48,009 nt of DNA from Chloroflexota bacterium. Its GTDB lineage: Bacteria > Chloroflexota > Anaerolineae > Anaerolineales > Anaerolineaceae. A program made the translations under genes and the position numbers. The DNA lies in NCBI GenBank assembly GCA_021779955.1, contig JAJXZS010000010.1, positions 1-48,009 of the forward strand. Direction: 5' to 3'. Positions within the stretch are counted from its first letter, which is position 1. The number at the start of each line of letters is the position of its first letter. The notes below the pieces were generated by a model that saw nothing but the letters and a program-made list of their open reading frames with translations, had not been told where the DNA came from and searched no databases. This document shows, in pieces, positions 1-48,009 of this stretch.

Positions 1-978
1 AGCCAACGGTTTCTGATTGACGGCCACAAAAGCAGTTGCGGCCAGAATCAAGCCTGCTGTGTTGATCAGGATAACCGAACGCCGCAGAGAAAAACCGATC
101 TTCACCAGGCGGTGATAGATGTGGTCCAGACCAGGAGAAAATATGGGTTCGCGGGCGCGTAAGCGAGCATAGATAACCAGGCAAGTGTCAAAAATGGGAA
201 CTCCAAGCACAAGGATTGGGAAAAACCAAGACGAAACCTGGTTGAATCCGCTTGGGGAATACAAAATGCTGATGGCTGCCAGGATAAATCCAAGGGTTTG
301 CGCGCCTGAATCGCCCAGGAATATCTTCGCCGGAATGGAATTCATGATGAAAAGCACTGAAGAAATGCCAAGGAAGATCACACATAACAAAGCAAGGTCG
401 GTTTGGCCTGACAATGATGACCCGATGAAGTACGATCCAAGCGCGGTAATCGAAAGGCCTATGGCAATTCCATCCATACTATCGATCAGGTTGAACGCAT
501 TGGTAATGCCCACCAGCCACAGATAGCTGATCACTACATCGAGCACAGTGTAGATCACCAGCGGATTGGAGCCGGCGATTTGCGGCGATTCAAGGAATTG
601 GACCCGAACTCCGCCAATAACCAGGATCGTTACGGCGATCAATTGACCCAGGAATTTCTTTGAAACACTCAGGTTTTTCAGATCGTCCCAGATCCCGAAT
701 GTAAAAACAAGCATGGCAGCGATAAAAATGATCAATACATTCGGTTGATTCCAGACGCCAAAAATAGTGGCAATGATGCCAAACGCAACTACCAGGATGA
801 TCCCGCCGCTGAGCGGAGTAACACGTTTGTGAATATGATGCGGCAGCGAGCCCGGAACATCAACCAGATTGATTCGTTCAGAGACGCCAGTAGCTATGGG
901 TACTACGACTGCAGCAATCAGAATGCTGGAGAGGAAGATCAAGACATAGTTTGAAAATAGAAGGTTTGTCATTCCCAT
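1..978 (-). CDS. Polyprenyl-phosphate sugar-1-phosphate transferase (MraY/WecA/TagO family), 3'-truncated by window edge
   Basis: Integral membrane enzyme that would move a sugar-1-phosphate from a UDP-sugar onto undecaprenyl phosphate, the first step of cell-wall polymer or polysaccharide assembly. The 326 visible codons run open through the left edge, so the C-terminus is missing. Family signatures are present in order: an early RVTPLSGG segment, the Asp pair in FGIWDDLKNL, NAFNLIDSMDGIAIG (usually NLIDGLDG, so Gly is replaced by Ser), FLGDSGAQTLGF, and PIFDTCLVIYARLR followed by DHIYHRL. The last element corresponds to the HIHHR-type cytosolic loop of WecA/TagO rather than MraY. About nine hydrophobic helices are visible. 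Start is ATG at 978; an internal ATG lies two codons later. The UDP-sugar cannot be decided, but UDP-GlcNAc is usual for the family. Family is secure; exact substrate is inference. Confidence 0.88.
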   Translation of the reverse strand, partial: MGMTNLLFSNYVLIFLSSILIAAVVVPIATGVSERINLVDVPGSLPHHIHKRVTPLSGGIILVVAFGIIATIFGVWNQPNVLIIFIAAMLVFTFGIWDDLKNLSVSKKFLGQLIAVTILVIGGVRVQFLESPQIAGSNPLVIYTVLDVVISYLWLVGITNAFNLIDSMDGIAIGLSITALGSYFIGSSLSGQTDLALLCVIFLGISSVLFIMNSIPAKIFLGDSGAQTLGFILAAISILYSPSGFNQVSSWFFPILVLGVPIFDTCLVIYARLRAREPIFSPGLDHIYHRLVKIGFSLRRSVILINTAGLILAATAFVAVNQKPLA

Positions 979-1283
979 GGAAATCGATCCCCCCGCAACT
1001 TTAACAACCGTAAGAATAAAACATCACGTTCAACGAACAGGTGAGATTATAACATCGGACAGCTCCAATTTCTTTATGGCATCCTTTCAAATCTCTTAAG
1101 AGATCGCTCGATTCTGAATCAATACCCTTCGCCGCACGCTTTATAAATCTTGGATGGCATATGCCCTTAAAAATGCACGCACGAAACCTGAGGGGGGCAG
1201 GCTTCGCACGTGCAATCTTATTGTAGCAAATTTCCATCGATAAAGTGTAAAGAAACATATCGATTTATGGAATCACGGGGATC
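979..1283. other. Intergenic region between envelope genes
   Basis: A 305-base stretch between the sugar-phosphate transferase and the radical SAM gene, both read on the minus strand. It contains a terminator hairpin for the upstream gene (1169-1214). The remainder would hold the transferase promoter, but I see no convincing -35/-10 pair. The open frame at 1001-1258 shows no recognisable protein features and is not called. Confidence 0.5.
1169..1214 (-). terminator. Intrinsic terminator downstream of the radical SAM gene
   Basis: A 17-nt imperfect stem with three mismatches pairs 1174-1190 with 1198-1214 around a G-rich loop. Read on the minus strand, the stem is followed directly by five T (1173-1169). 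It lies about 70 bases after the stop of the gene ending at 1284. Confidence 0.6.
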
Positions 1284-2846
1284 TTAAGTGTGATTTGCGG
1301 GTTGGCTCACTTCTTCTTTGTTCTCAGGAACCACGAGACTCTCCAAATCATCGGCCTTCAGCGCCTCATTTTTTATATACACGCTCTGCCACACTTTGTC
1401 CACAATCTGCTGATACGCAGCGTCGTATCGATCCATGCCTTCGGCAAAATTTTGGTCCTGGATTGCATTGACAGAGTTCAAATCGATCGGATCGGCCTCG
1501 TGCTTACGGATCAATTGCCGCAAATCCGAATTGTGGTCGCGCATAGGGCACGGATTGAGCAGGTTCTTGCCGCCTGTTTCGGCTTTGATCTGTATCTGCC
1601 ATCTTCGCAAATCCGCAAAGAAGGGCTCGCAGAAGATATCATTCAGATTCCCGCCGCGGGCATAAACGTCCTTTACGTTGACCGGCGAGTAAGGCACAAA
1701 CACGCACGGAGTGACATTGCCGTTCCATTCGATATACAGGTATCCGCCCCGTCCATGCCCTCCGGCGGAGAGACATCCGTCCACAGCGGTCCCGTGGTTC
1801 CAGAAATCCGCAACGAAATACCGCTTCTCGCGCACCAGCTTCCAGGCCTGGTTCCACATCCACAGCCGCTGCCGAGGCGTCACCATCAAGTCGAGCGTGT
1901 ATGCGCGTCCAATCGGCATGTACTGAAAAATCCAGCAAATGGAAATCCGTTTCTCTTTGAACAGAAAATCCATGAAATCATCTGAAAGGATCTCTTCAGC
2001 GTTCCATCTAGTTGCGGTGAGTGAAGCGCCGTAAATGACACCCGCATCGTGGAGGCGGTCGAAGGCTTGCATCACCTTGTCGAAAACGCCGTTTCCCCGC
2101 CTTGTATCGGTTTTCTCCTTCCATCCCTCGAGCGAAACCATGGGAATGATATTCCCCAGGTCTGCCATTCTCTTTGCCACTTCGTCCGAGATGAGCGTGC
2201 CATTCGTGTAGAACATGAAGTAAGTATCCGGGTGCTTTTCGGCCAGGTCCAAAATCGTTCTGCCCTGAGAGCGGTAAGCCAGCGGCTCGCCTCCGCTGAT
2301 GGCAAAGAATTGGGACCCCCAAAGCTCACGCGACTCGGTCGCAATCCTGTCGACGGTGTCCCAATCCAAAGCCCTGACATTGTCGTCAGCATCGGCGTAG
2401 CAGCCGGTGCAGCGCAAATTGCAGGCTTTCGTTGGGCTGACGAGAATAAAGGATGGAATATCGAAGCCAAATTGCGCCCGGAAGTTGACCGATTTTTCTT
2501 CCAGTTTACTTTTCAACACGAACAGATCTCTTGCCAGGATCTCGCTCGCCTTTTGGAAAGTGGCCTTCGAAAGCTTGCGTTCGGTCAACATCACATTGAA
2601 TGAATTCAGGATGGCCAGGCTCATCGCAGTCTCGTCATCGATCACGCCCGGCGCGGTGACTGTGTCCACCTGATGGCGTTCCTTGTTGCTTTTGATGAAC
2701 CAGTTTTCGGCCAACCCCATCGCCATTTTGACAAAGGTGCGATTCCGCGCGATTTTCGGTCCGATCTTAATGGCTCCATTCAATAACAGGTTCAACCCGT
2801 TGGAACCCTCTGGACTGAGTCTTTTGACAGAAATACTCGTCGCCAT
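1284..2846 (-). CDS. Radical SAM/SPASM-type protein of unknown substrate
   Basis: A 520-residue protein with the radical SAM cluster motif CNLRCTGC (Cys142, Cys146, Cys149), which would bind a 4Fe-4S cluster and cleave S-adenosylmethionine. A further Cys-rich C-terminal part (near CLSAGGHGRGGYLYIE, TPCVFVPYSP, FCEPFF and LNPCPMRDH) looks like a SPASM-type auxiliary cluster domain. GGEP follows in the SAM domain (FFAISGGEP). The N-terminal 130 residues are mostly helical and not recognised. I chose the ATG at 2846 because AGGGAGGAAGA stands just before it; the frame stays open 38 codons further upstream without a comparable site. Neighbours are lipid-carrier glycosyltransferases, so a lipid or envelope substrate is possible, but that is only context. 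Radical SAM assignment is secure; the reaction is unknown. Confidence 0.82.
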   Translation of the reverse strand: MATSISVKRLSPEGSNGLNLLLNGAIKIGPKIARNRTFVKMAMGLAENWFIKSNKERHQVDTVTAPGVIDDETAMSLAILNSFNVMLTERKLSKATFQKASEILARDLFVLKSKLEEKSVNFRAQFGFDIPSFILVSPTKACNLRCTGCYADADDNVRALDWDTVDRIATESRELWGSQFFAISGGEPLAYRSQGRTILDLAEKHPDTYFMFYTNGTLISDEVAKRMADLGNIIPMVSLEGWKEKTDTRRGNGVFDKVMQAFDRLHDAGVIYGASLTATRWNAEEILSDDFMDFLFKEKRISICWIFQYMPIGRAYTLDLMVTPRQRLWMWNQAWKLVREKRYFVADFWNHGTAVDGCLSAGGHGRGGYLYIEWNGNVTPCVFVPYSPVNVKDVYARGGNLNDIFCEPFFADLRRWQIQIKAETGGKNLLNPCPMRDHNSDLRQLIRKHEADPIDLNSVNAIQDQNFAEGMDRYDAAYQQIVDKVWQSVYIKNEALKADDLESLVVPENKEEVSQPANHT

Positions 2847-3126
2847 TCTTCCTCCCTTCAGAAAAGGCGGTAATGTTCTCGAGGCTGCCATGACCAATTG
2901 AATCGATTTTAGGATCGGTGGGGAATTTAGTGCATCGTTGTCCTCTGGCGAGGCGATCACCGGAGTGGGTCAGTCAATTGTATTGAACCAATCCAAGTGC
3001 TTAAAGAGATGATAGCACTCGAGAGACAGGATGACAACATAAATGCGGACAGGCTCGATGAAATCGCCGCTCTAGCTGCCCTCCCGGACATACAAATGGG
3101 AAGATTTCGATTGATTTAGTAAATTC

Positions 3127-4350
3127 CTAGTGAATGTCGTTTTTGCCCTGGAAATAGGCGGCAGCATTTCGGTCGTATCTGGCTGTAACGCGTTCAAACG
3201 TACTGTGGGTCGAGTTCCAAAACAGATCGGCGATTTCCAATGCTGAACCTGGGTGCCCAATCTTCCGCACCTGCTCGGTCAGCGTTTTTAGATATGCACC
3301 ATTGTTGCCAAGCCACCGGTTCAAGACTGCCAGGAAATCATACCTGTTTTCGACCCTTGCCCCGGCATTGTGTTCGAGAATATAGCGCACATTGCCTGAC
3401 TCCTGGCCCGGCAGATTATCGATCAAGATTGCAGGTAATCCCGCGGCCATCCCCTCCGATAAAATCAATCCACCAGCTTTCGTCACCAAAATATCTGAAG
3501 CGGCCATCCAATCAGGCATATTGGTGACAAACTTTTCGAGATGTACGGGATATTTCCATTGCCTGGCTGCTATCTTTGCGTACATCTCCTCATTGCCGCC
3601 GGCAATGGCAATCACCTGAAATGGCATCTTTAGATCCTCGAGGTAAGTCATGTTCTTATAAATCCCATTGACCCGGTTGCTCCCCACAAAGAGGATCGTT
3701 CTCAAATCAGGTTCGATGCCAAGTTGGCGCCGCATTTTCGCATGTTCAAGATTTCCCCGGGCAAACGCGATGTCTACCGGAATTCCGCTCACCACCACCT
3801 GTTCGGCTCGAATTCCATGTCCAACCGCCTGCTCTTTGACGTCTTCGCTCGCCACAAATAAGAGATCAGGATTGGGATTGAACCAAAGTGCGTGGACATC
3901 CGCAAGGTCGGTTACCACTGTAAAGAAGGGGAATCTTTGCTTGCCATAGCGCCGCAGCGCGCCAAGCGGTGCGCTGAACAGCTCGTTTGTGCTCAACACG
4001 GCATCCGGCTGAACTTCGTCCAGGATTTGTTTTAGGTTGCGGTAGAGCGAGAGGACAAGAGTGCTTTCCACCAGGCTGCTTGCGGCCCTCGAGTCACTGA
4101 TCTCATAGGTAAAGCGGTACCACGTAGGCGTCTTGAGCACGGTGCGATCATAATCATGCTCGGACTTGCGGATAATCAAGGGGACCGAACGGCCGGCCAA
4201 AGGATTGATGATGAACACATTGGCCTCGTCAGGATGCAGATAGTTGAGAGCCCTGGCCACCGAATTCGCGGCACTGCGATGTCCGAATCCGGAATCGCTG
4301 GTCAAGATCAAGAATCGTCTGCTCGAATTGTAACTATGCTTCACAATCAT
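3127..4350 (-). CDS. MGDG-synthase/UgtP-type diacylglycerol glycosyltransferase (GT28 fold)
   Basis: A 407-residue glycosyltransferase expected to add a sugar from a nucleotide sugar to diacylglycerol or a similar membrane lipid on the cytoplasmic face. The N-terminal MGDG_synth domain is marked by SGFGHRSAANSVARAL (GxGHxxAA) near residue 21. The C-terminal GT-B half carries FVGSNR, VTKAGGLILSEGMAAGLPAIL in two parts, and NLPGQESGNVRYI, which is typical of UgtP-like enzymes. Length matches the family. The ATG at 4350 has AAAGG nearly touching it, so the ribosome site is weak and the start is not certain. It faces the divergent DUF368 gene across 309 bases and, with the genes to its left, suggests an envelope glycolipid locus. 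MurG is a more distant alternative. Confidence 0.82.
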   Translation of the reverse strand: MIVKHSYNSSRRFLILTSDSGFGHRSAANSVARALNYLHPDEANVFIINPLAGRSVPLIIRKSEHDYDRTVLKTPTWYRFTYEISDSRAASSLVESTLVLSLYRNLKQILDEVQPDAVLSTNELFSAPLGALRRYGKQRFPFFTVVTDLADVHALWFNPNPDLLFVASEDVKEQAVGHGIRAEQVVVSGIPVDIAFARGNLEHAKMRRQLGIEPDLRTILFVGSNRVNGIYKNMTYLEDLKMPFQVIAIAGGNEEMYAKIAARQWKYPVHLEKFVTNMPDWMAASDILVTKAGGLILSEGMAAGLPAILIDNLPGQESGNVRYILEHNAGARVENRYDFLAVLNRWLGNNGAYLKTLTEQVRKIGHPGSALEIADLFWNSTHSTFERVTARYDRNAAAYFQGKNDIH

Positions 4351-4580
4351 CCTTTATTGGATTCGCCCTGTCAGGCCTGTATCGCCCTTTTACCGTAATC
4401 TTGCTGCACCGCAATCGCCCAGAGGACAATTTATGCTTTACTCCCTCGACATATCCGTTTCTGAAACTGAAGGGTAATCCCAATATAGCCAGAAAAAATG
4501 AATCTTGCATTAACGGGCGGTGATGGCAATTGTTTTTAGATAAAGAAGATCGCCGCATCTACACAGCAAGCGGGGAAGAC

Positions 4581-4589
4581 TGGTAAAAT
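4581..4589 (+). promoter_or_regulatory. Candidate extended -10 element for the DUF368 gene
   Basis: TGG followed by TAAAAT (4584-4589) forms an extended -10 (TGn-TAAAAT), about 70 bases before the chosen start at 4660. No good -35 is visible 17 bases upstream. Confidence 0.35.
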
Positions 4590-4659
4590 CAGGGTGCTTT
4601 TCACAGCGCAAACGAAAGCCGCCGCAAACAGATACATAAGCGATCAAAAAGGAATCTAC

Positions 4660-5574
4660 ATGGATGAATTGGAAAAGAAATCCGGTGAAGCGGGTACGCT
4701 CCCGGCTGAACCTTCAAAACCAACCGCTGCGAAATTGGTGGCAACCGGCTCCGTGCTTGACTGGTTGATTCGCCTGTTCAAGGGCGTTCTTGTAGGTATA
4801 GGCGCCATCACGCCCGGGCTTTCAGGTGGCGTACTTGCAGTCGTGTTTGGAATTTACGAGCCGCTGGTCAGGTTCCTCGCGAATATTCGCTACAAGTTTC
4901 TCGAAAACTTCCGCTTCCTCCTGCCCATTGGTATTGGAGGAGTACTTGGGGTCGTTGTCTTTTCCGCGGTGGTCGACTACGCCTTTAGCAATTTCGCGGC
5001 CCAATTTATCTGGCTCTTCATTGGATTCATCGCCGGCACGTTCCCTTCTTTGTACAAGACCTCTGGCAAGGAAGGCCGCAAGACCTGGCACTGGATCTTG
5101 CTGATCGGCGTGGCTGCCGGCACCTACTTATTCATGAGCTGGATGGAAACCATCCAGAACGTTAGCATCACTCCCAATCTTTGGGTTTGGCTGGCCAGCG
5201 GCCTCCTGATGGGCCTTGGGCTGGTTGTTCCGGGTTTGAGCCCTTCCAATTTCCTGATTTACGTCAACCTCTACCAGCCGATGGCCTCAGGCATCAAGCA
5301 GCTCGACCTGGGTGTCATCCTGCCCATCACAATCGGACTGGTGATTTGCATCTTCACCTTCGCCAAGCTGGTCGCATGGCTGTTCAAGAAAGCCTATGCT
5401 TTCATGTATCATCTGATTCTGGGCATCGTGGTCGGTTCGACAATTGTCATCATTCCGAGGGGAGTGACAGGCTGGACCATCGCCGCATGTGCTCTGGCTT
5501 TCATCCTTGGCGCAGGCGCATCCTATGCCCTATCCAAGGCGGATGAAGCGCATCCACACGAATCGATCTTCTAG
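4660..5574 (+). CDS. DUF368 polyprenyl-phosphate translocase-like membrane protein
   Basis: A 304-residue polytopic membrane protein of the DUF368 family. Members have been reported to return undecaprenyl phosphate across the membrane for reuse in envelope synthesis. Family marks are GIGAITPGLSGGVLAVVFG near the N-terminus and the internal counterpart GLGLVVPGLSPSNFLIY, two related PGxS half-sites that suggest an inverted-repeat fold. About eight to nine hydrophobic helices follow a short charged N-terminal tail. The start is ATG at 4660, with AAAAAGGAA seven bases before; the frame extends to 4594 but that stretch has no ribosome site. A strong terminator follows. It sits beside a polyprenyl-phosphate glycosyltransferase locus, which agrees with a lipid-carrier role. 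The role itself is taken from the family. Confidence 0.85.
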   Translation: MDELEKKSGEAGTLPAEPSKPTAAKLVATGSVLDWLIRLFKGVLVGIGAITPGLSGGVLAVVFGIYEPLVRFLANIRYKFLENFRFLLPIGIGGVLGVVVFSAVVDYAFSNFAAQFIWLFIGFIAGTFPSLYKTSGKEGRKTWHWILLIGVAAGTYLFMSWMETIQNVSITPNLWVWLASGLLMGLGLVVPGLSPSNFLIYVNLYQPMASGIKQLDLGVILPITIGLVICIFTFAKLVAWLFKKAYAFMYHLILGIVVGSTIVIIPRGVTGWTIAACALAFILGAGASYALSKADEAHPHESIF

Positions 5575-5601
5575 AAGCACATTCTCACAAAATTATCAAC
5601 T

Positions 5602-5629
5602 GATCTCCTGTTTGCAGGAGATCTTTTTT
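5602..5629 (+). terminator. Intrinsic terminator after the DUF368 gene
   Basis: Perfect 9-bp stem GATCTCCTG/CAGGAGATC (5602-5610 with 5615-5623), TTTG loop, followed by six T. It separates the DUF368 gene from the ChrB unit. Confidence 0.93.
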
Positions 5630-5652
5630 GCCGATTTCTCTGCCTTGAACGG

Positions 5653-5710
5653 TGTAACAAGTGTTGCAATTTTGAGTAACTAGAGGTATATTAATGCAAC
5701 AAATGTTACG
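5653..5710 (+). promoter_or_regulatory. ChrB-unit promoter bracketed by two 16-bp palindromic operators
   Basis: Site 1, TGTAACAAGTGTTGCA (5653-5668), and site 2, TGCAACAAATGTTACG (5695-5710), are near-palindromes of the form TGYAACA-N2-TGTTRCR, and they are also inverted copies of each other. Their centres are 42 bp apart, about four helical turns. Between and under them lies a sigma70-type promoter: -35 TTGCAA (5664-5669, inside site 1), 17-bp spacer, -10 TATATT (5687-5692). Site 2 covers the expected transcription start. This layout fits repression by a dimeric regulator bound face to face, most simply the ChrB-like protein encoded immediately downstream. The sequences are seen directly; the regulator assignment is inference. 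Confidence 0.78.
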
Positions 5711-5722
5711 AATGGAGACCGG

Positions 5723-6343
5723 ATGAACTGGTTGCTCTTTCTTTCTCAACTCCCGACTACCCCGTCCAGCCTGCGCGTGACGGTTTGGCGCAAGATGCGC
5801 GCGCAGGGAGCGCTTGGGCTGCAAAACGGTGTATGGATCCTGCCCGACCGGCCTGAACAGATGAAGTTCTTATCCGAGTTGACCGATTTGATCCAGAAGC
5901 AGGATTCCGCAAGCCAGATTTTGAAGGTCGCTCCGCTTGACGAGAATGTCGAAAAAGATATCCTGCAGCGCTTTGTCGACGATCGCGCAGAGGAATACGC
6001 TGAGCTTAAAGAACAGTGCGCTGAATTCATCGCCGAACTCGAAAAGGAGATCGAGCGCCAGAATTTCAGCTTTGCCGAATATGAAGAAAACGAAGAAGAC
6101 CTGAACAAACTGGAAAACTGGTTCTCGAAAATCCAAAAGCGCGATTTTTTAGGCGGCGAACACGCCAAAGAGGCATCCCTCTGGCTGGACAAATGCCGCG
6201 CACAATTCCAGGAATTTGCAGCGCAGGTGTATGCCAACGAAGACAAGGATCATTCACACAAAATGCGGTTCGACCCGGGCAGTCCGAACAACGGTTTGAA
6301 TCCACGAATGGAAGCAACTTCAAATTCTGAAAGCGACGAATAA
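5723..6343 (+). CDS. ChrB N-terminal-domain transcriptional regulator (PaaX/ChrB-like)
   Basis: A 206-residue protein matching the ChrB N-terminal family, whose best-known member is a chromate-responsive repressor. The signature is LLFLSQLPTTPSSLRVTVWR followed by a Gly-rich GALGLQNGVWILP, an HTH-like DNA-binding segment at residues 4-45. A long charged helical middle (RAEEYAELKEQCAEFIAELE) and WFSKIQKRDFL near residue 135 complete the family pattern. The C-terminal ChrB enzyme-like domain of full ChrB proteins is absent; residues after about 175 are a hydrophilic tail. Start ATG at 5723 is preceded by GGAG. The gene is first in a unit with an exporter and a P-type ATPase, and lies behind two palindromes it probably binds. 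No chrA transporter is present, so the inducer need not be chromate. Confidence 0.8.
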   Translation: MNWLLFLSQLPTTPSSLRVTVWRKMRAQGALGLQNGVWILPDRPEQMKFLSELTDLIQKQDSASQILKVAPLDENVEKDILQRFVDDRAEEYAELKEQCAEFIAELEKEIERQNFSFAEYEENEEDLNKLENWFSKIQKRDFLGGEHAKEASLWLDKCRAQFQEFAAQVYANEDKDHSHKMRFDPGSPNNGLNPRMEATSNSESDE

Positions 6344-6354
6344 TCAAGGAAAAC

Positions 6355-7611
6355 ATGGCAGAGGCAATCGAAAAATCAAAAGCGCTCAAGGTCGAACGGC
6401 CAAAGGTCAGCGACTTGCCCAGAAACGTATGGGCAGTTGGATTTACCAGTTTCTTCATGGATATTTCGAGTGAGATGGTGCTGAATATACTTCCGCTGTT
6501 CCTCTCCAACGTGCTTGGAGTACCCACCAGCATCATCGGGCTCATCGATGGGATCGCCGAGGCGATTGCCAGTGTCTTGAAGCTTTTCTCGGGCTGGCTT
6601 TCCGACAAATTGGGAGGGCGTAAATGGCTCGCCGTTGCCGGCTACGCTCTTTCTGCCGTTTCGAAGCCATTCTTTTACATCGCCAGCAGTTGGGAGCTCA
6701 TCGGCGCTGTGCGTTGGGCTGACCGTGTGGGTAAAGGTATTCGCACTGCCCCGCGCGACGCGCTCGTTGCCGATTCTGTCACGCCCAAGATGCGCGGATT
6801 GGCATTCGGCTTCCATCGCGCCATGGATACAGCGGGGGCGATGGTCGGCCTGATCATCGCTGCCGTGGTTGTCTGGATGGCGCAAAAGAATGCCGTCGAC
6901 CTGACCAAGCCGACCTTCCAGATGATCGTGTTGATCAGCCTGCTGCCTGCCTTCCTGGCTGTGCTTTCCCTCATGATAGGCGCAAAAGATGTGAATGTGT
7001 CTCAAAAACGGGCGCTGCCCAAATTCTCACTCAAAAGCATGGGCAGGCCGTTCACCATCTTCCTGGTCATCGTGAGTATCTTCACCCTCGGCAACTCTTC
7101 GGATGCCTTCCTGACCCTGCGAGCCCAAAACCTGGGCAATACCGTCACAGGCATCATGCTGATGCTCGTGTCCTTTAATCTTATCTATACCCTCGTCTCG
7201 ACTCCAGCCGGTTCGCTTTCTGATCGCGTCGACCGCCGCACCATTATCATCGGAGGCTGGCTGGTCTATGCGGTTATTTACCTTGGATTCGGATTTGCCA
7301 CTCAAGCCTGGCACGTTTGGGTGCTCTATGCCATCTATGGCCTCTACTATGGCATGGCCTATGGCACCGCCAACGCCCTGGTCGCGGACCTGGTGCCCGA
7401 ATCGTTGCGCGGAACTGCCTATGGAACATACAATGGGATTATCGGCATCCTGGCATTTCCCGCTTCGTTGATTGCGGGAATTCTCTGGCAGGGGATCGGT
7501 AGCTGGAGCGGGTTGGGTCCGTCCGCGCCCTTCTTTTTTGGAGGCACGCTGGCGCTTCTGGCTGCCCTGCTGATGGCTTTTTGGATGCCTAAAGCGAAAG
7601 CGGCCGCATGA
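6355..7611 (+). CDS. Major facilitator superfamily transporter
   Basis: A 418-residue polytopic protein with about twelve hydrophobic helices, the usual MFS size. The loop between helices 2 and 3 is GWLSDKLGGRK, matching the MFS GxLsDrxGrR motif, and a second copy in the C-terminal half, GSLSDRVDRR, supports the two-fold repeat. The segment RVGKGIRTAPRDALVADS is characteristic of a bacterial subfamily often annotated as a drug or solute exporter. AAGGA precedes the ATG, 12 bases after the ChrB-like gene, so the two are almost certainly co-transcribed under the palindromic promoter. A role in efflux of a toxic compound is plausible from context; the substrate cannot be read from sequence. Confidence 0.82.
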   Translation: MAEAIEKSKALKVERPKVSDLPRNVWAVGFTSFFMDISSEMVLNILPLFLSNVLGVPTSIIGLIDGIAEAIASVLKLFSGWLSDKLGGRKWLAVAGYALSAVSKPFFYIASSWELIGAVRWADRVGKGIRTAPRDALVADSVTPKMRGLAFGFHRAMDTAGAMVGLIIAAVVVWMAQKNAVDLTKPTFQMIVLISLLPAFLAVLSLMIGAKDVNVSQKRALPKFSLKSMGRPFTIFLVIVSIFTLGNSSDAFLTLRAQNLGNTVTGIMLMLVSFNLIYTLVSTPAGSLSDRVDRRTIIIGGWLVYAVIYLGFGFATQAWHVWVLYAIYGLYYGMAYGTANALVADLVPESLRGTAYGTYNGIIGILAFPASLIAGILWQGIGSWSGLGPSAPFFFGGTLALLAALLMAFWMPKAKAAA

Positions 7612-7615
7612 TTTT

Positions 7616-7644
7616 TTGACATCGTGGAAGACATTGTCTGTCAT
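7616..7644 (+). promoter_or_regulatory. Possible internal promoter and palindrome before the P-type ATPase
   Basis: The 58-base gap between the MFS and ATPase genes holds a consensus -35 TTGACA (7616-7621), a 17-base spacer and a weak -10 TGTCAT. A perfect odd palindrome AGACA-T-TGTCT (7629-7639) overlaps the spacer and -10. This could give the ATPase separate, possibly metal-dependent control. The -10 is poor, so this is tentative. Confidence 0.35.
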
Positions 7645-7669
7645 TTCTGCTGCAGAAAAGGAGTAAGTT

Positions 7670-10279
7670 ATGACAGGGAATATTCCGTCTCCAGATGAAA
7701 ACTGGGATGACATTTCCATCGATGAAACAGTTGCAAAATTATCCACGAATTCGACCCGGGGGCTGGTCGAGGGTGATGCCCGAAATCGCTTGTCCCTCGC
7801 CGGCCCGAATATGTTGACAGCCGAGAAGAAAATCTCCTTCTGGGAAGAATTCTTCGAAGAACTGCGTGAACCCATGATCTTGATGCTCCTCGTCACCGGG
7901 GTGCTCTACTCGATCTGGGGGCAGCTTTCAGATGCGATCACCATCTTCGTAATCATCTTCACCCTGAATACGGTCGAGGTTCTCAATGAAGTTCGCGCAA
8001 AACGTGCGATTTCGGGTTTGCGCAAACTGGCGGAACCGACGACTTTGGTAAGGCGTACTGGCAGGTCCATTGACCTACCTGTGGAAGAAATCGTCCCGGG
8101 TGACCTGGTCCTCTTGCAGGCAGGTCACCGTGTTCCGGCGGATGCCAGGCTTGTCGAAGCATTTGGGCTTGCCACCGACGAATCTGCACTCACCGGCGAA
8201 AGCGCACCGGTCGACAAATCAGCCAACCTGATCCTGAGCGCTGCAACGCCGCTTGCCGAACGCCGGAATTGCGTCTACTCTTCGACGCTGGTCACTCGCG
8301 GCAAAGGCTCAGCCATCGTCTTTGCCACCGGTATGAACACTCAGATCGGTAAGATCGCAGGCATGGCGCACCAGGTGCGCGAACCGCGCACCCCGCTTCA
8401 GAAACTGATGAGTGAACTCAGCGGTTTTCTGGTCTGGTTTGCGCTTGGGTTCAGCGCCCTGGTGCCATTGATCGGCATCTTCCTCGTCCACCAGGATCCA
8501 AAAACCATGTTGCTCACAGGTCTCTCGCTTGCCTTTGCGACCATTCCGGAAGAATTACCGATCATCATCACCATGGTTCTTGCCCTGGGCGCGTTTCGCC
8601 TATCCCGCAAGCATGCGATTGCCAAACGACTCAGCGCCGTCGAAGTGCTCGGGGCTGCCACGGTGATCGCAACCGATAAAACCGGCACCCTCACCGAGAA
8701 TCGCATGACCGCGCATGATTTCGAACCTGTTGAACTGAAGACTCACTTGCTGGAGCTTGGGTCTTTGGCGAACGATGCCATGATCGACGGCAACCGGTAT
8801 ACCGGTGACCCTGTGGATGTCGCAATCCTTGAGGAAGCGGAAAGATCCGGTATCGATGCCAAATCGATCCGTTCGACGAACAAGCTGCTGACCGAATTTA
8901 CCTTCGACAATGAGCGCAAACGCATGTCGACAGTCTATCAGAAGGATGGGCAATACCTGGTTGTGGTCAAAGGCGCGCCGGAATCTCTGCTCGCCCAATC
9001 CAATACCATCTTGGTGAACGGCAGTCCCGCACCATTGACCGAACCAGCAAAGCAAGGCGTACTCGATAAGGTTGCCGGTCTCGCTGAGGATGGCATGCGC
9101 GTGATCGCGCTTGCCGAAAAGTCCATTGACCGGGCCCAAAATTCCATGCAGGAAGCTGAATCGAACCTGACCTTCACGGGCCTGATCGGGCTTCTTGACC
9201 CTCCCCGCCCTGGGGTGCGCGACTCGATCGCCTTATGCCGGCGTGCGGGCATCCGCATCATGATGATCACAGGCGATCACCCTCTCACGGCTCAGGCGAT
9301 CGCGCGCCAGGTTGGGCTGGACGGCTCACACGCACTGATCACAGGGCCTGAACTGGACTTGCTTAGCGAGGAGCAATTCAAGCAGGTCGTCCGGAGCACG
9401 GATATCTATGCGCGCACCACGCCCGAACACAAACTGCGTATCGTGCAGGCTCTCCAGGCTGGTGGGGAACGCGTAGCCGTTACAGGAGATGGCATCAACG
9501 ACGCCCCTGCCCTTTCCGCGGCGGATATCGGTGTGGCAATGGGCGAAAATGGCACTGACGTCGCCCGCGAGGCAAGCGGAATCGTGCTGACCAATGACAA
9601 TTTCACAACCATTGTCAGCGCCGTCCAGGAGGGACGCCTGATTTTCGAGAATCTCAAAAAAGGTGTGCGTTACTATCTTACCTGCAAACTCGCGCTCGTA
9701 CTGATCAACTTGCTGCCCACCCTGCTGCTGGTGCCAGTGCCTTTCGCACCGGTGCAGATCATCCTGATGGAACTCTTCATGGACCTGATGGCTGCGGCAG
9801 CTTTCTCAACCGAAGCCCAGGAATCTGACCTGCTCGACCACAAACCGCGCGATCCGAAAGCGAAGTTTATGGATGCCGCGATGCTGCGCAGTATCGGCAT
9901 CTCCTCGCTCGGATTGTTTGCCGCAGTCACGGCGCTTTACCTGTATACCTGGTACACATCGCATGATCTCGTGGCTGCGCAAACCGTGGCATTTACCGCC
10001 TGGCTGATCGGTCATTTGCTTCTCGCGCTGAACATGCGTTCGGAGCACCAACCCATCCTCCAGATCGGATTGTTCACCAACCGCCTTATGCTGATTTGGG
10101 GTGGAGTGATCCTTACCTTCTTGATCCTGACCTCGGTCGTCCCCGGCGCGCACGAGCTGCTCAAGATCACCTCGCTGACGCTTACTCAATGGATCATGAT
10201 CATCGTAGCAGTGGCAATTGGCACATTCTGGATGGAGGTTGGCAAACTCCTGACCTACCGCAGAAAGACATCTGCTTAA
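7670..10279 (+). CDS. P2-like cation-transporting P-type ATPase with altered ion-site motifs
   Basis: An 869-residue P-type ATPase. Landmarks: N-terminal cation-ATPase segment, actuator TGES at 175-178, phosphorylation loop DKTGTLTEN with Asp336, hinge GDGINDAPAL from residue 606, and a C-terminal block of membrane helices, a layout like Ca2+ (SERCA/PMCA) pumps. The membrane-4 ion motif is PEELP (293-297) where Ca pumps have PEGLP. The membrane-6 motif reads MELFMD (700-705), so the Asn and Thr of the SERCA NxxTD site are replaced by Glu and Met while Asp705 is kept. No heavy-metal CPC motif or metal-binding N-domain is present, so this is not a P1B pump. AAAAGGAG precedes the ATG. It follows the ChrB-like regulator and MFS exporter and is probably part of that unit. 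Transported ion unknown; divalent cation or proton are both possible. Confidence 0.87.
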   Translation: MTGNIPSPDENWDDISIDETVAKLSTNSTRGLVEGDARNRLSLAGPNMLTAEKKISFWEEFFEELREPMILMLLVTGVLYSIWGQLSDAITIFVIIFTLNTVEVLNEVRAKRAISGLRKLAEPTTLVRRTGRSIDLPVEEIVPGDLVLLQAGHRVPADARLVEAFGLATDESALTGESAPVDKSANLILSAATPLAERRNCVYSSTLVTRGKGSAIVFATGMNTQIGKIAGMAHQVREPRTPLQKLMSELSGFLVWFALGFSALVPLIGIFLVHQDPKTMLLTGLSLAFATIPEELPIIITMVLALGAFRLSRKHAIAKRLSAVEVLGAATVIATDKTGTLTENRMTAHDFEPVELKTHLLELGSLANDAMIDGNRYTGDPVDVAILEEAERSGIDAKSIRSTNKLLTEFTFDNERKRMSTVYQKDGQYLVVVKGAPESLLAQSNTILVNGSPAPLTEPAKQGVLDKVAGLAEDGMRVIALAEKSIDRAQNSMQEAESNLTFTGLIGLLDPPRPGVRDSIALCRRAGIRIMMITGDHPLTAQAIARQVGLDGSHALITGPELDLLSEEQFKQVVRSTDIYARTTPEHKLRIVQALQAGGERVAVTGDGINDAPALSAADIGVAMGENGTDVAREASGIVLTNDNFTTIVSAVQEGRLIFENLKKGVRYYLTCKLALVLINLLPTLLLVPVPFAPVQIILMELFMDLMAAAAFSTEAQESDLLDHKPRDPKAKFMDAAMLRSIGISSLGLFAAVTALYLYTWYTSHDLVAAQTVAFTAWLIGHLLLALNMRSEHQPILQIGLFTNRLMLIWGGVILTFLILTSVVPGAHELLKITSLTLTQWIMIIVAVAIGTFWMEVGKLLTYRRKTSA

Positions 10280-10289
10280 CACTTAATAC

Positions 10290-10324
10290 AAAACGCCCCT
10301 TGAAGGCAAACTCTTCAAGGGGCG
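10290..10324 (-). terminator. Terminator between convergent ATPase and ftsH genes
   Basis: Perfect 12-bp stem CGCCCCTTGAAG/CTTCAAGGGGCG (10294-10305 with 10313-10324), 7-base loop. Read on the minus strand it is followed by TTTT, so it mainly ends ftsH; it may also block read-through from the plus-strand ATPase. Confidence 0.85.
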
Positions 10325-10330
10325 CTAAAT

Positions 10331-12268
10331 TTAGGCTGCAATCGCTGCGGGTGCGGTCTCCTCAGCGCTCAGCGCTTCCTTGACCGCTTCACCCTCGACG
10401 GTCTCTGTCTTCAAAAGCTCCTTCGCCAGAGTGTCGAGCGCCACGCGGTGTTCGCTCAGCAATTGTTGCGCCCTTGCGTATTGTTCATCGATGATCCGTT
10501 GCACTTCCTCATCGATCGTCTTCAAAGTCTGCTGGCTTGCAGTGGCAGTATTATCGTCTGTCTCGAGGAACTGGTATTGCTGATTGGAATACGTCACAGC
10601 GCCGAGCTTGTCGCTCATGCCGTATTGAGTGACCATTCGTCGGGCGAGTTCAGTGGCGCGCTTGATATCGTCGCTTGCTCCGGTGCTGATCTCGTTGAAG
10701 ATCACCTTCTCAGCCGCACGTCCGGCCAACATGGTCGCAATATGGTCTTCGAGTTCGTCACGCGTCATCAAGTAGCGATCTTCGGTCGGCATCTGCATGG
10801 TGTAACCAAGGGCTCCACGGCCATGCGGCACGATGCTGATCTTGGCTACCGGTTCTCCGTGCGGCACAAGCTCAGCCACAAGCGCATGGCCGCTCTCATG
10901 ATATGCCACAGTCGTCCGCTCTTGCTCGTTCATGATGCGGGTCTTCTTTTCAAGGCCTGCAACCACTCTCTCGATTGCTGCTTCATAGTCTTGCATGTCG
11001 ACGGCATCTGCATTCCGCCGCGCCGCAATCAAGGCTGCTTCATTCATCACGTTGGCAAGATCGGCGCCTGTAAATCCAGGGGTAATCCGAGCAGCTCTTT
11101 CGATGCTGAAATCGTCGGCGAGCTTGATATTGCGGCTGTGGATTTTCAAAATTTGGATTCTTCCGGTCAAGTCCGGTGCAGATACGGTCACCTCGCGGTC
11201 GAACCGCCCCGCACGCAGTAGAGCCGGATCGAGAACTTCAGGCCGGTTGGTCGCTGCCATGATGATGACCGGTTTGCTTGTCAAAGAATCGAACCCATCG
11301 ATTTCGGAAAGCAACTGGTTCAGTGTCTGTTCCCGTTCGTCGTTTGCTCCGAAGCGCATGTTCGCGCCGCGCGATTGCCCGATGGCATCAATCTCATCGA
11401 TAAAGATCACTGAAGGGGCAACTGCCCGCGCCTGGTCGAACAGGTCGCGTACCCTTGCTGCGCCCACACCTACGAACATTTCGATGAACTCAGAACCGCT
11501 TGTCTCAAAGAAGGGGACCTGAGCTTCGCCTGCAGTTGCTTTCGCCAACAATGTTTTGCCGGTTCCAGGAGGCCCAACCAGCAGAACGCCCTTTGGAATT
11601 CGTCCTCCCAGGCGCGCAAATTTCTCTGGAGTTTTCAGGAATTGGATGATCTCGCGGAGTTCATCGATGGCTTCATCTGCACCGCCAACATCCTTGTACG
11701 TAACTTTGACGTCCTCGGGTTTGACCTCAGATGCCTTGCTCTTGGCTACGCCAAAGATGCCGCCGCTTCCACCAATTCCGCCTGAGCGGCTGATCTGGCG
11801 GTAGATCACGTACCAGACAACACCAATAAGAGCCAGCGGCAGAACATAAGATACCAGGAACGTGCCGATTCCGCTGGGAGGAGGCGCAACATCATACTTA
11901 ACTCCCGCAGAATCCAATTCCTGGATCAACGTTGGGTCACCATTGGGTACAGGGTAAGTGATGAACGGCTCTGATGTTGCAGTGCTGCCCGCCGTAGGGG
12001 TTACTTTCATCGTTCCGGTGATCTGGTTACTGCTCAAAGTCAAATTGATGATCTGACCTGATTTGATCATATCTTTGAACTGGCTGTAAGGAATTTCGGT
12101 CTGTTGAGCGACAAGCGGCGCAAGGATGAATTCCTGGAACAACCAGATGAATATCAAGCCCACGATCAGGTAACTCAATCCGAAGCCCGCTGACCTGCGC
12201 ATCCGGTCATTTTTCTTTTGGTCATCGTTCTGTGGATTATCGTTTGATTGCTTGTTCGGATTATTCAT
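10331..12268 (-). CDS. ftsH: ATP-dependent zinc metalloprotease FtsH
   Basis: Membrane-anchored AAA protease of 645 residues that extracts and degrades misfolded membrane proteins and short-lived regulators. Two N-terminal membrane helices (about 28-50 and 136-157) flank an extracytoplasmic domain. The AAA module has Walker A GPPGTGKT at 232-239, Walker B FIDE near 289-292, and the second region of homology [20 protein letters not shown]. The zinc protease site is HESGH at 457-461. The C-terminus has the usual helical tail. Everything needed for activity is present and length is typical. The ATG at 12268 follows a purine-rich site. The gene stands alone on the minus strand between a P-type ATPase and an SDR. 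Confidence 0.98.
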
Positions 12269-12635
12269 ATTCCACTTCCTCTACATTCTCTCCCAAAGTT
12301 TTATTCACTCGTGCCGCCCCGAATAGGATTAGTCGGGGTTCAAACCCGTAGAACATGTCGTGCTAATTTCCCACCGCAATTTGCCAAATCTCATTTCCAT
12401 ACTAGCTACTTTTCATGTGAAAGAGATTAGAACAAGCGCAAATCAAGGCTGCTTACTTTCGCGATTATTAATTTAACTATCAAATATCATATCCATGGTA
12501 GGGAAGTGTCAGAATCCCATAAGAGTTGTACAAATGGCACATCCCATCACGCCGGCCTCCATTAATGAAAAAGGCGGGGTGCTTGTATCGGCACCCCGCC
12601 AGGTAAATGCAGATGGGTCAATCGTGGGCTACCCC
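12269..12635. other. Intergenic region upstream of ftsH
   Basis: 367 bases between ftsH and the SDR gene, both minus-strand. It contains the SDR terminator (12568-12600) and must hold the ftsH promoter, for which I see no strong consensus match. A GGTTCAAACCC string at 12334-12349 resembles a tRNA T-arm, but no tRNA can be folded around it. Nothing else is evident. Confidence 0.5.
12568..12600 (-). terminator. Intrinsic terminator after the SDR gene
   Basis: Perfect 10-bp stem GGCGGGGTGC/GCACCCCGCC (12573-12582 with 12591-12600), 8-base loop. On the minus strand the stem runs directly into five T. Confidence 0.93.
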
Positions 12636-13394
12636 TTACCCTCCGGCTGACCAACCGGCATCGGCAGCGATGACTGCACCGTTGATGGCGCTGGCTTTGC
12701 CAGAAGCAAGGAACACCGCCACATTGGCGATTTCCTTTACTTCAGCAACTCTGGGCAGGGTTCCAAATTGAGGGCCGAGGCGTGAATTTCCGAGCGCGGA
12801 AGGTTCGCCGCCCAGGGTGATCCCCGAATTGACGCCTCCCGGCGCGATGGCCACGCAGCGGATCCCCTGCGCTCCATACATCCAGGCTGTGTTCTTCGTC
12901 AGACCGATGAGACCATGCTTGGTCGCCGTGTAAGCGGCTCCCGCGAATGCCCCGCCCAAGCCTGCGACCGAAGCAATATTGATGATGACTCCACCGCCGT
13001 GTTGAAGCATCTCCGGGATCGCCCGCCGGCTGGTGTACATGGGGCCATTCAGGTTGACCCCTATCGTCAGGTTCCATACTTCATCGGTCATCTCGCCTAC
13101 CGGCAAAAACCGGTCAACAACGCCAGCATTATTCACCACAACGTCGAGCCGCCCAAATGTCTTGCTCGCCAGGTCTATCAGGGCGTTCGCATCATTGACA
13201 TTCGAAATGTCGCCTTTCAGGCCCACAACTTTTACGCCCTTCGCCTTGAGCTCATTTACCGTCGTCATCAGCTTTTCGCCGGCGATATCGCCAAGCACCA
13301 GACTGGCTCCTTCAGCAGCAAAAGCTTCTGCAATTCCCTTGCCAATCCCCGTGGCGGCTCCCGTGACCAAAACCACCTTATCTGTAAATTCCAT
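12636..13394 (-). CDS. Short-chain dehydrogenase/reductase (SDR), NAD-preferring type
   Basis: A 252-residue classical SDR oxidoreductase. The Rossmann motif TGAATGIG is at 11-18, NNAG at 88-91, and the catalytic set is Ser142, Tyr155 and Lys159 (YTATK). Asp36 at the end of the second strand (LVLGDIAG) is the usual mark of NAD rather than NADP binding. I start at the ATG at 13394 because TAGGAGGT stands six bases before it; an upstream in-frame ATG at 13439 has no such site. Similar to FabG-like and sugar/alcohol dehydrogenases, but no substrate-specific motif is recognised. It is divergent from thioredoxin and followed by its own strong terminator, so probably monocistronic. Confidence 0.88.
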   Translation of the reverse strand: MEFTDKVVLVTGAATGIGKGIAEAFAAEGASLVLGDIAGEKLMTTVNELKAKGVKVVGLKGDISNVNDANALIDLASKTFGRLDVVVNNAGVVDRFLPVGEMTDEVWNLTIGVNLNGPMYTSRRAIPEMLQHGGGVIINIASVAGLGGAFAGAAYTATKHGLIGLTKNTAWMYGAQGIRCVAIAPGGVNSGITLGGEPSALGNSRLGPQFGTLPRVAEVKEIANVAVFLASGKASAINGAVIAADAGWSAGG

Positions 13395-13584
13395 TCGATT
13401 ACCTCCTATAGCCACCTTCTGGATAAAATTCATCATCAATACTATAGCCTGGAATTATCAGAATAATATTAGCTTGCCGTTTTCAAACCTGCATATTTAC
13501 AGCTTTCGACGATCAACGGCATTATGTAACCTTTCGTGGATTCCTGCATCTCAATATCACTAGAACTTAAGGAGAAAAGATGCT

Positions 13585-13929
13585 ATGAAAGAACCGATTC
13601 ATGTGACTGATGCTGCGTTCGAAAAAGTGGTCTTGAAATCAGCAATCCCTGTGATTGTCGATTTTTGGGCGCCATGGTGTGCTCCATGCCGCATGGTTGC
13701 GCCTACTTTGGACAAGATTGCGGCTGAAAAAGAAGGTAAATTAATCGTCGCCAAAGTGAACACGGATGAGGATTATTCTTGGGCGCAGAAGTACGGTGTC
13801 CAGGGAATTCCAACGATGTTGTTCGTTTCCAACGGCAAAGTGATCAAACGCCAGGTGGGCGCGCTGCCCGAAGCTATGCTGCGGAAAGCAGTCGAACAGT
13901 TCCTGGCCTCAATTCCAGTCGCCGGGTAA
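13585..13929 (+). CDS. trxA: Thioredoxin
   Basis: A 114-residue cytoplasmic disulfide reductase. The active site is WAPWCAPC with Cys32 and Cys35, so Ala replaces the Gly of the classical WCGPC. The cis-proline loop GIPTM and the following FVSNGKVIKRQVG strand are in place. The ATG at 13585 is chosen because AAGGAG precedes it at about nine bases; the ATG four bases upstream is out of frame and hits a stop at once. No signal peptide. It is followed within 28 bases by the NifX-like gene, so the two probably share a transcript. Confidence 0.95.
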   Translation: MKEPIHVTDAAFEKVVLKSAIPVIVDFWAPWCAPCRMVAPTLDKIAAEKEGKLIVAKVNTDEDYSWAQKYGVQGIPTMLFVSNGKVIKRQVGALPEAMLRKAVEQFLASIPVAG

Positions 13930-13957
13930 GCCTACTCCCATTGAAAAGGTCTTGCCC

Positions 13958-14326
13958 ATGAAGCAAAAGATTGCAGTTCCAACGGATGACGGGATCACCA
14001 TCAGCAAGCATTTTGGCCAGGCGGCCTACTTCAAGGTGATAGACCTTGAAGACGGCCAGTTTCGATCTGCTGAGATCAGAAAAAAAGTGATTCACCACCA
14101 CGGAAACCCGGAATCTGAAGGGATGCACCCGGGGCATCAGATGGTTGAAAGCATCGCTGACTGTCAGGTGCTCATCTCCGGGGGGATGGGATCGCCGGTG
14201 TACGAAAGGGCGATTCAATCGGGGTTGAGCGTTGTGCTCACCCGCCAGCAGGACATCGACCTGGCAATTCAGGAATACGTTTCTGGCAAGTTGAAAAACG
14301 AACCGGACCTGGTGCATGTTCATTGA
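13958..14326 (+). CDS. Dinitrogenase iron-molybdenum cofactor-type binding protein (NifX/NifB C-terminal family)
   Basis: A 122-residue single-domain protein of the Fe-Mo-cofactor biosynthesis fold. The family start KIAVPTDDGITISKHFGQA is followed by a strand ending FKVIDLED, a His-rich loop (KKVIHHHGN, MHPGHQMVE), and DCQVLISGGMGSPVYERA. Such proteins bind metal clusters or act as small carriers; in genomes without nitrogenase their role is not settled, and no nif genes are seen here. The ATG at 13958 has AAAAGGT eight bases upstream and is preferred over an in-frame TTG at 13952. It lies 28 bases after thioredoxin, which hints at thiol- or cluster-related function. Its stop codon sits inside the terminator hairpin. 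Confidence 0.82.
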   Translation: MKQKIAVPTDDGITISKHFGQAAYFKVIDLEDGQFRSAEIRKKVIHHHGNPESEGMHPGHQMVESIADCQVLISGGMGSPVYERAIQSGLSVVLTRQQDIDLAIQEYVSGKLKNEPDLVHVH

Positions 14327-14350
14327 ACGTGCATTCCGGGTCGTTTTTTT
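14304..14350 (+). terminator. Intrinsic terminator overlapping the end of the NifX-like gene
   Basis: An imperfect stem pairs the last codons (CGGACCTGGTGCATGTTC, from about 14304) with the bases after the stop (GAACGTGCATTCCGGGTCG, to 14343). Seven T follow (14344-14350). The TGA stop lies at the loop. Confidence 0.75.
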
Positions 14351-14367
14351 ATTTAGCAAAAGTCATA

Positions 14368-14395
14368 TTGCCCTTTAATCTTGAATCTGTATAAT
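14368..14395 (+). promoter_or_regulatory. Promoter of the CBS-pair gene
   Basis: -35 TTGCCC (14368-14373), 16-base spacer, consensus -10 TATAAT (14390-14395). Transcription would start near 14402, giving a leader of about 110 bases before the ATG at 14513. Confidence 0.7.
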
Positions 14396-14401
14396 ATTTT
14401 T

Positions 14402-14512
14402 ACGTGATCGACCGGCAGGTAAAGCTGCCCCGCGGGTCACTTTTGAGGGATGTTCCCCGTAGGCGTTTTTCCTGTTTGATGCCGAATTCCAGAGAATTGG
14501 GAAGGAGCCAGA
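14402..14512 (+). promoter_or_regulatory. Structured 5' leader of the CBS-pair gene, class unknown
   Basis: The leader contains a two-tier hairpin. The outer stem is GTGATC/GGTCAC (14404-14409 with 14435-14440, one G-T pair) and the inner stem is GGCAG/CTGCC (14414-14418 with 14425-14429) with loop GTAAAG. A short GGGA/TCCC hairpin lies further down, before the AAGGAG ribosome site. I do not recognise it as any known riboswitch. It may be a regulatory RNA element or simply a folded leader. Confidence 0.35.
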
Positions 14513-14947
14513 ATGACTACTGTCCGGGATTTATTGAAAGTAAAGGGTAATGAAGTCTGGTACGTAACTCCATCGAACGACATGCTGGATACCCTCAAGA
14601 TTATGGCTGAAAAGAACGTTGGGGCACTGATGGTGCTGGAGGATGGCAAGATCAAAGGAATCGTATCCGAACGCGATTTCGCGAGGGGTGTGAGCAAGGA
14701 AGAGCGCTGTAGTCTGAAAACGACAGTGCTCGAGTATATGACAAAAGATGTAGTGACGATCACGCCCGAACAATCCATCGATGACTGCATGGTGCTGATG
14801 ACAAAAGAACATATCCGTCACCTGCCTGTCGTCGAAAATGGCCAGCTGATCGGCTTGATCTCCATCGGCGACGTGGTCAAAGCGGTGATTTCGAGTAAAG
14901 ATTCCACGATCAACCATCTCGAGAATTACATCGAAGGCCGTTGGTAA
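14513..14947 (+). CDS. CBS-pair domain protein
   Basis: A 144-residue protein made of two tandem CBS domains, roughly residues 8-62 and 74-130, with no other module. The first ends MVLEDGKIKGIVSERDFARG and the second HLPVVENGQLIGLISIGDVV, both typical CBS sequences ending in the Asp that contacts ribose of a bound adenine nucleotide. Such stand-alone proteins usually sense AMP, ATP or S-adenosylmethionine and act on partner proteins. AAGGAG precedes the ATG. The gene has its own promoter, a folded leader and a terminator, so it is monocistronic. Partner unknown. Confidence 0.92.
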   Translation: MTTVRDLLKVKGNEVWYVTPSNDMLDTLKIMAEKNVGALMVLEDGKIKGIVSERDFARGVSKEERCSLKTTVLEYMTKDVVTITPEQSIDDCMVLMTKEHIRHLPVVENGQLIGLISIGDVVKAVISSKDSTINHLENYIEGRW

Positions 14948-14983
14948 AATCGAGACCATCCAAGTTTCTGCACAGATCGAATC

Positions 14984-15019
14984 AAAAGGCTGGCGCTCCG
15001 TTGCGAGCACCAGCCTTTT
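14984..15019. terminator. Bidirectional terminator between CBS-pair and copper ATPase genes
   Basis: An 11-bp stem with one mismatch (GGCTGGCGCTC, 14988-14998, with GAGCACCAGCC, 15005-15015) is flanked by AAAA on the left and TTTT on the right. It can end transcripts from both convergent genes. Confidence 0.88.
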
Positions 15020-15048
15020 GGCTATTTTCCGCTCGTTTCACCCATATC

Positions 15049-17274
15049 TTAACCATCGAGCCGTTGCAGGCGAAGTAATTGTGCATTGATGGCGACGATG
15101 ATCGTGCTGATCGACATCAGCAGGGCGCCTACAGCCGGCGAAAGCAAAAAACCGACGGGCGCCAAGACGCCTGCAGCCAGCGGGATTGCCACAACGTTAT
15201 ACCCGGCCGCCCAGCCCAGGTTCTGATTCATCTTCCGGTAGCTCGCCTTGCTGAGCCTCAGCGTTCTGACCACATCCTGGGGATTGTTCTTTACCAGGAT
15301 GATCCCCGCTGATTCGACGGCAACATCCGTACCGCTGCCAATGGCGATTCCCACATCCGCCCGGGTGAGCGCCGGGGCATCATTGACGCCATCGCCGACC
15401 ATGGCCACGATATGACCCTGCTTCTGAAGCTCGATGATCTTCTGGTCCTTGTTCTCAGGCAGCACTTCCGCAAAAAAGGTGTCAATGCCAAGTTCGCCCG
15501 CCACCGCTTTTGCCACCGCCTGGCTATCACCTGTGAGCATGGCGACCCGCACACCCATTTCGTGCAGGCTCTGGATCGCCGCTTTGCTTTCAGGCCGGAT
15601 AACATCCGCCAGTGCCAGCGATGCTACCGCCTGCCCCGCACGTACCAGGTGAACCACGCTTTGCCCCTTCGAATTGGATTCGCGCTCGAATTTCGTCAGC
15701 GCTTCCGGTAGAGATAGATTGAGGGTTTCCAACAATCGCGGCCCGCCCACGTATACAGGTTGACCGTCGATTTCAGCCTGGGCACCACGCCCTTCGATTG
15801 CCTTGAAATCGACCGCCTGGGGCAGGTTCACCCCGCGTTCTTTGGCAGACCGGAGGATGCCCTGAGCAATTGTGTGCTCCGAATCGCTTTCGACAGACGC
15901 AGCCAATGCCAACGCATCGGCGTCGCTGATCGCTCCATCCGTGGCAATGCCCACCACCCCAAACCGGCCTTCCGTCAGCGTTCCGGTCTTGTCGAAGACC
16001 ACTATATCGATCAGGCGCGCCTTCTCCAGCGCCAGGCGGTCGCGAATCAGGATGCCGTTCGCTGCCCCCATCCCGGTGGTGATCGAAACGACCAGCGGAA
16101 TGGCCAGGCCAAGCGCATGCGGGCAGGCAATCACCAGGACAGTAGCCACGCGTTCGATCACCTGCACATTGAACCCGACCGCAATGGTCCAGGCAATGGC
16201 AGTAATCACTGCCACCCCAAGAGCAATGTAGAACAACCACCCGGCAGCCCGATCTGCCAGCACCTGGGTGTTGCTTTTGCTTTCCTGTGCCTGCTTGACC
16301 AGGCGCATGATTCCCGCCAACGCGGATTCGTCGCCGGTTGCGGTCACTCTGACGCGCAAGCTGCCGCTCCCGTTGATCGAGCCGCCAATGACCCTGGCGC
16401 CTTTAGCCTTCTCCACCGGCTTCGACTCACCCGAAATCATTGCTTCGTTTACCGCTGAAGTCCCATCCACGATCTCGCCATCTGCGGGAATGCTCGCTCC
16501 GGGCCGCACAAGCAGCAGATCGCCTTTGACCAGTTCCATCGTGCGCACCGGGGTGATACTTCCATCCGCTGCGATCTTTTCTGCCATATCAGGCATCAAT
16601 TTGGCCAGGGCATCGAGCGCTCCCGACGCCTGGCGAATACTGCGCATCTCCAGCCAATGACCCAAAAGCATGATATCGATCAGGGTCACCAGTTCCCAGA
16701 AGAAATCCATCGTCTGCGGGATAAACAAAGTCGCTGCGCTATAAACGAACGCCACCGAGATCGCCAGCGAGATCAGCGTCATCATTCCCGGCTTGCGGTT
16801 TCGGATTTCAGGTATCGCCATCTGGATGAATGGCACGCCGCCGTAAAGAAACACCACCAGCGAGAAGAAAGGCGAAATCCAGGTGGATCCCGGGAATGCG
16901 GGCATGTGAAATCCCAGCAGGCTCTGCAATCCCTGGGAATAGAGCAGCGCAGGGATCGAAAGGATCAGCGACACCCAAAACCGCCTTCTGAACATCTGCT
17001 CGTGGCCTGTGTGGTCTACGTGGGCGGCATGTTCTCCGCCCATGGGCATGGCCATGCCCGCCATGCTTTCGTGATTCATCCCCTGCATTTCATGCCTGTG
17101 AGCATCGTGTTCCATGGGCATTTCGCGCATCGCGCCTTCGCGGTGTTCCTGGCCGGCCTTTTCCGGCATGGGTTGACCGCCATGATCACCGGTCATGGTT
17201 CCACCGTCGTCGCGATCATGCATGTGTTTCATCGATGAGTCGTTTTCCGAATTCTTTTCCTCCATAGGTTCCAT
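15049..17274 (-). CDS. Copper-transporting P1B-type ATPase, CPH (CopB-like) subtype with His/Met-rich N-terminus
   Basis: A 741-residue heavy-metal pump. The membrane metal site is CPH (Cys384-Pro-His386 in [11 protein letters not shown]), the mark of the CopB-like P1B-3 group. Other motifs: actuator ISGES, phosphorylation [13 protein letters not shown] in the nucleotide-binding domain where most P1B pumps have [14 protein letters not shown], and a last-helix pattern [12 protein letters not shown]. No CxxC metal-binding domain is present. Instead the first 95 or so residues are a disordered stretch full of His and Met ([29 protein letters not shown]), a likely copper-binding tail. The ATG at 17274 is chosen for the AAGGAAGAAGGT site before it; the frame stays open 20 codons further up. 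A role in copper export or homeostasis is likely. It is not linked to a regulator here. Confidence 0.9.
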
Positions 17275-17496
17275 CTGTGACCTTCTTCCTTTGGATCGTG
17301 GCCTTGAGATTCCACGCATCCTGGTAAGATGCAATCCCCGCGCATAAGTGCGAACCGGCTGTTCGACACATTCATTCTATTGACAGTAGATTAAAAATCG
17401 GTTTGAACGATGGAGATCTTCATCCATATCCTTCATAAACAGGCGGATACTTCCTTTGAATTTATCTGCAAATGGAAATTCATCATTTTGTATTTG

Positions 17497-17502
17497 TATA
17501 AT
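17497..17502 (+). promoter_or_regulatory. Likely -10 of the transsulfuration gene
   Basis: TATAAT at 17497-17502, 40 bases before the start at 17543. A clear -35 is not visible at the usual distance. Confidence 0.45.
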
Positions 17503-17542
17503 GAAATCGGCAATTCTTTTCATCACGTGAAAGGAGCACGAA

Positions 17543-18709
17543 ATGCCGCACAAACCTGAATTGGAGACTTTGGCAATCCACGCCGGCCAGGAACCTGATC
17601 CGACCACGGGCGCGGTGATCACCCCCATCTATCAAACATCCACGTATGCACAGGAATCCGTCGGCGTCACCCGCGGCTTCGATTACAGCCGCACGGCAAA
17701 TCCCACGCGCCTCGCCCTCGAAAAGTGCATCGCTGAGTTGGAAGCCCAGAAACTAGACCAACCCGCCTACGGATTGGCTTTTTCTTCAGGCATGGCTGCC
17801 ATCGACACTCTGCTCCGCCTGGTGAAGCCCGGGGAGCATGTCATTGCCTCGAACGATGTCTACGGCGGCACATTTCGCCTGTTCGATAAAGTGTTGAAAG
17901 AGTTCGGGCTTGCTTTCTCGTACGCCGATGTAAGCCAGCCGGATGTCGTTCAAATGGCTTTACGGCCTGAAACTCGCCTGGTTTGGTTGGAAACGCCCAC
18001 CAATCCGATGCTCAAGATTGCCGACATTTCCGAGATTTCGGCAAGGGTCAAGAAATATTCACCCCTGATCAAGATTGCCGTCGATAACACGTTTGCTTCC
18101 CCCTACCTCCAGCAGCCGCTCAGCCTTGGTGCAGATTTTGTCATCCATTCGAGCACAAAATACCTTGGCGGTCATTCTGATGTGGTTGGCGGCGCCATCG
18201 TGGCTAAAGATTGGGCATCTTTCGAGATGCTTAAATTCCTTCAGAATGCAGTTGGCGCAGTCCCAGGTCCCATGGATTGCTGGCTCGTCCTGCGCGGCAT
18301 CAAAACGCTTGCCCTGCGCATGGACCGTCATTCTTCGAACGCCATGAAAATCGCATTATTCCTTGAAGGGCGGCCGCAGATCGAAAAGGTTATTTATCCC
18401 GGGCTGGAGAGTCATCCCGGTCACGAGGTAGCCAAAAGCCAGATGCGCCTGTTCGGCGGCATGATCTCAGTCATCTTCAAGGGAGGCGGAGCAGCCGCGC
18501 ACAAGTTCGCCGAATCCACCCAGATTTTCACGCTTGGTGAAAGCCTTGGCGGCGTCGAATCGCTCATCGAAGTGCCCGCGGCAATGACCCACACGTCCGT
18601 CACGGGCAGCCCGCTGGAAGTGCCTGAAGGTCTCGTTCGCCTTTCAGTCGGTATCGAAAACATCGACGATTTGATGGACGACCTGGCCCAGGCCCTTAAA
18701 AAGGTCTAG
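17543..18709 (+). CDS. Cystathionine gamma-lyase / gamma-synthase (Cys/Met metabolism PLP enzyme)
   Basis: A 388-residue PLP enzyme of the Cys/Met metabolism family that makes or breaks the gamma bond of cystathionine. Motifs: YSRTANPTR near residue 49, AFSSGMAAI at 79, VWLETPTNP at 147, DNTFASPY at 181, and the PLP lysine Lys206 in HSSTKYLGGHSDVVGG. Length is normal. AAGGAG precedes the ATG. It meets the cystathionine beta-synthase gene tail to tail with 11 bases between. That pairing favours the reverse transsulfuration direction (homocysteine to cysteine), so gamma-lyase is more likely than gamma-synthase; sequence alone does not separate the two. Confidence 0.9.
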   Translation: MPHKPELETLAIHAGQEPDPTTGAVITPIYQTSTYAQESVGVTRGFDYSRTANPTRLALEKCIAELEAQKLDQPAYGLAFSSGMAAIDTLLRLVKPGEHVIASNDVYGGTFRLFDKVLKEFGLAFSYADVSQPDVVQMALRPETRLVWLETPTNPMLKIADISEISARVKKYSPLIKIAVDNTFASPYLQQPLSLGADFVIHSSTKYLGGHSDVVGGAIVAKDWASFEMLKFLQNAVGAVPGPMDCWLVLRGIKTLALRMDRHSSNAMKIALFLEGRPQIEKVIYPGLESHPGHEVAKSQMRLFGGMISVIFKGGGAAAHKFAESTQIFTLGESLGGVESLIEVPAAMTHTSVTGSPLEVPEGLVRLSVGIENIDDLMDDLAQALKKV

Positions 18710-18729
18710 ACAGCAGCTTTCTACCTTTT
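18698..18729. terminator. Possible bidirectional terminator at the convergent transsulfuration pair
   Basis: AAAAGGT-AGA and TCT-ACCTTTT form a stem with a two-base bulge that spans both stop codons; a T-rich stretch follows on the plus strand. Weaker than the other terminators in the window. Confidence 0.35.
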
Positions 18730-20166
18730 CTTCTTGCCGGTAAGGTAATCGATCACGTCGATCATGGTCAGGATACTGAGTGGATGGTTTTCTTCATCCA
18801 CCACGATGATCGTTTTATGCTTTTCGATAAACGGCAGGACGCTCTCAAGGCTGTCCTCGCGTTTGACGTCCATCACCGTCGGGTCGACGATGAAGGCAAT
18901 GCTCTCCTGGGGGTCGTATTGCTGCTTCTGATTCATCACATGTTTGAGCACTTCCGTCTCGCTGATGATCCCCGCAAGCGCGCCTGTCTCATCCACGACA
19001 GGGATCTGGGAGATGTCGAAGCGGTTCATCTTCTCGACTACCTGTTGAATGGCATCGCTCACCTTCACGGTCACGAGCGGAATCTTGGGCTCCCGCGCCA
19101 GCAGCGTTCCGACGGTAGGCCCATCCGGCTTTTCAGGCAGAAAGCCGTTCTCGCGCATCCAGTTGTCGTCGAAGACCTTCGAGAGATACCGGTCGCCTGA
19201 ATCCGGCAGAATGACCACTGCCACCTGGCCTGGCTCCAATTCGCTCACAAGCTGTGAGCGGCCCAGCGCCGCTACGGCCGAACCGGATGAGCCGCCGGCA
19301 AACAGCCCTTCCTCAACGACCAGCCGCCTGGTCATCTGAAAAGATTCCAGGTCGTCCACTTGCACCACCTCGTCTACGAGCTTGAGGTCCAGCGTCGGCG
19401 GCAGGAAGTCTTCACCAATTCCTTCGATCTTGTAGGTTTTTGGGTGAGCATCCGAAGGTTCATGACCGAGCTTCCAGCTTTCATAAAGCAGCGAACCCTG
19501 GATGTCCACGCCTACGATCCTGACTGCGGGGTTCTGTTCCTTCAAATACCTGGCTGTGCCCGTGATCGTTCCACCCGTACCCATCCCCGCTACGAGCACA
19601 TCGATCTTTCCGCCGGTCTGTGCCCAGATTTCAGGTCCTGTGGTTCGATAATGAGCTTCAGGATTGGCGGGATTGCGATATTGATCCGCCAGGATGCTGT
19701 TTGGAGTGTCTTGCACGATCTTTTCGGCGACCCTGTAATTGCTGCGCGGGTCGTCAGGCGCAACCGCGGCCGGTGTGATCACCACCTTTGCGCCGAACGC
19801 CCGCAGATAGCGGATTTTCTCCTCGCTCATCTTGTCGGGCAGCACGAAGATGCATTTATACCCCTTGACCGCGGCCGCCATCGCCAGCCCGGCGCCCGTG
19901 TTCCCCGAAGTTGCCTCGACGATGGTTCCGCCCGGCTTGAGCTTGCCACTGCGCTCTGCCGCTTCGATGATATACGCGCCAACCCGGTCCTTGGCCGACC
20001 CCGCAGGGTTGAGATACTCGAGTTTGGCGTACACCTCGGCATGAACGTTCGATGGAAGCACACGGTTCAGCCGCACCAGGGGCGTGTTCCCGATTGCCTC
20101 AAGGACGGTATTGTATGTACCCAATTTTCTTTCTTCGACAAAGCCTATACTCTCGTGACGATTCAT
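18721..20166 (-). CDS. Cystathionine beta-synthase with C-terminal CBS domains
   Basis: A 481-residue PLP enzyme that condenses serine (or O-acetylserine) with homocysteine to cystathionine. The fold-type II catalytic core spans residues 15-330: PLP lysine Lys59 in NPAGSAKDR, SGNTGAGLA for the substrate carboxylate, and GMGTGGTITGTARYL for the PLP phosphate. Residues about 345-475 form a CBS pair, the regulatory module that binds S-adenosylmethionine in the animal enzyme. No heme-binding N-terminal extension is present. This separates it from plain cysteine synthase, which lacks CBS domains. The ATG at 20166 has GAGG nine bases before. It lies convergent with cystathionine gamma-lyase, giving a complete route from homocysteine to cysteine. 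Confidence 0.92.
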   Translation of the reverse strand: MNRHESIGFVEERKLGTYNTVLEAIGNTPLVRLNRVLPSNVHAEVYAKLEYLNPAGSAKDRVGAYIIEAAERSGKLKPGGTIVEATSGNTGAGLAMAAAVKGYKCIFVLPDKMSEEKIRYLRAFGAKVVITPAAVAPDDPRSNYRVAEKIVQDTPNSILADQYRNPANPEAHYRTTGPEIWAQTGGKIDVLVAGMGTGGTITGTARYLKEQNPAVRIVGVDIQGSLLYESWKLGHEPSDAHPKTYKIEGIGEDFLPPTLDLKLVDEVVQVDDLESFQMTRRLVVEEGLFAGGSSGSAVAALGRSQLVSELEPGQVAVVILPDSGDRYLSKVFDDNWMRENGFLPEKPDGPTVGTLLAREPKIPLVTVKVSDAIQQVVEKMNRFDISQIPVVDETGALAGIISETEVLKHVMNQKQQYDPQESIAFIVDPTVMDVKREDSLESVLPFIEKHKTIIVVDEENHPLSILTMIDVIDYLTGKKKR

Positions 20167-20406
20167 TATTCATAACCTCTAAAAATACCTGCTTAAAAAG
20201 AAACGACCGGCATGATGCCCGAAATATGTCTCCGCGGGGATACTGCCTGCCGTCTCGAATTGCGTTTTTCACTCAGGATGCGCAACAAGGCGGTCAGCGC
20301 AGACCCCGCCTGTGACATGTGCAATTTTGAATAAAGACTAAATCTACCATAATAGTTGCCTATTTTCATTTCAGAGTATATCACAAAGCGGCTCATTTTC
20401 CTGCTT

Positions 20407-20412
20407 TATAAT
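20407..20412 (+). promoter_or_regulatory. Likely -10 of the M1 peptidase gene
   Basis: TATAAT at 20407-20412, 33 bases before the ATG at 20445. The -35 region is weak. Confidence 0.4.
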
Positions 20413-20444
20413 AGAGGCACTCCAATCGAAAGGCGATCCCATCC

Positions 20445-21992
20445 ATGCGCACGAATCGTCCGGCTCGCTTCGGAACCGCAATTTCGCTCCTGCTCATCCT
20501 TGCCTTTTTCGCCGCAGGCTGTACCAGCCCAGCGCTGGCGACTTCTGCAAACCCCACAGTACCGCCTGCCTTTCCAACCCAGGCTCCTGCCACCGATTCT
20601 CCGGCTGCGCCAACTGCACAAGAGACAATTCTGCCCACCCCAACGAATACCGCAATTCCTCAATTGCCGCTGACCCAATACCAGCTTGACGTCCAATTCG
20701 ACTACACCAACCATCTCGTTTCAGTCGCCGAAGTGATTTCCATCACCAACCGCTGGCAGGAGCCGCTCACGTCCCTGGTTCTGGACATCGAAGCGAACGA
20801 ATACCCTGGCGTCTTCGTTCTCGATTCGCTGGCACTTGACGATGGCACACTCCTCTCACAAGCTGATTTCACGCTTGCCGACAACCGCATGGAGATCCCC
20901 CTTTCCACCCCCTTGATGCCTGATAGCTCGCTGACGCTGAGCTTGAACTACCGGCTGAACCTGCCTGCCATTCCTGAAGCGAGCCCTTACTTGCGGCCAG
21001 ATCCTTTCGGCTACAGCGCGCGGCAAACCAACCTGGTCAACTGGTATCCGTACCTGGCCGCTTACAACCCGGGCAGCGGTTGGCTGATGCACCCCGTGTA
21101 TGCGTTTGGCGAGCATGAAGTCTATGACGCAGCCGATTACAGCGTGAATCTCGAGCTCATCAATGCCCCGGCAGACCTCAAAATCGCAGCCAGCGCTCCC
21201 GCTGAAGTACCGGCGGATCAGCCGGATATGCTCCATTATTCGCTTCCGAAAGCGCGTACGTTCGTCTTTTCCGCTTCTCCCATCTATGAGACAGCTACCA
21301 GGGTCGTCGGCAGCACGACGGTCACATCCTACACCTTCCCCTGGGACGCCTCGACGGGCGAAGCCGCGCTGGATGCAACAGCCCGGGCGCTGGCGCTTTA
21401 TGACGACCTCTTCGGGCCATATGACCGTCCGACGTTGAACGTTGTCGAAGCCGATTTTCTGGACGGCATGGAATATGACGGCCTTTACTTTCTAAGCAAT
21501 GGTTTCTACAACCTCTACGATGGCACTCCATCCGGTTATTTAACTGCCATTGCGGTGCATGAAACGGCTCATCAGTGGTGGTATGGAAAGGTTGGCAGCG
21601 ACCAGGCGCTGGAGCCCTGGCTCGACGAAGCCATGGCCACATACTCCGAAAAGCTCTATTACGAGCACGCCGCTCCCGGCGCCCTTGACTGGTGGCAGTC
21701 CCTTCGCATCGATTACTATGGCCCGCAGGGGATGATCAACCTGCCTGTCTCGGAATATCGCTATTACGAGCCATATCGCAACGCCGTCTACCTGAACGGC
21801 GCAACCTTCCTGCAAGGGCTGCGCGATCTCATCGGAGACGATGCCTTCTTTGGCTTCCTCAAAGATTACGCCACGAAGTACGCGTATCAGCGCGTCACCA
21901 CGAAAGACTTCTTCGACACTTTGAGAGAGCACACTTCGGCTGATCTCTCCCCGCTGATTGCCCAATATTTCGACCCTTCTCTGTATCCTTAA
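20445..21992 (+). CDS. M1-family zinc metallopeptidase lipoprotein
   Basis: A 515-residue exported peptidase. The N-terminus is a lipoprotein signal (hydrophobic LLLILAFFAAGC, lipobox Cys near 26) followed by a Thr/Pro/Ala-rich linker of about 45 residues, so it should be tethered outside the membrane. The gluzincin site is HETAH at 372-376 followed by Glu395 in WLDEAMATY, the HExxH-x18-E spacing of M1 aminopeptidases. Upstream, GMEYDGLYFL takes the place of the GAMEN exopeptidase motif and keeps only its core, so aminopeptidase activity is less certain. The N-terminal beta domain and a shortened C-terminal helical part fit a compact M1 protein. Two hairpins follow the stop. Confidence 0.87.
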   Translation: MRTNRPARFGTAISLLLILAFFAAGCTSPALATSANPTVPPAFPTQAPATDSPAAPTAQETILPTPTNTAIPQLPLTQYQLDVQFDYTNHLVSVAEVISITNRWQEPLTSLVLDIEANEYPGVFVLDSLALDDGTLLSQADFTLADNRMEIPLSTPLMPDSSLTLSLNYRLNLPAIPEASPYLRPDPFGYSARQTNLVNWYPYLAAYNPGSGWLMHPVYAFGEHEVYDAADYSVNLELINAPADLKIAASAPAEVPADQPDMLHYSLPKARTFVFSASPIYETATRVVGSTTVTSYTFPWDASTGEAALDATARALALYDDLFGPYDRPTLNVVEADFLDGMEYDGLYFLSNGFYNLYDGTPSGYLTAIAVHETAHQWWYGKVGSDQALEPWLDEAMATYSEKLYYEHAAPGALDWWQSLRIDYYGPQGMINLPVSEYRYYEPYRNAVYLNGATFLQGLRDLIGDDAFFGFLKDYATKYAYQRVTTKDFFDTLREHTSADLSPLIAQYFDPSLYP

Positions 21993-21998
21993 AAACAA

Positions 21999-22015
21999 AG
22001 CGCCATGCTGGCGCT
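21999..22015 (+). terminator. Short hairpin after the M1 peptidase gene
   Basis: AGCGCC/GGCGCT six-base stem with a five-base loop and a weak T-rich tail (CTTTACTT). It may work together with the stronger hairpin downstream. Confidence 0.4.
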
Positions 22016-22034
22016 CTTTACTTCGTCACCAATC

Positions 22035-22063
22035 AGAAGCCTGCCTTGCGGCAGGCTTCTTTA
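22035..22063 (+). terminator. Strong hairpin after the M1 peptidase gene
   Basis: Perfect 11-bp stem AGAAGCCTGCC/GGCAGGCTTCT (22035-22045 with 22050-22060), loop TTGC, followed by a short TTTA-type tail on the plus strand. Confidence 0.65.
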
Positions 22064-22097
22064 GTGAAAAACCCTCAGGCCCGTCAGTCTGAATGGT

Positions 22098-23714
22098 TTA
22101 ACCCAACAACGCCTTCAACCAGAGATACTGGTATGGTTCCAACGCAAGCAAAAGCTTGCTTTCATCTTCATTGTACTGCCTTGAGGTAAACAAATCCACA
22201 TAATTGGCCGCACGCGTTACCGGCACTTCGAGATGCAGGACGGTATCGCTCAAGTTGTGAACCGCCAATATCGTTTCGTTTTCACTCTCGCGCCGGAAGA
22301 CTGCGCTTCTCGCCTCATGGCAATCGATCCATGTGAAATTGTGGGTACTGAACACTGTGTGATCATGGCGCAAGGCAATCATCTTCTGAATCACATGCCA
22401 CAATGAACCGGGTTCCTTTTCCGCTGCCTCCACATTGACCCTTGAAGGCGCGTATTCGGGCTGGCTGATGATCCGTGAGTAAAGCTGGCCTGCGGTAGAA
22501 AATCCAGCGTTATTGCCGCTCGTCCATTGCATGGGGGTTCTAAGCCCGTTGCGATCGTAGAGCGTGACATCATCACCCATGCCGATCTCGTCGCCATAGT
22601 ACAGGAAGGGCGAGCCAGGCAACGAGAAGAGGAGTGAATGTGCCAGTTCGATCTTGCGCCTGTCGTTATCGAGCAGGGGCGCCAGGCGGCGCCGGATGCC
22701 CAGGTTCAGGCGGTAGCGCCTGTCCGCGGAATATTCGCTCCACATGAACTGGCGCTCCTCTTCAGAGACCATTTCCAGCGTCAGCTCGTCGTGATTGCGC
22801 AGGAATGTGCCCCACTGGCAGCTTGCCGGTATGGACGGCAGTTGCTCCATCGCCCAACGGATCGGCGCAGAATCCGCCTTTTTCATCGCCATATAGATGC
22901 GCGGCATCAATGGGAAATCGAAGGCAACCTGAAACTCATCTCCTCGGCCGAGATACTTCACCACATCCTTCGGCCATTGGTTGGCTTCGCAGATGAGCAC
23001 CTTACCTGGAACCTCGCGGTCGACGAATGCCCGCAACTGCTTCAGAATGGCATGGGTTTCAGGCAGATTCTCGCAACTCGTACCATCGCGTTCGATCAGG
23101 TAAGGCACGGCATCCACCCTGAAGCCGTCGATACCCATTTCCAGCCAGTATTCGACGATTTTGAACATCTCATCGATCACGGCCGGATTGTCGTAGTTCA
23201 AATCAGGCTGGTGCGAATAGAAACGGTGCCAGTAATATTCTTGCGTCGCCTCGTTCCAGGTCCAATTCGATATTTCGGTGTCCAGGAAGATGATGCGGGC
23301 ATCAAGGTACTTTTGGTCCGTCTCGCTCCAAACAAAGTAGTCGTGGTATGGCGATTGACGATCTTCGCGGGCAGCCTTGAACCAGGGATGCTGATCGGAC
23401 GTGTGATTCATTACCAGGTCCATGATTACCCTGATGTGGCGGTTGTGGGCTTCCTGCAGCAGGTTCGCGAATTGATCTACGCTTCCATAGACTGGATTGA
23501 TCTTCCGGTAATCCGAAATATCGTAACCCCCATCGCGCATTGGCGATTCGTAGATGGGCAGCAGCCAAAGGCAATCAATGCCGAGCGATGCAAAATAGTC
23601 CAGTTTTTGCGTCAGCCCGGCAAGATCGCCAACTCCGTCTCCATTGCTATCGTAGAAGGCTTGAACTGACACTTCATAGAAAACCGATTTTTGATACCAA
23701 TACTGATCGACCAT
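22098..23714 (-). CDS. treS: Trehalose synthase (maltose alpha-glucosyltransferase), GH13
   Basis: A 538-residue GH13 enzyme that interconverts maltose and trehalose in the cytoplasm. The start WYQKSVFYEVSVQAFYDSNG, and then DGVGDLAGLTQKLDY, GGYDISDYR, MDLVMNHTS and PYHDYFVWS, are TreS-type sequence. Catalytic residues are Asp201 (GFRVDAV), Glu243 (ICEANQ) and Asp309 (RNHDE). No maltokinase domain is fused. No signal peptide. The gene is last in the minus-strand unit of a sugar ABC importer, 12 bases after the MalG-like permease, so the importer probably handles trehalose or maltose. The ribosome site is weak, suggesting translational coupling. Other GH13 activities (for example oligo-1,6-glucosidase) are less likely. 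Confidence 0.93.
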   Translation of the reverse strand: MVDQYWYQKSVFYEVSVQAFYDSNGDGVGDLAGLTQKLDYFASLGIDCLWLLPIYESPMRDGGYDISDYRKINPVYGSVDQFANLLQEAHNRHIRVIMDLVMNHTSDQHPWFKAAREDRQSPYHDYFVWSETDQKYLDARIIFLDTEISNWTWNEATQEYYWHRFYSHQPDLNYDNPAVIDEMFKIVEYWLEMGIDGFRVDAVPYLIERDGTSCENLPETHAILKQLRAFVDREVPGKVLICEANQWPKDVVKYLGRGDEFQVAFDFPLMPRIYMAMKKADSAPIRWAMEQLPSIPASCQWGTFLRNHDELTLEMVSEEERQFMWSEYSADRRYRLNLGIRRRLAPLLDNDRRKIELAHSLLFSLPGSPFLYYGDEIGMGDDVTLYDRNGLRTPMQWTSGNNAGFSTAGQLYSRIISQPEYAPSRVNVEAAEKEPGSLWHVIQKMIALRHDHTVFSTHNFTWIDCHEARSAVFRRESENETILAVHNLSDTVLHLEVPVTRAANYVDLFTSRQYNEDESKLLLALEPYQYLWLKALLG

Positions 23715-23726
23715 AGAACTCTGTGT

Positions 23727-24941
23727 TTATCCTTTCACAGATCCGGCGAGCATGCCACGGACGAAGAACCGCTGGAAAGCGAAGAATACGACCATGGGAA
23801 TGATGAATGACAGGAATGCAGCGCCGGTAAGTATATTCCAATTCGATCCTCTCGGGTCGATGAGATTGGTGATCTGCACCGTCAGAACCGGGTGGGATGT
23901 GAGGAAAATCTTGGCAACCAGGAAATCGTTCCACACCCACAAGAACTGGTAGATGCCCAGCGATGCAACTGCTGGCACGGAAAGCGGTAGCGCCAGGGTT
24001 GTGAAAGACTTCCAGTGGTTCGCCCCATCCAGATAGGCAGACTCGAAAATCTCTTTGGGCAGCGAGCCTATGAAATTTCGCATCAGGTAGATGGCGTAAG
24101 GCAAGCCAAACCCAACGTGGAATAGCCAGATCCCCAGGAAGGTGCTCTGCATGCCAACCGCCGAGTAAAGCCGGGAAATTGGGACCAGGGCCATCTGCAG
24201 CGGGACGATTTGCAGACCCACAAGGATGGCAAATAGCCACTGCCTTCCTTTGAAATCAAGCCAGGCAAAGGCGTATGCCGCGAATGCCGCCAGGGTGATC
24301 ACCAGGAGAGTCACAGGGACGGTCACGATGATCGAGTTGAGCATCGCAATGCCCATCCCTGCTGGGCTCGTCAGGTCTGAGGCCGTGCAGTTCAACCCAA
24401 GCAGCGCCGCCGTGTTTCCCGAGGCACAATCCTGCAAATAAGAATTCGTGCCTTTATAGCCGACTAGTGCATCCACATAGTTGCTCAATGTAAGGCTTGG
24501 ACCTTTTGCACCTCCCGAGGACAACTTCTGCATATACACCAGAATTTTCCCCAGGATTGGAAGGCTTTGATTGGGGTTGCCTGGCAGCGCCGGGTTCTGG
24601 ACATGCGGCTGCCCATTGATTGGCTGTTTCAGATAGGCCAGGAGCTGGTAATCCCTTTGATACTTGTTCACGATCGCGGGATCCGAGAGGTTCGCCTGGG
24701 GCAGTGCATTGCCTTTGGCGCCATGACACGAAGCGCAATAGGTTGTATATTCGGTTTCTCCAACTACAGGCTGCGGAGTGAAGATCGTCCACCACCCGGT
24801 TGTGCGCACCGCCTCGCGGTCGCGGAATGAGGTGACGAACAGCCCCAGGGTGGGTACGATCCACAAAACGCACATAATAATCAACGCAAGGTTGATCGGA
24901 AGAGCGTGGAAGATGCGATTGAGTGTACGCAGCGGATTCAT
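23727..24941 (-). CDS. MalG-type sugar ABC permease with an embedded cytochrome-c-like domain
   Basis: A 404-residue inner-membrane permease, about 120 residues longer than usual for MalG. Helix 1 (residues 17-38) is followed by the normal FRDREAVRTTGWWTIFTP loop. Then residues about 62-140 form an insertion with the heme c motif CASCH (Cys69, Cys72, His73; bases 24723-24737) in the context YTTYCASCHGAKGNALP, and an end resembling a cytochrome c C-terminal helix (KILVYMQKL). The usual MP axial Met is replaced in NPALPG; His113 or Met137 could be the sixth ligand. A second Cys pair follows in the same loop (DCASGN, LNCTAS). After about residue 185 the permease is ordinary, with an EAA loop EIFESAYLDGANHW. 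Its ATG overlaps the MalF stop by four bases. Permease assignment is secure; heme binding is inference. Confidence 0.85.
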   Translation of the reverse strand: MNPLRTLNRIFHALPINLALIIMCVLWIVPTLGLFVTSFRDREAVRTTGWWTIFTPQPVVGETEYTTYCASCHGAKGNALPQANLSDPAIVNKYQRDYQLLAYLKQPINGQPHVQNPALPGNPNQSLPILGKILVYMQKLSSGGAKGPSLTLSNYVDALVGYKGTNSYLQDCASGNTAALLGLNCTASDLTSPAGMGIAMLNSIIVTVPVTLLVITLAAFAAYAFAWLDFKGRQWLFAILVGLQIVPLQMALVPISRLYSAVGMQSTFLGIWLFHVGFGLPYAIYLMRNFIGSLPKEIFESAYLDGANHWKSFTTLALPLSVPAVASLGIYQFLWVWNDFLVAKIFLTSHPVLTVQITNLIDPRGSNWNILTGAAFLSFIIPMVVFFAFQRFFVRGMLAGSVKG

Positions 24942-25849
24942 CGCATCTCCTCCTGCTTCTGGAACCGGCGGATGTTGAAAATCATGACCGGTATCATGAG
25001 CACGATCAGAAGGGCGGCGATCGCTGTCGAACGGCCTGTGTCTGTAACGATCAGCTGGAACATCCGGTTGGCAATCACCTCGGTGCCGTAGTTACCTCCG
25101 GTCATTACGAACACGATGTCGAATACCTTCAATACGTTGATCGTCATCGTTGTGGTGACCACCACGATGGTGGGCATCACCAGGGGAACCATGACTTTCC
25201 AGAAGGTTTGCCAGCCTGTTGCCCCGTCCACCTGCGCCGCTTCGAGGACCTCGCTTGGCAAGTTCTTGATTGCCGCAGCAAGAATAGTCATGCAAAAGCC
25301 TGTCCAGAGCCACACGCCAACAATCATCAAGCAGAAATCGTTGATGGGATAAGTACTCATGAAGGCTACCGGCTGCCCTCCAAGGCCGACGATGATCGCA
25401 TTGAGCAATCCGGTTTGCTGCCCTCCCCCCGATGTGATCGAATACATGAACTGCCAGATGATGCCTGCGCCAATGAACGAAATGGCCATGGGCATAAAAA
25501 TAATCGATTTGGCGATCTTTTCATACCTTACGCGTTCGGCCAATACCGCAAACAAGAGGCCTGCTGACACCGTACCGGGTACCATCAAAATCAGCCATAA
25601 GGCATTATTCGACAGCGCATTCAACATGATGGAATTGGTGAGCGCGTAACGGTAATTCTCGAAGATCCCCCAGCACGGCTGTCCCTGAACGCAATCCACA
25701 GCTGCAGATTGTGTGCTCGTCCGGTCCATAAAGCTCAACACGACGGTGTTGAATGTTGGAAATGCGATAAACAATGCCATGATGAGCAGAGCCGGGAGAA
25801 GGTAAAGCCAGGGAGCCCATTTCCCTTGTTTCATAATCGCAGGCATCAT
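24938..25849 (-). CDS. MalF-type sugar ABC permease
   Basis: A 303-residue permease with six predicted membrane helices, partner of the MalG-like protein. The EAA loop is EVLEAAQVDGATGWQTFWKV, which docks the ATPase. The first extracytoplasmic loop carries two cysteines in DCVQGQPCWG, which could form a disulfide; the sister permease also has cysteines in the matching loop. The ATG at 25849 has GGAGG eight bases before it and is preferred to the open frame up to 25903, which would run through an intercistronic hairpin. No gene for the ATP-hydrolysing subunit is in the cluster, so a shared MsmK-type ATPase encoded elsewhere is expected. It overlaps the next gene by ATGA, a sign of translational coupling. 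Confidence 0.9.
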   Translation of the reverse strand: MMPAIMKQGKWAPWLYLLPALLIMALFIAFPTFNTVVLSFMDRTSTQSAAVDCVQGQPCWGIFENYRYALTNSIMLNALSNNALWLILMVPGTVSAGLLFAVLAERVRYEKIAKSIIFMPMAISFIGAGIIWQFMYSITSGGGQQTGLLNAIIVGLGGQPVAFMSTYPINDFCLMIVGVWLWTGFCMTILAAAIKNLPSEVLEAAQVDGATGWQTFWKVMVPLVMPTIVVVTTTMTINVLKVFDIVFVMTGGNYGTEVIANRMFQLIVTDTGRSTAIAALLIVLMIPVMIFNIRRFQKQEEMR

Positions 25850-25875
25850 AAGTCGTTCCTCCCTAGAATGAGAAG

Positions 25876-25905
25876 AGTTGGAGCGCACTGGCGTGCGCTC
25901 CAACT
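25876..25905 (-). other. Intercistronic hairpin between binding protein and permeases
   Basis: Perfect 12-bp stem AGTTGGAGCGCA/TGCGCTCCAACT with a six-base loop and no T tract, located between the binding-protein gene and the permease gene. Such hairpins commonly stabilise the upstream mRNA so that binding protein is made in excess of permease. Confidence 0.7.
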
Positions 25906-25921
25906 TTGAAGCAATTTGCGA

Positions 25922-27235
25922 TTACTTTCCGGTGATTTGCTTTTGCGCCGCCGCTGCGGGTGCCAGAGCGGTCGCGATATCCGTACCTTGCACAACCTGG
26001 ATGATCGCTGTCCATTCAGCGCTGGTGAATGGCTCGCCAAGGGTATCGCCAAGATCCGGGGTGAAGCCCTGTGCGCTCGCCAAAGCTGCCGCTTTCTTGA
26101 TCAGCTGCGGATCGGTGTAATTGCCGTTCGCGCCCTTGTTCGGTGATTCATCGAACCCGGTCTGAGCCCAGACCTTGCCGCCATAAGCGCTGGTCAGGTA
26201 AGCGACCATGGCTTTGGCTGCGTTCGAGCTCGAGAATGCCATCATCCAGTCAGCGCCGCCCTGCATGCCCTTGATTCCGGGGAAGGCGAAGAAGTCATAG
26301 TCCGTTCCGTAGACGAGTGTTGGGAACTGGGTCGCAATTTCGCCACCAGCGAAACCGGACTGCTTCACCATCATGGCCTCGGGATTCGGCTGGAAGACCA
26401 GGTAGATGGCGTTCAGGAAGGAGGTATTTAAGGTGCCGTTCGCTCCGCCAACGGTGTATTTCGGATCGGATGCCCACTTCTGGTAAATCTGGTAGGCAGC
26501 CACAACACCAGGATCATTGTATGGGGTCGTGCCGTTGATGATATTCAACACATACTGGGGACCCTGCAGGGTGAGCAGCAGATCCTGGATGAAGTCGGAA
26601 CCGGTCCAGCCTGTGGCTGCACCGTTCTCAAATCCCATACTCCAGGGAACGTTACCGTCGGTGGCCATTTTGTCGACCAGGGTCTGCAGATCGGCAAATG
26701 TCGTCGGAACGGTGTAGCCGAGCGCCTGGAAGCGGGCAGGGCTGTACCAGATGATGGACTTGATGTCCGCTTTGACTGGAATGGCATACAGAGTGTTGCT
26801 GAATGTGCCAAGATCGATCCAGTACGAAGCGTAGTTAGCCGTATCGGCTCCATCAGTGGTCATATTGACCATTTTATCCTGATACAGGCTGACAGGTGAG
26901 CTCGACGGCCAGAACAGAATGTCTGGCGGGGTGCTCTTCACGCGGGTGTCCAACACTGCTGCATCGCGGGTCGATTCGGCCGAGATCTTGATACCGCAGG
27001 CATCCACTAAGGGTTGGAAGATCTTGTTTGCGCTGACTTCCTCGGAGCCGGTCCATTGATACATCAGAGTCAGCGTATCGCCCGACTTTGCTCCCATGCA
27101 GTCGATTGTGCTGGAAATAGCTGTTGGGGCTTCGGTGGTCGCAGCAGTAGTCGGGGCTGGGGTGGGGGTTGCGCAAGCCGCTGCCAACAGGGCGATTACG
27201 ACAAGCGCAATAATGGGTTTCGAAAACGTAGACAT
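25922..27235 (-). CDS. Sugar ABC transporter substrate-binding lipoprotein
   Basis: A 437-residue extracellular solute-binding protein (family 1, MalE-like). A lipoprotein signal (ALVVIALLAAAC, Cys near 21) is followed by a Thr/Pro/Ala linker. The mature part begins DTLTLMYQWTGSEE and has the usual binding-protein features PDILFWPSSSPVSLYQDKM and FAFPGIKG with a Gly/Ala-rich hinge. GAGGAAAGG precedes the ATG. It is the first transport gene after the LacI regulator and should be the most abundant product, helped by the hairpin downstream. Ligand not readable; linkage to treS suggests trehalose, maltose or related alpha-glucosides. Confidence 0.9.
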   Translation of the reverse strand: MSTFSKPIIALVVIALLAAACATPTPAPTTAATTEAPTAISSTIDCMGAKSGDTLTLMYQWTGSEEVSANKIFQPLVDACGIKISAESTRDAAVLDTRVKSTPPDILFWPSSSPVSLYQDKMVNMTTDGADTANYASYWIDLGTFSNTLYAIPVKADIKSIIWYSPARFQALGYTVPTTFADLQTLVDKMATDGNVPWSMGFENGAATGWTGSDFIQDLLLTLQGPQYVLNIINGTTPYNDPGVVAAYQIYQKWASDPKYTVGGANGTLNTSFLNAIYLVFQPNPEAMMVKQSGFAGGEIATQFPTLVYGTDYDFFAFPGIKGMQGGADWMMAFSSSNAAKAMVAYLTSAYGGKVWAQTGFDESPNKGANGNYTDPQLIKKAAALASAQGFTPDLGDTLGEPFTSAEWTAIIQVVQGTDIATALAPAAAAQKQITGK

Positions 27236-27261
27236 TTCCTTTCCTCCTGATTCTTCTTGGT

Positions 27262-27290
27262 TAACAATTGAATCGCTTGCGAACAGTCAA
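27262..27290 (-). promoter_or_regulatory. Candidate promoter for the sugar importer operon
   Basis: On the minus strand: -35 TTGACT (27290-27285), 17-base spacer, weak -10 TTGTTA (27267-27262). A TCGC-TT-GCGA inverted repeat (27273-27282) lies in the spacer and could be an operator. It differs from the palindrome at the lacI-type promoter, so co-regulation is unproven. Confidence 0.35.
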
Positions 27291-27346
27291 GTTTACGAGC
27301 TCATCACCTCCTTTACCATAATTAAATTATTGGATCGGGTTTACGA

Positions 27347-28381
27347 CTAAATGACGATACGTCCCATGGTGGATTCGCGCACCACTAATTCGATATCCAA
27401 CAATAAGCCTTGCTGTTCCAGCTCTTTGCCCAGGAGTAACCTGGTCAGCTGCTCCCCGGCGTTCCACCCTAATTCGAAAGCAGGCAGGCGGATGGTCGTC
27501 AGCGGAGGATCGACATAGGCTGCCAGCGGCACATCATCGAAGCCGACTACTGCAATATCCTCGGGAATGTGTTTACCTGCGTGATGGATCGCCTTCATCG
27601 CTCCGAGGGCCACCACATCGCTTGCCACGAACACAGCGGTTGGCGGCTGTGGCAGGCCGAGCATTTTTTGCATGGCTTCATAACCGCTTTCCGGGGTATA
27701 TCCACCTTCCAGGATCAGTTCCCCCTCAATTGGGATTCCTGCGCCGACCAGTGCATCCTCATAGCCTTGCCGCCGGTGTTGCGCAGACGTATACTGCAGC
27801 GATGCGTTAGTGATCAGGCCAATCCTGCGGTGTCCCAACTGAATGAGATGCCGCGTCGCAGTCGCCGCGCCTTCCACGGCGTTAACGTCCACAAAGGGTA
27901 ACGGGCTTCCGCTCAATTGGCCCATCAGCACAATCGGAAAGCCGTTCTCCACAAACCTGGCTATCTCCTGGTCATCCTGGCGTGGACCTGAAAGAATAAT
28001 CCCATCGACAAGGTGCTCGCTTGCCAACTGCGCATAACCCGAAAGATTCTTTGGGTCGTACGGTTTGAGCAGAACGTGATAGCCATACTGACTTACCGAT
28101 TGTTCGATGCCAAACATTACCCGCAGCAAAAAGGCGTCGGCAAAGACCTGCTCTGGGCTCTGTTGAAGCACCAGTCCGATGGTCGACGATTTTCCCGAGA
28201 CAAGTTTTCTGCCCGAAGCATCGGGGTGATAGTTGAGCCGCCTGGCAGCTTCCAATACGCGTTGGCGCGTGGCTTCGTTGATGCTCACACTGGTGACATT
28301 GTTCAAGACAAAAGATACCGTGGATCGAGATACTCCGGCTTCTTTGGCAACGTCGAAACTGGTCACCCTCTTGCCAGTCAA
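27347..28381 (-). CDS. LacI-family transcriptional regulator
   Basis: A 344-residue regulator. The N-terminal helix-turn-helix is TSFDVAKEAGVSRSTVSFVL (about residues 7-26), followed by the hinge helix RRLNYHPDASGRKL and a periplasmic-binding-protein-like sugar-sensing core (STIGLVLQQ, HLVDGIILSG, RRIGLIT, DIAVVGFDD). It precedes the sugar importer genes on the same strand by 111 bases and is the likely sugar-responsive repressor of the operon. Its own promoter contains a perfect 12-bp palindrome, indicating autoregulation. Ribosome site AGGAGGG stands before the ATG. Confidence 0.94.
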   Translation of the reverse strand: MTGKRVTSFDVAKEAGVSRSTVSFVLNNVTSVSINEATRQRVLEAARRLNYHPDASGRKLVSGKSSTIGLVLQQSPEQVFADAFLLRVMFGIEQSVSQYGYHVLLKPYDPKNLSGYAQLASEHLVDGIILSGPRQDDQEIARFVENGFPIVLMGQLSGSPLPFVDVNAVEGAATATRHLIQLGHRRIGLITNASLQYTSAQHRRQGYEDALVGAGIPIEGELILEGGYTPESGYEAMQKMLGLPQPPTAVFVASDVVALGAMKAIHHAGKHIPEDIAVVGFDDVPLAAYVDPPLTTIRLPAFELGWNAGEQLTRLLLGKELEQQGLLLDIELVVRESTMGRIVI

Positions 28382-28398
28382 ATTTCCCTCCTGTTAGT

Positions 28399-28446
28399 AA
28401 CACGTGTTAGTACTTACAGTATAGAGCAATTCAATGAAAAGTCAAT
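28399..28446 (-). promoter_or_regulatory. Promoter and palindromic operator of the LacI-family gene
   Basis: On the minus strand: -35 TTGACT (28446-28441), 16-base spacer, -10 TATACT (28424-28419). The perfect palindrome TAACACGTGTTA (28399-28410) has the central CG typical of LacI-family operators and lies just after the expected transcription start, where a bound repressor would block the promoter. Confidence 0.72.
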
Positions 28447-28549
28447 AAACTGTAAGGTTAATTTGCACCAAACCGGAATCTGTCCAAACCTAACGAGGTC
28501 TGCCAGGGTTGCTTCTGCCTTGCGAACACAGCGCCGCCGGCAATCTACT

Positions 28550-29890
28550 TCAGGACATCATCTGATCCATCAAGCTTCTTCGTTCCGGTTCCCCTTCTCT
28601 TCTGTACCAGTCCGAACGGGTCAGCGGAAGTCCGCTTCTACCCTCCTTATCGGCCTTGACCAGCAAGGTTTGATAGATGTTCTGCCTGCGCACATCGAAA
28701 CCATAGATCGATCCGGACATGAATAATCGCCATACCCTGTAGGTGCCTTCATCAACATACTGCAGTGCACGCTCATGATTGGCTTCGAGTCTTTCCACCC
28801 AGTGCTGCAACGTCAGCATGTAATGCTCGCGCAGGCTCTCCACATCGCGTGTCTCGAACCCTGCGCCTTCGGCAATGGCAATCGTCTTGTGAATTTGAAC
28901 CAGTTCGCCGTCTGGGAATACATAGGCATCTGAGAAGCTGCCTTTGTCATTGCGCATTTGCTCTTGCGTCGATGAGATACCATGGTTGAGAAAAACGCCC
29001 TGGGGTTTCAATAATCGCAATGCCTTGGCAAAATACTCTGCAAGCATTTGCTCGCCAACATGCTCGAACATGCCCACGCTAACCAGCGCATCAAAGGTGG
29101 GCTGCTCAGGCACCTGCCTGTAATCGATCACCTCCACCCTGCAATGGTCCCCAATCCCCAATTCGGCAATTCTCTTGTTGGCGTAATCTGCCTGGGGTTG
29201 GCTAAGGGTGATCCCCGTGGCATCCACCCCGTAATGCTGCGCCGCCCAAATGACCAATCCACCCCATCCGCAGCCGATATCCAGAATCCTTTGCCCGGTT
29301 CGCAACCTCATCTTACGGCAAATGTAGTCCAACTTGCGCTCCTGCGCTTCTGCCAGGCTGTCATCCGCAGTCTGGAAATATGCGCAAGAATACACCATCT
29401 GAGGATCGAGGAAGAGAGCATAAAAATCATTCGAAACATTGTAGTGATAAGTGACAGCCTGCCTGTCGCGCTGGATCGAATGGCGTTTGCCTTCCAGGTG
29501 CGCCGGTCCGCGCTGCAGCGGATGCCTGTCAGTCGATTCGGGTAGCTGTTTGAGCCGGGAATAGAGCCGCAGTTTCTTTGCCAACCCGCCGACATCTGCC
29601 GTAAGCATATCTGCCAGGGAGAAGATCTCCTCGATCTTGCCCTCGATGTCGATATCGTTGTACAGGTAGGCTTCCGCCAATCCCACTTCTGTGCCCGGGA
29701 GCAGCATTTTCCGCAAGGCTCCGGGGTGGTTGAGAATCAATGTGAACGGAGACCGATTCTCAAGCGGCCAAACTGTGCCGTCCCACAAGCGAACCTTGAT
29801 AAATTCCGGTTTACGGGTAGAAAAAATCTGGTCGAGAAGCTCGAGCGTGATCGATTTTGCTTCCGCTTCTCTGGTAGTATTGGGTGTCAT
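28550..29890 (-). CDS. cfa: Cyclopropane-fatty-acyl-phospholipid synthase family methyltransferase
   Basis: A 446-residue enzyme that methylenates the double bond of membrane phospholipid acyl chains using S-adenosylmethionine. The N-terminal lipid-contacting domain spans about 1-140. Then the Cfa mark SNDFYALFLDPQMVYSCAYF includes the conserved Cys169. The SAM site is DIGCGWGG at 204-211, followed by GITLSQPQADYA and FEHVGEQ. Some family members instead make other C-methylated lipids, so cyclopropanation is likely but not certain. AAGGAG precedes the ATG at 29890. The gene is alone on the minus strand, divergent from the cupin gene. Confidence 0.9.
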   Translation of the reverse strand: MTPNTTREAEAKSITLELLDQIFSTRKPEFIKVRLWDGTVWPLENRSPFTLILNHPGALRKMLLPGTEVGLAEAYLYNDIDIEGKIEEIFSLADMLTADVGGLAKKLRLYSRLKQLPESTDRHPLQRGPAHLEGKRHSIQRDRQAVTYHYNVSNDFYALFLDPQMVYSCAYFQTADDSLAEAQERKLDYICRKMRLRTGQRILDIGCGWGGLVIWAAQHYGVDATGITLSQPQADYANKRIAELGIGDHCRVEVIDYRQVPEQPTFDALVSVGMFEHVGEQMLAEYFAKALRLLKPQGVFLNHGISSTQEQMRNDKGSFSDAYVFPDGELVQIHKTIAIAEGAGFETRDVESLREHYMLTLQHWVERLEANHERALQYVDEGTYRVWRLFMSGSIYGFDVRRQNIYQTLLVKADKEGRSGLPLTRSDWYRREGEPERRSLMDQMMS

Positions 29891-30106
29891 CGTTCACTCC
29901 TTGTCTCTTAAAACCAAAAGTAAGGGCTTACCTGCTGACCCTCTCATTTGTCTCGCGTGCTCATTATATAAAAGGAAACAACTCCTTTCCATCCGTAGTA
30001 AAGCGAAATGACATCCGTAATTAACTCGTGCTTTCTCGGTATCGCGCTCGAATCATGCTTGCCTGCAGGCGAGGCAAGCCAATGCCAAAAATCCATTTTT
30101 CATCAG

Positions 30107-30112
30107 TATAAT
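30107..30112 (+). promoter_or_regulatory. Likely -10 of the cupin gene
   Basis: TATAAT at 30107-30112, 55 bases before the ATG at 30167. The -35 is not distinct. An 8-bp hairpin (30057-30079) lies upstream with no T tract. Confidence 0.4.
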
Positions 30113-30166
30113 GAAATGGATTCCAAGGATTTCTGTATTTTTTGAATGTAAAAGGAGGTTGTTGCG

Positions 30167-30556
30167 ATGGATGGTTTCTATAGCAAGATCGAGAAAGATA
30201 CCGAAAAGAACGACTACTTCCGCAAGGTGCTGTTTACCGGCAAGCACCTCCAATTGGTCCTCATGAGTCTCAAGGGTGGTGAAGAAATCGGCAATGAAGT
30301 ACACCCCAATGTGGACCAATTCTTTCGCGTAGAAATAGGCGAAGCGAAATTCATTTTGAACAACAAGGATGAACAAATTGTCAAAGCCGGTGATGCCATG
30401 GTCGTTCCTGCAGGCACCTGGCACAACGTCATGAATCACATGGCGAACGAGCCGCTCAAGTTGTATACCATTTACACTCCGCCGAATCACCCCGCTGGAA
30501 CGATTCATAAAACAAAAGCGGACGCAGAAGCCTACGAAGCCGCAACACATAAATAG
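30167..30556 (+). CDS. Small single-domain cupin protein
   Basis: A 129-residue cupin. Motif 1 is read in GGEEIGNEVHPNVDQFFRVE and motif 2 in GDAMVVPAGTWHNVMN. The metal ligands are expected at His of EVHPN, Gln/Asp of VDQF, and His of TWHN; the usual second His of motif 1 (HxH) is replaced, so metal binding may be weakened or altered. The family includes mannose-6-phosphate isomerase-like and dioxygenase-like proteins with many functions. AAAGGAGG precedes the ATG. It stands alone between cfa and the oxidase operon. Function unassigned. Confidence 0.85.
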   Translation: MDGFYSKIEKDTEKNDYFRKVLFTGKHLQLVLMSLKGGEEIGNEVHPNVDQFFRVEIGEAKFILNNKDEQIVKAGDAMVVPAGTWHNVMNHMANEPLKLYTIYTPPNHPAGTIHKTKADAEAYEAATHK

Positions 30557-30884
30557 GCAAATCCGAACAAGCGATATTGCTTCAAATAGAATCCAGCATG
30601 AGATCGCTGGATTGGCCTCGGAAATATAATCTTTAGCCACAATTGAACGGCATTTTTTAACCTTTTGACCGTAAAAAGAGGCAAAGGGCAATCGTGGTTA
30701 AACACGTATTTTTTTCTTCCCCCTTGAAATCGAGATTTCATTGGCGTATTATCTGATTAGCAATACCCCCTTTATTGCTAATTAAAGGTACCTATTCAAA
30801 CCGAAGTGCACCATAGCCCACAAGGGAGAACAATATAGGGCTGGTTCGTGACAGCTTAGTCGACAATTAAATTAAGGAGGGCAT
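30557..30884. other. Upstream region of the cbb3-type oxidase operon
   Basis: 328 bases without a gene. The right half carries a good promoter with two palindromes (30724-30782). The left half shows no terminator with a T tract and no recognisable gene. Confidence 0.6.
30724..30782 (+). promoter_or_regulatory. Oxidase operon promoter with two inverted repeats
   Basis: -35 TTGAAA (30724-30729), 17-base spacer, -10 TATTAT (30747-30752). GAAATC-GA-GATTTC (30726-30739) overlaps the -35 and spacer, and ATTAGCAATA-N7-TATTGCTAAT (30756-30765 with 30773-30782) begins just after the -10 and covers the expected transcription start. The second repeat is perfect over ten bases. The arrangement suggests a repressor or redox-responsive regulator. 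It does not match an FNR box (TTGAT-N4-ATCAA). Confidence 0.65.
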
Positions 30885-32345
30885 ATGGAATCGGCCAATT
30901 CCGAAAAGAGCCGTCCCAACTGGTTATCGCGAGCACTGCACGATGACAGTACTTCATTAGCCTTTTTCGTTGGGGCGGCAGTCTTGATCGTCCTGGGTGT
31001 GACCGAAGGGCTGATCATGGTGATCCAGTTCGTCTTCCCCGATTTTCTTGCAGGCATCCCATGGTTGGTCTTCGGCCGAATACGCCAGAGCCACACCAAC
31101 ACGGTGATGTTTGCATTCCTCTCGATGGGGCAGATGGGGTTCTGGTACTATGTCATCCCCCGACTCACCGGACGAAAACTGTATAGCGAAGCACTCGGCG
31201 TCATTTCGGCCATTCTGTGGGGTGGCGCCGTGCTCGCCGGAGTGATTCTTGAGCTGTTTGGATTCTCACAGGGTCGGGAATATGCTGAGATGATCTACGT
31301 GATCGACGTCGCGGTGATCGTCGTTTGCATATTGAACATCATCAATCTGTTCATGACCATCTCGAAACGAGTCGAGCAAAACCTCTACGTGGTTGTCTGG
31401 TACATCGCCGGCGCGCTGATGTGGTTCCCGCTGCTGTACTTCATTGGCAATGTGATGTGGAATCCTCCCTCAGGAGCGCTCACCGGCATAAACGACGCGA
31501 TCTTCAACTGGTTCTACGGGCACAATGTGCTTGGCCTTTGGTTCACTCCGGGCTTGCTCGCGGTGAGTTACTATATCGTCCCCCGTGAAACCCGCACGCC
31601 TGTCTACAGCCATTTCCTCTCCCTGATCGCCTTCTGGGGACTGGTCATATTCTACACAGGCGTCGGCGGTCACCATCTTGAATGGGCGCCGATTCCGTAT
31701 TGGCTGAAGACCATCGCAGTGGCTGAAAGCATCGGCATGTCGGTGACAATTATCGCATTTCTTTTCAACATGTGGATGACCATGCGCGGTAATTGGAACA
31801 AGGTGGGCAGCAGTCTGCCGTTGAAATTCGTGACCGTCTCCTGGCTTGCCTATGTTCTGGTCTCTTTCCAGGGCACGCAAGAGGCGCTGCGCAGCATCAA
31901 CCTGTTAACCCATTTCACCCAATATGTAACTGCACACGCACATTTGAGCCTGCTCCTGTTTGGCGCTTCGGCAGTGATGGGCGCCGCTTACTTCTGCATT
32001 CCCAAAATGCTGAACATCGCCATCTGGAGCAAGAAACTCGCCAACATCGGCTTCGTCCTCTACATTATCGGATTTTCATTCTTCTTCCTGGGATTCCTGC
32101 TGGTGGGGCTTACCCAGGGAGCCGCCTGGGTGCATATTGGCCTGCCGGTCTGGACTGTCCTGCCAGGCATCCGTCCCTACCTGGCGCTGCGTGCGGCTGG
32201 AGGCACCGTGCTTTGGTTAGGATTCATCTTCTTCGTCGTCAATATTCTCGCTACAGTGATCGTCCGCAAGCCAGTTTCGGTTCCATCCCAATCTGAAGTC
32301 AAATCCAATACCGGACTGGTACCCGACGGAACACCGGCTGATTAA
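30885..32345 (+). CDS. ccoN: cbb3-type cytochrome c oxidase catalytic subunit I (CcoN)
   Basis: A 486-residue heme-copper oxidase subunit with about twelve membrane helices; it reduces oxygen to water and helps build the proton gradient. Predicted ligands: low-spin heme b His70 (RQSHTN) and His353, high-spin heme b3 His351 (TAHAHLS), CuB His213 (YGHNV), His263 and His264 (GGHHLEW). The cross-linked tyrosine of C-family oxidases is matched by Tyr257 in the HH helix. This Tyr position and the HH context distinguish cbb3 from aa3 enzymes. AAGGAGGG precedes the ATG. It is first in a seven-gene plus-strand run with gaps of 2-19 bases or overlaps. High-affinity oxygen respiration is the family role. 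Confidence 0.93.
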   Translation: MESANSEKSRPNWLSRALHDDSTSLAFFVGAAVLIVLGVTEGLIMVIQFVFPDFLAGIPWLVFGRIRQSHTNTVMFAFLSMGQMGFWYYVIPRLTGRKLYSEALGVISAILWGGAVLAGVILELFGFSQGREYAEMIYVIDVAVIVVCILNIINLFMTISKRVEQNLYVVVWYIAGALMWFPLLYFIGNVMWNPPSGALTGINDAIFNWFYGHNVLGLWFTPGLLAVSYYIVPRETRTPVYSHFLSLIAFWGLVIFYTGVGGHHLEWAPIPYWLKTIAVAESIGMSVTIIAFLFNMWMTMRGNWNKVGSSLPLKFVTVSWLAYVLVSFQGTQEALRSINLLTHFTQYVTAHAHLSLLLFGASAVMGAAYFCIPKMLNIAIWSKKLANIGFVLYIIGFSFFFLGFLLVGLTQGAAWVHIGLPVWTVLPGIRPYLALRAAGGTVLWLGFIFFVVNILATVIVRKPVSVPSQSEVKSNTGLVPDGTPAD

Positions 32346-32356
32346 AGGAGGATAAC

Positions 32357-34351
32357 ATGAAAATGTCTTTTGCCATTATCGTCGGTGGGGCATTGTTTAT
32401 TTTCTTCGCGGTGGTCATGGTTGTCGTGTTCATCCCCGGTTGGGTGTGGACTCCACCCCAAACGATCGCAGCCCATGTCTACACCGACCAGGAACTCGTC
32501 GGCCGCAAACTTTACTTTACCAACGGTTGTGACTACTGCCACACCCAATACGTCAGATACTACGATGCCGACAACACCGGTCCCATCTCTCAGGGCGGGA
32601 ACTACGTGTTCGACAGCCCCGTAGTTCTGGGTTCGGAACGTACCGGCCCCGATCTTTCGTATATCGGGCGCAAGCGCGACTTGGCGTGGGAAATCAACCA
32701 TCTGAAAAATCCGCGCGTATATTCGCCCATGTCCATCATGCCCAACTGGTACTTCCTCTCTGATTCGGATCTCGCCGCCCTTGGCGCCTACTTGTTTGCC
32801 CTGGGCAACCGGGTAGCCGGCGAATACATGATCACAGCCCCGGTCGACTATTCGCATCTCACAAATCCGATGACGATTCCTGAAGTAACGCCCGACCCCA
32901 CCGGCGCTCCGCAAGGCTGGGCTGCCTGGACCGCAGCAGGATTGCAGGATGGCAAAACGATCTACATCGACCGCTGTCAGGTCTGTCATGGTTGCTCAGG
33001 CAACGGCCTTGGCGTTTATGCTTCAACGAAGGTGGTGACTCCTGCCGACTTCAAAGTGGAGCCCTTCCGCTACATGCCTGACGATCAATGGTTCTGGCAC
33101 GTTTCCGAAGGCATCCAGGGTTCGGTTATGCCGCCATGGCGCGAGAGTCTGACAGTAACAGAACGCTGGCAGGTGATCAATTACATCCAGCAGGAATTCG
33201 CGCAACCTGTGGAACGCGATCCGGATGAAGGCAATCCCACAGGTCAATACGCTGGAGCCACCAATCCACTGCCCCCGACCGTGGAAACGGAAGAGACCGG
33301 CAAAACAATCTTTATACGCGAATGCATGGTCTGTCATGGCGACGCCGGCGTTGGCGAGGGCATCTACAACCAGTTCATCCGTCCTCAGCCGCCCAATTTC
33401 AGCGACCACACCCACTATGGCACCATCGCCAATCCGCTATTCACCGATGCGGATTACTACTGGCGCATCAGTGAAGGCCTGCCCTGGGCTGCCATGCCCA
33501 TCTGGAAAGTCAAGTACTCGGATAACGATCGCTGGACGCTGGTCTACTACATCCGCGTGAACCTCACCCAGACGCTTCCCCGCCCGGATGTGGTTGGCGC
33601 ACAGGAGTATCCTCCGATCTACCTGGCCCAGACTGCGCCTGTAAACATGACGGCCAACGATGCCGATGTCGGGGATGCAAGCCAATTGGTTTACAGCGCT
33701 CCCGACCCGGAACTGGGCAAAGTGATCTTTACCACATTCTGTGCCGAATGCCACGGCTCAGATGGACTGGGAAACGGGTGGAATGCCCAATTCCTCGATA
33801 TCAAGCCCGCGAACTTCACCAACCCGGATGTCGCCGGATTGGGTGAAGGCGACTGGTATGCGCGCGTCAGCCTTGGATTACAAAACTCGGCGATGCCTAC
33901 CTGGGGTGAATGGCTGCCAGAGCAGAACCGCTGGGACGCCATATCCTTCATACAAAAATTCATCATCACTGCAAATCCAACCGGAACGGCGACTTTTGTG
34001 CCCAGCGTTTACACCCAGAACGGCGGCAAGGTACAGACGCTGTACATCACCTTGAGCCAGGCAGATTGGACCGCAGAAGGCAATACCATCGATACCACGA
34101 ACGGCGCCAATGTCTACACCCAATACTGCGCAGCCTGCCATGGTGACAAGGGAGCAGGCCTTACGGCTGCCACCACATTGGCAGGATTGGCATATCCGTC
34201 TCCCTTCCCTGCGAATATGCCTCAATCTTACGTCTACCAGCAGATCTGGTCCGGCATCCCCAATTCATTGATGCCTTCATTCAAGCCGCTGCTTCAACCG
34301 TCGGATGTTTGGGATCTGGTCGTCTACCTCGTCGGCAACAACACCCAATAA
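32357..34351 (+). CDS. Pentaheme CcoO/CcoP-like fused cytochrome c subunit of the cbb3-type oxidase
   Basis: A 664-residue membrane-anchored multiheme cytochrome. One N-terminal helix (about 5-26) is followed by a CcoO-like domain with GRKLYFTNGCDYCHTQYVR (heme at 58-62), TGPDLSYIGRKRDLAW and SIMPNWYFLS. Four further cytochrome c domains follow, with CQVCH (207-211), CMVCH (323-327), CAECH (462-466) and CAACH (591-595). Each has a downstream MP axial-ligand motif (VMPPW, AMPIW, AMPTW, LMPSF). Canonical cbb3 enzymes use a monoheme CcoO and a separate diheme CcoP; here both roles and two extra hemes appear in one chain. The ribosome site AAAGGAGG overlaps the ccoN stop. It would carry electrons to CcoN on the outer face. 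Confidence 0.9.
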   Translation: MKMSFAIIVGGALFIFFAVVMVVVFIPGWVWTPPQTIAAHVYTDQELVGRKLYFTNGCDYCHTQYVRYYDADNTGPISQGGNYVFDSPVVLGSERTGPDLSYIGRKRDLAWEINHLKNPRVYSPMSIMPNWYFLSDSDLAALGAYLFALGNRVAGEYMITAPVDYSHLTNPMTIPEVTPDPTGAPQGWAAWTAAGLQDGKTIYIDRCQVCHGCSGNGLGVYASTKVVTPADFKVEPFRYMPDDQWFWHVSEGIQGSVMPPWRESLTVTERWQVINYIQQEFAQPVERDPDEGNPTGQYAGATNPLPPTVETEETGKTIFIRECMVCHGDAGVGEGIYNQFIRPQPPNFSDHTHYGTIANPLFTDADYYWRISEGLPWAAMPIWKVKYSDNDRWTLVYYIRVNLTQTLPRPDVVGAQEYPPIYLAQTAPVNMTANDADVGDASQLVYSAPDPELGKVIFTTFCAECHGSDGLGNGWNAQFLDIKPANFTNPDVAGLGEGDWYARVSLGLQNSAMPTWGEWLPEQNRWDAISFIQKFIITANPTGTATFVPSVYTQNGGKVQTLYITLSQADWTAEGNTIDTTNGANVYTQYCAACHGDKGAGLTAATTLAGLAYPSPFPANMPQSYVYQQIWSGIPNSLMPSFKPLLQPSDVWDLVVYLVGNNTQ

Positions 34352-34362
34352 GGAGGTTGATC

Positions 34363-34575
34363 ATGCCAATCGGATACGTTCTGTTCATCGCCTGGATGGC
34401 AATGGAAATCGTGGTGGTCATCGGTTCCATCGTTTGGAGTGTGGAAAACGGCCAGTGGAAGAATATTGAAAAGGCCAAGTACACCATGCTTGAAGATCGA
34501 GAGCCCGCTCCATGGCCTGGTCGTGAACACACCAATCCTGAAGCGCCGCATAAGGTCAGGCCGGCGAAGGGATAG
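34363..34575 (+). CDS. CcoS-like small cbb3 oxidase protein
   Basis: A 70-residue protein with one N-terminal helix (GYVLFIAWMAMEIVVVIGSI) followed by WSVENGQWKNIEKAKYTMLEDRE. That tail matches the CcoS pattern WAVxxGQxDDLExxxxxIL-D. CcoS helps to assemble cbb3 oxidases, probably in copper or heme b loading. In most genomes ccoS follows ccoI; here it lies straight after the cytochrome subunit, 11 bases away, so a structural role like that of CcoQ is also possible. AGGAGG precedes the ATG at 34363. Confidence 0.65.
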   Translation: MPIGYVLFIAWMAMEIVVVIGSIVWSVENGQWKNIEKAKYTMLEDREPAPWPGREHTNPEAPHKVRPAKG

Positions 34576-34591
34576 ACCAAGGAGGTCAAGA

Positions 34592-34960
34592 ATGGCATTG
34601 AATGTTTTGAATATATGGGGTGAGATCTTTGGAATCGCCGGTGGCGCGCTGATCTTGATCATCTTCTCGGTCACCTTTTATCCTCTCGTAACGCGGTATC
34701 GGATGCCGCCGAAGCAAATCGAAGAGACCGGGCAAACCGAATCTGAAAGCGTGAAACCTGCCCGGCGCGGCGAACTCGAAGTGGAAAAGATACGGGCAAG
34801 CGATTATGTCGAGAGCTTCAACGGCGATATTACCGGTGGCCGGGGCGCAATCCCTCTGGTAGTGGCTATTTTTGTCATCGGGCTGATCGTGTGGTGGGCC
34901 GCTTACCTTGTGACAAACTGGTCGCAATACCTCTGGTCGGTTCGATCCTTCTGGAGATAG
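34592..34960 (+). CDS. Two-helix membrane protein of the oxidase operon, function unknown
   Basis: A 122-residue protein. Helix 1 (about 9-32) and helix 2 (AIPLVVAIFVIGLIVWWAAYLV) flank a charged middle of some 50 residues. The second half (DYVESFNGDITGGRGAIPL, then the Trp-rich helix and NWSQYLWS) loosely recalls the FixP/CcoP N-terminal anchor, though no heme motif is present. Since the fused cytochrome lacks a CcoP anchor, this could supply that contact with CcoN. AAGGAGG precedes the ATG. It lies 16 bases after the CcoS-like gene. I do not recognise a named family with confidence. Confidence 0.6.
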   Translation: MALNVLNIWGEIFGIAGGALILIIFSVTFYPLVTRYRMPPKQIEETGQTESESVKPARRGELEVEKIRASDYVESFNGDITGGRGAIPLVVAIFVIGLIVWWAAYLVTNWSQYLWSVRSFWR

Positions 34961-34970
34961 GAGAATTGAC

Positions 34971-35294
34971 ATGACCTATATCTTCCAAACCTCTTTTGAT
35001 CTCCGTTCAGACGACGCCGACCAGTTGCGCATTGGTAAAAGCATGGGGACATCTCTCGCCTGGCTCAAAGCATTCCTGCCTGGTGAGCCGGGTTTTGTCA
35101 ACGCCAGGGCAATCGTCTCGATGACTCAGAACGAGCACTCGCATGTCATCTTTGAGACCAGTTGGGACGACTGGGAAGCGCTGGAAACGCACCTCAACCA
35201 ATCTGCTTATGCTGAACAAAAGATGCTCAAGAAATTCGAACTCGACATCGAGCCCATCGATTTGACAACGACCATCTACGAGGAAGTGGGGTAA
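34971..35294 (+). CDS. ABM-type dimeric alpha/beta-barrel protein in the oxidase operon
   Basis: A 107-residue soluble protein resembling the antibiotic-biosynthesis-monooxygenase (ABM) or heme-degrading-type ferredoxin-like fold. The pattern is an initial strand, a helix, GFVNARAIVSM, then HVIFETSWDDWEALETHLNQ, typical of the family. Some relatives bind or degrade heme, but the His/Asn/Trp set used by IsdG-type enzymes is not evident. AGGAGA precedes the ATG. It sits 10 bases after the preceding oxidase gene and ends two bases before the next frame. Function in the oxidase unit unknown; handling of heme or a quinone is speculation. Confidence 0.6.
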   Translation: MTYIFQTSFDLRSDDADQLRIGKSMGTSLAWLKAFLPGEPGFVNARAIVSMTQNEHSHVIFETSWDDWEALETHLNQSAYAEQKMLKKFELDIEPIDLTTTIYEEVG

Positions 35295-35296
35295 AC

Positions 35297-36007
35297 CTGG
35301 CAGCATTTTCCGGACTCATCACAGCCCTGCTTCTGGCAGGCCTCGTCGGAAGCGTGGGGCATTGCATTGGTATGTGCGGGCCATTATTGATCATGGTAGG
35401 AGCCCGCTATCCCAGGCAGGGGATAGCGGCAACCCCATATCACGTGGTTTATCACGTTACCCGCATCCTTGTCTACGCCGTTTTGGGGTTTATTTCAGGC
35501 GCAATCGGTGGGGCGCTGGATCAACTTGCATTTGCAGCCAAAATCCCGGGGGTGATCAGCATGGTTTTCGGGGCAATTGTGATCGTGTTTGGCCTCAGTT
35601 ACCTCGGCTGGCTGCCGTTTTGGAAACGCTCGATCGGATCTGGCGGTTGGTGGACAAGCAGCCTTAAATCCGTGATGAAGGCTTCAGGATGGCAGAATTC
35701 GCTCATCCTGGGAGGGCTAAACGGCATCCTGCCGTGCGGCCTTGTATATGAATCTTTGTTGATCGCAGGCGCGTCAGGAAACCCCTGGGTTGGCGCGCTT
35801 GGCATGTTCACCTTCGGGCTCGCCACCCTCCCTGCCCTGGTGGTCTTCGGCGTCGGCGCGCAGATGATTTCGCTTAAGGTCCGCAAATACCTCTTCTGGG
35901 CAGGAGGAGTGTTTGTGATCCTTATCGGCATCCTTCTGATCCTGCGCGGGGTCAGAGGCCTGGGTGTTGGATCTTTGTCGTTCTCTATCATCGGGATTCC
36001 GCTGTGA
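35297..36007 (+). CDS. TauE/SafE (UreH_2-type) membrane protein, probable copper-related cbb3 biogenesis factor
   Basis: A 236-residue polytopic membrane protein. The family mark GSVGHCIGMCGPLL comes in helix 1, and NGILPCGLVYESLL in a later helix; the cysteines are those thought to handle metal in this family, often found beside ccoI. The first helix (FSGLITALLLAGLVGSVGHC) starts upstream of the GTG at 35354, so that GTG is too late. The nearest upstream start-like codon is CTG at 35297, two bases after the previous stop and some ten bases after GAGGAAG. I therefore give 35297, with doubt about the initiating codon. The gene overlaps the CcoI-type ATPase by four bases (GTGA). Confidence 0.75.
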   Translation: MAAFSGLITALLLAGLVGSVGHCIGMCGPLLIMVGARYPRQGIAATPYHVVYHVTRILVYAVLGFISGAIGGALDQLAFAAKIPGVISMVFGAIVIVFGLSYLGWLPFWKRSIGSGGWWTSSLKSVMKASGWQNSLILGGLNGILPCGLVYESLLIAGASGNPWVGALGMFTFGLATLPALVVFGVGAQMISLKVRKYLFWAGGVFVILIGILLILRGVRGLGVGSLSFSIIGIPL

Positions 36008-38391
36008 GCGAAGGCCGCTGTGACCTTTGCGGGCTTCCCCTGCCGAGGGAACCCATCCATCTGCAATCCGGCGATCCAACCAGACTCTTCTGCTGTGAAG
36101 GATGTGCCCGCGTCTACGAGGTGGCTCGCGACACGGGCATGTTGGATATCGTCCTTGCCCAAACGGGCGTTGCTGCAAAGAAGCCCCCTGTTCAGACAAA
36201 ACCGGCGCAGGTTACCAAAGAAACAGCCTTCTTCGATCTCAACGGTATGTGGTGCGCAGGTTGCGCCCTCGCGGCTGAACGCGTGCTTGCCAACAACCGC
36301 GGCGTGATGGATGTGTCCGTCAGCTTTGCAGCAGAACAGGGCCGCATGGAATATGATGCAAACCAGGTCGATGCTGCCGAATTGCTCAAAAGACTGGCTC
36401 CACTGGGCTATCGCGCCACGATCACGTCGTCAAAAGAAAAAACAGAAAAAGAGCGTTTTCAAAATCGGGTGGGCCTCCAACTCATCGCCGCTACAGCCTT
36501 CGGCATGGAGATTATGGTGCTCTACCTGGTTCAGCTCTATCCAGCCTACTCGCTTGGGCTGTACGACACAGTGACCATCCGGCGCATCCAGTTCATCGTC
36601 TGGGCGCTCACCACTCCCGTAGTCTTTTATGGCGGCTCCACGTTCCTGGTCGGCGCGTGGCGGGCGCTGCGCGCCAGAACCGTCGGCATGGACACGCTGG
36701 TCGCATTGGGGGTGCTGGCTTCTTATTCCTACAGCGCGTATGTCACCATTACCGGAATCGGCCAGACGTATTTCGATTCGTCCTCCATGATCGTCAACTT
36801 CATCCTCATCGGGCGCTATTTGGAAAACGTTGGGGGTGCTCAAGCGCGCAAGGATTTGCGTTCTCTCCTTCGCCTGCAGCCCTCGCTCGCCTGGCGCAAG
36901 TCTGATGCGGGATGGGCCCAGGTAGCGGCGGATTCGCTCGTCATTGGCGATACGATCATGGTCAAACCCGGCGAGCGGATCCCTGCGGATGCCAGGATTA
37001 TCGAGGGCGACGCAACTCTCGATGAATCCATGTTGACCGGGGAATCTCAGCCGGTCGCGCGCGGTACCGGCGATCCAGTGTATGCCGGTACCATCATCCA
37101 TGAAGGTGCTCTCACCGCATCCGTCGTCCTTCCCCCCGGAAAAACCAGGCTTTCGCAAATCGCAGATCTGGTTTCAAAAACGCTCAGCCAGAAGCCGCAT
37201 ATTCAGCGCCTGGCAGATCAGGCGTCCACTTATTTTGCCTTAGCCATTATCTTTCTTGCTGCTGCCACCTTTGCGGGCTGGTACTTGAGGACGAATTCCT
37301 TCGCAAATGCGCTCCTGGCATCCGTAGCCGTACTGGTCGTCGCCTGCCCGTGCGCGCTTGGCCTGGCCACCCCGCTGAGTATGGCAGTGACCATGGGAGC
37401 CGCGGCTCAAAAGGGCATACTCATTCGTTCTCCTGAAGCGCTGGAAACATCTTCCTCGATCGAAAAATTCGTCTTCGACAAGACAGGCACCCTCACGCGC
37501 GGTACTCTTTCGGTGGTGGATGTGATTCCGCTCCCGGGGACAGATATTTCCAGGGACACCCTACTGCAAATTGCAGCGTCCGTGGAGCAATTCTCCGAAC
37601 ATCCGCTTGCATCTGCCATTGTCCGCGCGAGCAGCCTGCCCTTACTCTTTGCCACCGAGTTTGTATCACTTCGTGGAGCCGGTGCTTCGGCAAAAGTCGC
37701 CTCCGATCCTCCGCAGCGGGTATCCGTCGGCTCGATGCGATTTGTTTCAATTGAACCGGAATCCCAGGCCGACAAATTTGCGGCCCCTTTTGCCTCCAGG
37801 GGCAATACGGTTGTTTGGATAGCTCTCGATGGGACGCCCGCCGGCTTCATCGCCTTGATGGATGTCCCCAACTCGACCGCCAGTTCCGCCCTCGAGCAGC
37901 TGCAGAAACAGGGCATTCAGACGGTAATGCTCTCGGGCGACACTCCACTCGCTGCGGCATCGATTGCCAAAGAACTCGGGATGGACGCCTATGAAGGCAG
38001 CTGCACACCTGAAGAGAAAGCCGCGAAGATCAAAGAATGGCAGGATCACGGCGAAGCTGTGGGCATGGCCGGCGACGGCGTCAATGATGCGCCGGCGCTG
38101 GCTCAGGCGAACTTGAGCATCACCGTCGCAGGCGGCTCGGATATCTCGGGCAGGGCTTCCGACCTTGTGCTTACCCGCGCCGATCTCACGCTCATCCCAT
38201 GGTTCCTGGACCTTTCGAAGCACACCCGCAATTCCATTCTTCAAAACCTGGGGTGGGCTTTTGCCTACAACCTGGTGGCAGTTCCACTTGCCATGATCGG
38301 CCGGATCAGCCCTGTCATCGCAGCCATCACCATGGCTGTAAGCAGCCTGATCGTCGTCCTCAACTCCCTGCGCCTGAGGGCGTATCACTAA
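36004..38391 (+). CDS. ccoI: CcoI/FixI-type copper P1B ATPase
   Basis: A 795-residue copper pump that loads copper for oxidase assembly. An N-terminal zinc-finger-like module (CDLCGLPLP, FCCEGCARVYE) is followed by a heavy-metal domain with GMWCAGCALAAERVL (Cys84, Cys87). The membrane metal site is CPC at 448-450 (CPCALGLATP), phosphorylation Asp492 in DKTGTLT, actuator TGES, SEHP, and [10 protein letters not shown]. This domain order is typical of CcoI/FixI. The start is GTG at 36004, inside the stop of the previous gene, so translation is coupled. Last gene of the oxidase operon. It differs from the CPH pump elsewhere in this window, which lacks the N-terminal cysteine domains. Confidence 0.92.
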   Translation: MSEGRCDLCGLPLPREPIHLQSGDPTRLFCCEGCARVYEVARDTGMLDIVLAQTGVAAKKPPVQTKPAQVTKETAFFDLNGMWCAGCALAAERVLANNRGVMDVSVSFAAEQGRMEYDANQVDAAELLKRLAPLGYRATITSSKEKTEKERFQNRVGLQLIAATAFGMEIMVLYLVQLYPAYSLGLYDTVTIRRIQFIVWALTTPVVFYGGSTFLVGAWRALRARTVGMDTLVALGVLASYSYSAYVTITGIGQTYFDSSSMIVNFILIGRYLENVGGAQARKDLRSLLRLQPSLAWRKSDAGWAQVAADSLVIGDTIMVKPGERIPADARIIEGDATLDESMLTGESQPVARGTGDPVYAGTIIHEGALTASVVLPPGKTRLSQIADLVSKTLSQKPHIQRLADQASTYFALAIIFLAAATFAGWYLRTNSFANALLASVAVLVVACPCALGLATPLSMAVTMGAAAQKGILIRSPEALETSSSIEKFVFDKTGTLTRGTLSVVDVIPLPGTDISRDTLLQIAASVEQFSEHPLASAIVRASSLPLLFATEFVSLRGAGASAKVASDPPQRVSVGSMRFVSIEPESQADKFAAPFASRGNTVVWIALDGTPAGFIALMDVPNSTASSALEQLQKQGIQTVMLSGDTPLAAASIAKELGMDAYEGSCTPEEKAAKIKEWQDHGEAVGMAGDGVNDAPALAQANLSITVAGGSDISGRASDLVLTRADLTLIPWFLDLSKHTRNSILQNLGWAFAYNLVAVPLAMIGRISPVIAAITMAVSSLIVVLNSLRLRAYH

Positions 38392-38550
38392 TGGTCAACA
38401 TTCTCGTCCTTACCAGACAAATGATGATTGCCATGAAGCAACAGCGGATTTGAACTCGGTTTTTGCCAAATCGGCCAAATCGTCTACAATGAAGGTGGTC
38501 AACCTTTCGTCTCATCAAAATCTGCAAAACTACATATTCATATAAGAGGT

Positions 38551-39288
38551 ATGGCTATGGCCGGTACCGTTTGTGTGATCGACGATGATGTGGTGCACGC
38601 ATCGATTGGTCAGATTCTCCATTCAGCAGGATTCGATTACCTGCCTGCCTCTTTACATTCCCTCACCGCGGCGATTACAGCCAATCCTCAGATCATTGCT
38701 TTTCTGGTTGATGCAACTCCCGACCCCAAAGCTGCAGTCAAATGCTGCCAGATGATCCGCAAGATCAGCGCTGCGCCCATCCTGGTTGTGCTCTCGCCTG
38801 ATGAAAATCCCGATCTTCATGAGATTCTTTCTTCAGGCGCAGATGATTTCGTCATGCTGCCGGTACGCCCATCCGAACTACTTCTCCGGCTTAATGTGCT
38901 CCTCAAGAGGAAGAAAGAAGCCAACAGGTCGCATCCAAAGAAAGTATTGGGTTGCGGCGAACTGGTCATTGACGTGAAGGATCACCGGCTTTGGAAAGGC
39001 GGCGAAGAAATCACCATCAGCCCCCTCTGCTTCCAGATTCTGGCCTATTTTATGGAGCACATCGGCGAAGCGGTGACCAAGAGTGACCTTGTCCATCATG
39101 TTTGGCGCTACTCTACTGCCGCGGAAACCTCGAATTTGGTCGAAACAGGGATTGCCAGGTTGCGCAAGGAACTGGGTGAGACGCCGAATAATCCGGTTTA
39201 TATCCACACTGTTTGGGGAAAGGGGTATCGTTTCGAGTCAAAGCCTTTGTCTGAATCGGCGCAGGGCAAAGCCGATCCCTCTGCTTGA
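38551..39288 (+). CDS. OmpR/PhoB-type response regulator with altered receiver
   Basis: A 245-residue regulator. The receiver (1-118) has the acidic patch DDD at 11-13 and a candidate phosphoacceptor Asp54 (FLVDATPDP), but the conserved Lys before Pro is Leu103 (FVMLPVRPSEL), so phosphorylation signalling may be changed or lost. Residues about 135-230 form a winged-helix DNA-binding domain (ITISPLCFQILAYFMEH, IARLRKELGE, IHTVWGKGYRF). No histidine kinase is near, so it is an orphan. AAGAGG touches the ATG at 38551, so the second ATG at 38557 may be the real start. It follows the oxidase operon by 160 bases and could relate to it. Confidence 0.85.
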   Translation: MAMAGTVCVIDDDVVHASIGQILHSAGFDYLPASLHSLTAAITANPQIIAFLVDATPDPKAAVKCCQMIRKISAAPILVVLSPDENPDLHEILSSGADDFVMLPVRPSELLLRLNVLLKRKKEANRSHPKKVLGCGELVIDVKDHRLWKGGEEITISPLCFQILAYFMEHIGEAVTKSDLVHHVWRYSTAAETSNLVETGIARLRKELGETPNNPVYIHTVWGKGYRFESKPLSESAQGKADPSA

Positions 39289-39314
39289 GGATATCCGCCA
39301 GACATACAAAATAA

Positions 39315-39338
39315 ACAGGACGGGGTCTCCCGTCCTGT
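39315..39338. terminator. Terminator between the response regulator and beta-helix genes
   Basis: Perfect 10-bp stem ACAGGACGGG/CCCGTCCTGT (39315-39324 with 39329-39338). The minus-strand exit is T-rich (TTTATTTTG), the plus-strand exit less so (TCGCTTTCC). It serves the convergent genes on both sides, better on the minus strand. Confidence 0.75.
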
Positions 39339-39369
39339 TCGCTTTCCTGGTGATTGCCAATTGACTTTA

Positions 39370-40806
39370 TCAGTTCATCGGGGTGAGCGTTCCACCTCCG
39401 CTTAAGGAGTAGGTCTGCCCGCCCAGAACGGTATTTGCCGAAGCATTGTAATAGACGGTGTGGCCATTCCCAATGATATTCGTGACCGTTGTGCCCGAAA
39501 TGCCGGCATCGTCGCTAAAGCCCGTCAGATAAGAATCGGCAGTGACGATCCATTGACTGGTTCCATCCAGCGAGATCGAAGCCTGGTTTGCCGTTTTATC
39601 GGCATTGATCGCTCCCGTCCATACGCTGTTGTTTTGTAGAATCACCGAAACGGAGCTGATGTTATCGGCGACGATATCTCCACTCATGGTTTGCTTGTCT
39701 GCAGTAAGGTACACGGTGCCTCCATTCCCGCCGCTGGTTCCCCAATTTCCGGCGGCTGCTTTGATCAAAATTCCGGAACCCGTAGTCATGGCGACCTGTT
39801 CGAGCTGGATGACTCCCGTGGAGTTGGTGACATAGAACAGGGGGCCATTTTGCGCCGTATCTTCAAGGGTTCCTCCGCTCATGGTAAAGGTGCCTTCGGT
39901 GCCGGCAGCATCGCCAGACATGCTCTGGTAGATCATCACTCCCCACTTGTTATCGAAAGTTGTCGTGAGCGTTGTGTCAATCAGCGAGATCGAATTGGCG
40001 CCTTCGATCACAGCCGCCTCGGAGCCTGAAGCGGATATCTCAGCACTGTCGACTGTGATATCCCCTGTTGAATAAATGCCTGGCGAATTTGCGCCGGTCG
40101 TGGCGATCATCCCGCCAACGATATTGATGATTCCGCCTCCCCGATCCGTGGCGATTGCGCCCGAACTCGCACCGGCCGTCGACATATCGACATTATTGGC
40201 AGTGATCGTCCCTCCCTGCGTTGCCATGATGCCATGAGCGTATTGCCCCATAACCGTGATGGAAGAATCGGAAATACTGATATTCGCGCCCGTCCCTGTG
40301 GCAAACACTCCATTCGCGCCGTCGCCCTTGGTGACTACGGTGCTGTGTGTGATGGTCAACGAACTGCCTGCGCCGACCAGCACACCTGCGTTAAGTCCAT
40401 AAAAACTGCTGTTATCCGAAGAAGACGAAGCGCTGCTGCTCGTCACGGTAGCCTGATCCAGGGTCAGATTGCCGCCGTTTTCTACATAGACCGAAGATTG
40501 GTCGGTGCCGCCGGCAGCGTAGGTCTTTCCCGTCTCCGTAACCGTCTGCCCGTTGACCGTATATGCCCCAGAAAGCGTCACTGAACTTGTGCTTCCGCCG
40601 GGCGCGTTTCCGCCTGGAACCCCTGATGGATTTGCGCCTGGAGTGCCGCTGGGCGGCGCCCCGGAAGGCGGCTGGCTATTGTTCGAACTCGCGCTGCTTG
40701 CATTGGTAGCTGTTTCAGTGACGGCCGATGTCGGGATCGTTGTGCAGGCGCCAAGCAGCATAACCGCGATCAGTAAACCCGCCAATATTCCTGAAGAAGC
40801 TTTCAC
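39370..40806 (-). CDS. Exported beta-helix-like lipoprotein, function unknown
   Basis: A 478-residue surface protein. A lipoprotein signal (GLLIAVMLLGAC) is followed by a low-complexity Ser/Asn/Gly/Pro linker (PPSGAPPSGTPGANPSG). The rest is built of short Gly/Thr/Ser-rich repeats of about 20-25 residues, such as NGVFATGTGANISISDSSI and HGIMATQGGTITANNVDM, which is the pattern of a right-handed parallel beta-helix like those of pectate lyases and adhesins. No catalytic motif is recognised. I prefer the GTG at 40806, since GGGAAGGGTAAG stands before it; another GTG at 40839 opens the frame. Likely a cell-surface adhesin or polysaccharide-binding protein, by inference. Confidence 0.75.
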   Translation of the reverse strand: MKASSGILAGLLIAVMLLGACTTIPTSAVTETATNASSASSNNSQPPSGAPPSGTPGANPSGVPGGNAPGGSTSSVTLSGAYTVNGQTVTETGKTYAAGGTDQSSVYVENGGNLTLDQATVTSSSASSSSDNSSFYGLNAGVLVGAGSSLTITHSTVVTKGDGANGVFATGTGANISISDSSITVMGQYAHGIMATQGGTITANNVDMSTAGASSGAIATDRGGGIINIVGGMIATTGANSPGIYSTGDITVDSAEISASGSEAAVIEGANSISLIDTTLTTTFDNKWGVMIYQSMSGDAAGTEGTFTMSGGTLEDTAQNGPLFYVTNSTGVIQLEQVAMTTGSGILIKAAAGNWGTSGGNGGTVYLTADKQTMSGDIVADNISSVSVILQNNSVWTGAINADKTANQASISLDGTSQWIVTADSYLTGFSDDAGISGTTVTNIIGNGHTVYYNASANTVLGGQTYSLSGGGTLTPMN

Positions 40807-40860
40807 CTTACCCTTCCCTTTCCGTACGTGCCAAAACACAATAAACCGGATGACAATTCC

Positions 40861-40869
40861 ATTCTAGCA
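40861..40869 (-). promoter_or_regulatory. Extended -10 promoter of the beta-helix lipoprotein gene
   Basis: On the minus strand TGC-TAGAAT forms an extended -10, about 55 bases before the GTG start. A TTGCCG lies 14 bases upstream, closer than ideal. Confidence 0.4.
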
Positions 40870-41109
40870 ACACATCCGCCCGGCAAGTCGAACAAAAATT
40901 GAGAAGTTGTCGAGAAATATGGAGGCCATCGATCTGTCCTCAGGCTGGCTTTATCATTCATCGGCAAAACAGCCCGGTACCCGGATTTCGCCAGTTCGCT
41001 TCCGCCTGGCGTAAGAATCATCGCTTGATCGAAATCTGTGCGATTTTTGTTCCATTTTTGAGCCGTTTTCCTTGGCCAAGAAGCCCCAGTCATTTAGACT
41101 ATAAGCATC

Positions 41110-41257
41110 GTTTCAAAACAAATTCATGGCACATGATCATTATTGCAAACAGGGGCGCGTGCCGTTAGGGGATCATCCTCCGGAGAAATGCTGTACGCTC
41201 GCTGCATTTCGCGGCAGGAAAGAGAACCAGAGGCTCAGGGACCTCTGGTTTTTCTTT
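41110..41257 (+). ncRNA. Candidate small RNA
   Basis: An intrinsic terminator (41225-41257) with no protein gene upstream on the same strand suggests a short non-coding transcript. Just before it a GAAATGC/GCATTTC stem (41185-41191 with 41204-41210) is visible. A weak promoter with TTGGCC (41072-41077), 17 bases and TAGACT (41095-41100) would start it near 41107. It does not resemble SRP RNA, 6S RNA, RNase P RNA or tmRNA. Boundaries are approximate. Confidence 0.3.
41225..41257 (+). terminator. Orphan intrinsic terminator
   Basis: Perfect 9-bp stem AACCAGAGG/CCTCTGGTT (41225-41233 with 41242-41250), 8-base loop, followed by TTTCTTT. Confidence 0.85.
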
Positions 41258-41379
41258 ACGAGTGAAGCGATCGCGTGCCTAAAACGGTTGAAAACCTGCC
41301 GGATACTTTGCACTGGCATATAATTGATCTGTCCTAATTGCGCGCACGCCGATCAGTCCGCTTCATCCTGGGAGGAACC

Positions 41380-42306
41380 ATGAAGAAGCTCTCTTTATGC
41401 CTCATCCTTGTCTTGGCGCTTTTGATGGCGGGTTGCATTCCCACGCCAACGCCCACCACAGCCCCCACAGTACCTGTGACCCCTTCGCCGCAACTCCCCA
41501 CGCCGGTTCCTGCTACCCCCGTTCCCTTGCTGACGGCGGAATCACTGCAGAATGGCACGTATTCCGTTCCGCGGTATCAAAAAGTCGTTACACTGACCAA
41601 TGGAAAATATGAAAGCGGATCGGGCGACAATTATTTGATGGTGACCTTGCTGCCGCAAATCGCGCTGGGCGATTTGAATGGGGATGGAACAACAGATGCT
41701 GCGATCCTGCTATCAGAAAATGGCGGCGGCTCCGGTCAATTTGTGTCGTTGATTGTCATATTGGATCAAAATTCCTCCCTGGTTCAATTGGCCAGTTCCG
41801 TCTTAATTGACGATCGCCCTGTGATTCAATCGCTGGCCATTCAGGATGCCAGCATCATCCTCAAAGCGTTGATTCACGGACCGAATGACCCCATGGTCTC
41901 GCCAACCTTTGCGGTCAATGAAACTTATCGGCTTGGCCAGGGTAAACTATGGCTGAGCCGGCTGGCCAGCACTTTCCAGGGCGGCAGTGAGAACAGCATC
42001 ACAATCGAAAGTCCGGCTTTCGGGTCCGAAGTGAGCCAGAGCGTCGAAGTCAAGGGAAGTATGCCAATCGGTCCATTCGAAAACACTCTGGGCTATATCA
42101 TCACCGACGATCTTGAGAATACGCTCACCTCCGGTTCATTCCTGGTGACCAATACGGATCTGGGCACGCCATCAACTTTCGATCAGACTCTTGATCTCAC
42201 CGGGATTCCCGCGGGCACGCTGATCCGGATCAAAGTGTTCGAAACGGATATGTCAGGTCAGAACCAGTATGTTGCCCTGGATAGTGTTGAACTCACGGTC
42301 AGATAG
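41380..42306 (+). CDS. Lipoprotein with C-terminal Gmad2 immunoglobulin-like domain
   Basis: A 308-residue exported lipoprotein. The signal CLILVLALLMAGC ends in a lipobox Cys near 19 and is followed by a Thr/Pro linker (PTPTPTTAPTVPVTPSPQ). The middle has ALGDLNGDGTTDAAILL, an FG-GAP/dockerin-like DxNxDG calcium-binding loop. The last 100 residues (ITIESPAFGSEVSQSVEVKG, then FENTLGYIITDD) match the Gmad2 domain, common in Gram-positive and Chloroflexi surface proteins and often linked to spores or the wall. GGAGG precedes the ATG at 41380. Function unknown beyond surface location. Confidence 0.8.
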   Translation: MKKLSLCLILVLALLMAGCIPTPTPTTAPTVPVTPSPQLPTPVPATPVPLLTAESLQNGTYSVPRYQKVVTLTNGKYESGSGDNYLMVTLLPQIALGDLNGDGTTDAAILLSENGGGSGQFVSLIVILDQNSSLVQLASSVLIDDRPVIQSLAIQDASIILKALIHGPNDPMVSPTFAVNETYRLGQGKLWLSRLASTFQGGSENSITIESPAFGSEVSQSVEVKGSMPIGPFENTLGYIITDDLENTLTSGSFLVTNTDLGTPSTFDQTLDLTGIPAGTLIRIKVFETDMSGQNQYVALDSVELTVR

Positions 42307-42349
42307 GGTGACCCTTCCCAAACGGCTCTGGTGAAGACAGCAGGTAAAG

Positions 42350-42385
42350 TGAAGCGGAATGCAAATGCATTCCGCTTCATTCTTT
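42350..42385 (+). terminator. Intrinsic terminator after the Gmad2 lipoprotein gene
   Basis: Perfect 14-base inverted repeat TGAAGCGGAATGCA/TGCATTCCGCTTCA (42350-42363 with 42366-42379), effectively a 13-bp stem with a four-base loop, followed by TTCTTT. Confidence 0.85.
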
Positions 42386-42398
42386 GTAAATACTGCGC

Positions 42399-42427
42399 TT
42401 CCAAAATCCCGAGATTCTTTTTATAAT
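42399..42427 (+). promoter_or_regulatory. Promoter of the STAND/TPR gene pair
   Basis: -35 TTCCAA (42399-42404), 17-base spacer, consensus -10 TATAAT (42422-42427). Transcription would begin near 42434. This rules out the in-frame ATG at 42359 and supports the start at 42452. Confidence 0.65.
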
Positions 42428-42451
42428 AAGCATCCACTGAAATCATCAAGC

Positions 42452-44014
42452 ATGGTCAATTGGATCGTTGAAATCGAGCCGTCAATGCAGATGTCAAGGA
42501 TCACCGAACCACAAGTCGAAGCATTCCTGAAAGCTATGCGCTCTGGCGAAAAAGCAGGCGTCCAGCTTTTGAAGCTCGATGCGGTAAAACATCCGGAAGA
42601 GGCTTCAGATGACGAACTCCTGATCCTTCAAACAGATTATTTGCTTGAAGCAACCCATACAGCCTATGCCGCTGCCCGCAAAACAGAAAATTTACCACCT
42701 TCGCTTCCCCATACCCGCGCAGATTCGATCGTCCAGATCGGAATAGATTTTTCCCTGGGTAATGCTGAACTTGAAAGCTGGTCTGCTGTGTATTACCGGT
42801 ACTTTGCTGATATCCCTTTCAGCGTCGACGAAATCTCAACAGCGGCGAGCATCGTTCCCCAACAATACCGCCGGCGCTTGAAACTGGGCATCTCCAACCT
42901 TACGACAATTCTCAAGCGCGCGGAACTCGAGTTCAAGAAGCACCCTCAAAAAATCTCTTCGCAACTTCCGCTGCCAGATTTCACCCGGCTGGTTGGGGTC
43001 GAAGCTTACTTTCAAGAATTGCGGCGTCTTTTAAACGACCCTGCCGGCCCCCAAATGATCAGCCTTGAGGGTTTCGGCGGAATAGGAAAAACAGCGCTCA
43101 CACGCGCTTTCGTTGGGTTGCCAGACACCCGCGCAAGATGGACCAGGATCTTGTGGGTAAGCGCCCGCCAATTTTTTCTGGATGACGTTGGCAGATTGGC
43201 TCCTTCGCCTGCCGCGATATCGACCCTTGAAGATATAACGGTCCGCCTGGCAGAGCAACTGGGGCTGGGAGAATTTGCTGCGAGGACGCTCAGGGAGCGG
43301 ATCGATGGCATCAGCGTTGCCCTGGCGACTGAGCCGACGCTTGTCGTTATCGATAATCTGGAAACGGTCACTGAATATCGCGCTTTGATCCCTTCCCTTA
43401 CCAGGTGTGCGGGCAAGGATACGCGGTTCCTCATTACCACCCGCATGACTTTGAGTGAGTTTCCGTATGTCCAGGTACTCAAAGTCCATGAGTTGAACGG
43501 CGCATTTGCCAGAAATCTGCTCGAAAATGAACTTGCGCGCCGCGGACGAACCCTTCATCTGGATGAAACTGACTTCGAGCAACTCTATCACATGATCGGA
43601 GGCATTCCCCTTGCCCTCAAACTCGTTGCCTCCCAGCTTTCATTTCAATCGCTCAGGCAGATACTCAAGAGCTTCCAGGAAGTAAAGAGCGGCACTTCCG
43701 AGTTTTATACTTACCTTTACTGGCAGGCATGGCAGCTTCTGAGCGATTCGGCTCGCAATTTGATGCTTTCCTTCCTGCCCGCCGATCCCGAAGGAGAGGA
43801 TCTCGAATTCATCCAGCAGATGAGCGGCTTGACAGAAGAATCCTTCTACGCGGGTCTTAGGGAGCTCGACCAGCTCTCACTCCTCGAATCCGATGGCAGC
43901 ACCATCCTGCCTCGCTACCGTCTGCATCGCTTGACGGTTACATTTCTGCAATCTGATCTCTTGAAGCTCTGGATAGCTCCATCACATGATGACGACGCCT
44001 CTTTCAGCCCTTAG
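42452..44014 (+). CDS. STAND (NB-ARC-like) ATPase
   Basis: A 520-residue signal-transduction ATPase with numerous domains. Residues 1-190 are a helical N-terminal region I do not recognise as a known effector. The nucleotide-binding module has Walker A GFGGIGKT (207-214), Walker B LVVIDN (297-302), FLITTRM as the sensor strand, and GGIPLALKLVASQL, the GLPL motif of NB-ARC proteins. A winged-helix part follows (LSDSARNLMLSFLPADPEGE, YRLHRLTVTFL). It ends without its own TPR array; the next gene, overlapping by 29 bases in the +1 frame, supplies TPRs. Start ATG at 42452 is the first after the promoter; no strong ribosome site, and ATG at 42485 is possible. Confidence 0.82.
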   Translation: MVNWIVEIEPSMQMSRITEPQVEAFLKAMRSGEKAGVQLLKLDAVKHPEEASDDELLILQTDYLLEATHTAYAAARKTENLPPSLPHTRADSIVQIGIDFSLGNAELESWSAVYYRYFADIPFSVDEISTAASIVPQQYRRRLKLGISNLTTILKRAELEFKKHPQKISSQLPLPDFTRLVGVEAYFQELRRLLNDPAGPQMISLEGFGGIGKTALTRAFVGLPDTRARWTRILWVSARQFFLDDVGRLAPSPAAISTLEDITVRLAEQLGLGEFAARTLRERIDGISVALATEPTLVVIDNLETVTEYRALIPSLTRCAGKDTRFLITTRMTLSEFPYVQVLKVHELNGAFARNLLENELARRGRTLHLDETDFEQLYHMIGGIPLALKLVASQLSFQSLRQILKSFQEVKSGTSEFYTYLYWQAWQLLSDSARNLMLSFLPADPEGEDLEFIQQMSGLTEESFYAGLRELDQLSLLESDGSTILPRYRLHRLTVTFLQSDLLKLWIAPSHDDDASFSP

Positions 44015-45551
44015 CCTCCAGGCGCAGACAGCTTTCTGGCGGACCGAGTATGAAAGGCTTCTGGAAAGGCGACTGGAAGCTTCCATTCGCTATATGCGCT
44101 TGAATCCGCAGGACAATGTAAAGCTGCACCTGCGCAGCCTGCTTGCCCTCATCGACGAAGCGCAACGATACAGGTCGCTCAATTCCCTCACTTTGGACCT
44201 CATCCATCTCCTGAATCCGCTACCCATTCAATGGGGCATGGGCAGCCTGTGGCTGCACAATCTCCAGTTTGCCGCGCCAAAGACAACCCGGATCTCGGAG
44301 CGCTACTCTTATCTCGCTGATATTGCCGATATCGAAATCGCCAATGGGAGCTTTGATACCTGCCTGGATGCAGCCGGTCAGGTGCTCGCTGGACAAAGAT
44401 CTGATCCGATCCTGGCTGCCCGGGCCTGCAGAACGAAGTTCATCGCGCTTCGCTCCCTTGGCCGGGCCGATGATGCAGACCAATTGCTGCAAAGTCAGCA
44501 AAGCCGCTTTAACCGGCCCCACGGAAAACGGGCCGATCCGAGACATGCCCGGGCGTGGATCATCTATTCTCAAAGCAAATTGGAATTGCTGCGCGAGCAG
44601 GGAAAGATTGATGAAGCGTTTTACCTGGTCCAGCAGATGCTCGAGTTGGATGCCCAATCCGGCTCCCACGATCCCGGGTTTACAGGCGAGCTCCTCACCC
44701 TCCGGTCGACCCTCCTGTGGGGAAAAGGCGACTTCCGCGCCTCCATCGAAGACTTGAAACTTGCGATCGACAAATACACCAGGCTAAACGACACATTCCA
44801 TGCGGTGTCCCTGCATAGCAACCTTGGCCTCGTCTACTGGTCGATGGGTGAATTGGACCGCGCGGAGGAGTCGCTGAATACCGCAATCAACTATTATCGC
44901 AAAACAGGCGCAGCCCAGTTGGTCACATCGGATCTAGGCAACCTGGGATTGGTCTACTTCGCGCGCGGCAACCTCTCCAGGGCTCAGGAATTATTCAACG
45001 AACAGATCGATTTGGCGCGTAGAATCAGCTACCTGACAGAATACTACCGCGGCATCGATAATTTCGCCGACGTTAATTATTATCTGGGCCACTATCAAAA
45101 ATTGATTGACATGCACGAGCAAAATTCCACATACATCAGATCGCGCGGCAGGCGCGAAGGCTATGGGGTGGGTATCCTTTGGATCGCCTGCGCAGAGTAT
45201 CGCCAGGGTTACACAGCGGGAGCATTGGACAAGATACACGAAGTCCTGGAATATGCAAAAACAAACCGTCATCCATCTTTAGAGGGACTGGCCTGCCGCT
45301 GCCTGGCTCAGTTCCTGCCTCTCGAGCAGCGCGAACCGTTATTGCTGAAGGCACTTGATATCAGCCGGTCGCAGGGGAAATTGCTCGATGAAGCTGCCTC
45401 TTATCTCGCTCTTGCGCAAGTCCAGGCATCGGTAGAACCCGGTGAAAGCACCTGGCAGAAAGGTGCAGAGTTGCTCGAACGGATCGGTGCCGCTGCCTGG
45501 GTGGAAGGGCATTCCGCCGCTGATCCCCCCTTCATCCCCATGTTCATCTGA
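43986..45551 (+). CDS. Tetratricopeptide-repeat protein, partner of the STAND ATPase
   Basis: A 521-residue all-helical protein with at least two clear TPR units (LHSNLGLVYWSMGELDRAEE and LGNLGLVYFARGNLSRAQEL) and several degenerate ones across residues 90-500. No catalytic or membrane segment. Its ATG lies within the last 29 bases of the STAND gene, in the +1 frame, so translation is probably coupled. In single-chain STAND proteins the TPR array follows the ATPase as the sensor; here the same order is split over two genes. It ends two bases before the convergent aldolase gene. Role as sensor is inference. Confidence 0.82.
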   Translation: MMTTPLSALSLQAQTAFWRTEYERLLERRLEASIRYMRLNPQDNVKLHLRSLLALIDEAQRYRSLNSLTLDLIHLLNPLPIQWGMGSLWLHNLQFAAPKTTRISERYSYLADIADIEIANGSFDTCLDAAGQVLAGQRSDPILAARACRTKFIALRSLGRADDADQLLQSQQSRFNRPHGKRADPRHARAWIIYSQSKLELLREQGKIDEAFYLVQQMLELDAQSGSHDPGFTGELLTLRSTLLWGKGDFRASIEDLKLAIDKYTRLNDTFHAVSLHSNLGLVYWSMGELDRAEESLNTAINYYRKTGAAQLVTSDLGNLGLVYFARGNLSRAQELFNEQIDLARRISYLTEYYRGIDNFADVNYYLGHYQKLIDMHEQNSTYIRSRGRREGYGVGILWIACAEYRQGYTAGALDKIHEVLEYAKTNRHPSLEGLACRCLAQFLPLEQREPLLLKALDISRSQGKLLDEAASYLALAQVQASVEPGESTWQKGAELLERIGAAAWVEGHSAADPPFIPMFI

Positions 45552-45553
45552 TC

Positions 45554-46528
45554 TTAATAGGTCCGATACCAGTTTGTTGCAGGTTCAGCAGAGGTGTAGA
45601 AATCACTCCACGGACGCGCGATGGCATTGCACAGCGAGGTGAGCCGTTCCATCCGTGGACGGATGACCTGCTGCAAGTATTCCCGCCTTTTGACGTTGTC
45701 CAAAGGCACGATATCCTGCCAGATTGCCCTACCGACCGCAACGCCCGATGCCCCGCTCTTGCAGGCGGCGTTCACCTGCTGCATGTAATCGTAGAACTTC
45801 GCCGAGCCCGAAATGAGGATCCAGGGGATGGCAGATGCAGCCGTCAGCTCCTCGCAGGCCTTGATCATCTCCGCTTCATCGCTCACCACCAGCGGATCCA
45901 CGGGAAACTCAGCTTCGAAAACGTCGGCGCCCAGTCCGCTCAACCTCTTGACCGACTCGATGACCACTTCATGCCTTTCGGGCGAGGTCAATTTCCGGGA
46001 ATAGGGATCGAGCGAGTACGAAAGTGACTCCAGGAACAACGGCAGGTCTGCCTCTTTGCACTCTTGCGCAACCCCGGCGATCAGATCTTCGATCTGCTGC
46101 GCTGATGCCGACTGGGGGTGATAATACACGAGCAGCTTAACCCCATCCGCCCCCATTTTCCGGGCCTTCGCCGCAGACCACCCCGGCAGCCGTTCACTCA
46201 GCCGCCGCGTTGTTTCCCCGCTGTAACCGGTCGCTTCCAATGCCACCACCAGGCCCTTATTCGCAGGCAGCACTCCGGCCGCAATACACTGGGCAGCTCC
46301 GTACTGCGGGTCGAGCAGCACCCCGCTGCCGCTACCGCCCAGTTCAGCGACCACCTGCTTTTTGAGCGTCACCAACTCCTCGTCTGCGACCGAACCCGGA
46401 GCATCCGGCTTGAGCAGGCTGCGCAGATTGTTTCGGTGATCGACCGCCAGCAATGCAATTGCCTTTGCACCGGTGCTCACCCGCTGCAGGCCTCTGATTT
46501 TGCCCACCGAAAGAAATTTTCTGTCCAT
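45554..46528 (-). CDS. Class I aldolase of the LacD/YihT (DeoC-like) family
   Basis: A 324-residue TIM-barrel aldolase. ALLAVDHRNNLRSLL and GVLLDPQYG mark the family, and the Schiff-base lysine is Lys131 in GADGVKLLVYYHP. Later strands FLESLSYSLD and IPWILISGSAK fit the barrel. Relatives cleave tagatose 1,6-bisphosphate (LacD) or 6-deoxy-6-sulfofructose 1-phosphate (YihT); sequence read by eye does not settle which. No sulfoquinovose or galactose genes lie nearby. It is convergent with the TPR gene and has no visible terminator between. Confidence 0.82.
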   Translation of the reverse strand: MDRKFLSVGKIRGLQRVSTGAKAIALLAVDHRNNLRSLLKPDAPGSVADEELVTLKKQVVAELGGSGSGVLLDPQYGAAQCIAAGVLPANKGLVVALEATGYSGETTRRLSERLPGWSAAKARKMGADGVKLLVYYHPQSASAQQIEDLIAGVAQECKEADLPLFLESLSYSLDPYSRKLTSPERHEVVIESVKRLSGLGADVFEAEFPVDPLVVSDEAEMIKACEELTAASAIPWILISGSAKFYDYMQQVNAACKSGASGVAVGRAIWQDIVPLDNVKRREYLQQVIRPRMERLTSLCNAIARPWSDFYTSAEPATNWYRTY

Positions 46529-46662
46529 GGCTCACCTGATCAAGCGAAAAGGCTCTCTATTGAGTTAATTATATGTTTTTTCGACGCATATGTACCGCAT
46601 GGATTCCAGGTTCAATGGGAAGACGCTGCGCCTATTTGTTCGTAATTGCTGGCCGTATACAA

Positions 46663-46690
46663 GATCCCCTCCTTTGAAAAGGAGGGGATC
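46663..46690 (-). terminator. Hairpin downstream of the DUF11-repeat gene
   Basis: Perfect 12-bp stem GATCCCCTCCTT/AAGGAGGGGATC (46663-46674 with 46679-46690) with loop TGAA. The minus-strand exit is TTGTATAC, a weak T tract; the plus-strand exit is CGTTTTGC. It is about 40 bases after the stop at 46730. Confidence 0.6.
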
Positions 46691-46729
46691 CGTTTTGCGA
46701 TTTCGATCTATTCCTTGAAGGTCAGGTTC

Positions 46730-48009
46730 CTACTTCTTGGGTTTCACCGGGATGCTGGCTATGCTGCCAAGGTAACCAGTGGTCGAAAACGTATAGATGC
46801 TCGTAGGATAGACACCGCCAGATTTGGCAACCGGCTGGCCGATCAGATTCTGCGGGGAGTACTTGATGCCGATATAGTAAGTCGCTCCAGCCGTCGCACC
46901 GGTCACGGTGAATGTAACGTTTCCGTTGCTGCTTGTTACACTGACGCCGGAGGCTTTGCTGCAGTCGGCATTATACAGGATTGCCTGACCAAGATCCTGG
47001 ATCAGCATGGGTTTCCAATTAAGCGAGTTGGTTTCTACAACGTTTAGGGTAAAGCTGGCGCTTGGCGCTTCAATGGCATTGTAATAGAAGATGACGCCCG
47101 GGGAAACACTGTTGATCTTGTTGGATTTCACCTGGTAGGCGAAAGCATCATACATCGCAGGCCAGGCGCTGGGTCCAGCCGCATACATCTGGCAGGTGGT
47201 CTGGGTGGGCAGCAGCGCTCCGGCTTGCCGGTAGACCGTTGCATCGTCAGTTGCTGTGACTGATGTGTCGTCAGGCGCATAACCGATCACGTCCGCAGTG
47301 TTGGTGATGCTAAACACTGTCAAATCGGCTGCTTGAATTGTGTACGTACCCGTGCAAGTTAGTTTTGCTTTTGGTGCTAACGTTGCAGGTTGTGTTGGTG
47401 TGCAGGAAAGCGTGCCTAACTTTGCATCGGTGATTTCAACGTCATGTAGCGTCACGTTGCCGGTGTTGGTCGCCACGAGCGTGTAACTGATGATGTCACC
47501 CGCATTGGCATAAGTGGAAGGAGTTGCGGTCTTCACCAGAGTGATGGCGGGGTTCTGATCCGCTGGTACATCCTCGTCAGCGCAGACTTTTGCAGCACCG
47601 TCCGCTCCATCATCCGCACAGGCCGTGTTCGCCCAGTGTCCCGCATCCAGGTCAGCCTGGGTAACGGTATGGGTGGCCGCGCAGCTCATTTCTGCTCCTG
47701 GAGCCAGCGCAGATCCGTTGGTTGGCGTGCAGCTCAGGCCGCTCACCAAAGGATCGCTCACGGTCACGGCCACCAGGGTAACGTTGCCAGTGTTTTTCGC
47801 TACGATCGTGTAGTTGAGAATGTCGCCTACCGTATCATAGATCGTCTCGGTGGCTACCTTCGTGATGGATAACTTTGGATCCTGCGTGATCGGGATGTCC
47901 AGGCTGTCGGTATCCGGCTCAGACTCAGTCGAGTCCGCCGTCACCGTGTTGCTCAGGTTCCCGCCTGCGTCGATCTCCGCCTGGCTCACCGTGTGAGAGC
48001 AGGTGTACG
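46730..48009 (-). CDS. DUF11/DUF7507-type repeat surface protein, N-terminus beyond window
   Basis: The reading frame runs open through the right edge, so only the C-terminal 426 or so residues are seen. They contain the end of one repeat and two full repeats of about 109 residues, each with a KTATPSTY or KVATETIY start, the core VxNTGNVTL and SCTPT, and a PGAEMSCAATHTVTQADLDAG-like ending. These immunoglobulin-like modules are common in long cell-surface proteins. The last 165 residues form a distinct domain (SPGVIFYYNAIEAP, VTFTVTGATAGATYYIGIKY) ending in basic PVKPKK; no LPxTG or membrane anchor is visible. Likely an S-layer or adhesive protein. Confidence 0.82.
   Translation of the reverse strand, partial: YTCSHTVSQAEIDAGGNLSNTVTADSTESEPDTDSLDIPITQDPKLSITKVATETIYDTVGDILNYTIVAKNTGNVTLVAVTVSDPLVSGLSCTPTNGSALAPGAEMSCAATHTVTQADLDAGHWANTACADDGADGAAKVCADEDVPADQNPAITLVKTATPSTYANAGDIISYTLVATNTGNVTLHDVEITDAKLGTLSCTPTQPATLAPKAKLTCTGTYTIQAADLTVFSITNTADVIGYAPDDTSVTATDDATVYRQAGALLPTQTTCQMYAAGPSAWPAMYDAFAYQVKSNKINSVSPGVIFYYNAIEAPSASFTLNVVETNSLNWKPMLIQDLGQAILYNADCSKASGVSVTSSNGNVTFTVTGATAGATYYIGIKYSPQNLIGQPVAKSGGVYPTSIYTFSTTGYLGSIASIPVKPKK
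47228..47554 (-). repeat. DUF11/DUF7507-type protein repeat, copy nearest the C-terminus
   Basis: Encodes about 109 residues starting NPAITLVKTATPSTY, containing TNTGNVTLHDVEITDA and GTLSCTPTQPATLAP. Clearly related to the preceding copy at protein level but diverged in the DNA. Confidence 0.75.
47555..47881 (-). repeat. DUF11/DUF7507-type protein repeat, upstream copy
   Basis: Encodes about 109 residues starting DPKLSITKVATETIY, containing KNTGNVTLVAVTVSDP and GLSCTPTNGSALAPGAE. The residues before it (TCSHTVSQAEIDAGGN) are the end of a further copy cut by the window edge. Confidence 0.75.

Follow-up and report, generated by a model that had tools for sequence, protein, structure and literature searches.

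The permease gene and its operon

The 48,009-nucleotide stretch of DNA analysed here (the window) encodes a 404-residue permease. The original prediction had described this protein as MalG-like and its reading frame as unbroken, and both descriptions hold. The protein is read through in one continuous ORF, and its BPD_transp_1 core scores above the Pfam cut-off (Table 1). The best PDB matches to the permease family profile are SugB (8ja7_B, 2.3e-33; 7cad_B, 4.6e-33) followed by MalG (2r6g_G, 2.4e-21), and the AlphaFold2 model of the whole permease (pLDDT 80.4, pTM 0.67) matches the MalG fold (3rlf_G, Z 22.2, rmsd 4.8, 271 residues aligned; 8hps_B, Z 22.2). By homology to MalG, the long loop between helix 1 and the core is predicted to be extracytoplasmic, which is where it had been placed. 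Nine other proteins encoded in the same genome match the permease at E <= 1e-5, with 25-33% identity, and none of these matches covers the insert in this loop.

We scanned a genome collection for related permeases, using the best 80 of 383 loci, and searched 298 genomes of the class (see below). Together, these gave 110 permeases above the score cut, 102 of them distinct, of which 60 (the window's included) carry a CxxCH motif and 42 do not. We refer to the former as haem permeases; because they were chosen by their CxxCH, the presence of the motif in all 60 is no test of its conservation. Residues E300, D305, G306 and A307, in a region that we take to be the coupling (EAA-type) motif, are invariant across the set.

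The permease gene lies among genes for a partner permease, a sugar-binding lipoprotein, a LacI-family regulator and a trehalose synthase, TreS, and the MalF and MalG genes overlap by four bases (24938-24941). The full order LacI, binding protein, MalF, haem-bearing MalG and TreS is found in 26 of the 60 haem loci. This count, like those given per gene in Table 1, is a floor, since many of the loci end early. In six loci (L024, L027, L036, L049, L051 and L060), TreS is missing despite 5 kb of downstream sequence, which argues against a fixed link to TreS. We found no cognate ATPase among the operon genes examined, and assume that the importer uses a shared one. The TreS neighbourhood and the similarity to SugB make trehalose or maltose the likely cargo; the trehalose/maltose context first proposed is thus upheld by an operon with a binding protein, MalF and usually TreS, and by SugB as the best PDB match.

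Table 1. Features of the permease operon and the nearby oxidase genes, in window coordinates
Feature	Position	Strand	Evidence
Trehalose synthase TreS (GH13)	22098..23714	-	4.4e-203 to solved 5h2t; homologue in 45/60 haem loci
MalG/SugB-like ABC permease with inserted cytochrome c domain, 404 aa	23727..24941	-	ORF, Pfam, PDB profile, fold match
BPD_transp_1 permease core, residues 215-397	23751..24299	-	Pfam 50.2 bits, cut-off 26.4
Two-cysteine element C172 to C185, possible disulfide	24387..24428	-	Both Cys in 60/60 of the haem set
Cytochrome c domain in first extracytoplasmic loop, residues ~55-149 (~95 residues)	24495..24779	-	Profiles, alignment, AF2 model
His113, predicted distal axial ligand	24603..24605	-	Kept in 59/60; CcoP alignment
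CxxCH haem-attachment motif CASCH, residues 69-73	24723..24737	-	60/60, set chosen on CxxCH
Transmembrane helix 1, residues 16-37	24831..24896	-	AlphaFold2 helix H16-37; homology to MalG
MalF/SugA-like partner permease	24938..25903	-	BPD_transp_1 3.6e-16; homologue in 59/60 haem loci
Sugar-binding lipoprotein of importer	25922..27235	-	AcbH-like 8.6e-11 (PDB); homologue in 52/60 haem loci
LacI-family regulator	27347..28381	-	Pfam LacI + Peripla_BP_3; homologue in 30/60 haem loci
Haem-copper oxidase catalytic subunit, CcoN-like	30885..32345	+	COX1 5.4e-73
FixO/CcoO + CcoP-like fusion, five CxxCH, 664 aa	32357..34351	+	FixO 8.3e-30 + four CBB3 stretches

Three minor observations concern the operon. 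The binding protein is only weakly AcbH-like; Pfam yields nothing for it, even at E 10, and its NCBIfam matches, to GlcS (7.8e-8) and NgcE, are weak. A CxxCH in the MalF frame of locus L104 was dismissed, as it lies at residue 18, upstream of the alignment start at residue 63. Finally, on contig NZ_LGCM01000045.1 of Levilinea saccharolytica, the operon appears twice in opposite orientation (L013 and L014) over 8180 bases that are 100% identical; either the operon has truly been duplicated and inverted, or the assembly is faulty at the end of the contig.

A cytochrome c domain between the first helix and the permease core

The insertion carries CASCH, as predicted, within the surrounding sequence EYTTYCASCHGAKGN, and the domain that holds it is closer to 95 residues than to the 80 or so originally estimated. 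Family-wide, profile searches agree with the earlier reading of the insertion as a cytochrome c: at E <= 0.01, Cytochrome_CBB3 is matched by 59 of the 60 domains and Cytochrom_C by 51, with a best value of 3e-8. The window's own copy is sub-threshold, its loop alone giving E 3.3e-4 against Cytochrome_CBB3 (21.4 bits, under the Pfam cut-off of 27) and 0.018 against Cytochrom_C (16.8 bits, under the cut-off of 21.3). When the domain profile was compared with the PDB, the CcoP cytochromes of cbb3 oxidases ranked first (1.3e-7, 5.4e-7 and 2.8e-6).

AlphaFold2 places a long helix at residues 123-141 of the loop, and the domain model has a pLDDT of 88.9. The top Foldseek rows for the domain are cytochromes c, weak at E 0.16 and up, and the nearest chain found by VIA is OmcF (3cu4; Z 6.8, rmsd 2.8, 75 residues aligned), with cytochromes c6 similar; these values fall under the tool's caution line of Z 8, below which, by its own warning, a match may reflect a mere common arrangement.

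We next consider how a haem would be held. His113, a trait on which the set was not selected, is kept in 59 of the 60 haem permeases, and in the exception, L023, the His is shifted by two residues. The distal Met ligand typical of class I cytochromes c has no conserved counterpart: Met occupies position 114 in 30 of 60 sequences and position 137 in 11 of 60, where 45 have Leu. Of the two axial candidates originally named, His113 is therefore retained, and Met137 is rejected. In an alignment with CcoP, His113 falls one column past the Met of Met-Pro, which in CcoP is a haem ligand. Cytochromes of the c type with His/His ligation exist elsewhere, and the domain is predicted to be such a variant, with His73 and His113 as the putative ligands. 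Overall, a haem is very probably attached to the domain.

The ligands bear on the idea that the domain is a sensor of gas or another small ligand, in which an axial position opens and the binding of NO, CO or O2 controls uptake. Extracytoplasmic haem sensors exist and offer a precedent, but the near-invariance of His113 suggests a six-coordinate haem, and we consider this reading quite improbable.

Beyond the domain, the two cysteines C172 and C185 possibly form a structural disulfide. The pair is also found in all ten haem-less rows checked (the nine siblings described below and L110) and so is independent of the haem domain. The haem might still regulate the pair, although the pair evidently has no need of haem.

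Conservation and distribution of the haem form

Sixty distinct sequences share this architecture. They come from many assemblies, that of Levilinea saccharolytica KIBI-1 among them, and wherever the organism is named in the record it is a member of the Chloroflexota. An assembly chimera or frameshift fusion, a concern raised at the outset, can accordingly be rejected and is given virtually no weight.

The domains of the other haem permeases share 28-62% identity with the window's. CxxCH and His113 are conserved while most other columns of the domain vary. Of twelve pairs compared, ten were usable; in these, omega is 0.08-0.27 for the domain and 0.02-0.10 for the protein outside it. The other two pairs lack a usable dS, and in two of those retained dS exceeds 1.7, near saturation. 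The domain is under purifying selection, weaker than that on the permease core.

These data can be set against the possibility that the insert is vestigial, a cytochrome fold that persists without haem. Such a fold could account for the faster evolution of the insert and for a window copy that lies under the Pfam cut-offs. However, none of the 42 rows that lack CxxCH keeps the insert, His113 is nearly universal, and omega is well below 1. This possibility appears to us remote, on a par with that of a gas sensor.

We then surveyed genomes by local alignment of a few best candidates per genome, an approach by which a divergent domain could be missed. With this proviso, 139 of 298 genomes of the class match at E <= 1e-40 and 22 cover the whole query including the insert, while 139 of 400 genomes of the phylum match at E <= 1e-80 and 10 span the domain, all of them in the window's order or family. 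No domain-spanning match was found among the 109 matching genomes of other Chloroflexota classes. Within the window's own family, the full haem form is present in one of the ten genomes listed. In the Actinomycetota, 396 genomes yielded 27 with a match at E <= 1e-95, and in no case did the alignment cover the domain. Other phyla were covered by the collection scan alone, and among the best 80 of 383 loci the haem form is confined to the Chloroflexota.

Haem maturation and respiratory genes

A covalently bound haem would call for a maturation system. By Pfam, one contig of the genome encodes CcmB, CcmE, CcmF and CcmH, together with a member of Cytochrom_C_asm that resembles CcmC. Between these genes lie those for a generic ABC ATPase and for a protein of thioredoxin type, which are taken by position as CcmA and CcmG, respectively; neither CcmD nor CcmI was identified. 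The comparison panel comprised 48 genomes; the haem form is present in 28 and absent from 20, and one of the latter is counted twice (G555 = G664). Cytochrom_C_asm was detected in 27 haem-form genomes, and the remaining one, G054, which is 73% complete, has a ResB fragment, so that a maturation family (Cytochrom_C_asm or ResB) is found in all 28. As 16 of the 20 haem-less genomes also have Cytochrom_C_asm, its presence discriminates little. Maturation by System II was rejected for the window's genome: ResB occurs in six of the 48 panel genomes, all of the haem form and this one not among them, and Ccm (System I) is present.

The window also encodes cbb3-like oxidase genes about 6-9 kb from the permease (Table 1). 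At E <= 0.01, the only Pfam CBB3 matches in the genome are the stretches at 32357-34351 and the haem permease itself; a match on genome contig C31 (0.07) was dismissed, as no cytochrome-like ORF was seen there. Across 50 haem-permease genomes (the 28 of the panel and 22 more), 45 have at least two CBB3 matches, a count that is uninformative on cytochromes of other families. The five with a single match are G012, G013, G075, G659 and G670. In G012, G013 and G075 that match lies in the permease, and the length of the ORF indicates the same for G659; G075 gains a second at E <= 0.05.

These genes invite the suggestion that the domain is a permease-tethered cytochrome that gives electrons to or takes them from an oxidase, docking the permease to the respiratory chain with no effect on transport. 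Both the proximity of the cbb3-like genes in the window and the CcoP cytochromes as closest PDB sequences would fit. On the other side, no more than 18 of the 28 haem-form panel genomes have COX1, five of the 50 genomes have the single CBB3 match just described, and no ORF of at least 120 residues matching the domain profile was found in the flanking sequence examined around the other haem loci, a total of 1.8-10.5 kb for each, so that a dedicated partner is not evident. We regard pure electron transfer as rather unlikely.

Two features of the oxidase neighbourhood may be recorded here. The 664-residue fused cbb3 cytochrome subunit that adjoins the CcoN-like gene is unusual. In addition, the window contains three P-type ATPase-like genes, at 7670-10279 (+), 15049-17334 (-) and 36004-38391 (+), the first two assigned by appearance alone. 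The third, downstream of the oxidase, matches E1-E2_ATPase (2.2e-54) and HMA, and its product may be the oxidase's copper pump.

Related permeases that lack the domain

Nine permeases lacking the cytochrome domain are close siblings of the haem permeases. In a permease tree built with the insert columns removed, the haem rows group with the nine siblings in a single clade (SH-aLRT 99.5), and the siblings lie inside the haem clade, next to L040 (97). The permease tree alone does not reject a placement of the siblings outside the haem clade (p-AU 0.18). This placement is rejected by the MalF tree (p-AU 0.0011) and by the combined MalF and MalG tree (p-AU 0.0059), two tests that were picked once the permease tree had been seen. 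The simplest reading of these trees is that the domain was gained once and then lost in the siblings; support for a single loss or for several ranges from 26 to 43 in the MalF and MalG tree. The original prediction had regarded homologues without the insertion as evidence against it. Such homologues do exist in these nine siblings, and the MalF trees favour reading them as losses.

None of the nine sibling genomes has a CBB3 match at E <= 0.01, two have COX1, and six keep Cytochrom_C_asm. These six may make c-type cytochromes of other families; that they keep a maturation-type gene slightly lowers our confidence in a bound haem. Because the nine sibling genomes and the 50 haem genomes share ancestry, the association of domain and CBB3 matches represents one or a few events and not 59. 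Conversely, five haem-less genomes of the panel (G130, G192, G202, G223 and G233) have 6-18 CBB3 matches each, which indicates that cytochromes alone do not bring the domain. L040, the closest haem-bearing relative of the siblings, comes from G670, whose genome has one CBB3 match, as if it stood halfway between keeping and losing CBB3-type cytochromes.

A possible redox-responsive importer

The permease and cytochrome c halves of this protein are both of known kinds; their combination was not found in the literature searched. SugB of the mycobacterial LpqY-SugABC trehalose importer and MalG of E. coli, the nearest relatives by PDB sequence and fold, are proteins of 274-296 residues that match only from about profile position 175-190 and have no cytochrome domain in the TM1-TM2 loop. 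The CcoP cytochrome c domains, which among solved sequences come nearest to the domain profile, differ in that the domain here sits inside a transporter and has its conserved His one column after the Met-Pro methionine. In the part of the source consulted, the urate oxidase PuuD is described as membrane-integral and as fused to a cytochrome c domain; the fusion there is C-terminal, and PuuD is a redox enzyme and no transporter (PMC4562309). A full-text literature search, outside whose reach most subscription papers lie, found no paper in which a permease bears a cytochrome c domain, in agreement with the earlier statement that no described sugar importer is known to have a covalently bound haem in its permease.

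We propose that the MalG-like subunit of a trehalose/maltose-type importer bears an outward-facing, monohaem class I cytochrome c domain, which would be matured by the Ccm system. Less surely, electrons would pass between this domain and either the respiratory chain or redox carriers outside the cytoplasm; oxidation or reduction of the haem would alter the docking of the binding protein or the motion of the loop, and sugar uptake would thereby track respiratory state. Since sugar import entails no redox chemistry, regulation would be the simplest use of a haem, and the retention of the domain in dozens of related bacteria suggests a pump that may sense the respiratory state or react to it.

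Several lines of evidence are consistent with this explanation: the conservation of His113 (59/60) despite domain identities of 28-62%, the first rank of CcoP among the PDB matches, the omega values of 0.08-0.27, the Ccm genes, and the fact that the domain-less siblings occur in genomes without CBB3 matches. Against it stand the five of 50 genomes with one CBB3 match, which imply that a CBB3-type partner is not universal, the faster evolution of the domain relative to the rest of the protein, the sub-threshold Pfam scores of the window copy, and the lack of a matching cytochrome ORF in the flanks of the other haem loci. Weighing these, we assign a haem-bearing importer with redox-responsive control of sugar uptake, as a whole, a probability of roughly 0.45. 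More tentative still is the claim that this would be the first ABC importer with a covalent haem in its permease, in which a loop domain reads the extracytoplasmic redox state and gates trehalose or maltose uptake.

In general descriptions of ABC importers, ATP and substrate both drive and control the pump. Should haem be bound, the permease described here would bring a redox cofactor into the class and would connect sugar uptake with respiration in a direct, physical way. The model is testable, as a named strain, Levilinea saccharolytica KIBI-1, has the haem permease, and the haem-less siblings offer natural controls.

The main rival to redox-responsive control is that the haem serves as a staple: it would be needed for folding, the domain would merely bind the sugar-binding protein or the envelope, and redox state would be irrelevant. 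Three Chloroflexota relatives (L145, L146 and L147) have CxxCH-less inserts in the same TM1-TM2 loop. A similar situation is reported for MalG1 and MalG2 of the Thermotogales, which have a large hydrophilic insert of about 500 residues between helices 1 and 2, with no significant similarity to known proteins and of unknown function; the part of that report consulted mentions no haem for them (PMC2246101). The different inserts across permeases suggest that this loop is a slot that accepts varied domains. The absence of a partner cytochrome ORF from the flanks of the other haem loci would also suit a docking role. Yet a redox cofactor would be an expensive route to a docking domain, and CxxCH and His113 are kept while most of the other columns vary. 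We therefore consider docking without redox control unlikely, though ahead of the other rivals. As for the inserts of L145, L146 and L147 themselves, one has a sub-threshold match to the Ig-like family Big_11 (2e-4) and the other two have no Pfam match.
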